DNA from: a virus
Virus record (IMG/VR): IMGVR_UViG_3300026484_000017
Coordinates: 1-42,390 of that record
Length of the DNA stretch: 42,390 nt
Direction: 5' to 3' (one strand)
Shown: positions 1 to 42,390 of the stretch, in pieces
Numbering within the stretch: the stretch's first letter is position 1
Layout of the letters: each line of letters starts with the position of its first letter
The notes under the pieces: model-generated
Database searches by the model: none
What the model was told of the DNA's origin: nothing
The model's input: the letters and a program-made list of their open reading frames with translations, nothing else
Made by a program: the position numbers and the translations under genes

Positions 1-104
1 GTCTTATAAACTACATCATCTAATAAGATTTCCAAAGTTATTGAACCCTTATAAGTTATATAGAAGTCCCTAATAATGTTATCACTATAAGTACTTAAAG
101 GAAT
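1..104. repeat. Copy A of 104-bp direct repeat shared by the two ends
   Basis: Bases 1-104 match 42173-42276 exactly, and the two copies diverge at 105 versus 42277. Both lie in the same reading frame of the nozzle gene and encode the NIPLSTYSDNI to DDVVYKT part of a tail module. Because the sequence beyond the repeat differs, this is an internal coding repeat and not a simple terminal redundancy. Confidence 0.9.
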
Positions 105-2132
105 ATTCGGAGTAGTATACACATCCTCACCAATTCTGTTTAATATCATTGGATTACTATTAATCTTAATAACTTCCTTAAATTCTGAAGAGCTATAATA
201 ATGGGGTGAAGTACCTATAGTATCTCTATCGTAACTCTTAGTCTCTATCTTATATATTTTACCAGCCTCTGTATCATCACTACCGTCACTACACGAAGAC
301 TCAAATTGTATAGTTTTACAAGTACCTAAATCCAGGGTATTAATAACTGTGTAAGAAGAAACACCTGAGTCTATACTAAAAGACTTTATAGGGTCACCAT
401 CATAATATATAGCTAATGCACAAGAGCCTGTACTATATACCCTAATCTCTTCTATAATGTTATCACTTAAGATATTAAGAGGTATATTTGGAGTCTTTCC
501 ATTCTCTTCAATTACATTATTGCCATTAACTATGTAAGACTCTGGGAATAGAGTAGTAGTCATAAACTCAGGGTTATCAAATATTTGGTATTTATTATAA
601 GTATCAAAATTTATACCATATAAGGTACCTGTACCTTCAACCTTAAAATTCAGGAACATCCCATATCTATTATCTGGTATTATCTCTTCTAGTGTTCTAA
701 CCCAAGTATGCTCAACAACCTTAACTATATTATTGTCTATGTAAATAGTAATAGTTAAATCTCCTTCTGCATCTACCTTTATATTATCAAACATCTTATG
801 GTTAGCTATATCTGAGTTGTGCAAATCTGGGCTCTTATAAGTCAAATTTTTATGTGTGTTAGCTGTTCCTATAGTAACTAAGTTACCTCCTGTAGTACCA
901 TATAGAACATCCTTATAAACATATAAACCTTTATATACTGTATCCATATAACTAAATTTTAAATCTCTCCTAAAATCAGCTAGTATAGTTTTATCTTCCA
1001 TCGCTAAATAGTATATATTATCATACACCGCTGCTTGATTAACAGACCCAGTAAATTTACCTAGCTTATCCAAACTAACTAGTTTAGCTACATCTCCATT
1101 AGATATACATATACCGTCATTAGATAACCATACTAATTCTTTATTAACATTAACGATAGACCTTTGGTCAGCACAACCCTGAGTACCATCGAGTAAATAT
1201 AGAGATAATCCTTTAGGGTCCATACCTGTTATTATATATGTTTTATCAGAAGTAAAAGCTAATAATCCTTGAGAGGTTGAACCTAGACCAGTAATAGTGT
1301 CTTTTACATCAATAAAGTTATAAGGGCCCCAGTTCCCTAACCTTCCTATATCTGTATACTGAACCTTAGAGCCAACTACACTAAATAGCATTGAATTATG
1401 TTCCGTTAAATATTTAGCATTAACCAAACCTTTACCAGACCCCTCAGTATATAATATAATATTACCGGCTGCCTGCAAATCAGTTACATTATCTGTATAT
1501 GTATCAGACTCACCCCCATCAGTATCATTCTCAAACTCTTTAACTAATGTATAATCAGTTAAATTCTGACCTATTCTATACAGCCTAACGTGGGTAACCC
1601 TAGAATTATCGGTATTATAGTATTTTAAATCTACATAGTATTGGTCTTTATCTCTAGAAGCTGCAGATATAGTATCAATAATACAAGGTGGAGACTCAGT
1701 ACCAGTATTCTCATCATACCAAGTATAAGCATAGTTAACTTCTCCGCTAAATATATAAGGGTCAAAATCTGTAGTATTATCATTAGGATAATATATAGTC
1801 CAAGACCAGCCTGAAGGTGTAGATATACCTGCAGGTTCACTAGTTGTCTCAGAAGTCTGTAAATTAACAAATGAAGAACCCTCAGTAAATAGTACTCTAC
1901 CCTTATAATTTATTTTGTCATAGTCTTTAGAGATATTTTCCCATTTATCCAATTCCTCATTATAGAAGATGTTATCACTGCAGCTATCATCAATTATAGT
2001 ATCTTTTTTGAAGGCTTTGATAGTTCCATCAGTCAAGTCTACATTCTCAAGCTCTAAAGCTTCCGTTGCTTTTAATAGATGAGGGGCTGAACGAATATTC
2101 AGTCCTCCATCAAATAAGTTAATATTTGCCAT
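1..2132 (-). CDS. Tail nozzle / tail tube-type protein, N-terminal 710 residues (runs off left edge)
   Basis: An open frame starts at ATG 2130-2132, with an AAGGAA-type site just upstream, and stays open to base 1, so the C-terminus lies beyond the window. The N-terminus contains DGGLNIRSAPHLL, the 'GGLN..P' opening typical of podoviral nozzle and stabilisation proteins that plug the portal-adaptor channel. The middle (about residues 180-430) is rich in short beta strands (YDNIYYLAMEDKT, VYKDVLYGTTGGN), which suggests a propeller. From about residue 430 on come related modules of roughly 115-130 residues, each with a core like NIPL..SDNI......G...L.I..D. The gene overlaps the preceding small membrane gene by 14 bp. 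Its missing end is very probably the partial gene at 41659-42390. The nozzle role is by family resemblance; the open frame and the repeats are seen directly. Confidence 0.75.
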   Translation of the reverse strand, partial: MANINLFDGGLNIRSAPHLLKATEALELENVDLTDGTIKAFKKDTIIDDSCSDNIFYNEELDKWENISKDYDKINYKGRVLFTEGSSFVNLQTSETTSEPAGISTPSGWSWTIYYPNDNTTDFDPYIFSGEVNYAYTWYDENTGTESPPCIIDTISAASRDKDQYYVDLKYYNTDNSRVTHVRLYRIGQNLTDYTLVKEFENDTDGGESDTYTDNVTDLQAAGNIILYTEGSGKGLVNAKYLTEHNSMLFSVVGSKVQYTDIGRLGNWGPYNFIDVKDTITGLGSTSQGLLAFTSDKTYIITGMDPKGLSLYLLDGTQGCADQRSIVNVNKELVWLSNDGICISNGDVAKLVSLDKLGKFTGSVNQAAVYDNIYYLAMEDKTILADFRRDLKFSYMDTVYKGLYVYKDVLYGTTGGNLVTIGTANTHKNLTYKSPDLHNSDIANHKMFDNIKVDAEGDLTITIYIDNNIVKVVEHTWVRTLEEIIPDNRYGMFLNFKVEGTGTLYGINFDTYNKYQIFDNPEFMTTTLFPESYIVNGNNVIEENGKTPNIPLNILSDNIIEEIRVYSTGSCALAIYYDGDPIKSFSIDSGVSSYTVINTLDLGTCKTIQFESSCSDGSDDTEAGKIYKIETKSYDRDTIGTSPHYYSSSEFKEVIKINSNPMILNRIGEDVYTTPNIPLSTYSDNIIRDFYITYKGSITLEILLDDVVYK

Positions 2133-2385
2133 TTATTTCCTTTCTGTATTTATTCCAATAATACCACCCAAAGATACTAACACCTATAAACATTATACTA
2201 GCTATAACAAAGCCTCCATTAGACTTAACACACCTAAATAAATTAATATCCGTAGATAATTTAGACTTACCTAAACCTAGCTTGTATCTCTTATCGTGGT
2301 CTTTACAACAGCCCTTCCAGGACTTACCAAACCACTCATCAAACCAGCAGGTACAAGCCTGACCTCTTTCACATATATTGAACAT
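2119..2385 (-). CDS. Small Cys-rich membrane protein with phospholipase A2-like motif
   Basis: This 88-residue protein has a Cys-rich front half followed by one hydrophobic segment at about residues 57-77 and a basic tail. Residues 26-34 read CCKDHDKRY. The His30-Asp31 pair after a Cys pair resembles the catalytic helix of phospholipase A2, and a later Asp46 (STDINLF) could be the second acid. Small phage proteins of this layout (FDxWFG, CC..HD..Y, then a membrane segment) occur near lysis genes. It sits between endolysin and nozzle, 9 bases from the endolysin, and overlaps the nozzle start. A role in envelope disruption or DNA entry is inference; enzymatic activity is unproven. Confidence 0.7.
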   Translation of the reverse strand: MFNICERGQACTCWFDEWFGKSWKGCCKDHDKRYKLGLGKSKLSTDINLFRCVKSNGGFVIASIMFIGVSIFGWYYWNKYRKEINGKY

Positions 2386-2394
2386 TTTATACCT

Positions 2395-2904
2395 TTACTC
2401 TATATATTTAGCATATTCTAAACCTAAGTGTCTAGCTTCTTCTAAGTTTTTTATAATCCCAAAATAGTGACCTATTTTAGCAACTCTACTGTCCATAACT
2501 TCCTTAGGGTTTCTTCTAGCTTCTATTAATACTGACTCTGGGGTCTTATTAATTAGAACCTTTCTCCACTTTCTTATACTTCCAGTATTATACACAATAT
2601 CAGCAAGTATAAATCTCTTATAGTCTGGCATACTGTTATAGTCTAGTTTTAGTTCCTTAGCCCTTTCAGATGCTTTCTTCTCACACCATTTCCAAGTCTT
2701 GTTAAATAGTTTAACTGCCTCAGCTTCAGTTATCTGAGCCTCCTTATAAAATACTCTATCAAAATCCTCTTGTATATCTAGTTTATCCCATACTTTTCTG
2801 GCTCCTGAATTTTCCATATTAAAACCAATCCCCACTGTTCTTTTACCTGCAGGGCAATCATAAGACTTCAGCCTTAGCCCTTCTAATTTTATTATCAAAT
2901 CCAT
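2395..2904 (-). CDS. Endolysin, GH24 T4-type lysozyme (muramidase)
   Basis: This 169-residue protein would cut the MurNAc-GlcNAc bond of peptidoglycan. The N-terminus has Glu8, then eight residues, Cys17, then five residues, Thr23, inside EGLRLKSYDCPAGKRTVGIG. This matches the Glu-8-Asp/Cys-5-Thr catalytic pattern of GH24 phage endolysins, with Cys in place of the Asp of T4 lysozyme. The RFILADIVYNTGSIRKW region matches the usual conserved C-terminal lobe (..D..fN.G....). No signal peptide or signal-anchor is visible, so release should need a holin, and a holin candidate lies directly upstream (2920-3366). Confidence 0.9.
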   Translation of the reverse strand: MDLIIKLEGLRLKSYDCPAGKRTVGIGFNMENSGARKVWDKLDIQEDFDRVFYKEAQITEAEAVKLFNKTWKWCEKKASERAKELKLDYNSMPDYKRFILADIVYNTGSIRKWRKVLINKTPESVLIEARRNPKEVMDSRVAKIGHYFGIIKNLEEARHLGLEYAKYIE

Positions 2905-2919
2905 AATATTCCTTTAAGC

Positions 2920-3366
2920 TTACTTCCTTCCCAAAGTAAGCTTTTTATTTATTAAGTCTTTCAACATACCTCTCATTCCATAAATAACTACAACCATACC
3001 TATAATAATATATCTATACCATTCAGGCATCTGTGAAATAACCTTAAAACCTGCTAGAGATATAACATCATACCCTGGGATAAATGCCATAATCATAGGA
3101 GCTAAAAATACTATAAGTATAAACTCATCCTTGTAACTTTTCTCCATATTTTTCATAGCTATAATATCTAAGTTATAGTCATTAGCCTGGCCTGACTTAG
3201 CCATCTGTATTCTAGCCTCACTAATAGCAATCTCCGCATTGGCCTTAGCCTCAATCATCTTCTTTTCAGACTCTAGTCTAACCTTTTTAAGCTCCTGTTT
3301 TCCTTTAAAGTAGTTAGATACCCCATTAACAACTCCACCTAACAAACTTCCTATTATAGTAGGCAT
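2920..3366 (-). CDS. Putative holin with two clear membrane helices
   Basis: The protein has 148 residues: an amphipathic glycine-rich N-terminus (about 4-20), a charged Lys/Glu-rich helix (22-60), then two strong hydrophobic segments (about 82-97 and 117-134) and a basic tail. This arrangement resembles the 'holin of 3TMs' group (Pfam GTA_holin_3TM, recalled, not searched). It lies three bases from the upstream membrane-anchored coiled-coil gene and 15 bases before the endolysin, forming a lysis cassette. It would make membrane lesions that free the endolysin. The family assignment is moderate; the membrane topology is visible in the sequence. Confidence 0.65.
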   Translation of the reverse strand: MPTIIGSLLGGVVNGVSNYFKGKQELKKVRLESEKKMIEAKANAEIAISEARIQMAKSGQANDYNLDIIAMKNMEKSYKDEFILIVFLAPMIMAFIPGYDVISLAGFKVISQMPEWYRYIIIGMVVVIYGMRGMLKDLINKKLTLGRK

Positions 3367-3368
3367 AC

Positions 3369-3812
3369 CTAATCCTTTCTTAATGCACTTAATACTTCGT
3401 GGAGCATATCATTGGTTCTCTCTTGATGAGACTCCATCTTAGTAAACTTTTCATCTATATGTTTTTCAAGCTGCTTATACATCTCTTTAGTAACAAATTC
3501 CTCTCTAACCTCTTTCATAGTGGGGGATTGAGTAATTTGTTGATTAAGTCTTGTAATCTCCTGAGCTGAATTATCTAGTTTTTTGGTAATGGCCTGTTCT
3601 ACCCTACTTAAATGCTCAAGCTGAGGTTTGCTCTCATTCTTGAACTTTTGAAGATAGGATAAATCATCCTCAACCTTAATTCTAAACTCCTTAAACCTAA
3701 TATCTTGTTCATCGTCTTTAGCTAGAGAGTCGGCTACCTTCTGCTTTAATACAGCAAAAGTGGCTATTACGCCAGCTCCTGCTATTAAAAGACTTATCAT
3801 CCAATCTTCCAT
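3369..3812 (-). CDS. Membrane-anchored coiled-coil protein in lysis cassette (spanin- or holin-partner-like)
   Basis: This 147-residue protein has a single N-terminal hydrophobic segment (about residues 5-22, ISLLIAGAGVIATFAVL) followed by a long charged region with heptad-like spacing (DDLSYLQKFKNESKPQLEHL and on to the end). That is the shape of an inner-membrane spanin or a similar accessory lysis protein, but no overlapping outer-membrane lipoprotein partner was found, so spanin is only one option. It is the first of the lysis genes, 74 bases downstream of the tailspike start-distal end. Function is inferred from position and topology only. Confidence 0.55.
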   Translation of the reverse strand: MEDWMISLLIAGAGVIATFAVLKQKVADSLAKDDEQDIRFKEFRIKVEDDLSYLQKFKNESKPQLEHLSRVEQAITKKLDNSAQEITRLNQQITQSPTMKEVREEFVTKEMYKQLEKHIDEKFTKMESHQERTNDMLHEVLSALRKD

Positions 3813-3886
3813 TCCACCTTATCCTTTAAATACGGGTATCTATTTTATTCCCACCGTTCCCAATAATCTTGGTTAGCTTATGTAAA

Positions 3887-5668
3887 CTAGCCATTACTTA
3901 TTTTCACAGTACCTGAGTCATTCCACAATGCCCCAGCTACTGCAGGGTCTGATGTAGGTATGTCAAATAGTCTTAGGTAAGTTCCATCGTGTCCCATAAA
4001 TTGTTTAGTATTATTAATGAACCATACGGCTTCCGGCTGCATATCTACGACAAATGCCCCCCCTCTAAGGGCTACCCTTGCACCTAATGTTTGATTATTA
4101 CCAAGAAGATTTATCTTTTGCTCATACTTACCTCCCATATTTATATCTCTCGCATAACCTATATCAAGAGAAGAATTATCCGCTTTTAAAAATTGGCCAG
4201 ATATACAAGACAAAGTAGTATATTCAGAACCACTTGCTCCAGTAGTATCTATAACTAAATCACCTATCCTAAGTTTAGCCCTACTTTCTAATCCCGAGCT
4301 ACCATTAATATGCACTTCTTGTTCATACATATTACCCAATTCTAATATACTACTATTAGTATTTATAGAGGTATATGACGAGTCTGCATCAGCATTAATT
4401 TCATCATTTAGTAAATTTGCAGAAGAGTTAAAGATATTGTTACCAATAGAAGCGGTAGAGTTGGTAAGTTTAATATACTCATAATGTTCGCCCGTACCTT
4501 CCATACTAGCTACATTACCATTAATGGTTGCCTCTGTTCCATTTACACCCATAAGTCTATCATATCCGCCCTTCATAGTATTATTACTTATAGTAGCTTT
4601 ATTAGTCCTTATACCTATTGCTTGTTTTGTAGCAACACTAGGGTTATATGAACTGGACATCTCTATAAGGTTTCCACTAATATCCGCCAGCCCTCTGGCA
4701 TTTATATTACCAGCTGATACCTGTATAGCATTATAAAAGCAATCTTTAACTATATTGTTAGTAACAGATACTTTTAACATTTTATTAGTATCTCCAGATG
4801 GCTCATAATCCACAAATGCTCCCGAACCTTCAGAGTAATTACCACTACACATACTATTATTACAGTTCCTAACAGTTATATCGTATCTTTGAGACTTATA
4901 AAAACTATTATTTGTAATATTTAAAGTATTTACTATATTACCAGTCCCAGTATATTCTCCTCCACTAATAGCATCATTCTTAGCATTAAAGAATGTACAG
5001 TTATTTATCGTTATATCTATATCGTTCGGAGTTGATATAGAGTCGAACCATATAAAATCACCGGGTGCAGAAGTTTCAACAACTGTAAAGTTAGTATCCT
5101 GGCTCTCAAATACTACATTTTCTACTTTAATAGAGCCTTTAAATTTAAACATAATCCCTAGAGTAGAGACATTGTTTGTAGTAAACCCGCCATTCAGTAT
5201 TTCTACATCTTCATTAGTAACCTCAATAGTTGAGCCTATGTAATATATATCATTGTTACCCAAATCTACATATTTAAAAGAGTTAAGTACATTAGATATT
5301 ATGGCTGAGTCATCAGTTACATAATCACCTTTTGCTCCAAACCACTTGGGATTAACAGCACCTTCATATTGTCTATGCCAACCCTTAAATATAGTACCTC
5401 CATCATCTACTCCAGTACCCTTGTAGTGAAATATCCCTCCTCTATTTTCATCTTGAACAATTACTGTTTTTGTATTTCCTAGTTCATCTATAACCAATGC
5501 TTCTAAATCTGCGATAGTAGCTAAAACAATAGCTCCCTTCATCTCTGAAGGATTTATCCTCTTAATTGTCTTTATTCCAGTACTTCTTTGTTGACTTACT
5601 GTACCTATACCAGTTATGATATCTTCTGTACCAGCTAATTGCTTGGTAATTATCTTAGTTTCAGCCAT
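3887..5668 (-). CDS. Tailspike, right-handed beta-helix (pectate-lyase-like) receptor-binding protein
   Basis: A protein of 593 residues. Residues 1-60 form a short virion-binding head. Then comes the widely shared phage tailspike entry RGGIFHYKGTGVDDGGTIF..GWHRQY..AVNPKWFGAKGD..TDD (about 75-120), which leads into parallel beta-helix domains of the pectate-lyase superfamily. The body (about 125-440) is a ladder of short Asn/Ser/Thr-rich rungs (NNCTFFNAKNDAISGG, ITNNSFYKSQRYDITVRN), as expected of a beta-helix that binds or cuts surface polysaccharide. The C-terminal 120 residues carry a separate beta-rich cap. The gene overlaps the adaptor stop by one base (TAATG arrangement). Substrate and cutting activity cannot be read from the sequence. 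Confidence 0.85.
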   Translation of the reverse strand: MAETKIITKQLAGTEDIITGIGTVSQQRSTGIKTIKRINPSEMKGAIVLATIADLEALVIDELGNTKTVIVQDENRGGIFHYKGTGVDDGGTIFKGWHRQYEGAVNPKWFGAKGDYVTDDSAIISNVLNSFKYVDLGNNDIYYIGSTIEVTNEDVEILNGGFTTNNVSTLGIMFKFKGSIKVENVVFESQDTNFTVVETSAPGDFIWFDSISTPNDIDITINNCTFFNAKNDAISGGEYTGTGNIVNTLNITNNSFYKSQRYDITVRNCNNSMCSGNYSEGSGAFVDYEPSGDTNKMLKVSVTNNIVKDCFYNAIQVSAGNINARGLADISGNLIEMSSSYNPSVATKQAIGIRTNKATISNNTMKGGYDRLMGVNGTEATINGNVASMEGTGEHYEYIKLTNSTASIGNNIFNSSANLLNDEINADADSSYTSINTNSSILELGNMYEQEVHINGSSGLESRAKLRIGDLVIDTTGASGSEYTTLSCISGQFLKADNSSLDIGYARDINMGGKYEQKINLLGNNQTLGARVALRGGAFVVDMQPEAVWFINNTKQFMGHDGTYLRLFDIPTSDPAVAGALWNDSGTVKISNG

Positions 5669-6636
5669 TAAAAAGCTCCTCTATAATTAAATTCATATTG
5701 TTTATTACTATTTCTAGTAAAGTCCATAATATCATCTTTGATAGCTTCTTTTAACTCTCTATCATAGAATGCTAATTCCTCATTACCTATTACTCTATTC
5801 TGAGTATCCATATCGTCCCTTAAGGCTTTACCCGTTACATAGTACTTGATTGCTGCGTCAAAGCTATCATCTATCTCAAGTATATCTGTTAATGAAGTGA
5901 TAACATTAGGTTTCTTTAAATAGTATACTGTTAAGTACGGCGATATTAGTTGAATACCAACTGTAACCCCATAATTATCTTCATAAAACTTCTCTGTACT
6001 TTTATCCTCTGATAAACTAACTAGTATACCATAATCACTGTTTTGGTATACTCCATCAATAGAAACGACTATACCATAATCAGTACTATCAAAAGGGGTA
6101 ACTATTAATTCATTTGCTATACAAGACGAAGCTATTCCATAATCACTATCAAAAGCGACACACTCACAGTCAGTAGCTATAGCATTTGTTATAATACCGA
6201 AATCTTCTTCTATAAATTCCCTTGTTTCCCAGTAACCTGGGTGGATGAATTTATAAATTGAACCCTCTAAATCAGGTATAGGATAAAGCTTAAATTTTCT
6301 CCTATTCTGTTTATCATATACTACAGATTGTGGAGTACCAGTATCACTCTCCCAGTCATTTAGTCGTCTGTCCAATTCTAAGTGAGAAACGAAAGGTATA
6401 ACCCTTCCATCATATAGAACTCTGTCTAAAAGTAATAAATCGTCTGGTAGATTATACTCAACCTTATTATTAAAGATACTAATTTCGGTCTTGGCCCTTA
6501 ACAGTTTAGCCTTTCTACATATATCCTTTTGAGCCTCATCTACTAAGCGTATTAAACGTTCATCAGACCATCTGTCTCCAGTTGGGTCGGCTAGTGTATC
6601 TCTAACTCTAAGTATAATATCTGAAATTCTACTCAT
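5668..6636 (-). CDS. Head-to-tail adaptor protein with an inserted repeat block
   Basis: The 322-residue protein begins like podoviral adaptor/connector proteins (SDIILRVRDTLADPTGDRWSDERLIRLVDEAQKDI: helical N-terminus that sits on the portal) and ends in an alpha-helical tail (DAAIKYYVTGKALRDD...ELAFYDRELKEAIKD). Between them, residues about 140-232 hold five short repeats centred on D/N-F/Y-G-I/V (145, 165, 187, 201, 221), each followed by a beta-type strand. This block looks inserted into the central beta domain (YPIPD...LTVYYLKKP). It would join the portal ring to the nozzle. It follows a strong terminator, so expression is probably lower than that of the capsid gene. Confidence 0.75.
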   Translation of the reverse strand: MSRISDIILRVRDTLADPTGDRWSDERLIRLVDEAQKDICRKAKLLRAKTEISIFNNKVEYNLPDDLLLLDRVLYDGRVIPFVSHLELDRRLNDWESDTGTPQSVVYDKQNRRKFKLYPIPDLEGSIYKFIHPGYWETREFIEEDFGIITNAIATDCECVAFDSDYGIASSCIANELIVTPFDSTDYGIVVSIDGVYQNSDYGILVSLSEDKSTEKFYEDNYGVTVGIQLISPYLTVYYLKKPNVITSLTDILEIDDSFDAAIKYYVTGKALRDDMDTQNRVIGNEELAFYDRELKEAIKDDIMDFTRNSNKQYEFNYRGAF

Positions 6637-6651
6637 TATTTATCCTTAAAT

Positions 6652-6683
6652 AAAAAGAGGGTTGGTCGTATACCAACCCTCTT
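6652..6683 (-). terminator. Strong intrinsic terminator after the capsid genes
   Basis: On the minus strand a perfect 12-bp stem (6672-6683 with 6655-6666, core AGAGGGTTGGT) closes a 5-base loop and is followed by a run of five T and then ATTT. It sits 17 bases after the stop of the 130-residue gene. It would uncouple abundant capsid transcripts from the tail genes downstream, with some read-through. Confidence 0.9.
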
Positions 6684-6699
6684 ATAGCTCTCATATTGA

Positions 6700-7092
6700 T
6701 TAATCAGTATAAGTACCGTTAGTCAATTCTGTTTCAATATACTCGACCATAATCTTAATACGACCAGCATCATCTGGAGCATCATCTCCAGCAACCACAG
6801 TTACAGTACCCCCAGTAGGGAAGTAACCCATAGATTGTGAACCTCCTTGAACTCCACTAAGACCAACTTTTACCTCATCACCAATAACAAGTGAACCCAC
6901 TTTAATATCCACTGTATCAGTATCAGTACCAGAAGGTGTAAGTACAATAGCATACGCTCTAGTTATAAGAGCAGCCTCAGGAAGAGTAAACAGTGTTTCA
7001 TTCATTGTATCAGAAGTTGCAATAACTCCTGATGCAAATACACTGATTTCTTTCTTTTGGTTATTTTTATCTTCAAATCTTAAATCAGCCAT
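6700..7092 (-). CDS. Putative capsid decoration or minor head protein
   Basis: A 130-residue protein with no membrane segment and a beta-rich pattern (ALITRAYAIVLTPSG, VDIKVGSLVIGDEV, TVTVVAGDDAPD, GRIKIMVEYI), ending in an acidic/Thr tail. It lies 9 bases after the major capsid gene and just before a strong terminator, so it should be made in capsid-like amounts. That position and fold type suit a decoration or head-stabilising protein. No specific family was recognised, and the structural role is inference. Confidence 0.6.
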   Translation of the reverse strand: MADLRFEDKNNQKKEISVFASGVIATSDTMNETLFTLPEAALITRAYAIVLTPSGTDTDTVDIKVGSLVIGDEVKVGLSGVQGGSQSMGYFPTGGTVTVVAGDDAPDDAGRIKIMVEYIETELTNGTYTD

Positions 7093-7101
7093 ATTCTATC
7101 C

Positions 7102-8226
7102 TTATAGTGTTACATCTACGAATATTGTTCCGTAGTTATATCCAGAAGCTTGACCATCTTTATAGTCAGCATTTTCTGCAGTTAATTGTGTTGATTTAGC
7201 AGCACACCAAGTTTCTAGACAAGACTCAGAGAATTTATCAAAATCTGTACCTTCATATTTATAATCTGGCATCATACCGTTAGCTTTTTGGAATGCTCCA
7301 GCACCTAATACAACACCTCTTGAAACAGTGGCAGTACCATCAAAGTTTTCAGTTCCAGTCCAATTACCATTATCATCTTTTTGTCTTAAACCAGCAATTT
7401 CTACACCTGTATTTTCATACTCATAGTAACCATTAGTTAAGATATCTCCTTCAGTATCACCAAAGAATGTAGCACCTTCAACTATTAAGAAAGAACCTAT
7501 TTTACCTAATACTCCTGAAATAAGTCTGTTGTCATTACCTCTAACATCAGCTTCTCTTAATGCTGTACCAGCACCTGCAGTATTTAAGAATGCATTTTTC
7601 ATATTAACATCAATAACAAATAACCATACAGGTTCTCCATTTGCTAATTTAAAAGGCTTAAGTGGCATTCTTCTACCAGAAGCTAGGGGAGATACATCAA
7701 AACCTGTACCTGTTTTAGCAGCAGCCTCAATTTTACTAAGTGCACCTAAGTCAAACTCATCAGCATTAAAATTTAATCCGAATTCAGCACCTTGTTGAGC
7801 TAAATCAAAATAAGCTTGGTCTTCAGAACGAACCCATAAATCACCTAACATACTTCTTGAGTCTCCGTGTGAATTAATTGATAAATCACCTATCTCAACA
7901 CCATCAAAAGCTGTACCATTATCTACAACATATCTATAATCACTTACAGTTAAGCTATCAGAGAATTTCTTTTTCTGTTCACCAGTACCTTTTGCAGTCT
8001 TATTACCTTTAACCGGTTTACCACTTAAGTTACCTTTGAAATCAAAAGTTACTGTATGTCCTGTTCCTGCACTAATATCATTCTTAGACATAATAATTGA
8101 GTCAAATGTCTTCCCTTTATAAGGTGCCCAAAAACTTTGTCCTGCTTTTTGTATAAGCCCTTCACTCATCCACGCTTTTCTAATTAGCGGAGACCCAATA
8201 TCTACTTTACCTGTACCATTAGCCAT
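7102..8226 (-). CDS. Major capsid protein
   Basis: This 374-residue protein follows the scaffold gene and carries features of the N4 gp56/DUF4043 branch of HK97-fold capsid proteins: an N-terminal IGSPLIRKAWMSEGLIQKAG helix, a loop with SIIMSKNDISAGTGHTVTFDF, and a polar segment (SGKPVKGNKTAKGTGEQKKKF) where an E-loop is expected. The RDQ-type region RSEDQAYFDLAQQG and the GYNYGTIFVDVTL end also fit. About 415 copies per T=7 head would be usual, though geometry cannot be judged here. A promoter candidate at 8945-8967 upstream of the scaffold gene and the terminator at 6652 frame it as a separately boosted capsid unit. Confidence 0.85.
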   Translation of the reverse strand: MANGTGKVDIGSPLIRKAWMSEGLIQKAGQSFWAPYKGKTFDSIIMSKNDISAGTGHTVTFDFKGNLSGKPVKGNKTAKGTGEQKKKFSDSLTVSDYRYVVDNGTAFDGVEIGDLSINSHGDSRSMLGDLWVRSEDQAYFDLAQQGAEFGLNFNADEFDLGALSKIEAAAKTGTGFDVSPLASGRRMPLKPFKLANGEPVWLFVIDVNMKNAFLNTAGAGTALREADVRGNDNRLISGVLGKIGSFLIVEGATFFGDTEGDILTNGYYEYENTGVEIAGLRQKDDNGNWTGTENFDGTATVSRGVVLGAGAFQKANGMMPDYKYEGTDFDKFSESCLETWCAAKSTQLTAENADYKDGQASGYNYGTIFVDVTL

Positions 8227-8256
8227 AAAAATCCTTTATTTATGTAACTAATATAG

Positions 8257-8916
8257 TTAGAAAACTATATTAGCATAATCCTTAACGATATCTCTCTTCA
8301 CCGAACCATCAGTAGCAGTATCGCCACCACCAACATTTTTCAGATTGGGTTGGTTCAATGTAGAGTTTCCATCACCTATAACTTTACCCTGGTTCAAATA
8401 GTCTGCTACATCATCAAGATATTGCTCAAAACTAATCTCACCCATCTCAAGTCTATTAGTAATTCTAGGAGGAACATCATACTTAATTACTTCATCTGTA
8501 ATAGTTAAGTTAGGATGGCTCGCTTGAAATTCCTTAAGGACTCGAGTTCTATTTTCTAATTCTACTTGTTGTCTGGCAATTCTTTCAGCTTCGGTAAGAG
8601 TTTCTCTATGTTTATTTTGTGCCTCTTTTTCCAGCGTATTAAGTTTTACCCTCCAAGCTTCAGGATTAGAAAATTTTAAATCTTCTAGTTCTGCCTTAGT
8701 AGACTCATCTAATTCAACCTTAGGAGTTGTTAGCTTCTCTAGGACCTCTAGTTTAGCCTTCGCCGCCTTGAGCTCTTGTTGAGATTTAGTATAAGCCCCC
8801 TGAGTGTCTTTATATCTCTTCTCATAATCAACTTGTGGTTGTTTATCATTGGTAGATACATCAGAACCGTTAGGTCTTGAGGTATCATCTGCAATTTGTT
8901 GCTCTGGATTACCCAT
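8257..8916 (-). CDS. Scaffold / capsid assembly protein
   Basis: A 219-residue, highly charged protein predicted to be almost wholly helical. It has a disordered polar start (PEQQIADDTSRPNGSD), a long coiled coil (about 30-130, QQELKAAKAKLEVLEKL, ERIARQQVELENRTRVLKEF), then a compact C-terminal end with basic residues (GSVKRDIVKDYANIVF) of the type that touches the capsid protein. It lies directly before the major capsid gene, the usual place for a scaffold. It shows no protease motif, so it is probably expelled or cut by other means. Confidence 0.8.
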   Translation of the reverse strand: MGNPEQQIADDTSRPNGSDVSTNDKQPQVDYEKRYKDTQGAYTKSQQELKAAKAKLEVLEKLTTPKVELDESTKAELEDLKFSNPEAWRVKLNTLEKEAQNKHRETLTEAERIARQQVELENRTRVLKEFQASHPNLTITDEVIKYDVPPRITNRLEMGEISFEQYLDDVADYLNQGKVIGDGNSTLNQPNLKNVGGGDTATDGSVKRDIVKDYANIVF

Positions 8917-8944
8917 AATTTGTCCTTTAAATTTAATTTACTCT

Positions 8945-8967
8945 ATTATAACATTTCTAATATTAAA
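8945..8967 (-). promoter_or_regulatory. Candidate promoter for scaffold-capsid genes
   Basis: On the minus strand the 57-base gap between the terminase stop and the scaffold start holds TTTAAT (8962-8967), eleven bases, then a perfect TATAAT (8945-8950). This is the same spacing as the other promoters of this genome. There is no good -35 box. Start of transcription would fall near 8938, about 20 bases before the scaffold ATG. Confidence 0.5.
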
Positions 8968-8973
8968 CTAACA

Positions 8974-10602
8974 TTAAATATCAAATCCTTTATTAAGTAA
9001 ATATGTTGATGTTTCAGGTCTAATAGATGTTACATAAATCTCAGTTATGGCTTTATTTTTAATACCCATAGCCATATATCTAAGCATATCTGCTGTATGT
9101 GAGTGCTCATCGTGTACTGGAGTGTCCAAATATACATCAAATTTAGCATCATATTTCTTTCTGTAGTTTTGTATAGCACTAATAATAACTCTACAATCAT
9201 TATGTATAGTCACACTCTTCAAGAATTGTCGGGTTGCCTCTATACCGTCCATAACTCTATGTTTAGTAACTAATACAGGTTTAAATCCTAACTCTTTAAG
9301 TGCAACCCATCTTGTCTTATCAGCTATAAGTTCTCTTACCTTACTATCGTGGGGTACATATGTGGTTCCGTGTACCCAGCCAAACTTTTTATTTAACGCA
9401 TCAAAGATATCCCTATAGTGTTGTAGTCCGTGCCCACTATTCATATACTCCCCTATGATTTTGACACTCTTATCTGGGAACACTTGGAAGAAACCTATAG
9501 CGAATGTATCGTTCATACCAAGGTCAAATGCACTATGAACTAATAGATTAGGGTCATATATGTTATCAGTAGCTATGGTTAGCCCTTCATACTCGTGTCT
9601 ATAATAGGTACCTTCTATACTCTGCTCAAATGCTTCTTCTGCAGTTGTTGGGTACTCTTGTTTCATATCTTCCCCAAGTTCTTCTACCTTACTAACATAC
9701 CACCATTTCTGCCCATCATTAAGTTTAATCTTGAGATGCTTCTCAACCTTATCAAAATATTTATCATGCTCTTCTGATATATCAACTTCATCACTAAGGT
9801 TACAATCGGGATCTTCTACCCAACTAAGGAATATAGCCTGGTAATCAAAAGGCCCAAGATCTTTCTTAAGTTTCTCGTTTTCAGTCGCCTTCTTCCACAT
9901 CTCATAAAACAGCCCAGTTTTACCTTCAGCGGTAGACTCTATCGTAATCTTATTATTTTTACCTACCGCCTGAAATGCACCTGTCTTAAGTTCCTTAGCT
10001 TTCTCTGGGAATTTCTTAGCTATTTTTCCAAGTTCTGATACGTGTAAACCCTGTAGTGTATCACCCCTAAAGTTACCTATTTTAAGTATACTACCGTTGG
10101 AGAACGTCATACCTTTCTGGTTATTACTAATTAGTTTTAAACCTAACAGTTCTTTAATATCAGCATCAAGTTCTTCCCACATCAGTAGTGCCCTCTTAGC
10201 AAGTTTATCTGCCTCATCCTGCCCATATGACTGTATTCCCGCCTGGAAACCGGGAGTAAAGAAACAACTATCTAAATAATAAGCTAGGTATAATGTAGAT
10301 ATCCCTTGCTGTCTACTTTTCAGGATTATCTTCTTACTATGTTTAAACTTAGTTAGTATCTTTTTCTGCGAAGTATTCAGCTTCATTATCTGTTTTACCG
10401 CATCCTTATCTCTTATAGTATAGAGATTATCTAATCTCCACAACTTACTACCTAGTTTAGTATCTATGAACTCCCGCTGTTCTTCAGTAAGGTTCAATTC
10501 CCTCTCATTATAACTCTTCTCAAGTTTCTTTCTAGCTCTTATATCCTGGGGAGTCTCAGGTACGATATCGTGTGGCTGTAATTCTGTATCTCTAGCAGTC
10601 AT
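8974..10602 (-). CDS. terL: Terminase large subunit (packaging ATPase/nuclease)
   Basis: A 542-residue packaging motor protein. The ATPase domain shows a Walker A-type loop KIILKSRQQGISTL (about residues 90-103), with Arg-Gln-Gln variants common in terminases, a Walker B/catalytic Glu region GLHVSELGKIAKKFP (about 184-198) and a coupling motif KITIESTAEG. The C-terminal RNase H-like nuclease has Asp in HSAFDLGMNDTFAIGFFQ (about 357), VPHDSKVRE and a final HDEHSHTADMLRYMAMGI. It overlaps the small subunit by 11 bp. Length and motif order are normal. Whether it cuts by headful or at cos/repeat sites cannot be told from the sequence alone. Confidence 0.93.
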   Translation of the reverse strand: MTARDTELQPHDIVPETPQDIRARKKLEKSYNERELNLTEEQREFIDTKLGSKLWRLDNLYTIRDKDAVKQIMKLNTSQKKILTKFKHSKKIILKSRQQGISTLYLAYYLDSCFFTPGFQAGIQSYGQDEADKLAKRALLMWEELDADIKELLGLKLISNNQKGMTFSNGSILKIGNFRGDTLQGLHVSELGKIAKKFPEKAKELKTGAFQAVGKNNKITIESTAEGKTGLFYEMWKKATENEKLKKDLGPFDYQAIFLSWVEDPDCNLSDEVDISEEHDKYFDKVEKHLKIKLNDGQKWWYVSKVEELGEDMKQEYPTTAEEAFEQSIEGTYYRHEYEGLTIATDNIYDPNLLVHSAFDLGMNDTFAIGFFQVFPDKSVKIIGEYMNSGHGLQHYRDIFDALNKKFGWVHGTTYVPHDSKVRELIADKTRWVALKELGFKPVLVTKHRVMDGIEATRQFLKSVTIHNDCRVIISAIQNYRKKYDAKFDVYLDTPVHDEHSHTADMLRYMAMGIKNKAITEIYVTSIRPETSTYLLNKGFDI

Positions 10603-11071
10603 CTCTAAACCTTTCAGTCAAGTTCTGAACTAATATATTAACCGTAGTACCCTGCCCTTTACCCTCTTTCAGCAGTTCACCCGCCTCTAGGTCCTTAAGC
10701 ACTCCTACCATATCCTTAAACTCTTTAGTAGTAACCTCGTCTGTATTATAATTCTCGAAGAACTGTTTAGTGCTATCAAGTGCCAACTCCTTAGTTTCCT
10801 GTATTGTATCTAACATAGTCTTTGGTTCACCTGAAACTATAATATCCTTATTACCTTTGCTGTGCGCGGGTTTACCTATTGTGTTAGGCCTCTTCTCTAT
10901 GCATATGGGATTTGCAAGTACTACAGTTGCCCGCTTTTCCCATTTCTCAGTACTTCCTAGTTGTTCTTTAGTAATATTATATTTTCTGCATAATTCTTCT
11001 ATAGTTATATTAGAAGTTTCGAATTCGACCTTATAGGCTCGTTTTGTTATTGGGTTCATTATGTTCGCCAT
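10592..11071 (-). CDS. terS: Terminase small subunit
   Basis: A 159-residue protein directly before and overlapping the large subunit. The N-terminus contains a helix-turn-helix-like stretch (NITIEELCRKYNITKEQLGSTEKW, about 21-44) for DNA binding. The centre and C-terminus are helical (TIQETKELALDSTKQFFEN, TTKEFKDMVGVLKDLEAGEL) and end in a basic tail, as in ring-forming small terminases. Start choice: ATG 11069-11071 has AAAGGA about eight bases upstream. It is the first gene of the leftward late block, about 65 bases after a promoter candidate. Confidence 0.8.
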   Translation of the reverse strand: MANIMNPITKRAYKVEFETSNITIEELCRKYNITKEQLGSTEKWEKRATVVLANPICIEKRPNTIGKPAHSKGNKDIIVSGEPKTMLDTIQETKELALDSTKQFFENYNTDEVTTKEFKDMVGVLKDLEAGELLKEGKGQGTTVNILVQNLTERFRDDC

Positions 11072-11106
11072 AGTGGGAGTCCTTTGTACTTATTTATTAA
11101 CCTCTC

Positions 11107-11120
11107 ACTGCTTTAGCAGT
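11107..11120. repeat. Small hairpin in late leader
   Basis: ACTGC-TTTA-GCAGT is a perfect 5-bp stem with a 4-base loop. It lies in the predicted 5' leader of the late transcript, about 36 bases before the terS ATG, and could affect translation or mRNA stability. Confidence 0.5.
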
Positions 11121-11136
11121 AAGTAATTGTTATTGC

Positions 11137-11161
11137 ATTATATCAGAAGAAAGATTAAAGT
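11137..11161 (-). promoter_or_regulatory. Leftward late promoter candidate (shared element)
   Basis: Read on the minus strand: ACTTTAAT (11154-11161), eight bases, TGATATAAT (11137-11145). The same ACTTTAAT-N8-TGATATAAT layout occurs upstream of the plus-strand genes at 15723 and 25292. It lies about 65 bases before terS and is the best candidate to drive the whole late block. It has no TTGACA-like -35 box. Confidence 0.65.
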
Positions 11162-11198
11162 TGGTTTAAATGTTTTGCTTTATATTAATATTCATCCG

Positions 11199-11230
11199 AT
11201 TGCGTAAACGCAATTTATAACTTATAAATT
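11199..11230. promoter_or_regulatory. Two overlapping perfect inverted repeats, possible operator
   Basis: ATTGCG-TAAA-CGCAAT (11199-11214) is a perfect 6-bp inverted repeat. AATTTATAA-C-TTATAAATT (11212-11230) is a perfect 9-bp palindrome with a one-base centre. They share bases 11212-11214, so the two structures exclude each other. Position between the divergent promoters suggests an operator or a switchable hairpin; no binding protein is known. Confidence 0.5.
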
Positions 11231-11284
11231 ACTTTGAATTCGAGGACTGCTTCGATGGTTATAATCACTTCGAAGATTGGCTAT

Positions 11285-11294
11285 GGGGGGGGGG
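11285..11294. repeat. Homopolymeric G10 tract
   Basis: Ten consecutive G in an otherwise AT-rich noncoding region. Such tracts slip during replication and sequencing. It lies about 215-250 bases upstream of the first rightward promoter. Confidence 0.9.
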
Positions 11295-11508
11295 TAACTA
11301 TGGTAAAATACCTTCAGTACTAGCCTTCAAATAACTATAATCTAGACAAATAATTATTATAACTAAATATAATATCTAATTTAATAAGATTTTAATATAA
11401 ATTATGTTATATCGCGGGCGCCTGTACATTATAATGCTATCACCAACAACACTAAAATTCTTAATGCAGACAAATTTCGAAAGTTTTTGCTATTTTCTCT
11501 AAAATCTA

Positions 11509-11537
11509 TTGACATTTAAAAATAAATCAGTTATAAT
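11509..11537 (+). promoter_or_regulatory. Perfect consensus early promoter
   Basis: TTGACA (11509-11514), a 17-base spacer and TATAAT (11532-11537) match the sigma-70 consensus exactly. TTTAAA at 11515-11520 also gives the TTTAAW-N11-TATAAT pattern seen at the other start sites of this phage. Transcription would begin near 11544, leaving a leader of about 75 bases before the 225-residue early gene. The leader holds an inverted repeat AAATTG/CAATTT (11579-11596). Confidence 0.85.
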
Positions 11538-11619
11538 TACACTATCAAAACAACAACTACATATTGTACTTGTTTGTTAAATTGGTATAACAATTTGTTC
11601 AAATATAAGGAGAACACAA

Positions 11620-12297
11620 ATGGCAACTAGAACAAAAAAATTAAATAAATCAGCACAATGGAAACTAATAAATGATACAATTCACGCAGTGATAGACTCT
11701 ACTGATTTGGTAGCTAAAACTAAAAAGGATAATTTATTACTGGAATTAATTGGGGCATTAGAATTTTTAAGACCAAAAACTGGGGGTTCTACAAATTCAA
11801 CTAAAATAAATGATGAGGGATTAGTGTATTGTAATTATTTTGAAACATATTTAGAACCATCAGAATTTAACACTAAACTAAGTAAGCCAAATAAGACAAC
11901 TGGAGAAAGAATTGAGGGTTATAAAGCTAATTGTAAAACTGCCGAAACAATACTTAGAAAAATTAAGGCCCTTAAAGCTAAGGTTACTAAACAAGTTACA
12001 GAGGCATTTAGAGCTAAATATTTAACTGAGGAAGAATTTGATACAATACTAAATAAGCTTGATGAGGTTACATCAACTAAATATGAGACTCTTGAAGATG
12101 TTCCTACAGCTGCTGATGTTGTTGGACTAACTGAGACAATGGTTAGTGAGACTTATGTAGTATATGATACTGATATGGATTTGACTATATTAAGAGGAAC
12201 TGAAGCTGAGTGTCTTGACTTCTTAGAAGATAATGATAGTGACTATTATGAAGTACATACTGAAGCAGATGCTAATAAAATATATGGTACTAAATAA
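11620..12297 (+). CDS. Early protein of unknown function, paralogue of the 18550 gene
   Basis: The 225-residue protein is the first gene behind the strongest promoter, with AAGGAG seven bases before ATG. Residues about 59-84 (STKINDEGLVYCNYFETYL..SEFNT) match residues 44-69 of the protein at 18550-18984 almost position by position, and a Lys-rich helix plus an acidic helix (RAKYLTEEEFDTILNKLDE) follow in both. This copy has a C-terminal extension (about 176-225, TYVVYDTDMDLTILRGTEAE...) of mixed strands and helix that the other lacks. Function is unknown. An early host-takeover or DNA-binding role is possible given the Lys-rich first half. No known family was recognised. Confidence 0.8.
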   Translation: MATRTKKLNKSAQWKLINDTIHAVIDSTDLVAKTKKDNLLLELIGALEFLRPKTGGSTNSTKINDEGLVYCNYFETYLEPSEFNTKLSKPNKTTGERIEGYKANCKTAETILRKIKALKAKVTKQVTEAFRAKYLTEEEFDTILNKLDEVTSTKYETLEDVPTAADVVGLTETMVSETYVVYDTDMDLTILRGTEAECLDFLEDNDSDYYEVHTEADANKIYGTK

Positions 12298-12465
12298 ATA
12301 ATTAATAAATGGTGGGATAACTAATGTTATTCTGCCTATTTTAGCGTTTGCCGTAGTGACAGAATTGTAAATATTATTTATGTTTGACTAATGTTAAATG
12401 TAGTGCCAGGCTGAGCTGCTATAAGAGAATTTAATCTATTACTAATGGTTTACTATTAACTAAGA

Positions 12466-12479
12466 TGTTATCACTGCTT
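12466..12479 (+). repeat. Left arm of 14-bp inverted repeat flanking the iterons
   Basis: TGTTATCACTGCTT here is the exact reverse complement of 12822-12835. The arms lie 342 bases apart and bracket the 9-bp repeats, DnaA box and iterons. The right arm coincides with the degenerate last iteron, so a protein that binds iterons may also bind here in the opposite direction. Confidence 0.8.
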
Positions 12480-12520
12480 GTAGCTATGTTAAATGGCTTA
12501 ATTTTGAGAATTTTATTAAT

Positions 12521-12570
12521 ACAGTAAATACAGTAAATACAAATATACAGTAAATACAGTAAATACAGTA
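12521..12570 (+). repeat. 9-bp direct repeats (ACAGTAAAT)
   Basis: ACAGTAAAT occurs at 12521, 12530, 12547 and 12556, with a partial fifth copy at 12565. Two pairs are spaced exactly 9 bp apart. They form a second repeat family on the left side of the origin, possibly binding sites or a melting aid. Confidence 0.85.
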
Positions 12571-12631
12571 TAAATTTAATACCTCTCTTTTTACGCTGGT
12601 GAATATAAAATGCTGTCTGTATGTGTATATC

Positions 12632-12640
12632 TGTGGATAA
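12632..12640 (-). promoter_or_regulatory. Perfect DnaA box
   Basis: TGTGGATAA on the plus strand is the complement of TTATCCACA, the consensus DnaA-binding site. It lies 14 bases before the first iteron. Joint use of host DnaA and an iteron-binding protein is typical of plasmid-type origins. Confidence 0.75.
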
Positions 12641-12653
12641 TAAAATTCTTGTT

Positions 12654-12834
12654 AAGCAATAACAGAACTAAGGTAATGCCGAAGCAATAACAGAACATCA
12701 ATAAGCAATAACAGAACTAAGGTAATGCCGAAGCAATAACAGAACATTAATAAGCAATAACAGAACTAAGGTAATGCCGAAGCAATAACAGAACATCAAT
12801 AAGCAATAACAGAACATCAATAAGCAGTGATAAC
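12654..12834 (+). repeat. Iteron array: AAGCAATAACAGAAC x7 plus one degenerate copy
   Basis: The 15-bp core starts at 12654, 12682, 12703, 12731, 12752, 12780 and 12801. A degenerate copy (AAGCAGTGATAAC) begins at 12822. Spacing alternates 28, 21, 28, 21, 28, 21 and then 21 bases. The 28-base units carry TAAGGTAATGCCG as filler and the 21-base units ATCAAT or ATTAAT. The strict alternation puts pairs of sites two helical turns apart and suggests dimer or paired binding. Confidence 0.92.
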
Positions 12835-12835
12835 A
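12822..12835 (-). repeat. Right arm of 14-bp inverted repeat flanking the iterons
   Basis: AAGCAGTGATAACA is the exact reverse complement of 12466-12479. It overlaps the degenerate eighth iteron and adjoins the AT-rich tract. Confidence 0.8.
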
Positions 12836-12881
12836 TTTTACTATTTTATTAATTTTTCTATATTTAATAAATTAATCTATA

Positions 12882-12904
12882 TTTAATAATAAATTGGATA
12901 TAAT
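12882..12904 (+). promoter_or_regulatory. Promoter candidate for primase operon
   Basis: TTTAAT (12882-12887), eleven bases, TATAAT (12899-12904), in the very AT-rich tract at the right of the origin. The context TTTAATAAT-N8-TATAAT is shared with the promoters at 15649, 18404 and 25221. Transcription would start about 20 bases before ATG 12932. Confidence 0.6.
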
Positions 12905-12931
12905 ATAAAAATTTCAATTAAAGGCAAATAA

Positions 12932-13255
12932 ATGGAACTAACCAGAGACGAACTAGTAGAAGTATTAACGGAAGATAAAGTAAGCCTAAGCACTTATAAT
13001 TTATCCAATAAGATATATATAAGATTATTCAATTCTAACGAAGAGGAAGCGCATATACCAGCACTATACCCGAGCACCAAAGAATATCGTAATAAACTAA
13101 CTAAATACTCAAATGTAACCAAGAGAAGAGTAGACCAGATAAACGGAGTCCGGGCTAATAATAGGAAGATTGATCTATTAGTTAGTTCAAATGAGAGAAG
13201 AGAGATGGAAGACTTACCTAAACCAGCTTTACCTAAGTCTGCAGAGGAGTTATAA
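12932..13255 (+). CDS. Hypothetical protein, possible origin-binding partner of the primase
   Basis: A 107-residue charged protein with AAAGG before ATG. Residues about 1-75 look mostly helical (ELTRDELVEVLTEDKVSLSTYNLSNKIYIRLF, KEYRNKLTKYSNVTKRRVDQINGVRANN), and the TRDELVEVL...YNLSNKIYIRLF and KYSNVTKRRVDQI segments could form a small helix-turn-helix. The C-terminus is acidic and Pro-rich. It lies just right of the iterons and two bases before the prim-pol/helicase gene, so a role in origin recognition is attractive but unproven. No family was recognised. Codon use (ACG, AGC, CCG) is richer in G/C than in most neighbours. Confidence 0.7.
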   Translation: MELTRDELVEVLTEDKVSLSTYNLSNKIYIRLFNSNEEEAHIPALYPSTKEYRNKLTKYSNVTKRRVDQINGVRANNRKIDLLVSSNERREMEDLPKPALPKSAEEL

Positions 13256-13257
13256 AT

Positions 13258-15639
13258 ATGAAGATTATACCACTGAGCACGCACATAACCAGAGACATAG
13301 AGTCTGGTAATAAGTTATATAACGGTAAGCTTGACCCTAAATATGAGCTATCTGAGCTATCTGATAAGAACACAGCTAAGTATCCTGATCTTACATTGGA
13401 AGAGGCAGCTAGGGAAATGGCGAACAACCCAGGATATGCGATAATGCCGATGGATAACTTGGTAATAATAGATATAGATGACGCTGAGCCATATAACGAG
13501 ATAGTAGATATGTTGGGCCCTCCAGAAGATGAGTATACTTACATAGTTACATCTGATAAGGGATACGCACACTATGTATTTACTCCGACAGAGTACTTTA
13601 ACAATAGTAAGCTTAGGCACACTAGTAGAAAGAAGGTGAGAAAGATAGATGTTCTGCAGGGTAAGTGTTTTACTTGGGGTTATGGGGCTATAAACGAGAC
13701 TAAGCAGGCGCCCGAGGGTAAAGACATAACATACGCACAGCCGATACCCGATATATTAGTTGACTACCTGGTTGAAAGACTTGCTGTGAACTACCAGAAG
13801 AAGAGTTACTCAGATAGTAACTACAATCAGCTATATATAGGTAAGGAATTAATAGCTGCTATAGCATCTACGAGGGAATACCTCACCAATTATAAAGATC
13901 CAGATTTGGGTAGGGCCTGGGAGTTCTTTGGGAACATAGCACAGCATATAACTCCGAATAGGTATAAGGAAGATATGAGGCCAGATTTGTTCCCTGATAG
14001 TTTACCACATACAGTGGATGCTGCTGAGTTTATACAGTCTACAGTAGCTAAATTGTTAAGAGATAGAAGTATATCAGCAGATACTATAATAGACTTACTG
14101 GACTTAATATGTACTAGGTTCTGGAGCAAACCGATAACATATGAGCATATGATGAGCAAGCTTAGTAACTTAACAACACAGAGCTTTGCAGGAATAACAT
14201 ATAACTACGATGAGAACCTACTGAAGCATCCGATGGTTAGTATAAATGGCGGCGGCTTTGGTAAGATATATGTTGATGTAGAAGGTAACTACCACGTAGA
14301 GACACTGACATCACTGGTTAATCTTGGTAGGTTTAAGAGGTTTAGGCTTAACGTGCAGGCTAAAGGGAATAAGTATAATAATAAATTGGTTATAGATAAG
14401 AATGAGGAGTCACTGCTTAAGAACCTGGACCTGATAACAATAGTTGAGGACATAACGAAGCCGAAAGGGCTTAATGATATAGGGGGAGAGATTAAACTAT
14501 ATAATAGTTATAATAAGACCGTATTTCATAACATAATATTAGGTTTAGAGCCTGAGCCAGCTGCTACTGTTGATGAGTTTCCTACATTTATTAAACTAAT
14601 GAGAAACTTGACATACGACCACACAGAGTACGCAGTAGATAGAAAGTTTGTGGTTAATAAGTCACTAATAATTGGGGATGAGGCTACTGAGCAAGATAAG
14701 ATGATAGATAATTTCCTGTTTTTTCTTAGTCAGAAGATGAAGAAGATGATATATAGCCCTCTAATATTCCAGCTTAATGGTGTTGGGGGAATAGGTAAGG
14801 GAGTATTTGTAGATATACTAGCTGCACTATCAGGGGGTAAGTTTAAGTTTAATCTTGCTAAGAGTAATAAGCAGTTTAATGAGCTATCACTAAATAAAAT
14901 GTGGGGACAACAGTCTGAGATACCGGTTACTGAAGAGAATAAAGAAGAACTTAAGGCTGTATCTGGAGATAAAGAGAAGGAGATAGAGGCTAAAGGTATA
15001 TCATCTATTATAGTTCAGAATATTAGAACTGACTTCGTCGAAACTAATAATGATAAGATATTTGATGACCCTAGGAGATTTGTACTATGGCAGAGTTTTA
15101 AGGCTCCTGACTGGAATTATGATAAGACTATACACAATATAACATTAGAACTAAGAAGACTATGTGCTTATTTGAGAGATATAGACCCTAAAGAATATAA
15201 TAGAAGTATACTTACTCATTCTAAATATTGGAATGGGAATCTATTAGAAGATACAAGAAGAGATAGAGAAGATAGTTTTGATTATGGGCACGATACTAAA
15301 CTAGTTAGGTTATTAGGTAGACATAAAGAACTCACGGGTAGAGAGATTAATGATAAACTAATTGAGATACTTGGCAAAGACTACTGGCACGAACTCAAGA
15401 AGGAAACTAATCAGTTGTGGATTATATTATATACTCCTGGAGTTACAGATATGAGAGGGAATGAGTGTACACATACTATAACTGTGAGTATGATGAAGAA
15501 GAAAGGGATACAGACTCAAAGAATAACTAAGAGTAAGAACTATAATAAAGCAGTACATAGAGTTACTATGGAATTGACTAGAGATCAGGCTAAAGATTTT
15601 GAGAATATAGAAGATGATATAGCACTAATAGAAGAATAA
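13258..15639 (+). CDS. Primase-polymerase / SF3 helicase fusion
   Basis: A 793-residue replication protein. The N-terminal archaeo-eukaryotic primase-like (prim-pol) domain shows Asp72-x-Asp74 in NLVIIDIDDAEP, a His105 motif TSDKGYAHYVF and a third acidic site VRKIDVLQGKCFTWGYGA (about residues 129-146). The C-terminal superfamily 3 helicase domain (D5/DUF5906 type) has Walker A NGVGGIGKGVF (about 506-516), a Walker B-like NKMWGQQSEIPVTEEN, and a sensor region ETNNDKIFDDPRRFVLWQS with arginine fingers. It should prime and unwind at the adjacent origin. AGGAG precedes ATG 13258. Its first half uses more CCG, GCG and CTG codons than the last third, a possible sign of mosaic ancestry. Confidence 0.88.
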   Translation: MKIIPLSTHITRDIESGNKLYNGKLDPKYELSELSDKNTAKYPDLTLEEAAREMANNPGYAIMPMDNLVIIDIDDAEPYNEIVDMLGPPEDEYTYIVTSDKGYAHYVFTPTEYFNNSKLRHTSRKKVRKIDVLQGKCFTWGYGAINETKQAPEGKDITYAQPIPDILVDYLVERLAVNYQKKSYSDSNYNQLYIGKELIAAIASTREYLTNYKDPDLGRAWEFFGNIAQHITPNRYKEDMRPDLFPDSLPHTVDAAEFIQSTVAKLLRDRSISADTIIDLLDLICTRFWSKPITYEHMMSKLSNLTTQSFAGITYNYDENLLKHPMVSINGGGFGKIYVDVEGNYHVETLTSLVNLGRFKRFRLNVQAKGNKYNNKLVIDKNEESLLKNLDLITIVEDITKPKGLNDIGGEIKLYNSYNKTVFHNIILGLEPEPAATVDEFPTFIKLMRNLTYDHTEYAVDRKFVVNKSLIIGDEATEQDKMIDNFLFFLSQKMKKMIYSPLIFQLNGVGGIGKGVFVDILAALSGGKFKFNLAKSNKQFNELSLNKMWGQQSEIPVTEENKEELKAVSGDKEKEIEAKGISSIIVQNIRTDFVETNNDKIFDDPRRFVLWQSFKAPDWNYDKTIHNITLELRRLCAYLRDIDPKEYNRSILTHSKYWNGNLLEDTRRDREDSFDYGHDTKLVRLLGRHKELTGREINDKLIEILGKDYWHELKKETNQLWIILYTPGVTDMRGNECTHTITVSMMKKKGIQTQRITKSKNYNKAVHRVTMELTRDQAKDFENIEDDIALIEE

Positions 15640-15648
15640 TTAATTTAT

Positions 15649-15689
15649 TAAAATTTTAATAAAACTTTAATAATAATTTTGATATAATA
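15649..15689 (+). promoter_or_regulatory. Middle promoter, 41-bp element identical to 25221-25261
   Basis: All 41 bases match 25221-25261 exactly. The element contains ACTTTAAT, eight bases and TGATATAAT (-10 at 15683-15688). It stands between the primase stop and a cluster of small genes. Identity far beyond the -10 box implies selection on the whole element or recent copying. Confidence 0.85.
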
Positions 15690-15722
15690 GTTTATAAATA
15701 AATTAAATAAGGAGAATGAAAA

Positions 15723-15965
15723 ATGGCAACTAGGAAAAAGTACGAGACAAAGATAAGATGTAACATTAACGACGAAATCTTAGGTGATATAGTATGGGTA
15801 GGTTCACAAGTTCAGAAAGATAATAATATGCTAGCAGAAGGTATAGTGGTTAAAGAGCATCCCACAGTTATGGTTAAGTTTGATGGACAAGAACCGGTAA
15901 CTGTTAATAGAGATAGTATCTGGATAAGAAACCCACAAGGAAGAAATGGGAGACCAGTAAGATGA
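15723..15965 (+). CDS. Small conserved-looking hypothetical protein
   Basis: An 80-residue basic protein headed by AAGGAG nine bases before ATG, the first gene behind the middle promoter. Predicted strands (KIRCNINDEILGDIVWVGSQV, GIVVKEHPTVMVKFDG, PVTVNRDSIWIRN) suggest a small SH3-like barrel, followed by an Arg-rich tail (RNGRPVR). Such folds often bind nucleic acid or protein, but no family was identified. Its stop overlaps the next start (ATGA). Confidence 0.7.
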   Translation: MATRKKYETKIRCNINDEILGDIVWVGSQVQKDNNMLAEGIVVKEHPTVMVKFDGQEPVTVNRDSIWIRNPQGRNGRPVR

Positions 15966-16159
15966 GCTGCCCATACCTAAACATCAAGGAGAGTATTATA
16001 ACTGAGCTAAATAAGCACAGGGAAGTACAGAAAGAGCTTATGGCTAGAAGAGATATGTTGAAGCAGTGGGCTGATATAACTTCTAAAGATTATGACGATG
16101 TGATTAATAGATTAAAAGAAACTTCTGACTTTATTCAGACACTTAAGGAGCAACTGTAA
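15962..16159 (+). CDS. Small coiled-coil hypothetical protein
   Basis: 65 residues, starting with ATGA overlap to the previous gene. After a short Cys-containing start (MSCPYLNIKES) the chain is one long charged helix with heptads (TELNKHREVQKELMARRDML, DDVINRLKETSDFIQTLKEQ). No enzyme motif. Tight coupling with its neighbours supports expression; function unknown. Confidence 0.65.
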   Translation: MSCPYLNIKESIITELNKHREVQKELMARRDMLKQWADITSKDYDDVINRLKETSDFIQTLKEQL

Positions 16160-16425
16160 TGAAAACTTATGACAAAGATAAACTGGTACTAGAGTATTTA
16201 ACAATAATACAAGCACAAGATAAAGAAATCAAAGAATTGAGGGCTAAGGTTAGTAAACTTAAGAGGGACTCTACTGTTTATAAAGGAGCTGCAATAAGAT
16301 GGAAAGAAGCCTATAAAGAACTAAATAAGGTATCTACCAACTCTAATAAGATTATATGTGGGTTAGTTGATAAACAATCTGTAGAGATCGAAAAGATTAT
16401 TAAAGCTTATAAGGAGAATATGTAA
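16159..16425 (+). CDS. Small coiled-coil hypothetical protein
   Basis: 88 residues, with the start overlapping the previous stop by one base (TAATG). A heptad-rich, lysine-rich helix spans about residues 8-60 (LTIIQAQDKEIKELRAKVSK, KRDSTVYKGAAIRWKEAYKE), then a second helix. No family recognised. It could pair with the similar coiled-coil product just upstream, but this is only a guess from adjacency. Confidence 0.65.
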   Translation: MKTYDKDKLVLEYLTIIQAQDKEIKELRAKVSKLKRDSTVYKGAAIRWKEAYKELNKVSTNSNKIICGLVDKQSVEIEKIIKAYKENM

Positions 16426-16640
16426 TGGCATATATAAATATACATAATATAGCAGATATCAAGGTTAAGCAGACAGTTGAACACGATACAGAGAATAACT
16501 TAGGGACTTATGATGTTATAACCATTATACTTACAGACCCTCAGGGAAATAGAGAAAATATAACAGTATTTGGGAATAATAAAGTATCCTTACCAGGAAT
16601 AGTACTTAAGGAGGACACAGAAGATGGAACAGTGTGCTAA
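16425..16640 (+). CDS. Small beta-rich hypothetical protein
   Basis: 71 residues, coupled to the previous gene by a one-base overlap. The sequence alternates strands (IADIKVKQTVEHD, YDVITIILTDPQGN, ENITVFGNNKVSL) and ends acidic. The 3' end carries AAGGAGGA, which is the strong ribosome site for the next gene. Function unknown. Confidence 0.65.
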   Translation: MAYINIHNIADIKVKQTVEHDTENNLGTYDVITIILTDPQGNRENITVFGNNKVSLPGIVLKEDTEDGTVC

Positions 16641-16806
16641 TACTGCAGCTCTTAATAGGTATATGGAGCAACAAGAAAGAGAAGAGTCAGAATATGAGCA
16701 ACTATTAAATATGCTCAGGGACTCAGAACCAGGAGAGTACGAGGATATAATAGACTCATTTGGTTATGGTAGTACAGACTTAGTAGATATAATAAAGGAT
16801 ATATAA
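16624..16806 (+). CDS. Small acidic hypothetical protein
   Basis: 60 residues, strongly acidic (EQQEREESEYEQLLNML, SEPGEYEDIIDSFGYGS). It starts inside the previous gene, about ten bases after AAGGAGGA, one of the best ribosome sites in the window, so good translation is expected. Small acidic phage proteins sometimes mimic DNA or block host enzymes; nothing here proves that. Confidence 0.65.
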   Translation: MEQCANTAALNRYMEQQEREESEYEQLLNMLRDSEPGEYEDIIDSFGYGSTDLVDIIKDI

Positions 16807-16910
16807 TGAAGTATTTACTAGCTTTATTTATCTTTATACAAGAAATTCAATGGCCTACACCGCTCAAGAGAAGTAAACACTGTAGGGGAAAGGGTAGACG
16901 ATATGATTAA
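16806..16910 (+). CDS. Tiny 34-residue protein with N-terminal hydrophobic segment
   Basis: ATG 16806 overlaps the previous stop by one base and the frame ends at TAA 16908-16910, overlapping the next gene start at 16903. The product has a short hydrophobic start (LLALFIFI) followed by a basic tail (LKRSKHCRGKGRRYD), so it may be a small membrane-associated peptide. Evidence is the tight coupling on both sides only. Confidence 0.5.
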   Translation: MKYLLALFIFIQEIQWPTPLKRSKHCRGKGRRYD

Positions 16911-17106
16911 TAATATAATAGTTACCATTCCAGCTAATAAGACTTATCCAAAGCTTATCGAATGGACCTATAGGGGTAAAAAGAATTCTGTTGAAACTTA
17001 TGGTTATGATACATATAAAGATTTACTAGATAAGTTAGTAAAAGCTCAGATATCTAGGGAACCTAAAGCAATAAAACAAATCAAATATATCAGGAGTAAA
17101 CGATGA
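16903..17106 (+). CDS. Small basic hypothetical protein
   Basis: 67 residues, starting within the tiny gene before it and overlapping the helicase start by four bases (ATGA). The pattern is strand-strand-helix (IIVTIPANKTYPKLIEWTYR, VETYGYDTYKDLLDKLVKA) with a basic end (IKQIKYIRSKR). No family recognised. Its coupling to the helicase gene may mean a linked role. Confidence 0.65.
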   Translation: MINNIIVTIPANKTYPKLIEWTYRGKKNSVETYGYDTYKDLLDKLVKAQISREPKAIKQIKYIRSKR

Positions 17107-18404
17107 TAACTAAATTCCTAAAACAAAATGATGAGCTAGAGGCCTTCCTTACAGGTCCAGCAGGTTCAGGTAAAACAACACATCTGAAAGGGATTGTTGA
17201 GCAGTTAAACTTTCAAGGTGTGGTTTATAAAGTTGTGGCATATACCCATAAAGCTAAAGATGTGCTTATTGAGAAGTTACCAGAAGATACAGATATAACT
17301 ACTCTACACAGTTGGTTAAAGAAAAGACCTGGGATTAATAGTAAAGCAACTCATTTAAAAGCTTTGATGACCTCTAACCAACACGGAAAGCCAGAACACC
17401 TAGAACTATTAATAGTTGATGAGTTTAGCTTTGTAGGTGAGAAAGATTATATGTCTATTGGAGACTTACAAGATGAGCTAATGTTAACTAGTTATACCTG
17501 TAATATGTGCAATAATGATCTAGATGATGGGGAAATATGTGATATATGTGGGTCTAAAGATATTATAGTAAATAGGATTAAGCCACTTAAGGTTCTGTAT
17601 GTAGGGGACCTCAATCAGTTAAGTCCAGTAGATGGCCCTGCTGCCGTAAATCCCCACGAACCATTCTGGGAGAAGTTAACTACTATTCACAGAACTACTT
17701 CTGATATATCTAAACCATTAAAACTATTAGTTGATATGATAGATCAGAAGATACCTATGAAGTATTTAGATGCGACTGATAACTTCTTAAGAAGACAAGA
17801 TATAGATAAATTATATAAAGAAGATAATGGTGAGAAGATTATGTTAGCCTTCACAAATGAAGCAGTTCAGAGACATAATATAGCTATACAAGGTTATAAA
17901 GAACCAAAGCCTGGAGACATTATAAATGTATCAACTTTAAAATTAAAACTGATTTTAAAGCAAGTATATTTTGAATATATGGGAGCATTACAGACTATTA
18001 ATGGTATTATATCAACTGAAACAAAATATCTGCCAGTGCAATATATGAATGAATTAAAATATATAAAATTTTATGAGTTCACTAATGGTATGACTATAGC
18101 TGGTATATTCGGTAGCTATGAGAATAAAATCATAAGGGCTAAGTTGGGTAAAAAACTAGTTAATGCTAATAAAGGTAACAAAGATAGTAGAAAGTTCTAC
18201 AGAGAATATAAGACTATAAACGACTATGTTGCTATTATGGACTTCGACCACTGTATGACTATTCATAAGTCTCAAGGTTCAGAATATGATAATGTTTACG
18301 TTGATAGTGTTGATTTATCTAAGTGTTTCGACAAACAAGAAATGCTTAAGTTATTATATGTAGCTATGTCTCGTGCAAAAAACAAAATTTTTCTAAATAA
18401 TTGA
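17103..18404 (+). CDS. Dda/RecD-like SF1B DNA helicase with zinc-ribbon insert
   Basis: A 433-residue 5'-3' type helicase. Motif I GPAGSGKTT is at residues 18-26. Motif Ia lies in VVAYTHKAKDVL, motif II is LLIVDEFSF (about 103-111), motif III LYVGDLNQLSPV (about 164-175), motif V MTIHKSQGSEYDNVYVD and motif VI LLYVAMSRAKN near the C-terminus. Between motifs II and III, residues about 136-155 contain CNMC and CDIC pairs, a four-cysteine zinc ribbon not found in T4 Dda. It probably acts in replication start or fork restart with the nearby SSB and polymerase. Its stop lies on the edge of the next promoter. Confidence 0.88.
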   Translation: MITKFLKQNDELEAFLTGPAGSGKTTHLKGIVEQLNFQGVVYKVVAYTHKAKDVLIEKLPEDTDITTLHSWLKKRPGINSKATHLKALMTSNQHGKPEHLELLIVDEFSFVGEKDYMSIGDLQDELMLTSYTCNMCNNDLDDGEICDICGSKDIIVNRIKPLKVLYVGDLNQLSPVDGPAAVNPHEPFWEKLTTIHRTTSDISKPLKLLVDMIDQKIPMKYLDATDNFLRRQDIDKLYKEDNGEKIMLAFTNEAVQRHNIAIQGYKEPKPGDIINVSTLKLKLILKQVYFEYMGALQTINGIISTETKYLPVQYMNELKYIKFYEFTNGMTIAGIFGSYENKIIRAKLGKKLVNANKGNKDSRKFYREYKTINDYVAIMDFDHCMTIHKSQGSEYDNVYVDSVDLSKCFDKQEMLKLLYVAMSRAKNKIFLNN

Positions 18405-18441
18405 AAATTTAATAAAACTTTAATAATTAAATTGGTATAAT
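18404..18441 (+). promoter_or_regulatory. Middle promoter, variant of the shared element
   Basis: AAAATTT-AATAAAACTTTAATAAT followed by eight bases and TATAAT (18436-18441). It is one base shorter than, and differs at a few places from, the identical copies at 15649 and 25221. It drives the 18550 early paralogue through a leader of about 100 bases. Confidence 0.75.
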
Positions 18442-18482
18442 GTTACTACAAAAACAAATAAATGTTGTTTGTTTACTTGTTA

Positions 18483-18532
18483 CCTCTAGCGGTGGAGGAT
18501 AAACTATCTAATTAAATTCGGGTATGCTACCC
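18483..18532 (+). promoter_or_regulatory. Two hairpins in the leader of the 18550 gene
   Basis: CCTC (18483-18486) can pair with GAGG (18495-18498), and GGGTA (18520-18524) pairs with TACCC (18528-18532) around a 3-base loop. The second hairpin ends only a few bases before the AAAAGGA ribosome site, so it might stabilise the mRNA 5' end or tune translation. Confidence 0.45.
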
Positions 18533-18549
18533 ACTTAAAAGGATATAAA

Positions 18550-18984
18550 ATGGCAAAAGTTACAATGAAAGAAAGAAAAGAGAATCTTGCAAAGATTTTA
18601 AATGGTGCTATTGAAGCAGGAGCAATTACTGCTGAGCTTGCAAATGAGATTACAGGTGTATTTGGTTCTACTGCAGCTTCTACTAAAGTTAATGAAGAAG
18701 GTCTTGTTTACTGTACTTACTTTGGAGAGTACTTACCTGCTGAAGATTTCCACACATCTGCTAAAGGTAAAATTGATAGTATGTCACTTGCAGGTAAGAA
18801 ATTACATAGAACTCAAAAATCTATGGTTAATAAAGCAACTAATGAAGTACTTAAGCAATACAGAGCTAAAGAGATTGATGCTGCTGAAATGGAAGAGTTA
18901 CTTAACACTATTGACTCTAATGCAAATCATAAATTCCCAATCGGTACTGAGTCTATCTCAACTGATTACCCATTCTCAGTATAA
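18550..18984 (+). CDS. Paralogue of the 11620 early protein, function unknown
   Basis: 144 residues, with its own promoter and a hairpin leader. Residues 44-69 (STKVNEEGLVYCTYFGEYLPAEDFHT) parallel the 11620 product. Downstream, a Lys-rich segment (AGKKLHRTQKSMVNKATNEV) and an acidic helix with RAKEIDAAEMEELLNTID also correspond. The conserved EGLVYC.YF..YL core with one Cys is the best handle for finding relatives. It lacks the C-terminal domain of the longer copy. Codons are of a simple, highly expressed type (GCT, GGT, CTT). Abundant product is likely; the role is not known. Confidence 0.75.
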   Translation: MAKVTMKERKENLAKILNGAIEAGAITAELANEITGVFGSTAASTKVNEEGLVYCTYFGEYLPAEDFHTSAKGKIDSMSLAGKKLHRTQKSMVNKATNEVLKQYRAKEIDAAEMEELLNTIDSNANHKFPIGTESISTDYPFSV

Positions 18985-18991
18985 TTTGAGT

Positions 18992-19015
18992 TTAAGGCCT
19001 TAATTTAGGCCTTAA
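18992..19015. terminator. Hairpin after the 18550 gene, terminator-like
   Basis: TTAAGGCCT (18992-19000) and AGGCCTTAA (19007-19015) form a perfect 9-bp stem with a 6-base loop, eight bases after the stop. There is no T-run behind it on the plus strand, so termination may be partial or the hairpin may protect the mRNA 3' end. Confidence 0.5.
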
Positions 19016-19112
19016 TAGCCTAATGTGAGTGATATAGAGTAAAGAAAGAATTATAGTTGCCGCTAGATTTTCTCCTTAACTATATGTATGCAATTCTATA
19101 TCATTCTCATTA

Positions 19113-19134
19113 GTCTATTAAAAGGTTAATAGAC
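19113..19134. repeat. Perfect 9-bp hairpin in the leader of the SSB-like gene
   Basis: GTCTATTAA-AAGG-TTAATAGAC pairs completely with a 4-base loop. The loop carries AAGG, the kind of bases used in ribosome sites. It lies 70 bases before ATG 19205 in a 220-base gap and may act on RNA stability or as a protein-binding site. Confidence 0.55.
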
Positions 19135-19204
19135 ATTATGACTCTGCAAACAGCAGCTAAAACATTCTAGAACAAACTAGAACAAGTAAAACAAGGAAAA
19201 CACT

Positions 19205-19879
19205 ATGGCAAAAGGTCTTAAAGTTAAAACAAAAGTAGGTCCACTTAAATATGTATTTATTACAGGTGAGGGTAGAAACAACGCGATGAAAGGTGAAGAA
19301 CCAAGAATGCAATATGTTGCTAGTCTATGCGTACCAAAAGATGGAGAAGTTCACAAAGCTTTTAGTAAATTAGTTTATGAAGAGTGGGAGAACTATAAAA
19401 AACAATATGGGGTTAAAGGTAAACCTGCACTAAATAAGAATGGTGAACCTATGGACGGTATGAAGATTGAGAAACAAAAAGATCCTAAAGGTGAAATTGA
19501 CCCTCAAACTGAGGAAGTTAAAATGATACCTACGGGTAATATTCTTATTACTTTTAAGACTAATACTAAATGGCCTGACGGTAACCCTCAGGTAGTAAAA
19601 GTATTTGATGGTAAAGGTAAAGATATAACTCAAGCAGTTCACAATGCTGACTGGGCTATAGGTGAAGGTTCAACTGGTATTATTCACGGTACTGCCGTTG
19701 GTAACAACACTGGAGGTTCACATAAAGTTACTTTATACTTATCTGCTGTGCAAATTGCTAAATTAGTTAAATATGAAGGTAATGATATAGATGCTGAAGA
19801 TATAGGTGGAGAAGACATCGATTTAGGTGACTCTGTTGCTGGTATAGATGCTGAAGACTCAGAAACACCTGATATTTAA
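19205..19879 (+). CDS. Single-stranded DNA-binding protein (DUF2815 / T7 gp2.5-like)
   Basis: A 224-residue protein with the pattern of phage DUF2815 proteins: a basic OB-fold-like body (VGPLKYVFITGEGR near the start, NILITFKTNTKWPDG, VKVFDGKGKDIT, HKVTLYLSAVQIAKLV) and a long acidic C-terminal tail (about 196-224, many Asp/Glu, ending ETPDI). The acidic tail is typical of SSBs and docks polymerase and helicase. It sits just before the polymerase gene and is followed by an intrinsic terminator, suggesting a separately boosted, abundant product. Confidence 0.8.
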   Translation: MAKGLKVKTKVGPLKYVFITGEGRNNAMKGEEPRMQYVASLCVPKDGEVHKAFSKLVYEEWENYKKQYGVKGKPALNKNGEPMDGMKIEKQKDPKGEIDPQTEEVKMIPTGNILITFKTNTKWPDGNPQVVKVFDGKGKDITQAVHNADWAIGEGSTGIIHGTAVGNNTGGSHKVTLYLSAVQIAKLVKYEGNDIDAEDIGGEDIDLGDSVAGIDAEDSETPDI

Positions 19880-19882
19880 CTG

Positions 19883-19914
19883 ATAAAAGAGAGGCTTAAT
19901 TGTCTCTCTTTTAT
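19883..19914 (+). terminator. Intrinsic terminator after the SSB-like gene
   Basis: ATAAAAGAGAG (19883-19893) pairs with CTCTCTTTTAT (19904-19914); an additional G-T pair extends the stem, and an 8-base loop plus a T-rich tail (TTTAACA) complete it. It lies four bases after the stop. Read-through must feed the polymerase gene, since no clear promoter was seen between them. Confidence 0.8.
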
Positions 19915-19948
19915 TTAACATTTAATTAAAATTGCGTGGAGGCACTAA

Positions 19949-21781
19949 ATGAATTATAAAGTAATAACTACCGTAGATGAACTACCAAAATTTAACCCAG
20001 AGTTACCAGTATTCTGTGATATAGAAAGTGATGGCTTATATATTAACACAAGACTTATACAATACTATCAACCAGAAACTTCTGAAGATGTCTATATATT
20101 AGATGTAGATTACTTTGGAGAACATACTACTTCAAAGAACACAACAAATAGTTTATTCAAACATTTAAAGAGAGAAAGAATTATTAAAGTAACTAGAAAA
20201 CAAGTTGCTGAGATACATAAAGACCTATGGTTAGTATGGTGGAACGGCTCTTATGACCAAGGTACCCTTAGATTTGGTAGTAGAAAGGTAGATGACTTGT
20301 GGTATATGGCTAAGATTGGATTACCTAAATTAGATGCGTTTAATCTTGATATAGTTACAGACCATCTTTTCCCTGGTAAGAATTTCTATAAAGGTTTAGA
20401 TAAGAAAGCATTACAAAAAGCCAGATTTAAGCCAGGACCTTTGTCAGAAGATCAGTTAAAGTATTCAGCTACAGATGTATATGTTATGAAGTTCTTATGG
20501 GATAAACTATACCCTAAGATTGGAAGTAACAGGGCTTATCAGGTAGATGCACTTAACTTAGGTTATACTGTAGAATGGCAACAATGTGGATTAAAGGTTA
20601 ATGAAGCTATAAGAGCTGAAGAAGAAACCAAGTATAGACAAATGTTAGAAGAGATAACAGCTAAGTTTCCAGTAGATGTGAATGTTAATAGTTATCAACA
20701 AGTAAGAGCTTTATTATGGGCTTATGATACTAATCAAAACATAGCTACTAATTATGACTGGGAACAAGTTAAAGCTACACATAAGGCTAATCCAGTGATT
20801 ACCGAGAGTGATGAAACAGCACTACTTAGAAGGTCTGCTGATGGTTGTCCTTATTCTCAATTAATATTAGATAAGAGGGGTATACTTAAAACTATAAATT
20901 TCTTAGAGACTTATAAACAAGATAAAGTATATGGTCATTTTAATCCTTATGGTACTAGATCTGGTAGATGGGCCTGCAAAGGTGGAGATAGAGAAGGTGC
21001 TGTTAATATGCAACAACTACCTAGAAAGCTTAAACATATATTTGGCTTTACTGAAGATGATAATCGTATCTTTGTTGGTGGGGATTTACCTACAGCTGAG
21101 CTAAGATTAATTGCTGCAGTATATGGAGAACAAACTATGGCTGATGCTTTTGCTAACAAGGTAGATTTACATAAGCTAACAGCTTCAAGAACTACAGGTA
21201 AAGACCTAGATGATATTACATCAGATGAGAGAAAGAAAGCTAAGGCTGAGAACTTTGGTCTATGTTATGGTATGGGGGCAGAAACATTCCAGTCTTATGC
21301 TTTTAAGAACTATGGTATTGTTATGAGTTTGGAAGAAGCACAAGAAAGAAGAAACAACTGGATGAAGGCATATTCTGACCAGTTTAGAACTATTGAAAGG
21401 ATTAAGAAAGAGTTCTTTGCAGATAAGGGTAACTATGTTGTCAAGACATTACTAAATAGATGGGTTAAACCTGATATGTATACTGATGCTGTTAATATAC
21501 CTATTCAAGGAGGTATTGCTGAAGTTGCTAAATTATGGATACATTACGTAGTTAAGTTTAACCAAGAAGACAAGAATTTGCCTTTCAGAGTTGCTAACTT
21601 TGTTCACGATAGTTTATCAATAGAAACTACTGAAGAGTATGCAGACTACTGGCAAGATATAATAGTTAGGGGCTGTGAAAAAGCCTGGCAGTATTATATG
21701 AGTTTACCGGGTATTAAGATACCAACAGTTGATATGCCGGTGGAAGTAGGTATATCCAAAGCCTATCAAGGAGTAAGTTAA
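19949..21781 (+). CDS. polA: DNA polymerase, family A, with 3'-5' proofreading domain
   Basis: 610 residues. The exonuclease domain has Asp24/Glu26 in FCDIESDGLY, WWNGSYDQGTLRFG (about residues 94-107) and YSATDVYVMKFLW (about 172-184). The polymerase domain has motif A GGDLPTAELRLIAAV (about 375-389), motif B KKAKAENFGLCYGMGA (about 430-445) and motif C NFVHDSLSIET (about 549-559). In motif C the usual HDE reads HDS, so one carboxylate is lost; in motif A the usual Gln is Thr. The length suits T7-like phage enzymes without a 5' nuclease domain; that activity is supplied by 22031-23011. AAGGAG-type coupling leads into a tiny gene that starts on its stop codon. Confidence 0.93.
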   Translation: MNYKVITTVDELPKFNPELPVFCDIESDGLYINTRLIQYYQPETSEDVYILDVDYFGEHTTSKNTTNSLFKHLKRERIIKVTRKQVAEIHKDLWLVWWNGSYDQGTLRFGSRKVDDLWYMAKIGLPKLDAFNLDIVTDHLFPGKNFYKGLDKKALQKARFKPGPLSEDQLKYSATDVYVMKFLWDKLYPKIGSNRAYQVDALNLGYTVEWQQCGLKVNEAIRAEEETKYRQMLEEITAKFPVDVNVNSYQQVRALLWAYDTNQNIATNYDWEQVKATHKANPVITESDETALLRRSADGCPYSQLILDKRGILKTINFLETYKQDKVYGHFNPYGTRSGRWACKGGDREGAVNMQQLPRKLKHIFGFTEDDNRIFVGGDLPTAELRLIAAVYGEQTMADAFANKVDLHKLTASRTTGKDLDDITSDERKKAKAENFGLCYGMGAETFQSYAFKNYGIVMSLEEAQERRNNWMKAYSDQFRTIERIKKEFFADKGNYVVKTLLNRWVKPDMYTDAVNIPIQGGIAEVAKLWIHYVVKFNQEDKNLPFRVANFVHDSLSIETTEEYADYWQDIIVRGCEKAWQYYMSLPGIKIPTVDMPVEVGISKAYQGVS

Positions 21782-21784
21782 TGG
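21768..21784 (+). repeat. 17-bp direct repeat at gene junction, copy 1
   Basis: AAGGAGTAAGTTAATGG covers the ribosome site, the polymerase stop and the next ATG. It recurs exactly at 22018-22034, 250 bases later, around the flap-exonuclease start. Confidence 0.9.
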
Positions 21785-21960
21785 TAAGTAGATCAAGTAT
21801 GATGACAATGGTAGCAGGAGTTGCTGCAATGTCACTAAATGCAGAAACATATAATCAAGGTTGGGCTAATAATGGTTCAATAAATAAGAAAACTAAATTG
21901 GCTAAAGCGAAGAAAAAGAAGTTAAAACAAGTAAAAGCAAGTAGAAGGAGAAATAGATGA
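21781..21960 (+). CDS. Small very basic hypothetical protein
   Basis: 59 residues from ATG 21781, overlapping the polymerase stop by one base, with AAGGAG ten bases upstream. The N-terminus is mildly hydrophobic (MMTMVAGVAAMSLNA), and the C-terminal half is a Lys/Arg-rich tail (KLAKAKKKKLKQVKASRRR), a likely nucleic-acid-binding stretch. It is framed by a duplicated 17-bp junction, so it may be a late insertion between polymerase and exonuclease. Confidence 0.6.
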   Translation: MVSRSSMMTMVAGVAAMSLNAETYNQGWANNGSINKKTKLAKAKKKKLKQVKASRRRNR

Positions 21961-22031
21961 GGTATGGAGAAATTAAGAAGCTTGCTAATGAAGCACCAAG
22001 TAACCAGTCAGAAGTAAAAGGAGTAAGTTAA
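21957..22031 (+). CDS. Tiny 24-residue coupled reading frame
   Basis: ATGA overlap with the basic protein, ending on TAATG at the exonuclease start. The product begins MRYGEIKKLANEAPSNQ. It may be a translated linker that couples ribosomes to the exonuclease gene and not a functional protein. Confidence 0.4.
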   Translation: MRYGEIKKLANEAPSNQSEVKGVS

Positions 22032-22034
22032 TGG
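22018..22034 (+). repeat. 17-bp direct repeat at gene junction, copy 2
   Basis: Exact second copy of the ribosome-site/stop/start block found at 21768-21784; here it starts the flap exonuclease. Confidence 0.9.
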
Positions 22035-23011
22035 AAATAGAACCAATAGAAAGTGAAGAAGATATGATTATAATAGATATAGATGCGGCGGGTAATGAAC
22101 TACCATCAAAACACGATAAGATAATTATAGTCGATGCTGATACTATAGCTTTTGCTGCCTGTTCAGTTAAAGAGTATGAGGTAGAAGTTCTTGGTGAAGA
22201 ATTTCATACTCCTGAAGAAATGGCTGAGCTAAGAAGTAAGAAGAGTTGGAATGAAGAAACTTTTACTTATAGGGATATAGATATTAATGAGTCTATACTT
22301 CACGCTAAAGGTAAGATGGACTTAATTCTTGATAGGATTGGAGGTAAGATTGAGAATACAGAATTACACTTCACATCGGGTAGAAACTTCAGATACGATT
22401 TACTTGAAGATATGTTCCCAGATAAACCAGAGATGTGGTATAAGGCTAATAGGGGTAAGAGAAAACCTGCACCTGTAGGATTAGCAGAAACTAAAGATGG
22501 TTTGAAAGCCCACTTTAAAAGTATGTATCATACTAAAGTAGAGGCTGATGATTATGTAGTTATGAGAAAGAAACAACTAAGGGAAAATGGTATATTAGTC
22601 ATAGTTGATAAAGATATATATAATAACTGCCAAGACTATGGGCAACCCCACTGGAATTATTATGAAGCTCCTTGGTTAAAGAACCCTATTAAAATGAGAT
22701 GGGTTGATAGATCACCAGAAGAAGCTATGTATAATCAATACTTACAGGCTATTACAGGGGATAAGTCTGATAACATACCTGGACTTAAAGGAATAGGCCC
22801 TAAGAAAGCTGCTAAATATTTAGATGAGGGTATGACTGAACTTGAACTATGGAGAGGTTTAGAAACAGCTTATCTACAGCACTGTAAATATGTACCAGAG
22901 GGTAAGACTCCAACTGATATGGCTGTCTTAAATATGAGATTGGTGAATATGCACCAACTACAAGAAGATGGTGAGATAATACTATGGCAACCAAAGACTA
23001 GTAAAAATTAA
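22031..23011 (+). CDS. 5'-3' exonuclease / flap endonuclease (T5 D15, T7 gp6 family)
   Basis: 326 residues. Metal-site motifs are IIIVDADTIAFAACS (about 31-45), YKANRGKRKP (arch/Lys-Arg cluster, about 138-147), HTKVEADDYVVMRKK (about 168-182), LVIVDKDIYNN (about 189-199) and the helix-hairpin-helix QAITGDKSDNIPGLKGIGPKKAAKYL (about 238-263). It would remove primers and recess ends during replication and recombination, complementing a polymerase without its own 5' nuclease. An acidic N-terminal extension (EIEPIESEEDMIIIDIDAAG) of about 25 residues precedes the catalytic core. Confidence 0.9.
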   Translation: MEIEPIESEEDMIIIDIDAAGNELPSKHDKIIIVDADTIAFAACSVKEYEVEVLGEEFHTPEEMAELRSKKSWNEETFTYRDIDINESILHAKGKMDLILDRIGGKIENTELHFTSGRNFRYDLLEDMFPDKPEMWYKANRGKRKPAPVGLAETKDGLKAHFKSMYHTKVEADDYVVMRKKQLRENGILVIVDKDIYNNCQDYGQPHWNYYEAPWLKNPIKMRWVDRSPEEAMYNQYLQAITGDKSDNIPGLKGIGPKKAAKYLDEGMTELELWRGLETAYLQHCKYVPEGKTPTDMAVLNMRLVNMHQLQEDGEIILWQPKTSKN

Positions 23012-23036
23012 AAGCAATGAGAGAAGGAAATGAGTA

Positions 23037-23363
23037 ATGAGTGATATAATGGGAAATAATGAAGGTAATGTAGCAGATACATTAAAGCAAAGAGGTTCTA
23101 TATATGGTAGTTATGGTAAAGTGTGTTCTTCTAGAGTAGAAATTATGAATGTACTTAAACAACATCACTTTATAGTTAACAATGAGCAAATGAGTGAAGA
23201 AACAGCTATGGGGTTTAGTGATCTAGTTCTAAAACTAGTTAGGGCTGCAGGTAAACCTTCTTATGTAGATAGTTTTCACGACCTTGCAGGCTATGCTACA
23301 TTAATGGAGAAACAAGCTATTGAAGAAGCAAAAGAAATGCAAGACTCTCCAACTAAGGATTAA
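23037..23363 (+). CDS. DUF6378-type hypothetical protein
   Basis: 108 residues. The chain DTLKQRGSIYGSYGKVC..., then FSDLVLKLVRAAGKPSYVDSFHDLAGYATLME, matches the phage DUF6378 pattern (RG..YG...., K..R......D...D.aGYa.L), a small all-helical family common beside nucleotide-metabolism genes, distantly like MazG-type folds. Its role is not established. It is four bases from the ThyA-like gene and likely co-translated. Confidence 0.7.
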   Translation: MSDIMGNNEGNVADTLKQRGSIYGSYGKVCSSRVEIMNVLKQHHFIVNNEQMSEETAMGFSDLVLKLVRAAGKPSYVDSFHDLAGYATLMEKQAIEEAKEMQDSPTKD

Positions 23364-23366
23364 CTA

Positions 23367-24083
23367 ATGTTAAATATAATGAAGAAGCTCAGAGATGAGT
23401 TAATTACTAATGGCTCTATAATAAGAACAAATAGCTGGCAAGGTACTAAACAACCTCCAGCTATGGTAGAGATATTACACGTATCAGAAAAGATACAGAT
23501 GCAACAGAGTGCAAACGATGCAAGTGATGCTGTTAATGCAAAGCAACCTTGGGCTAATGTTCACTTTCTTGAAAGGGTTGGGGGAGTTCCTATAAACCCC
23601 GACCCATCTCATAAGATGTGGGCTAGAACTACAGATGATTACCTTAGTGATGGTAAATGTTTCAGTCATACATATTCTGAAAGATTATGGAGCAAAGATT
23701 TACATACAGGTATTAGATACAATATAGCTGATTTGAATACCTTAGTTGAAGTATTAAAGAAAGAACCAGATACTAGACAAGCTTATCTACCTATGTTCTT
23801 CCCAGAAGATTTAACAGCTTCTTTACAAGGAGAAAGAGTACCTTGTTCATTGGGTTGGCAGTTCATTATAAGAAACAATAAACTAGATATATTCTATCCT
23901 ATGAGAAGCTGCGATGCTATGAGACATTTACATAATGACTTATACTTTGCTAATAGATTAGGTTTATGGGTTGTTAATAAAGCTGGACTAGATGTTGAGA
24001 TGGGTACACTACATTTCATTGCTACATCATTACATTGTTTTGAACAAGATGTAGCTATATATAAGAAAGGACTAATTAAATGA
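23367..24083 (+). CDS. ThyA-fold enzyme, likely dCMP hydroxymethylase or methylase rather than thymidylate synthase
   Basis: 238 residues. The thymidylate-synthase active-site layout is present: Cys160 in RVPCSLGWQFI, then exactly 20 residues on Arg180-Ser-Cys-Asp183, as for Cys146 and Arg166-Asp169 of E. coli ThyA. Eight residues after Asp183, where ThyA has Asn177 that reads the uracil ring, this protein has Asp191 (HLHNDLYFA). An Asp at that site is the known hallmark of dCMP hydroxymethylases such as T4 gp42. His223 keeps the later motif; the following Tyr is Phe. The phage already has ThyX, so a second dUMP enzyme is not needed. It overlaps a C5-cytosine methyltransferase by four bases. 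The dCMP substrate is inference from one key residue. Confidence 0.7.
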   Translation: MLNIMKKLRDELITNGSIIRTNSWQGTKQPPAMVEILHVSEKIQMQQSANDASDAVNAKQPWANVHFLERVGGVPINPDPSHKMWARTTDDYLSDGKCFSHTYSERLWSKDLHTGIRYNIADLNTLVEVLKKEPDTRQAYLPMFFPEDLTASLQGERVPCSLGWQFIIRNNKLDIFYPMRSCDAMRHLHNDLYFANRLGLWVVNKAGLDVEMGTLHFIATSLHCFEQDVAIYKKGLIK

Positions 24084-25075
24084 GAATATTAGGACTAGAA
24101 GCTAATGTAGGAAGTATGTTATATCCTTTCCAAGAAGCTGGACACACTATTGTAGGTAACTATGATAGTAGAGGATTAATTAATGAGGAGAACTTTGGGA
24201 TTAACTTCCCAGAGTCTACTCTGTATGATGATTTAAAATATCTAGAAGATTTAAAAGGTATAGATATTATAGTATCTCAGCCTAGTTGTAGTAAATTCTC
24301 ACAATTATCTAGAAAGTCTGCTGAAGACTATGATGCTGATGAATGTGTTAACCTAACCTACTATATAGATAAGATAAGACCTAAACATTTTATCATAGAG
24401 TCTAAGCTAGATTATATTTATGAAGTACCTAAGGTAGAGGGTTATAATTATCAATTAGAATGGGTTAGTAACTATCACTATGGTAATACTCAGAAAGGTA
24501 GAAATAGATTATGGGTAATAGCTACAAGAGAAGATATAGATTGGAAATTTGTACCAGGGGAGAAAATACACTCAAATACTGTAGAGTCTGTAATATCAGA
24601 TTTACCTGATACTGATATACCTCAGATAGATCACTTACACGTTTATAAACCTTTCTTAAAGAATAGTATAACTAAAGAGTACCTATCATTAGATGAAGCT
24701 TTTGATATGTTGCAAAGGGATGGTAAGTTAAGTTATATAGCTGCTGATGGACAAACAAAACATAGAATAAATCGTAAGATAGCTAATAATATAACATCAA
24801 CCACTATTACTGGAGGGGGTACTTGGTTCCACTGGAAAAAGAAATACCCCCTAACTCTAAGAGAAAAAGCAAGAATTCAAGGCTTCCCTGATGAGTTTAG
24901 TTTTAAGGGTTTAAGTAATACTAAGAAAGATAAAGCTGTAGGTAAGTCCATGCCTTTTGAGTTCACTAGATATTTAGTTAGTGCCTTAGAAAGACCAACA
25001 TTATTAGGGCCTGGTACTAAGATGGTTCCAGAACCAGCAAAACTTAGTATTTTTAAAAGGAAATTTGTTAAATAA
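24080..25075 (+). CDS. DNA (cytosine-5) methyltransferase
   Basis: 331 residues. Motif I is a loose GLEANVGSMLYPFQEAG (about 5-21). Motif IV has catalytic Cys70 in SQPSCSKFSQLS, with Ser where the usual Pro precedes Cys. Motif VI keeps Glu107 but reads IIESKLD instead of ENV. Motif VIII is QKGRNRLWVIATR (about 138-150). Motifs IX/X are LTLREKARIQGFPDEFSF and GKSMPFEFTRYLV. No restriction enzyme lies nearby, so it is probably protective, helping phage DNA escape host restriction, or part of a base-modification set with the ThyA-like enzyme. The target sequence cannot be read. Last gene before a structured gap and a new promoter. Confidence 0.85.
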   Translation: MRILGLEANVGSMLYPFQEAGHTIVGNYDSRGLINEENFGINFPESTLYDDLKYLEDLKGIDIIVSQPSCSKFSQLSRKSAEDYDADECVNLTYYIDKIRPKHFIIESKLDYIYEVPKVEGYNYQLEWVSNYHYGNTQKGRNRLWVIATREDIDWKFVPGEKIHSNTVESVISDLPDTDIPQIDHLHVYKPFLKNSITKEYLSLDEAFDMLQRDGKLSYIAADGQTKHRINRKIANNITSTTITGGGTWFHWKKKYPLTLREKARIQGFPDEFSFKGLSNTKKDKAVGKSMPFEFTRYLVSALERPTLLGPGTKMVPEPAKLSIFKRKFVK

Positions 25076-25122
25076 ATGGCTTATTTTACTAAAAAATAAA
25101 TCAGTCAATACATTTTACATAT

Positions 25123-25182
25123 AAATAATTAAAATGCTGCTATGTCAAAATATATTATTATAGCACCCATTTTTAATTATTT
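25123..25182 (+). terminator. Long imperfect hairpin after the methyltransferase gene
   Basis: 25123-25143 pairs with 25160-25182 (AAATAATTAAAA... against ...TTTTTAATTATTT, with a GCTAT/ATAGC inner stem and a few mismatches). It lies about 50 bases past the stop in a 216-base gap. It could end the upstream transcript before the promoter at 25221. It is AT-rich and the end is not a clean T-run, so strength is uncertain. Confidence 0.5.
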
Positions 25183-25220
25183 GTTAATAGTTCAAACATT
25201 AAATAATAATCAAATAATAC

Positions 25221-25261
25221 TAAAATTTTAATAAAACTTTAATAATAATTTTGATATAATA
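25221..25261 (+). promoter_or_regulatory. Middle promoter, identical 41-bp element
   Basis: Exact copy of 15649-15689, with ACTTTAAT, eight bases and TGATATAAT (-10 at 25255-25260). It drives the nucleotide-metabolism operon that begins with an HTH gene; transcription would start about 25 bases before ATG 25292. Confidence 0.85.
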
Positions 25262-25291
25262 CATCATCTTTAAATAAAGGAGGATAACTAA

Positions 25292-25561
25292 ATGGATATG
25301 GTAGAAGTACCAAGTATCAAAAGTGGTATACTGACTGCTCTCAAAAATGATGATAATCTAACTAAGTATAAACTTGCTAAAGATTTAAATCTTTCGACTG
25401 CAACTCACGTAAACAATTTTATTACAGGTAAGACAAAGAAGACTAGGCCAGAAGTAATGAAATTACTTTTTGATAAGTACGGTATTCTTATAGAGGACTA
25501 TAAGAATAGCTCAGAATATAAAAGAACACAAGAAAAACTAGAAGGAAATATAAATGTATAA
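25292..25561 (+). CDS. Small helix-turn-helix regulator (Cro/CI type)
   Basis: 89 residues behind GGAGG and the shared promoter. Residues about 22-50 (NLTKYKLAKDLNLSTATHVNNFITGKTKKTR) form a helix-turn-helix with a typical 'xxHVNxFxTGK' recognition helix and turn. The C-terminal 40 residues are charged and helical. As first gene of the operon it might regulate its own promoter and the identical element at 15649. It overlaps the MazG gene by eight bases. No lysogeny genes accompany it, so a CI-like prophage role is unlikely. Confidence 0.75.
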   Translation: MDMVEVPSIKSGILTALKNDDNLTKYKLAKDLNLSTATHVNNFITGKTKKTRPEVMKLLFDKYGILIEDYKNSSEYKRTQEKLEGNINV

Positions 25562-25904
25562 TTTACAAGAAGTAGAAAGTAAGATAGTTAATTGGTCATT
25601 AGATAGAGGGATATTAACTAATGGTAATGCAGTAACTCAATGTATGAAACTAATGAGTGAGATGGGAGAACTGGCTGACAACCTTATTAAAGGTAAAGAT
25701 GTCAAAGATGATATAGGTGACTGTTTCGTTCTATTAACTAATATAGCTAGATTAAAAGGAACTACACTAGAAGAATGTGCCAATGTTGCTTATGAAGATA
25801 TCAGAGACCGTAAGGGTTTCTTAAATGAACAAGGTAACTTTATTAAAGATACTACACCAGGTTATGATGAACTATATGCTGATTTCTTAGCAGGGGATAA
25901 GTAA
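25554..25904 (+). CDS. MazG-like nucleoside triphosphate pyrophosphohydrolase
   Basis: 116 residues. KLMSEMGELADNLIKGKDVKDDIGDCFVLLTNIARLKG carries the E..E (about 36-40) and D..GD (about 53-57) metal ligands of the MazG/all-alpha NTP pyrophosphatase fold; LEECANVAYEDIRDRKG adds the fourth helix. It turns NTPs or dNTPs into NMPs. In this gene set it could supply dCMP or dUMP for the deaminase, ThyX or ThyA-like enzyme, or lower ppGpp-type signals as proposed for marine phage MazG. Substrate is not deducible. One-base overlap with the next gene. Confidence 0.82.
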   Translation: MYNLQEVESKIVNWSLDRGILTNGNAVTQCMKLMSEMGELADNLIKGKDVKDDIGDCFVLLTNIARLKGTTLEECANVAYEDIRDRKGFLNEQGNFIKDTTPGYDELYADFLAGDK

Positions 25905-26464
25905 TGAATACTTTATATGTAGATGTAGAAACAACTGGACTTATTAAGTATGTTCACGGTATTATAACATTAGCTTATATTATAGAAGATACTAATGGGG
26001 TTGAACTAATAAGAGGTGAGATTGAAATGAACCCACTATCTTATAGTAAGAAGGTATCTGATAAAGCTTTAGAAGTAAATGGTTATACATTAGAACAAAT
26101 CAAACAGTTACCAGATGCTAAAGAGGCTTGTTTAGAATTTATATCAGTACTAAACAAGTATATAGGTAACGATGATAAATATAAATTAGTTGCTTATAAC
26201 GCAGATTTTGATACAGGCTTTATTCAAACTTGGATGGATAAGTTAGTTCCTTCTACTTACTGGAAACTAATTGATTATAAACATCTAGATCCTTTTGCTT
26301 TGATTAAGTACTTACAATATCTAGGTAAGATTGATACGGGTAAATCACAAAGCTTAGAAGCTGTTGCTAAATATTATGGGATAGAACACAATGCTCATAA
26401 TGCTATGAGTGATATCGAAGTTACAAGAGAGATACATAATAAACTAATTAGGGAGTACTTATGA
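25904..26464 (+). CDS. DnaQ-like 3'-5' exonuclease (DEDDh)
   Basis: 186 residues. ExoI LYVDVETTGL (Asp7, Glu9), ExoII VAYNADFDTGFIQTW (about 96-110) and ExoIII HNAHNAMSDIEVTREI (about 164-179, with the His of the DEDDh type) are all present. It resembles RNase T/DnaQ family nucleases. The polymerase already has its own proofreading domain, so this enzyme may serve in repair, recombination or host DNA breakdown. Coupled at both ends (TAATGA and ATGA overlaps). Confidence 0.87.
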   Translation: MNTLYVDVETTGLIKYVHGIITLAYIIEDTNGVELIRGEIEMNPLSYSKKVSDKALEVNGYTLEQIKQLPDAKEACLEFISVLNKYIGNDDKYKLVAYNADFDTGFIQTWMDKLVPSTYWKLIDYKHLDPFALIKYLQYLGKIDTGKSQSLEAVAKYYGIEHNAHNAMSDIEVTREIHNKLIREYL

Positions 26465-27345
26465 TACCTCAATGTAAAGGAAAAGATTTAGGTAAGGTAC
26501 CTAAGAGTAAACTTGAAGATTTATTCTATGCTTCTGTTAAATATGATGGTCATTATGTACAAATACATAAGAAAAATGGAACAGTTAGATTTTATACTAG
26601 TGGAGGTAAAGAGTTTTATATTGAACATATAGCTGATGAATTAGAAAACCTAAACCCTTTTGTAGATTTCATACTAGAAGCTGAGTATATATATAATACT
26701 GATGGTAAACTAGGGAATAGAGGTAAGGCTGCAAAATTAACCACATATAGAACAAACTTTGAGAAAGGTTTGGAAAGTGGAGCAATTCCAGGGAATGATA
26801 TATTTAAAGTATTCGACTGTCCTTGGAGCAAAGACTTAAAGACTAATGAAGGACTAGAACCAGGTTGTAATACTTTTGAAGATAGACTATGGATTTTACA
26901 ATCTTTGGACTTAGGTACTCATTGTGAGCCAGTAGATTTTAAAGGTCCATTGACTCTTAAAGAGTGTATTATGACTGCATATGTATTTGTAAAGCACGGA
27001 TTTGAGGGATTATACCTTAAAACTCCTGACCACTTATATAACCTGGGTAAGAGAGTTAATAATGCTATTAAACTAAAACTTAGACCTACCGCTGATTTAT
27101 TATGTATAGATACTACAGATGGTGAGGGTAAATACGAAGGTCTGATAGGTTCACTAGTTTTACAAGACAAGTCAGGTAGAATAGTTAAAGTGGGTGCGGG
27201 CTTATGTGATGTTGCCAGAAGGGATGAACCTGAAGATTATATAGGTAAAGTTATTGAGATAGAGTATGAGCAAATATTAGACACTTATATTCAACCTACT
27301 TATATAGGTATTAGGGCTGATAAGACTAAAGAGGAGATAGATTAA
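26461..27345 (+). CDS. ATP-dependent DNA ligase
   Basis: 294 residues. Motif I is SVKYDGHY with the AMP-accepting Lys27. Motif Ia/III RFYTSGGK and FILEAEY, motif IV FEGLYLK (about 180-186) and motif V AIKLKLRP follow in order. A C-terminal OB-fold (GEGKYEGLIGSLVLQDKSGRIVKVGAGL...GKVIEIEYEQI) ends the chain. It is a compact phage ligase like that of T7. It seals nicks left by the polymerase and flap nuclease. Four-base overlap with the exonuclease gene. Confidence 0.9.
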   Translation: MIPQCKGKDLGKVPKSKLEDLFYASVKYDGHYVQIHKKNGTVRFYTSGGKEFYIEHIADELENLNPFVDFILEAEYIYNTDGKLGNRGKAAKLTTYRTNFEKGLESGAIPGNDIFKVFDCPWSKDLKTNEGLEPGCNTFEDRLWILQSLDLGTHCEPVDFKGPLTLKECIMTAYVFVKHGFEGLYLKTPDHLYNLGKRVNNAIKLKLRPTADLLCIDTTDGEGKYEGLIGSLVLQDKSGRIVKVGAGLCDVARRDEPEDYIGKVIEIEYEQILDTYIQPTYIGIRADKTKEEID

Positions 27346-27830
27346 TGGAAGCATTTATAGGAACAAAAAGAATTAATGCAAGGCCAATGAATAGGTTGGA
27401 ATATAATAAGTTTAGAGGTTGGGAATTACCTGAAGATGAGAATGGCTCAGATGATGGTATGCTAGTTGAGTATGTAGATGGGGGTAAAGGTAATACTAAA
27501 GAGTTTGATGGTTATGTATCTTGGTCTCCATTAGATGTATTTAACAGAGCTTATACGCCAATTAAAGGTATGACTTTTGGAGAAGCTATTCAAGCAATGA
27601 AAGAAGGTCAAAAAGTTTGTAGAGCTGGTTGGAATGGTAAAGGTATGTTTATATTCTTAGTTCCGGGGAGTACATTTAAAGTTAACAGACTTCCATTATT
27701 AGGTATTTATGAAGAAGGTACTGAGATTACTTATCAACCACATATAGATATGAAAACTGCGGATGGTAGAGTTGTTCCTTGGCTGGCTAGCCAAAGTGAT
27801 ATGTTAGATACTGATTGGGAGGTATTATAA
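27345..27830 (+). CDS. Two-domain protein with C-terminal DUF2829/Tad2 domain (predicted anti-Thoeris)
   Basis: 161 residues. The N-terminal half (about 1-70: FIGTKRINARPMNRLEYNKF, RGWELPEDENG, DGYVSWSPLDVFNRAY) is a domain widely found alone in phages. The C-terminal half (about 74-161) begins MTFGEAIQAMKEGQKVCRAGWNGKGMFIFLVPG and ends PHIDMKTADGRVVPWLASQSDMLDTDWEVL, the DUF2829 signature. Members named Tad2 bind and sequester the cyclic-ADPR-type signal of Thoeris defence. Whether this fused version does so is inference. It sits in the middle-gene operon, coupled to ligase and ThyX, so it would be made early enough to act. Confidence 0.85.
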   Translation: MEAFIGTKRINARPMNRLEYNKFRGWELPEDENGSDDGMLVEYVDGGKGNTKEFDGYVSWSPLDVFNRAYTPIKGMTFGEAIQAMKEGQKVCRAGWNGKGMFIFLVPGSTFKVNRLPLLGIYEEGTEITYQPHIDMKTADGRVVPWLASQSDMLDTDWEVL

Positions 27831-28439
27831 ATGAAAGTAACATTAGAGGATTATAATAATAGAACTGAAGAGATGATAGCTACCTCGGCAGCTATTTGTT
27901 ATAATAGTAAACCTAAGAACCTAGAGATGATTGAGAAAATGAAGGAGCACAAACATCTAGCTACTTTTAGATTTGGTTTTGCAGTTATCAAGATAGAGGA
28001 TATATCTAGTATAACAGCGGTACAGACTCTGAGAACAAGTTTTGCAGATATGTTAGATAGTGACAGCCATCTATGGGAAAGTCAAAGATATGTTGATCAG
28101 TCTGATAGAGATTTTGTTGTTCCTCATTGTGAGTACTTAGATGAAAATAATAAAGATTTTGCTAGAACATTATTCAATTTTATGAATAATGAGTCAAGGA
28201 GTACATATAATAAATTAATAGATTTGGGGGTTAAGAAAGAAGATGCAAGATATGCTTTTACAAGAGCTATAACAACGGACTTATATATAGCTGGTAATAT
28301 GCAAATGTGGTCACAATTTTTAAAACTAAGAACTGATAAACACGCACAGTGGGAAGTTAGAGCTATGGCTAATGAGATAGCTTTAGTATTATCTGAGAAG
28401 TTCCCAAGAATTATGGATGAGTTTACAAATGACAACTAA
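27831..28439 (+). CDS. thyX: Flavin-dependent thymidylate synthase (ThyX) with a divergent signature
   Basis: 202 residues, near the usual ThyX length. EHKHLATFRFGFAVIKIEDISSI matches the H...EH..FTF region loosely, and DARYAFTRAITTDLYIAGNMQMWSQFLKLRTDKHAQWEVRAMANEI matches the strong C-terminal ThyX motif (AR......T......N.r.w..F..lR...hAQ.E.R). The hallmark RHRxxS motif is degenerate: LRTSFADMLDSDSHLWESQRY has Arg but not the His-Arg, and is about six residues longer before SQRY. It should turn dUMP into dTMP using FAD and methylene-folate, if active. Confidence 0.8.
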   Translation: MKVTLEDYNNRTEEMIATSAAICYNSKPKNLEMIEKMKEHKHLATFRFGFAVIKIEDISSITAVQTLRTSFADMLDSDSHLWESQRYVDQSDRDFVVPHCEYLDENNKDFARTLFNFMNNESRSTYNKLIDLGVKKEDARYAFTRAITTDLYIAGNMQMWSQFLKLRTDKHAQWEVRAMANEIALVLSEKFPRIMDEFTNDN

Positions 28440-28500
28440 AGAGAAACAAAAACTTAGAAAGAAACGAAGAGCAAGACAAGGAGCACAAAATGAGAAATAG
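28429..28500 (+). CDS. Tiny Lys/Arg-rich reading frame
   Basis: A 23-residue frame from ATG 28429, overlapping the ThyX end and the dCMP deaminase start (28490). The product is MTTKEKQKLRKKRRARQGAQ plus three residues, almost entirely basic. It may be a real micro-protein or just a translational bridge; the ribosome site is weak. Confidence 0.35.
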   Translation: MTTKEKQKLRKKRRARQGAQNEK

Positions 28501-28906
28501 AGATAAGTATATGATGGATAAAGCTATACTAGCTTCTAAACAATCTTACTGTAAAAGAAACAAGGTTGGTGCTATCCTTGAAAGAGATGGAAGAACATTA
28601 GTAGACGGTTATAACGGTACTCTTGTTGGTGCTGAGAACCACTGTGAAGATGGAGATAATACTAAAGGTTGCGTTATGCACGCTGAGCAAAATATTATTA
28701 CCTTTGCTGCTAAGCACGGTATATCAACTAATGGTTGTAATATGTTCGTAACAGTATCTCCTTGTGTAATGTGTGCTAAACTATTAGTTCAATCAGGCAT
28801 TAAACAAGTAATATATAAAGAAGCATATAGAGATGATAGTGGTATTAAATTACTACAACAAAATAATATAATAGTTAAGGAGTATATAAATGATAAAAAT
28901 AGATAA
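28490..28906 (+). CDS. dCMP deaminase
   Basis: 138 residues, zinc-dependent deaminase of the dCMP type. The zinc ligands and catalytic Glu are in CVMHAEQNIITFAAK (about 61-75) and TVSPCVMCAKLL (about 86-97). NRNKVGAI-type entry (KRNKVGAILERDGRTLVDGYNGT) and the early Cys/His (NHCEDGDN) fit phage enzymes. It makes dUMP for ThyX and so competes for dCMP with the ThyA-like enzyme. AAGGAG precedes the ATG; the gene overlaps the ribonucleotide reductase start by 17 bases. Confidence 0.9.
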   Translation: MRNRDKYMMDKAILASKQSYCKRNKVGAILERDGRTLVDGYNGTLVGAENHCEDGDNTKGCVMHAEQNIITFAAKHGISTNGCNMFVTVSPCVMCAKLLVQSGIKQVIYKEAYRDDSGIKLLQQNNIIVKEYINDKNR

Positions 28907-30638
28907 TAGTAAATCTGTTAAGATGGATAACTTTTCTAGAAAGTTATTAGAGTCTCACTATACAAGACCTAATGAGACTATACAACAAGCTTTTGCTAGA
29001 GCAGCAACTTGTTATAACGGAGGAGATGAAGAATTTGGTCAAAGAATATATAACTATGTTAGTGATGGTTGGTTTATGTTTGCTAGCCCAGTACTATCTA
29101 ATGCTATATTACCAGGTGAGAAACTTAAGGGTTTACCTATTAGTTGTTTCCTAACTTATGTTCCTAATAGTATTAAAGGTCTATGTGATCATTCAACAGA
29201 ACTCAGATGGTTATCTGTTAAAGGTGGAGGTGTTGGAGGACATTGGTCTGATGTTGAGAGTATGAGTAAAAAGACTCCAGGTCCAATAGGTTTCTTACAT
29301 ACAGTAGATGCTGATATGACTGCATATAAACAAGGTTCAACAAGAAGAGGTTCTTATGCTGCATATAAAGATATATCTCACCCAGATATTATAGAATTTA
29401 TCAAAATGAGATTACCTACAGGAGATATAAATAGAAAGAACCTAAATCTTCATCACGGTATTAATATCACTGATAGTTTCTTAAATGCTGTAGATTATGG
29501 TTTAGACTGGCAACTAATAGATCCTAGAAAAGGTGAAGTTAAAGAAACAGTTAAAGCAAGAGATTTATGGGAGGCTATCCTAGAAACTAGATATAGAACT
29601 GGGGAACCCTATATAAACTATATAGATGAAGCTAATAGAAGATTACCCGCTAAGTTTAAATTTGATGGCTTATCTATCAAAGGTTCTAATCTATGTAATG
29701 AAATACATTTAGTTACTGATGAGAAAAGAACTGCTGTATGTTGTTTATCAAGTGTTAATCTTGCTAAATATGATGAGTGGAAAGATACTTTAATGATACA
29801 AGATTTAATTAGGTTACTAGATAATGTATTACAATTCTTTATAGATAATGCTCCTAAAGAGTTAAAGAAAGCTATTAGGTCTGCTAAACAAGAAAGATCA
29901 TTAGGTCTGGGAACACTAGGTTTTCACGATTATTTACAAAGTAAAATGATACCTTGGGAGTCTTCAGCTGCTATATCAGCTAATAGAGCTATATTTAAAC
30001 TAATTAAAGATGAAGCTGTAAAATCTACTAAGAAACTATATAAAGAGAAAGGGGGTTGTAAGTATGCTCCTAATGGACATAGAAATGCTCACTTATTAGC
30101 AATTGCCCCAAATGCTAACAGTTCTATTATAGCTGGTGCTAGTGCATCTATCGAGCCAAGGGCTTCAAATTGTTATACTCATAAGACAAGAGTTGGTAGT
30201 CATTTAGTTAAGAATAAACAACTAGATAGGATTATACAACTTAAGTATCCTAATAAAGCTGATGAGGTTTGGAATGAGATATTAGCTGGTGATGGTAGTA
30301 TACAAGATTTAGAATACTTTACTGATGAAGAGAAAGAAGTATTTAAAACTTCTTTTGAATTAGACCAAAGATGGATAGTTGATATGGCTAAGTCAAGACA
30401 AGAATATGTTTGTCAAGGTCAAAGTGTTAATCTGTTCTTCCCTTCTGGTACTAATAAAGAATACTTAAATGCTATACATAGAAGAGCTTTTAGTACTGAG
30501 GGGGGATTCAGACCTTTAAAAGGGGTATATTACTTAAGAACTGAGAGTGGGAGAAAGACAGAGAAAGTTGCCTTAAAGGTACAAAGAGATGCACTACAAG
30601 ATGGTGTTAATGAAACTTGTTTAAGTTGTGAAGGATAA
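28890..30638 (+). CDS. nrdA: Ribonucleotide reductase, class Ia large (alpha) subunit
   Basis: 582 residues, shorter than E. coli NrdA because the N-terminal ATP-cone (overall activity site) is absent. Catalytic cysteines are in GLPISCFL (about 90) and SNLCNEIHL with the Asn/Cys/Glu triad (about 267-275), the partner Cys in TAVCCLSS. The radical-path Tyr pair area and the C-terminal redox tail ETCLSCEG are present. It reduces ribonucleotides to deoxy forms with the beta subunit that follows. Loss of the ATP-cone suggests no dATP feedback, useful for fast phage synthesis. Confidence 0.93.
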   Translation: MIKIDNSKSVKMDNFSRKLLESHYTRPNETIQQAFARAATCYNGGDEEFGQRIYNYVSDGWFMFASPVLSNAILPGEKLKGLPISCFLTYVPNSIKGLCDHSTELRWLSVKGGGVGGHWSDVESMSKKTPGPIGFLHTVDADMTAYKQGSTRRGSYAAYKDISHPDIIEFIKMRLPTGDINRKNLNLHHGINITDSFLNAVDYGLDWQLIDPRKGEVKETVKARDLWEAILETRYRTGEPYINYIDEANRRLPAKFKFDGLSIKGSNLCNEIHLVTDEKRTAVCCLSSVNLAKYDEWKDTLMIQDLIRLLDNVLQFFIDNAPKELKKAIRSAKQERSLGLGTLGFHDYLQSKMIPWESSAAISANRAIFKLIKDEAVKSTKKLYKEKGGCKYAPNGHRNAHLLAIAPNANSSIIAGASASIEPRASNCYTHKTRVGSHLVKNKQLDRIIQLKYPNKADEVWNEILAGDGSIQDLEYFTDEEKEVFKTSFELDQRWIVDMAKSRQEYVCQGQSVNLFFPSGTNKEYLNAIHRRAFSTEGGFRPLKGVYYLRTESGRKTEKVALKVQRDALQDGVNETCLSCEG

Positions 30639-30641
30639 GAA

Positions 30642-31601
30642 ATGAGTAAACTAAATATATTTAAAGATAGTAAGATTTATAAACCTATGAAATACCAATG
30701 GGCTGAGGATTATAGACAAGAGAGTGAACAAATGCACTGGGTTACAGATGAGGTAGATTTTAATCAAGACCTCGTTGATTTTAGAGAGAAACTAACAGAA
30801 GATAATAGAGAATTTGTTAAAGCTATATTAAGTATTTTCACCCAGTCAGACTTTGCAGTAGCTAATTACTATGTAGATTTCTTATTACCTAGTGTTAAGA
30901 ATAATGAGATTAGAGGTATGTTATCCAGCTTTAATAACAGGGAGTGGGAACATCAAAGAGGTTATGCACAACTGAATGAAAGCCTAGGATTACCTGAGAG
31001 TTACTATACAGATTTCTTAGAGCATACTGCAACTCTTGAGAAGTGGAATTTTTATAAAGGTAATAATAAAGTGAAAGGGAGCTTTGGATTATCAATAGCT
31101 AAGCAAGTTCTTACTGAAGGAATAGCATTATTCGGAGCTTTCATTATGTTAAAGAATTTTGAAAGACACGGTCTATTAATGGGTACTTGTAAGATAAATG
31201 AGTGGAGCCTTAAAGATGAAACCTTACATATTGAAGGTAATTCTAAGCTATTTAAGACTTGGGCTGCTGAAAATCCTACTGAGATAGATGATAGCTTCAA
31301 AAAGATTATATATAAAATGACTCGGGAGGTTGTTAAGCTAGAAGAAGCTTTTATAGATTTTGCTTTTAATAAACACGAAGTATTTAATCTTAAAGCAGAA
31401 GAAGTTAAACTATATATTAGATATATAGCAGATAGAAGAAATGTCCAGTTAGGATTAAAACCAGAGTTTAATATAGATAAAAATCCCTTACCTTGGTTTG
31501 ATATGTTAACTAATGGTAGTAGTTTACAAAACTTCTTTGAGGGTCGTTCAGCAGATTATGATATTGCTGGATTAACTGGAGAATATAAATATGGCAACTG
31601 A
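30642..31601 (+). CDS. nrdB: Ribonucleotide reductase, class Ia small (beta) subunit
   Basis: 319 residues, three bases after the alpha gene. Di-iron ligands are Asp in TQSDFAVANYY, Glu and His in NREWEHQRGY, Glu in VLTEGIALFGAF and Glu/His in KDETLHIEG. The Tyr in NREWEHQRGY sits seven residues after the Glu, equivalent to radical Tyr122 of E. coli, so this is a tyrosyl-radical class Ia protein. The C-terminus (ADYDIAGLTGEYKYGN) would bind alpha. It overlaps the VRR-NUC start by 11 bases. Confidence 0.92.
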   Translation: MSKLNIFKDSKIYKPMKYQWAEDYRQESEQMHWVTDEVDFNQDLVDFREKLTEDNREFVKAILSIFTQSDFAVANYYVDFLLPSVKNNEIRGMLSSFNNREWEHQRGYAQLNESLGLPESYYTDFLEHTATLEKWNFYKGNNKVKGSFGLSIAKQVLTEGIALFGAFIMLKNFERHGLLMGTCKINEWSLKDETLHIEGNSKLFKTWAAENPTEIDDSFKKIIYKMTREVVKLEEAFIDFAFNKHEVFNLKAEEVKLYIRYIADRRNVQLGLKPEFNIDKNPLPWFDMLTNGSSLQNFFEGRSADYDIAGLTGEYKYGN

Positions 31602-31881
31602 GCAACAAGTTCAAAAGAAGATAACTAATTTTCTTGAGAAACAAGGAGCATATGTCGTTAAGGTAGTATCAGCCACTAAGGCTGGTGTTCCTGATATATT
31701 AGCTTGTTATAAGGGAAGGTTCTTAGGAATAGAGGTTAAGAAACCCAGTACTAAGAATAATACTAGTAAACTACAAGATTATAATTTAGATAAAATAGTT
31801 GAAGCTAGCGGTTTGAGTTGTGTAGCTTGGGAAGTTGACCAAGTAGAAGACTTATTAGATTTGGTGGATAAAACTATATGA
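31591..31881 (+). CDS. VRR-NUC domain nuclease
   Basis: 96 residues making a stand-alone VRR-NUC fold: TEQQVQKKITNFLEKQGAYV, then KAGVPDILACYKGRFLGIEVKKP with the Asp and Glu-x-Lys of the PD-(D/E)xK active site (about 34-55). Phage members cut branched or junction DNA and may aid recombination or packaging. The next small gene starts on its stop codon. Confidence 0.85.
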   Translation: MATEQQVQKKITNFLEKQGAYVVKVVSATKAGVPDILACYKGRFLGIEVKKPSTKNNTSKLQDYNLDKIVEASGLSCVAWEVDQVEDLLDLVDKTI

Positions 31882-32036
31882 TTGAAAGAAGTATAGGTGG
31901 AAGATATCTTAAGAGAGTTAAGTACATATCTAAGGAGGAAGAAATTAAAATGAAAAATCTAGTTAAAGACTGGTTAAAAACTAATAAGATTAAAAGATAT
32001 TCATCGGGAGGAACTTTAATAAATGGCACTAAGTAG
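31878..32036 (+). CDS. Small basic hypothetical protein
   Basis: 52 residues from ATG 31878 (ATGA overlap with the nuclease), ending at TAG 32034-32036 inside the next gene. The product is Lys-rich (GRYLKRVKYISKEEEIKMKN, WLKTNKIKRYSSGG). Coupling on both sides supports translation; function unknown. An in-frame ATG preceded by AAGGAGG inside the gene could give a shorter 28-residue form. Confidence 0.5.
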   Translation: MIERSIGGRYLKRVKYISKEEEIKMKNLVKDWLKTNKIKRYSSGGTLINGTK

Positions 32037-32226
32037 GGAAGAACTTCACGATATTAATATAAAGATACCACAGGCTATTGCTTATCTAGTTGAAAGTTCT
32101 ACAAAGCTATTAGAGGAGATAGCTAACCTAGAGTATGAGAGAGATGAGTATCGTAGAAAATATCTAAATGAAGTGCAGTTAAGGTATAGAGATGAAAAGA
32201 CAAGTGACAAACAAATACCTAATTAG
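32023..32226 (+). CDS. Small helical hypothetical protein
   Basis: 67 residues starting in the previous gene, with GGGAGG ahead of ATG. Mostly one long charged helix (ELHDINIKIPQAIAYLVESS, LEEIANLEYERDEYRRKYLN). No family recognised. Confidence 0.6.
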   Translation: MALSREELHDINIKIPQAIAYLVESSTKLLEEIANLEYERDEYRRKYLNEVQLRYRDEKTSDKQIPN

Positions 32227-32256
32227 GTTGTTAATAATAAATACAGTTATCTGTGA

Positions 32257-32284
32257 GCAGATTATCATCTGGTATGATATCTGC
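32257..32284 (+). promoter_or_regulatory. Bulged hairpin between small genes
   Basis: GCAGATTATCAT (32257-32268) pairs with ATGATATCTGC (32274-32284), with a single bulged T and a 5-base loop. It lies in the 85-base gap before ATG 32312. There is no T-run, so it is more likely an RNA processing or stability element than a terminator. Confidence 0.45.
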
Positions 32285-32311
32285 CACTGGTAATACTAAG
32301 AAGGATTAAAG

Positions 32312-32485
32312 ATGAAAAGGTTAAATATTAATACTTTAAATAAAAGCAGTAAATTAGTTACTAGAGATAATTCAGAAAAGTCTGATATATACGAAGTAAT
32401 TAGTATTAATAAAAACAATGGTTATGTATATACCACTTTTGGAGCCATACATAAACACCAGCTATATCTATATAAGGAGCTATAA
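32312..32485 (+). CDS. Small hypothetical protein
   Basis: 57 residues with AAGGA nine bases before ATG. The chain KSSKLVTRDNSEKSDIYEVI...NNGYVYTTFGAIHKHQLYL looks like a small beta-rich fold. It ends one base before the ATG of the zinc-ribbon gene, and its last codons hold the AAGGAG site for it. Function unknown. Confidence 0.6.
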   Translation: MKRLNINTLNKSSKLVTRDNSEKSDIYEVISINKNNGYVYTTFGAIHKHQLYLYKEL

Positions 32486-32486
32486 A

Positions 32487-32669
32487 ATGAAACCCTTTAA
32501 CCATCAAGAAGAAAAGGGTGAGCTAGGTAAAAATACTAAGACACTTTATGATATTTTACCAAAAGATACCGTAGTATATGTGTGTAAAGATTGTAAAAAT
32601 TGGACTGTTACTGATATTACATTTTGTCCTTATTGCGAAAGCTTTAAAATACAGCAAATACAAACTTAA
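32487..32669 (+). CDS. Small zinc-ribbon protein sharing the helicase N-terminus
   Basis: 60 residues; AAGGAG lies eight bases before ATG 32487, so this start is preferred over an upstream ATG in the same frame at 32418 that overlaps the previous gene. It begins MKPFNHQEEKGE, nearly the same as MKPFKHQEEKAE of the helicase at 32679, and the DNA is also close. The rest holds two Cys pairs (CKDCKNW and CPYCES), a zinc ribbon. It may be a partial duplicate of the helicase start fused to a zinc ribbon. Confidence 0.65.
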   Translation: MKPFNHQEEKGELGKNTKTLYDILPKDTVVYVCKDCKNWTVTDITFCPYCESFKIQQIQT

Positions 32670-32678
32670 GGAAGTAAG

Positions 32679-33953
32679 ATGAAACCATTTAAACATCAAG
32701 AAGAAAAGGCAGAGGAATGTTGGCAAACTCTAAAGGAAAAGGGTTACGTATACTTAGCAGGAAAACCACGAAGTGGGAAGACTTTAACAAGTATATTAGT
32801 GGCAGAGAAAAGTACCAAGATACAAAACATCTTGGTACTAACAAAAAAGGCAGCTATACCTGGGTGGTTGAAATTTACGACAAATGCGGAACTTGGCTTA
32901 AAAAAGAATTACAAAGTGACAAACTACGAGCAAGTAGGAAAATGGAACGCAGAAAAAAGAAGAGCAGACTTAAAGCTAGAGCCAGAAGATTATCAACTAG
33001 TAATAATAGATGAGTCCCATAATCTTGGAACTGTAGGGAAGCCTTCAGGTAGATATAAAACTATTAAATCTATGTGTTATAACTTACCTCATATACATCT
33101 AAGCGGTACAGCTATAGTTGAAAGTGCTAATAGTATATACCATCAGATGAGTATATCTAAATTTAATCCCTTTAGATTTAAGAACTTTTATGACTTCTTC
33201 AGAAAATATGGGGAGCCTTATTATATCAAAGCTGCAGGTAGGGATATAGCACAGTATGATAGATTTAAACCTGAACTATTAGATGAGATTAATAAATTTA
33301 CAGTTTATATGACTCAAGAAGATGCTGGTATATCTAAAGATTGTATGGCTATAGATAAAGTACACTATGTAGAGTTAAATGAAAGCACTAAGGAACTATA
33401 TAATGTTCTACAGGAAGATAATATAGCTAATATAGATGATTATATGTTTTGTAAAGAGTTTAATTATGAAGTAGTAGATAAATGTAAGCTAACATTAGTC
33501 TGTGATACTACTATGAAGTTAAGAACTTCTTTACATATGTTAGAGTCTGGTATAGCTAAGGTAGATGATAAGTATATTGACCTAGGTAACAATGAGAAGA
33601 TAGACTACATTTATAATACTTTTGGGGATACTGGGGATGTTGGGATTATGTGTCACTTTGTAGGTGAGAGAATTAAATTAGAAAAGAGGTTTAAAAATGC
33701 AAAAATTTACAGTAGTTCGTCACATGCTGAAGGTGTTGACCTTTCTCATCTTAAGCACTTTATTATACTTAGTTCTGACTATTCAGGCAGTAAGTTTATA
33801 CAGCGTCGTGACCGGATCGTCAATATCAATAGTAGTAACACGACCGTAGTTAATCACATACTTGTAAAGAAAGCTATTAGTGACCAAGTATATAAAAAAG
33901 TAAGTAAGAAAGAAGATTTTAATAACTCAACTTATGAGAAGAGAACTATTTAG
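32679..33953 (+). CDS. SF2 DNA helicase (SNF2/DEAD-like)
   Basis: 424 residues. A Q-like start (FKHQEEKAEECWQTL), motif I GKPRSGKT (about 32-39), Ia LVLTKKAAIPGW, motif II VIIDESHN (DESH box, about 107-114), motif III LSGTAI, and a C-terminal lobe with IMCHFVGERIKLEKRF, SSHAEGVDLSHLKHFIIL and motif VI FIQRRDRIV. It resembles phage SF2 helicases that remodel DNA or help recombination. The first 330 bases use A-ending codons (GCA, ACA, GGA), while the rest uses GCT, ACT and GGT, a visible switch near 33010. Last rightward gene; its stop lies inside a terminator. Confidence 0.85.
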   Translation: MKPFKHQEEKAEECWQTLKEKGYVYLAGKPRSGKTLTSILVAEKSTKIQNILVLTKKAAIPGWLKFTTNAELGLKKNYKVTNYEQVGKWNAEKRRADLKLEPEDYQLVIIDESHNLGTVGKPSGRYKTIKSMCYNLPHIHLSGTAIVESANSIYHQMSISKFNPFRFKNFYDFFRKYGEPYYIKAAGRDIAQYDRFKPELLDEINKFTVYMTQEDAGISKDCMAIDKVHYVELNESTKELYNVLQEDNIANIDDYMFCKEFNYEVVDKCKLTLVCDTTMKLRTSLHMLESGIAKVDDKYIDLGNNEKIDYIYNTFGDTGDVGIMCHFVGERIKLEKRFKNAKIYSSSSHAEGVDLSHLKHFIILSSDYSGSKFIQRRDRIVNINSSNTTVVNHILVKKAISDQVYKKVSKKEDFNNSTYEKRTI

Positions 33954-33961
33954 TTCTCTTC
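33940..33961. terminator. Convergent terminator between early and late blocks
   Basis: AAGAGAACT (33940-33948) and AGTTCTCTT (33953-33961) pair perfectly around ATTT; the helicase stop codon lies in the loop and right arm. A pyrimidine-rich tail (CTCCTTTCT) follows on the plus strand. It separates the rightward block from the leftward gene that ends at 34005. Confidence 0.8.
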
Positions 33962-34004
33962 TCCTTTCTACTGAGATATTAGTACTTTAATAAGTTATTA
34001 CATT

Positions 34005-36251
34005 TTATTCATAATCCTTTAACACATCCCCTAGTTTGATTTTGATAATCTTTTCTGCTTCCTCTTTAGGAAGTTTAACTCCCACGGAACTCTCAATCCT
34101 CTTTATTAACTGATTAGCCTCATCTTTTACAATAGTTTTAACTACTTTCATATTATGATTAGCCTCATCGACTTTAAGCTTCTTTCTTGTATTACTAAGT
34201 ATTCCTTCAAACCTCTTAGACTCTATAGACTCACTAATCTTATTTACAACGTTATCTTCATACTTATTGCCCAAAGCCTTTCTAACTAAGTCCCTTTGTC
34301 TATCATGTAGGGTTACCTGTGAGGCATCAGAACCAATGGTCCCTTCTGGAGTGGCATAGGCAGGTTTAACATTAATGTCTCCAGTAGATTTCATACCTCT
34401 CTTATACTCTATCTGGGCTGGTTTCGGTAGCTCAGCCTCTATCTCATTTATGATGGCATCTAATTGCTCTTTACCATCATCAGGAAGATTTTTAACTTTC
34501 TTAAGTTTTTCTAGCCTTTGTTCATATGTAACCTGGCTACCCTTCAAAGAATTCACCAGTTCTCTCTGTAGTGCCAATGCTCTACCTCGTTCAGTGCCTA
34601 GCATCTCATTACCTAAATCCCAAGCTATCTTCCAAGGCCTACCATATAAACTAAGGATATTAGACTCCTTAGCTCCTTCAGGTTTTATATATTTACCAAA
34701 CTCGGCATCATTTACATATACTCTCTCTAGTTCTTTAAGTATAGGTTTAAGATACTCAACCTTATCCCCGTTTATACCTTCTTTTTTAATCAAGCTTCTC
34801 AATTTACCCCAATCAGTACCAAAATCATTGGTACTGGCTTGAGTCAAGGCCTTCCCCAGTTTATAGTCATTTACTGTAACCCTATAGTTATCTATAACCT
34901 CCCTCATAGCTTTTTGTAAATCTGGTCTATCTACCATAGAGCTATCTATAAAGCCATCAACACTTTCCTTTATTTCCCCTAGAGCCCATTTACCTTGCTT
35001 ACTTAGTGAAGAATTACCTAGTACACCATTAATATTTTCCCTTATGTTTATAGCATCACTAACAGTTAATTCTCCTGACATATCCTGCTGAACCTTCCTT
35101 ATGGTGGTACCTACATTACTAATGTCCGTAGCATATATATCAGTTAATATTTTATTAACTTTATCATCAATATGAGGAGTAGAGGTATGAGGTAATTCCT
35201 CTGCTATTTTACTTCTCATAGCATTATATAAGTTTTGAGACTTAACCATATCATCTTCAGTTGCAGCTAGTTCCCTAACTATATTATGTCTGGACTCTAA
35301 TCTTTTTCCTAGTTTAGCCATAACATCATCTCCCCCTTTTCTAGCGGCATCTTTCATAAAATTCCCGTATAACTTATCGGTTTCTACCATAATAATAGCT
35401 TGGTCTTCCTTTGGCAAAGTAGTTACCTCTTTAGAGAATTGCTCCTCTGTTATTCTACCCTGATTAAGTTCTTTAAGTAATTTGGCACCCTCTGAGGTAT
35501 TCCCTAATTTACTAGCTATTTTATCAACCACAGAAGCCATAAGTTTACCTCCTAGGAAGGTTCCTAGACCTATACCAGCAGATGTTAAATAACTATGACC
35601 TTCACCTAATTGTTGTAATGCTACCTGAGTTGCTCCAATAGGTAATGATGAGCCACTTAATGCAGTCGCCCCTAAAACATCCCCAGTAAGTTTAGTACCT
35701 CCGCTAAGTTGAGAGCCAACAGTTTTGCTGTTATCAATAGCCTCCTTACTATGTAAATCTAGCCCCGTCACATCTTCAACTATTTTATTTAGCCCTGCTC
35801 CAGTACTCATTATAGCATTACCTGTAGCTACTAGGGGATTATCTATTGTTGACTTTAGATACTCAGGATTACTATTATCAATTTTAAATTGAGTCACTTC
35901 TTTCTGCTTATCTTCAGGACTTATATCATCAGGTAAGCTTCTCATAAAATCCGTTAATTTAGTAGGTTCCACAGACCCTGTAGTGTTCTCCGGCTTATTA
36001 ACTATAGGAGCTTGTATAGTCTTGGTAAAATCTTGAACAGCTTTACCTAAGGCTTCACCAGTAACTCCATTAGACACCTGGTCTTGTATAAATTCAGTTA
36101 GTTTAGTACTATAATCAGTATTAACCGTCTCTTGGGTAGGTTGCTCTTCTACCTCCCAAGGAGCTTGTCCTGCCTTAAATGCTATCTCCGGAGTAGAAGA
36201 TTGCTCTTCTACCTCCCAAGGAGCTTGTCCTGCCTTGAATGCTATTTCCAT
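34005..36251 (-). CDS. Large internal/ejection-type virion protein with N-terminal tandem repeat
   Basis: 748 residues, last gene of the late block, directly coupled to the portal stop. Residues 2-17 and 22-37 are the same peptide EIAFKAGQAPWEVEEQ, repeated at a 20-residue (60-bp) period. After a polar linker comes a Gly/Ala/Ser-rich stretch with helical hydrophobic parts (about 160-230, AIMSTGAGLNKIV, YLTSAGIGLGTFLGGKLMASVV), then about 500 residues of charged helices and coiled coil. This make-up fits proteins that are packed inside the head and ejected into the host. No enzyme motif was recognised. The repeat may be a capsid or portal docking signal; that is a guess. Confidence 0.65.
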   Translation of the reverse strand: MEIAFKAGQAPWEVEEQSSTPEIAFKAGQAPWEVEEQPTQETVNTDYSTKLTEFIQDQVSNGVTGEALGKAVQDFTKTIQAPIVNKPENTTGSVEPTKLTDFMRSLPDDISPEDKQKEVTQFKIDNSNPEYLKSTIDNPLVATGNAIMSTGAGLNKIVEDVTGLDLHSKEAIDNSKTVGSQLSGGTKLTGDVLGATALSGSSLPIGATQVALQQLGEGHSYLTSAGIGLGTFLGGKLMASVVDKIASKLGNTSEGAKLLKELNQGRITEEQFSKEVTTLPKEDQAIIMVETDKLYGNFMKDAARKGGDDVMAKLGKRLESRHNIVRELAATEDDMVKSQNLYNAMRSKIAEELPHTSTPHIDDKVNKILTDIYATDISNVGTTIRKVQQDMSGELTVSDAINIRENINGVLGNSSLSKQGKWALGEIKESVDGFIDSSMVDRPDLQKAMREVIDNYRVTVNDYKLGKALTQASTNDFGTDWGKLRSLIKKEGINGDKVEYLKPILKELERVYVNDAEFGKYIKPEGAKESNILSLYGRPWKIAWDLGNEMLGTERGRALALQRELVNSLKGSQVTYEQRLEKLKKVKNLPDDGKEQLDAIINEIEAELPKPAQIEYKRGMKSTGDINVKPAYATPEGTIGSDASQVTLHDRQRDLVRKALGNKYEDNVVNKISESIESKRFEGILSNTRKKLKVDEANHNMKVVKTIVKDEANQLIKRIESSVGVKLPKEEAEKIIKIKLGDVLKDYE

Positions 36252-38080
36252 TATCTTTCTCCTCCGACACTAGGTCTTCCACTATTATTATTCATTGCCT
36301 GTCCCTGTGGCATCTGTCCATCTAATTGGCCTTGTTGCATAGCTTGTTGCTGTTGTCCACCTAACATAGCAGCTGTTTGCTCAAGTATTTGAGATAACTC
36401 TAAACTATATTTAGACTTAACATTTTTAACACTCATACTACCAGCTTGAAAATAACCAGCCGGATTAACTTGACTTAATAAGTTACCTAGAGGGCCATTA
36501 ATAAATTGTTCTAATAGCTTCTGGTTTTGTTCATCATCATCATTAAAGCTAACAGTATCTATTTCTATTTCACTCTTTGTAAAAGCTATATCAGTATCTA
36601 ATGTTGGTATAGGTGCCATAATGATATTCCCTTTATCATCTTTCATAGGCTTACCATCTTCTGGATTAGTAACCTCTTCAAACATTAACCTAGTTTGAGG
36701 TTGTCCAGTCATAGGGTCAACTTTACCTGTAGGAACTCTTAAAGGTTTATTTAGTTCAACCCACCTATTACCTTGATAGTTATCGCTAACTCTTAATATA
36801 TCGTGTGCTGTGAAATACTGTTTAATTAGATTAATTATATCCCAACCAAGTAATCTATAGAATTGCTCTATTTTAGCTACACTATATCTTTGTGCTACTG
36901 CCGAAGCATTTTGTTGTAGCCTAACCTTTGTACCACTATCACTAGCATATGCCATACCTAAGAAACTATCGTTAATACTAAGTACTCTCTGAACTCTATC
37001 TAGTGCTCTATCTATAACATTGTATTGGTCTAATACCTCTCTAGTTAAATTCTCTATTTTAATACCAGCTAATTCTTTAACGGGTATAATAGCATTTACT
37101 CTATTAAACTGGTCTGTAAAATCAGATAAGTTATCTACAGCTCCATCTTCAACAAAAGCCTTCTGAGTATTAACCATTAACTGTATCTTTAATAAGGCTT
37201 GATTAACGGCATTTTGAGTTTCCATAACTTCTCTGAATAATCCATAGAATTCTGTCCTATTACTAGTATTAAGCTTTTGAACTCTATAAGGATTTTTAAC
37301 TTCTTTATATGTTATTTCTTTCTTATCTAATAAGATATTATCGCACCAATAACAACTATATGATTTACCATTATCTTTTATTATAGAGTGAACTATAAGG
37401 TAGTTATCAAATAGTTTAAACTTCCCTTGAAACTCAGTACTATATGTATAAGTAAAGTCTGCTTCATCTATATTAAGATGATTATAGTAAGCATCAATTT
37501 CCTTTCTTTTAGCTTTACCCCAAAGAGAGTCAACTATATCCTCAGATACCCATTTAAACCTGTGTATATATCTGGCATCACTATAATCATCTAACCTAGA
37601 CATAGGGTCAATAACTATTTCTAGACTCGGAACGTGATGTATATTAATACTATACTTAGGTCTATTAAACTCATCAGTTTCTCCCGTCTCTTGAACATCT
37701 GTGTAGCTGCACATTATACCAGTAAGTATACAGTCAAGCTTTATTTTATCCCCTTCAGAGTCAAAATTATTAGTTCTAAAAACATAATCTACTGTATCTT
37801 GTAAAACCTGTGCAGTTTCTATGCTATCTTCTTTAGCTGGGTTTACTTTAACTCTATTAACTATTGTAGAGTAGTAACCTAATAACATCCTACCAAACAT
37901 TTTAACGAGATTAAATGTTTCTGGTGGCTGGCCTCTGTTGGCAAGTATGCTTAACTGCTCATCTGTATATTGCCTATTATGATAATAATCTAATACCTTT
38001 AGAGCCTCATTACGAGACTCCTCATAGGTATCATAGCTAATTTTGAATGTATCTTGTAAATTTTCTATTGTTGGTTTCAT
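36251..38080 (-). CDS. Portal protein (P22-like)
   Basis: 609 residues. It begins with the helical DTYEESRNEALKVLDYYHNRQYTDEQ...RGQPPETFNLVKMFGRMLLGYYSTIVNRVKV pattern of P22-type portals, carries the wing region (HHVPSLEIVIDPMSRLDDYSDARYIHRFKWVS), a stem/crown helix pair (EVLDQYNVIDRALDRVQRVL, KVRLQQNASAVAQRY) and a Gln-rich flexible end (QQQQAMQQGQLDGQMPQGQ). It forms the dodecameric DNA gate at one head vertex. It is far from the terminase in window coordinates but belongs to the same leftward block once the ends are joined. One-base overlaps on both sides. Confidence 0.88.
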   Translation of the reverse strand: MKPTIENLQDTFKISYDTYEESRNEALKVLDYYHNRQYTDEQLSILANRGQPPETFNLVKMFGRMLLGYYSTIVNRVKVNPAKEDSIETAQVLQDTVDYVFRTNNFDSEGDKIKLDCILTGIMCSYTDVQETGETDEFNRPKYSINIHHVPSLEIVIDPMSRLDDYSDARYIHRFKWVSEDIVDSLWGKAKRKEIDAYYNHLNIDEADFTYTYSTEFQGKFKLFDNYLIVHSIIKDNGKSYSCYWCDNILLDKKEITYKEVKNPYRVQKLNTSNRTEFYGLFREVMETQNAVNQALLKIQLMVNTQKAFVEDGAVDNLSDFTDQFNRVNAIIPVKELAGIKIENLTREVLDQYNVIDRALDRVQRVLSINDSFLGMAYASDSGTKVRLQQNASAVAQRYSVAKIEQFYRLLGWDIINLIKQYFTAHDILRVSDNYQGNRWVELNKPLRVPTGKVDPMTGQPQTRLMFEEVTNPEDGKPMKDDKGNIIMAPIPTLDTDIAFTKSEIEIDTVSFNDDDEQNQKLLEQFINGPLGNLLSQVNPAGYFQAGSMSVKNVKSKYSLELSQILEQTAAMLGGQQQQAMQQGQLDGQMPQGQAMNNNSGRPSVGGER

Positions 38081-39519
38081 TATTTAACCTCTATCCAATC
38101 ACCATTAGGCAACTGTTTATATTTCTTTCCATTGTATTCTTTTACATTACCATCATTGCTGTCATTATTAGTAGGCTGGTCATTACTAGGATTAGTAGTG
38201 CTAGCGTTGGTGTTATTAGTTCCATAACCTTCTCCATATGTTGTTAATTTAATTGCTGTATCTGGTAGATATTGAGCATTGTTATTTTTCAATATTATAT
38301 TAGACTCCTCTGCTTCCTTAGCAAATTTCCTCATTGCTTCCTTAACAAATTTCTCATCTGCTAAATCCCCACCCTGGAATAAATTAGATAGTCTTTCGGC
38401 TTCTTCTCTACCTACTGCCGTACCAGACATATCTTTCATAAATCTAGCCAATATTAAACCACTAGCAGTATTAAAATCTACATTCTTTAGAGCTTGTGGG
38501 GTAGCATTACCGAATATTTTATTTATATAGGTATGAACATTAGATACAGCATCTTTATCTACTTTAACAGTTCCACTATCAGCCTCTTTTAATATCCTAT
38601 TAACATTGGTTACAATACTGTGGTTAGCAGTCATATCTTTAATAGCTTTTTTAACACTTTGTTTCTTAGTAGAGTCCAAATCACCTAGTATTACAGTTTC
38701 TAGGCCTATAGCCTTTTCCTTGTCATAGTCTTTACTATTAACAAGTTTTATAGCTTCAATCTGAGAATTAACTAATTCCGTATTTTCCTTGTCTTTCCTG
38801 TTAGAAGCTACCCCTAGCACCGATTTCTTCATAACTTTATCTATATATCTATCTAGCTCTTCCTTGGTAGCATTAGGTTTATTCCTTTTAAATGTCTCTA
38901 TTTGTTTTTGAAATTGCCCATATTGCTCCTTAGTACCTCTATTATTCTTAACAGCTATTGATTTATTTTTCATTATCTCTGACTTAAGTTTATCTTGTTG
39001 GTACTTAGCATTTTCCATTGCTAGTTTCTCCTTAGCTTCAACACTAGCATAGCCATTTCTAATCTTATAATCTGTCCAATCTATTAGCTTCTTAGAACCA
39101 TCTGGAAGTATACCTACTACAGTTTCGTGTCCCTCAGGTATCTTCTTAGACTTATAGAGAGCTACATTAGCCGGACTTTTATCTGTAGGGTCAAAAGATA
39201 CTACTTGAACTGCTCCATCTAATGTATTCTGCATATTTCTATCGCCTTTTAGTATAGCTGAGAAATTGGTTAAAGACTTCTCTTTCATAGTTTTATAAAT
39301 ATCCTTGAGCTTTATACTCTTTTCTAGCTCCGCAAGTTTAAGTTGTGTTTCTTGTAACTTAGCTTCAGCCGACTCTTGATTAGTATTAGCTAATCTCTGT
39401 TGTTGGGCGAATTTAGCTTTTTGCTGTTCACCATAAAGTTGTTTCTCTTTCCTAGTTCTAACGGCCTCAGAACCATCTATAATACCGTTAAGAACTGCTG
39501 CTGTTGCTCCATAATTCAT
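38080..39519 (-). CDS. Structural protein, probable ejection/internal virion protein
   Basis: 479 residues; a long coiled coil at about 20-75 (RTRKEKQLYGEQQKAKFAQQ, ESAEAKLQETQLKLAELEKSI), further charged helices (about 155-250), and a polar Asn/Thr/Ser-rich linker (about 430-465, NNTNASTTNPSNDQPTNNDS) followed by a small end domain KEYNGKKYKQLPNGDWIEVK. No catalytic motif. It lies between the portal and another ejection-type gene, where podoviruses keep internal proteins. Function is inferred from place and composition. Confidence 0.6.
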   Translation of the reverse strand: MNYGATAAVLNGIIDGSEAVRTRKEKQLYGEQQKAKFAQQQRLANTNQESAEAKLQETQLKLAELEKSIKLKDIYKTMKEKSLTNFSAILKGDRNMQNTLDGAVQVVSFDPTDKSPANVALYKSKKIPEGHETVVGILPDGSKKLIDWTDYKIRNGYASVEAKEKLAMENAKYQQDKLKSEIMKNKSIAVKNNRGTKEQYGQFQKQIETFKRNKPNATKEELDRYIDKVMKKSVLGVASNRKDKENTELVNSQIEAIKLVNSKDYDKEKAIGLETVILGDLDSTKKQSVKKAIKDMTANHSIVTNVNRILKEADSGTVKVDKDAVSNVHTYINKIFGNATPQALKNVDFNTASGLILARFMKDMSGTAVGREEAERLSNLFQGGDLADEKFVKEAMRKFAKEAEESNIILKNNNAQYLPDTAIKLTTYGEGYGTNNTNASTTNPSNDQPTNNDSNDGNVKEYNGKKYKQLPNGDWIEVK

Positions 39520-39530
39520 TAATCTTCTCC

Positions 39531-40931
39531 TTAACTTAATGCGTACTGAATACCGAGATTAGCTATTGCACCATACATTTGGTTCTTAGAATTATCCTCG
39601 GCTATATCTTTGTTACTATCTATCATAGCTTGGTTATTTAACATATTGCTAGTATTAGTATAGGCATCGTTTAATTGTGCCTGTATCCCTTGAGCTTGAC
39701 CAGTACCTATTTTCAAGAAATTAGATTGTTGGTCAGCCACCATCTGTGGAGCTAATGTATGTGCTGTAGCCTTATCTCTGGCTGCACCCATAGCTAAATC
39801 TGTTTGTGCCTGAACCCAAGCACCACTGTCAGATAATCCTCTCTGTTCCATAGCATCACTAAGCTCTCTAGTTTGTTGTTGATAAGCATTTTGTATATCT
39901 ATAACGCTCTTAGCTTCATAGCTATCTGGTGTCAGTGTACTATAATAATCTGATAGGTTTTCCTCTATAGGTTTATATATAGCATCCCAAGACTCTTGTT
40001 TATCCTTAGCCATTTGTAACTGTTCAGCATTTAGCTGTTCTTGGGTCATACCTTCATCCCCATACTTATCATCAATAGTTTGCTCTCTTACCATAGGGGT
40101 AACTGTACCATCATTAGAACTGAAACCTACAGAATAACTCTCCCCTGATAATAATCCACTATACTCATCATCACTAAGAGATATACTGTTTGAGCTATTT
40201 ATAGAGTCTTCCATAGCCCCTATACTATCTGCCACCGTTGATGCAGACTGAGGATTTTCATAAGTATGAATTTGCCCCCCTGCCCAATAACCAACAACAG
40301 TACCTATTGGACCAAACACAAGACCACCTATGGCAGCTCCCAGTTTTGAGGCTGCCTTAGTTTGAGCTTCTTCTTTAGCTTTTGTAGCTTCACTAGCCTC
40401 TGTAAATGATTGGGTAGTTTCTTTACCTGTGTCTGGGTCAAACGAAGTAACAGTAGATAACCCAGTAACAGCATCATAAGTCTGTGTAACATCAGTAGTA
40501 GCATCATAGCTAAACAAATTACCATTTACATCCCTAGTGGTATAACTACCATCTAGGCCAACTGTAGTAGTTACTCCCTCATTTGTAAATGTCCCCGACA
40601 TTACTCCAGAGTCCTCTGAACTACCGAGGCCATCTGATGTATTAGATATCCCATCAAGCCCAGTACCGTCAGAATTGAACCCTGTTCCAAGTTCAGCATC
40701 CTCTTCATTATAACCTATCCCATAATCTCCAAGGCCATCTTCACTATTGTTATCATTGGTTGAAGAGGTATCTGCACTAGGGTCACCATAACCGTAGTCT
40801 ATGCCGTCAACACCTTCTCCATAGCCTCCCATAGAGGCAAATCCCCCATCACCCCCGAAGCTATCATCTCCATCACCTTCCCATCTAAAGCCGGGAAAAC
40901 CTGCAGTTCTTATTGTATCCCTAATATTCAT
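39531..40931 (-). CDS. Structural protein with acidic Gly/Asp-rich N-terminus and glycine-zipper segment
   Basis: 466 residues. Residues about 15-110 are an acidic, Gly/Asp/Ser-rich low-complexity region (GDGDDSFGGDGGFASMGGYG). Beta-type repeats follow (about 110-180). A glycine-zipper hydrophobic stretch, KLGAAIGGLVFGPIGTVVGYWAGG, lies near residues 193-218 and could cross a membrane. A helical C-terminus (YQQQTRELSDAMEQRGLSDS, ARDKATAHTLAPQMVADQQS) resembles podoviral internal/ejection proteins. It may help form the DNA channel across the host envelope; this is inference. A promoter candidate lies just upstream. Confidence 0.62.
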   Translation of the reverse strand: MNIRDTIRTAGFPGFRWEGDGDDSFGGDGGFASMGGYGEGVDGIDYGYGDPSADTSSTNDNNSEDGLGDYGIGYNEEDAELGTGFNSDGTGLDGISNTSDGLGSSEDSGVMSGTFTNEGVTTTVGLDGSYTTRDVNGNLFSYDATTDVTQTYDAVTGLSTVTSFDPDTGKETTQSFTEASEATKAKEEAQTKAASKLGAAIGGLVFGPIGTVVGYWAGGQIHTYENPQSASTVADSIGAMEDSINSSNSISLSDDEYSGLLSGESYSVGFSSNDGTVTPMVREQTIDDKYGDEGMTQEQLNAEQLQMAKDKQESWDAIYKPIEENLSDYYSTLTPDSYEAKSVIDIQNAYQQQTRELSDAMEQRGLSDSGAWVQAQTDLAMGAARDKATAHTLAPQMVADQQSNFLKIGTGQAQGIQAQLNDAYTNTSNMLNNQAMIDSNKDIAEDNSKNQMYGAIANLGIQYALS

Positions 40932-40950
40932 TATTTATATCCTTTATATA

Positions 40951-40973
40951 ATTATATCTAAATTTTGTTTAAA
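40951..40973 (-). promoter_or_regulatory. Candidate late promoter before the ejection/portal genes
   Basis: On the minus strand TTTAAA (40968-40973), eleven bases, TATAAT (40951-40956), the same spacing as the other promoters. Transcription would start only a few bases before the AAAGGA site of the 466-residue gene. The surrounding AT-richness makes chance occurrence possible. Confidence 0.4.
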
Positions 40974-40979
40974 CTAATA

Positions 40980-41669
40980 TTAATAATAATCTTTATCAAT
41001 CTTCATTATATATGCAATAGCATAGTATGGAGGTACATACTGATGAGTATGCCCATCACCATTACCGGTGCTACCAGAGTTTGGATGGTCATAATCCAAG
41101 TTTTTCTCTGTTATACTAGTATCGTGGTCATCATTATCAGATACATTTACTATCTTACTACTCCAGCTATATTGTCTAGGTATAAGAGTACGAGTAAAGC
41201 TATGAGTATGCGAAGGTAATTCATTAACTTTAAGAATATGCTCTTCGGTATCAAAGGTTCCCTCTGTATTGATAGTAGTATCACTAGTACCTCCTATCGC
41301 TATCTCTACATCATTATCATCAGCATCCTTGTAGGTACCAGCACCCAATATAAATCTAAGTGTTAAGTCTGGAGTTTCTATATCCTTACCATTCCTTAGC
41401 TTTACAGTTTGTCCATTACATATGTACCAGTGCTCTGGGACATCTTCCTCCTTCCCAGACCACATAACTATTGAAAATTGAGGTATAGATACTCTATCTA
41501 TATACCTCTTTATCTTATGCCATTGAACATTATTTGAAATAGCTATCTCAGACTTAACTTTCGATATGCTTGCATTATTGTTGTACTTCTCCCTATTTCC
41601 TATATCAATCTTATTAATCTTATGTTTTAAAGCTAGTATTTCTCTATTTACTAATTCTCTACCTACCAT
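40980..41669 (-). CDS. Tail-collar domain fibre protein
   Basis: 229 residues. After a short N-terminal helix (EILALKHKINKIDIGNREKY) comes the phage tail-collar domain: SIVMWSGKEEDVPEHWYICNGQ (about 87-108), TPDLTLRFILGAG, NELPSHTHSF and GDGHTHQYVPPYYAIAYIMKI at the end. The HxH pairs are the metal-binding motif of T4 gp12-like short fibres. It probably trimerises and contacts the host surface. It overlaps the nozzle stop by 11 bases, so the two are translated together. Confidence 0.85.
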   Translation of the reverse strand: MVGRELVNREILALKHKINKIDIGNREKYNNNASISKVKSEIAISNNVQWHKIKRYIDRVSIPQFSIVMWSGKEEDVPEHWYICNGQTVKLRNGKDIETPDLTLRFILGAGTYKDADDNDVEIAIGGTSDTTINTEGTFDTEEHILKVNELPSHTHSFTRTLIPRQYSWSSKIVNVSDNDDHDTSITEKNLDYDHPNSGSTGNGDGHTHQYVPPYYAIAYIMKIDKDYY

Positions 41670-42390
41670 TTGTTTGCCTTTCTAGGGGGTTTATCTCTAT
41701 TTCATATACTTTACCTTTAGTACCTATTATCTCAATACGTATATAGTAAGCTCTGCTTAAGGCAGAATTTAATAGTATCTCATCAACTTTAAAAGTATCA
41801 CTATTTAATTCCACTGTCTTAACAACTGCACCATCCAAATATAGTTTAAATGTTAATTCTCCCTTATAAGCTATAATGAAACTCTTAAACATTTTATGAT
41901 GTGTTATACTTAAAGGAATTGTATCACTTATATAACCACCTTCTGTCTTATTAAGTTTTATAGTTGAGCCATTAACATTTATTAAGTCAATAAATTTCTC
42001 TGTATCATAAAATGCTCCAGCTTTACTAATATTGCTTTCATCGTAACTATTATAGTTAATATCGTAAATCTTACCACTTGTTACCGTTTGCTTAAACTTA
42101 ATAGTTTTACATACCTCATCGTTAAGGTCTATTTGTTCGGTAGATAAGGAACTAGTATTACTTAAGTTAAGAGTCTTATAAACTACATCATCTAATAAGA
42201 TTTCCAAAGTTATTGAACCCTTATAAGTTATATAGAAGTCCCTAATAATGTTATCACTATAAGTACTTAAAGGAATTGTATCACTTATATAACCACCTTC
42301 TGTCTTATTAAGTTTTATAGTTGAGCCATTAACATTTATTAAGTCAATAAATTTCTCTGTATCATAAAATGCTCCAGCTTTACTAATATT
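41659..42390 (-). CDS. Tail nozzle protein, C-terminal 243 residues (runs off right edge)
   Basis: The frame is open from base 42390 to the stop at 41659-41661, so there is no need for the TTG at 42205-42207 as a start; translation enters from outside the window. The chain holds the end of one tail module, one full 119-residue module (DTIPLSTYSDNI... to ...GGYIS) and a final shorter module (DTIPLSITHHKMFKSFIIAY...EIEINPLERQTNGR) that resembles an early module of the left-edge part (NHKMFDNIKVDAEGDLTITI). Joined to 1-2132 through the shared 104 bp the frame is kept. The joined protein would have at least 881 residues, or about 1000 with the extra module that the right edge implies. Confidence 0.8.
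   Translation of the reverse strand, partial: NISKAGAFYDTEKFIDLINVNGSTIKLNKTEGGYISDTIPLSTYSDNIIRDFYITYKGSITLEILLDDVVYKTLNLSNTSSLSTEQIDLNDEVCKTIKFKQTVTSGKIYDINYNSYDESNISKAGAFYDTEKFIDLINVNGSTIKLNKTEGGYISDTIPLSITHHKMFKSFIIAYKGELTFKLYLDGAVVKTVELNSDTFKVDEILLNSALSRAYYIRIEIIGTKGKVYEIEINPLERQTNGR
41907..42033. repeat. 127-bp direct repeat, inner copy (357-bp period)
   Basis: Identical to 42264-42390, the last 127 bases of the window. The offset is 357 bases, which is 119 codons, so the two lie in frame in consecutive tail modules. Confidence 0.93.
42173..42276. repeat. Copy B of 104-bp repeat shared with the left end
   Basis: Identical to bases 1-104. It encodes the same part of a tail module; the context beyond 42276 is the 357-bp module family and not the sequence found after base 104. 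Confidence 0.9.
42264..42390. repeat. 127-bp direct repeat, terminal copy
   Basis: Matches 41907-42033 base for base up to the last base of the window, so the true length of this copy is not known. The window ends inside the repeat. Confidence 0.93.

Follow-up and report, generated by a model that had tools for sequence, protein, structure and literature searches.

The stretch of DNA analysed here, called the window, is an entire IMG/VR virus record of 42,390 bp. Its two ends lie in open coding sequence and carry long exact repeats, which raises the questions of which gene is affected, why the sequence stops inside it and how the repeats were made.

The interrupted gene and its repeats

A minus-strand reading frame is open at both window ends (2132 to 1 and 42390 to 41659). 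Direct closure of the circle from 42390 to 1 was rejected as it broke the frame. A filler of 139 bp, expected from the 357-bp period of the repeats, restored a single uninterrupted frame across the junction. If the period holds, the missing stretch measures 139+357n bp, because only such a filler closes the frame, and the full gene has a minimum length of 3,003 bp (1,000 residues). The two gene halves in the window matched the N- and C-terminal parts of a single gene in the relative L011. A first-pass annotation had placed both ends in one gene, and this was borne out by the open ends on the same strand, the in-frame closure with 139 bp and the L011 match.

The same annotation had called the gene a tail nozzle gene, and the profile match to the Ralstonia phage GP4 nozzle (8jov) and the Foldseek matches agree with it. 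Protein P0002 matched phrog_511 (E 2.9e-46), and its relatives in phage isolates (Pseudoalteromonas PH1, Vibrio VPMS1, Edwardsiella KF-1, Dickeya Amaethon and others) are named 'internal virion' or 'phage stabilization' proteins. The family profile matched the GP4 nozzle at E 7e-27 and 5e-34 (8jov_A, 5e-34). The complete homologue of L011, to which the window protein is 31% identical over residues 1–706, was modelled with AF2 (pLDDT 86.7). With this model, Foldseek returned the GP4 nozzle first (8jov, E 1e-20), followed by Pa223, T7 gp12, P22 gp10, VP1, Sf6 and SU10, and the first 25 PDB fold matches were all phage tail or nozzle chains. The gene shares a structural block with adaptor (PF24175), capsid, terminase, portal and ejection genes; as for the GP4, P22 gp10 and T7 gp12 nozzles, to all of which the fold was matched, its operon position is between the capsid/adaptor and the ejection/portal genes. 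It differs from these three by at least four extra C-terminal modules. The gene encodes the nozzle of a T7/P22/GP4-type podovirus. The nozzle is hexameric in solved relatives.

An exact-match check of the window confirmed the basic observation of repeats at its ends. A 127-bp direct repeat (41907–42033 = 42264–42390) has an offset of 357 bp, that is, 119 codons, and a 104-bp direct repeat joins positions 1–104 to 42173–42276; the lengths of both, the in-frame offset and the module size of 119 residues had been given correctly at first pass. After these two, the longest exact repeats of the window measured 65 bp, in a non-coding array at 12.65 kb, and 41 bp. The 127- and 104-bp repeats are far above chance, because about 17 bp is expected (our own estimate) as the longest chance repeat in 42 kb at 34% GC. 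The modules are named D0 to E2 in Table 1; within the last ones, b denotes the first half shared by E1 and E2, X the second half shared by D2 and E1, and Y the second half of E2. The earlier claim that the modules are identical at DNA level stands in part: the first ~42 codons of E1 and E2 are identical in DNA, and so are the second halves of D2 and E1 over their sequenced extent, but the second half of E2 has diverged from the X copy (67% identity in DNA, 31% in protein).

Table 1. Positions of the nozzle gene parts, repeat copies and associated genes in the window
Feature	Positions	Strand	Basis or remark
Nozzle N-terminal strands, beta-propeller and in-propeller domain (residues 1–429)	846..2132	−	phrog_511, E 2.9e-46; fold of L011 homologue
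D0, sole C-terminal beta-sandwich domain common to all relatives, probable platform domain	597..845	−	Alignments; T7 gp12 C-terminal domain (PMC6702177)
D1, first extra module, 123 aa, diverged	228..596	−	Alignment
D2, second extra module, truncated by contig end; last 104 sequenced bases are the X repeat	1..227	−	
E1, penultimate module, 119 codons, b segment then X half	42034..42390	−	
E2, terminal module, diverged second half (Y), conserved ending PLERQTNGR-stop	41659..42033	−	Orthologous to L011, L038 and L012 terminal modules
X repeat, copy 1	1..104	−	Identical to 42173–42276
X repeat, copy 2	42173..42276	−	Identical to 1–104
b repeat in E1, 127 bp, terminates at contig end	42264..42390	−	Length equals terminal overlap of related contigs
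b repeat in E2, 127 bp, identical to E1 copy	41907..42033	−	Exact match
Adaptor protein, SU10 adaptor family, expected nozzle partner	5668..6636	−	PF24175, E 1.9e-22
Tail collar/fibre-like gene downstream, 229 aa, overlaps nozzle stop	40980..41669	−	phrog_5795, phrog_1800
gp2.5-like ssDNA-binding and annealing protein, candidate in repeat recombination	19205..19879	+	phrog_112, E 5.7e-14
5'–3' exonuclease, candidate in repeat recombination	22031..23011	+	phrog_107, E 5e-38; PF01367 below cut-off

The nozzle was 31–38% identical to those of close relatives, in which the portal reached 75–80%, the capsid 76% (L011) and the endolysin 84% (L070). The putative ejection proteins (39531–40931 and 38080–39519) were divergent too. 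The nozzle and ejection block would thus evolve much faster than the head, which fits adaptation to host surfaces.

Number, position and predicted fold of the modules

Module number was compared using the number of residues between the WLSDGI motif and the stop codon, which was 178–198 in 70 relatives, 308 in L038, 311 in L012, 422 in L011 and 666+119n in the window. From these lengths, the relatives have zero, one or two extra modules and the window at least four; about 70 relatives stop after the single C-terminal domain and three carry one or two further modules of ~119 residues. The count for L011 is complete, since its contig has a 127-bp end overlap. In the tree, the four multi-module phages fell within one supported clade of 18 members, with at least two changes of state; the exact place of the window in this tree is unsure because its row sits on a long branch. 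A search for further multi-module phages with the terminal module recovered only L011 and L038 again. Queries with the exact repeat-junction pattern, P0001 and P0002 found no member of the same population and no closer relative, and no nozzle was found in prophages or hosts among 84,980 prokaryote genomes. In phage isolates, homologues of the array were limited to one weak single-domain match.

In T7 gp12, the C-terminal domain and three N-terminal strands form the adaptor-facing platform, and the tip is a propeller insertion (PMC6702177). In SU10 (Kuravirus), the four Ig-like nozzle domains of gp17 are an insertion between blades 2 and 3 of the propeller (PMC9509320). SU10 resembles the window in having a string of beta-sandwich domains on the nozzle protein and in its adaptor, to whose Pfam family the neighbouring adaptor of the window belongs, but the SU10 domains form the tip, whereas the extra modules of the window come C-terminal to D0, past the propeller and not between blades 2 and 3. 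Because they follow D0 after the propeller, the modules should project on the platform side and not at the tip of the nozzle. By analogy with T7 gp12 and SU10 gp17, they would be appended at the adaptor-facing platform end, and the 'tail tip' location proposed at first pass is probably the wrong place. A chain of at least four domains could still reach down the tail.

Each module was predicted to consist of a three-strand segment and four long strands. An AF2 model of E1+E2 (pLDDT 81.5) was compared with PDB folds and matched carbohydrate-binding and other jelly-roll folds at low TM-scores; because of these scores, the predicted assignment is limited to a general beta-sandwich, possibly glycan-binding-like. 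The modules may act as lateral arms that touch the host surface or dock fibres. In the L011 model, short strands were predicted at residues 2–4, 27–29 and 38–40, with four long C-terminal strands. If the b segment had arisen as a copy of the platform strands at the N-terminus, each module would be a complete contiguous platform domain; this idea was rejected (hhalign E 0.3; shuffle p 0.07–0.67, not significant).

Growth of the array and the break in the assembly

In a tree of half-modules, the terminal second halves (window E2, L011 M2, L038 M1 and L012 M1) clustered with a support of 0.943, and since they cluster across phages, the terminal module is an old one that these phages share. The second halves of window D1 and E1 clustered with a support of 0.977, which argues for expansion of the inner modules within the lineage of the window. 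The array would have last grown when a 357-bp unit, X-b, which runs from the second half (X) of a module into the first half (b) of its neighbour, was duplicated in tandem and in frame, turning a-X-b-Y into a-X-b-X-b-Y. Over the sequenced part, which lacks 139 bp of one copy, the tandem duplication in the window is in frame and exact. The copies in the last modules are still identical in DNA, as expected from the earlier proposal that some modules were copied recently. A single recent duplication of X-b would be the simplest history and would account for everything seen in the window. The likely route would be recombination or annealing between similar module segments, for which the gp2.5-like annealing protein and the 5'–3' exonuclease of the phage are plausible machinery, to judge from their families. 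We consider it real that modules of a podovirus nozzle were recently duplicated in frame, inside a clade with varying module number.

To survey terminal overlaps, both ends of 20 related contigs were compared. A terminal exact overlap of exactly 127 bp was present in five of them (G001, G002, G008, G010 and G015) and would be the trace of a de Bruijn assembler working with k=127 on a circular genome. The internal 127-mer at the right end of the window begins immediately past the mismatch 41906/42263, and a contig that stops at a junction in a k=127 graph would look like this end. At the left end, the repeat is 104 bp long, 23 bp short of 127, and fits this reading less well. Contig G003 likewise starts on an internal repeat of 104 bp, in an unrelated place, and the left end may therefore be a trimmed assembly junction. 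An exact repeat of 370 bp, its length if the gap continues the period, would exceed the 127-bp k-mer and would have broken the assembly within the gene, so that 139+357n bp are hidden. That the repeat broke the assembly had been suggested at first pass, and the identity in length between the right-end repeat and the terminal overlap of related contigs speaks for it. Taken as a whole, the explanation is likely to be a nozzle with a platform-type domain and at least four modules, grown by X-b tandem duplication through recombination, with the assembly broken as a consequence.

Because the contig needed reads holding the X-to-b junction, at least some molecules should carry two X-b units, and the contig-end data fit a fixed and a variable copy number alike. 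It is conceivable, though we hold it with some doubt, that copy number is polymorphic, with coexisting genomes that carry one, two or more X-b units and are selected during host coevolution. This is the case in EfV12-phi1, whose tail fibre gene gains variable in-frame 1.8-kb tandem duplications under coevolution (PMC6365445). Array length differs among the related phages, and a copy-number mixture is compatible with the assembly graph that the contig ends imply, but an assembly at k=127 would break just as well at a 370-bp repeat fixed at two copies. Variation in copy number between virions, raised at first pass, would be plausible, and the effects on reach or receptor choice raised with it are speculative.

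The b segment has been copied more than once, as judged from near-identical DNA in the same first-half segment of L011. The b segments of the two extra modules of that phage share 62 bp exactly and are identical at 87 of 90 bases, with three synonymous and no nonsynonymous codon differences in 30 aligned codons, whereas the second halves of these modules are only 36% identical in protein (unalignable in our wording). Since near-identical b halves adjoin divergent second halves, the L011 pattern needs gene conversion or exchange of halves. This copying was independent of the event in the window, because the b segments of both phages are only 43% identical in protein, and copying of the same half-module in a second phage suggests a repeatable route. 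Concerted evolution, in which repeated gene conversion homogenises the first halves of modules and second halves are perhaps exchanged horizontally, could therefore be proposed for the window instead of tandem duplication, its b segment being identical as well. We find this rather unlikely: b and X are both identical in the window, which is more simply obtained by one duplication. A wider proposal, which we regard as unlikely but worth stating, joins duplication and recurrent exchange: an expandable, recombination-driven array of glycan-binding-like modules at the platform end would differ in module number among virions of one population, the b half-module would be a recurrent recombination site for module gain, loss or second-half swap, and the whole would act as a contingency system for tail–host contact without a dedicated enzyme.

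The second b copy could also be an assembly or amplification chimera, the true genome having a single a-X-b-Y. The repeat sits exactly at a contig end and one contig end is without the expected 127-bp overlap, but a k-mer assembler requires reads across the X-to-b junction to write 42173–42390, the repeat offset is in frame and L011 has the same kind of repeat mid-contig, far from the ends, all of which makes a chimera improbable. A dedicated variation system (a diversity-generating retroelement or an invertible segment) acting on this host-contact gene with repeats is hardly credible, as the copies are exact, without adenine-directed mutation, and direct, not inverted, and no reverse transcriptase or invertase was present among the ORFs with family hits, in a scan that took in part of the small ORFs.

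Known systems and further features of the genome

The nozzle is usually regarded as a conserved DNA gate and channel, and one phage clade alters its length by whole modules. Growth of this tail part is traceable by sequencing because the newest copies are still identical in DNA. Such genes end up cut short or open in short-read viral catalogues, which calls for caution in their use.

The class of mechanism is already known from EfV12-phi1 (PMC6365445) and from BACON arrays (PMC6949934). EfV12-phi1 shares with the window an in-frame exact tandem duplication within a host-contact tail gene, but its unit of 1.8 kb lies in the long tail fibre of a myovirus and that of 357 bp in a podovirus nozzle. 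Its copy-number variation was observed in experimental coevolution. In crAssphage, according to the part of the published account available, the tail-associated BACON repeats (PMC6949934) likewise form a tail domain array grown by internal single-domain duplications; they differ in that the domain family is another one, the array is stable and conserved within a lineage, and that part reports no identical DNA copies. A literature search of partial coverage found no account of podovirus nozzles with C-terminal arrays of modules. The novelty seems to lie in the position of the array, C-terminal on a nozzle, and in the recurrent copying of a single half-module.

Several other features were recorded. 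When L070 was compared with the window at 2395–3812, the lysozyme and two neighbouring proteins were 76–86% identical and the adjacent nozzle 33%, so that divergence rises abruptly at the nozzle boundary. A non-coding direct repeat array of AAGCAATAACAGAAC (12653–12826; 21- and 28-bp spacing; 49-bp superunit, 98% alike) directly precedes a DUF5906 primase-like gene and was absent from all 154 fetched loci; the repeats are possible replication origin iterons. The 748-aa protein adjoining the portal gene starts with a near-exact 20-residue repeat (36138–36249; EIAFKAGQAPWEVEEQ twice, 94% DNA identity), which a simple motif search did not find in related loci. AT-rich promoter-like repeats (TTTAATAATAATTTTGATATAATA; 15646–15706, 18399–18459 and 25207–25278; 69–87% alike) lie ahead of gene groups. 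Genes of the ThyA-type and ThyX-type thymidylate synthase families (23367–24083 and 27831–28439) occur together in this phage, which also has ribonucleotide reductase, dCMP deaminase and C5-cytosine methylase genes. A DNA polymerase (19949–21781) and a separate polymerase-exonuclease-like ORF (25904–26464) lie about 4 kb apart and are possibly a split polymerase. At the ends of the L012 contig (L132 and L133), two versions of a small putative holin-like gene differ by an in-frame deletion and are apparently strain variants that broke the assembly of L012.
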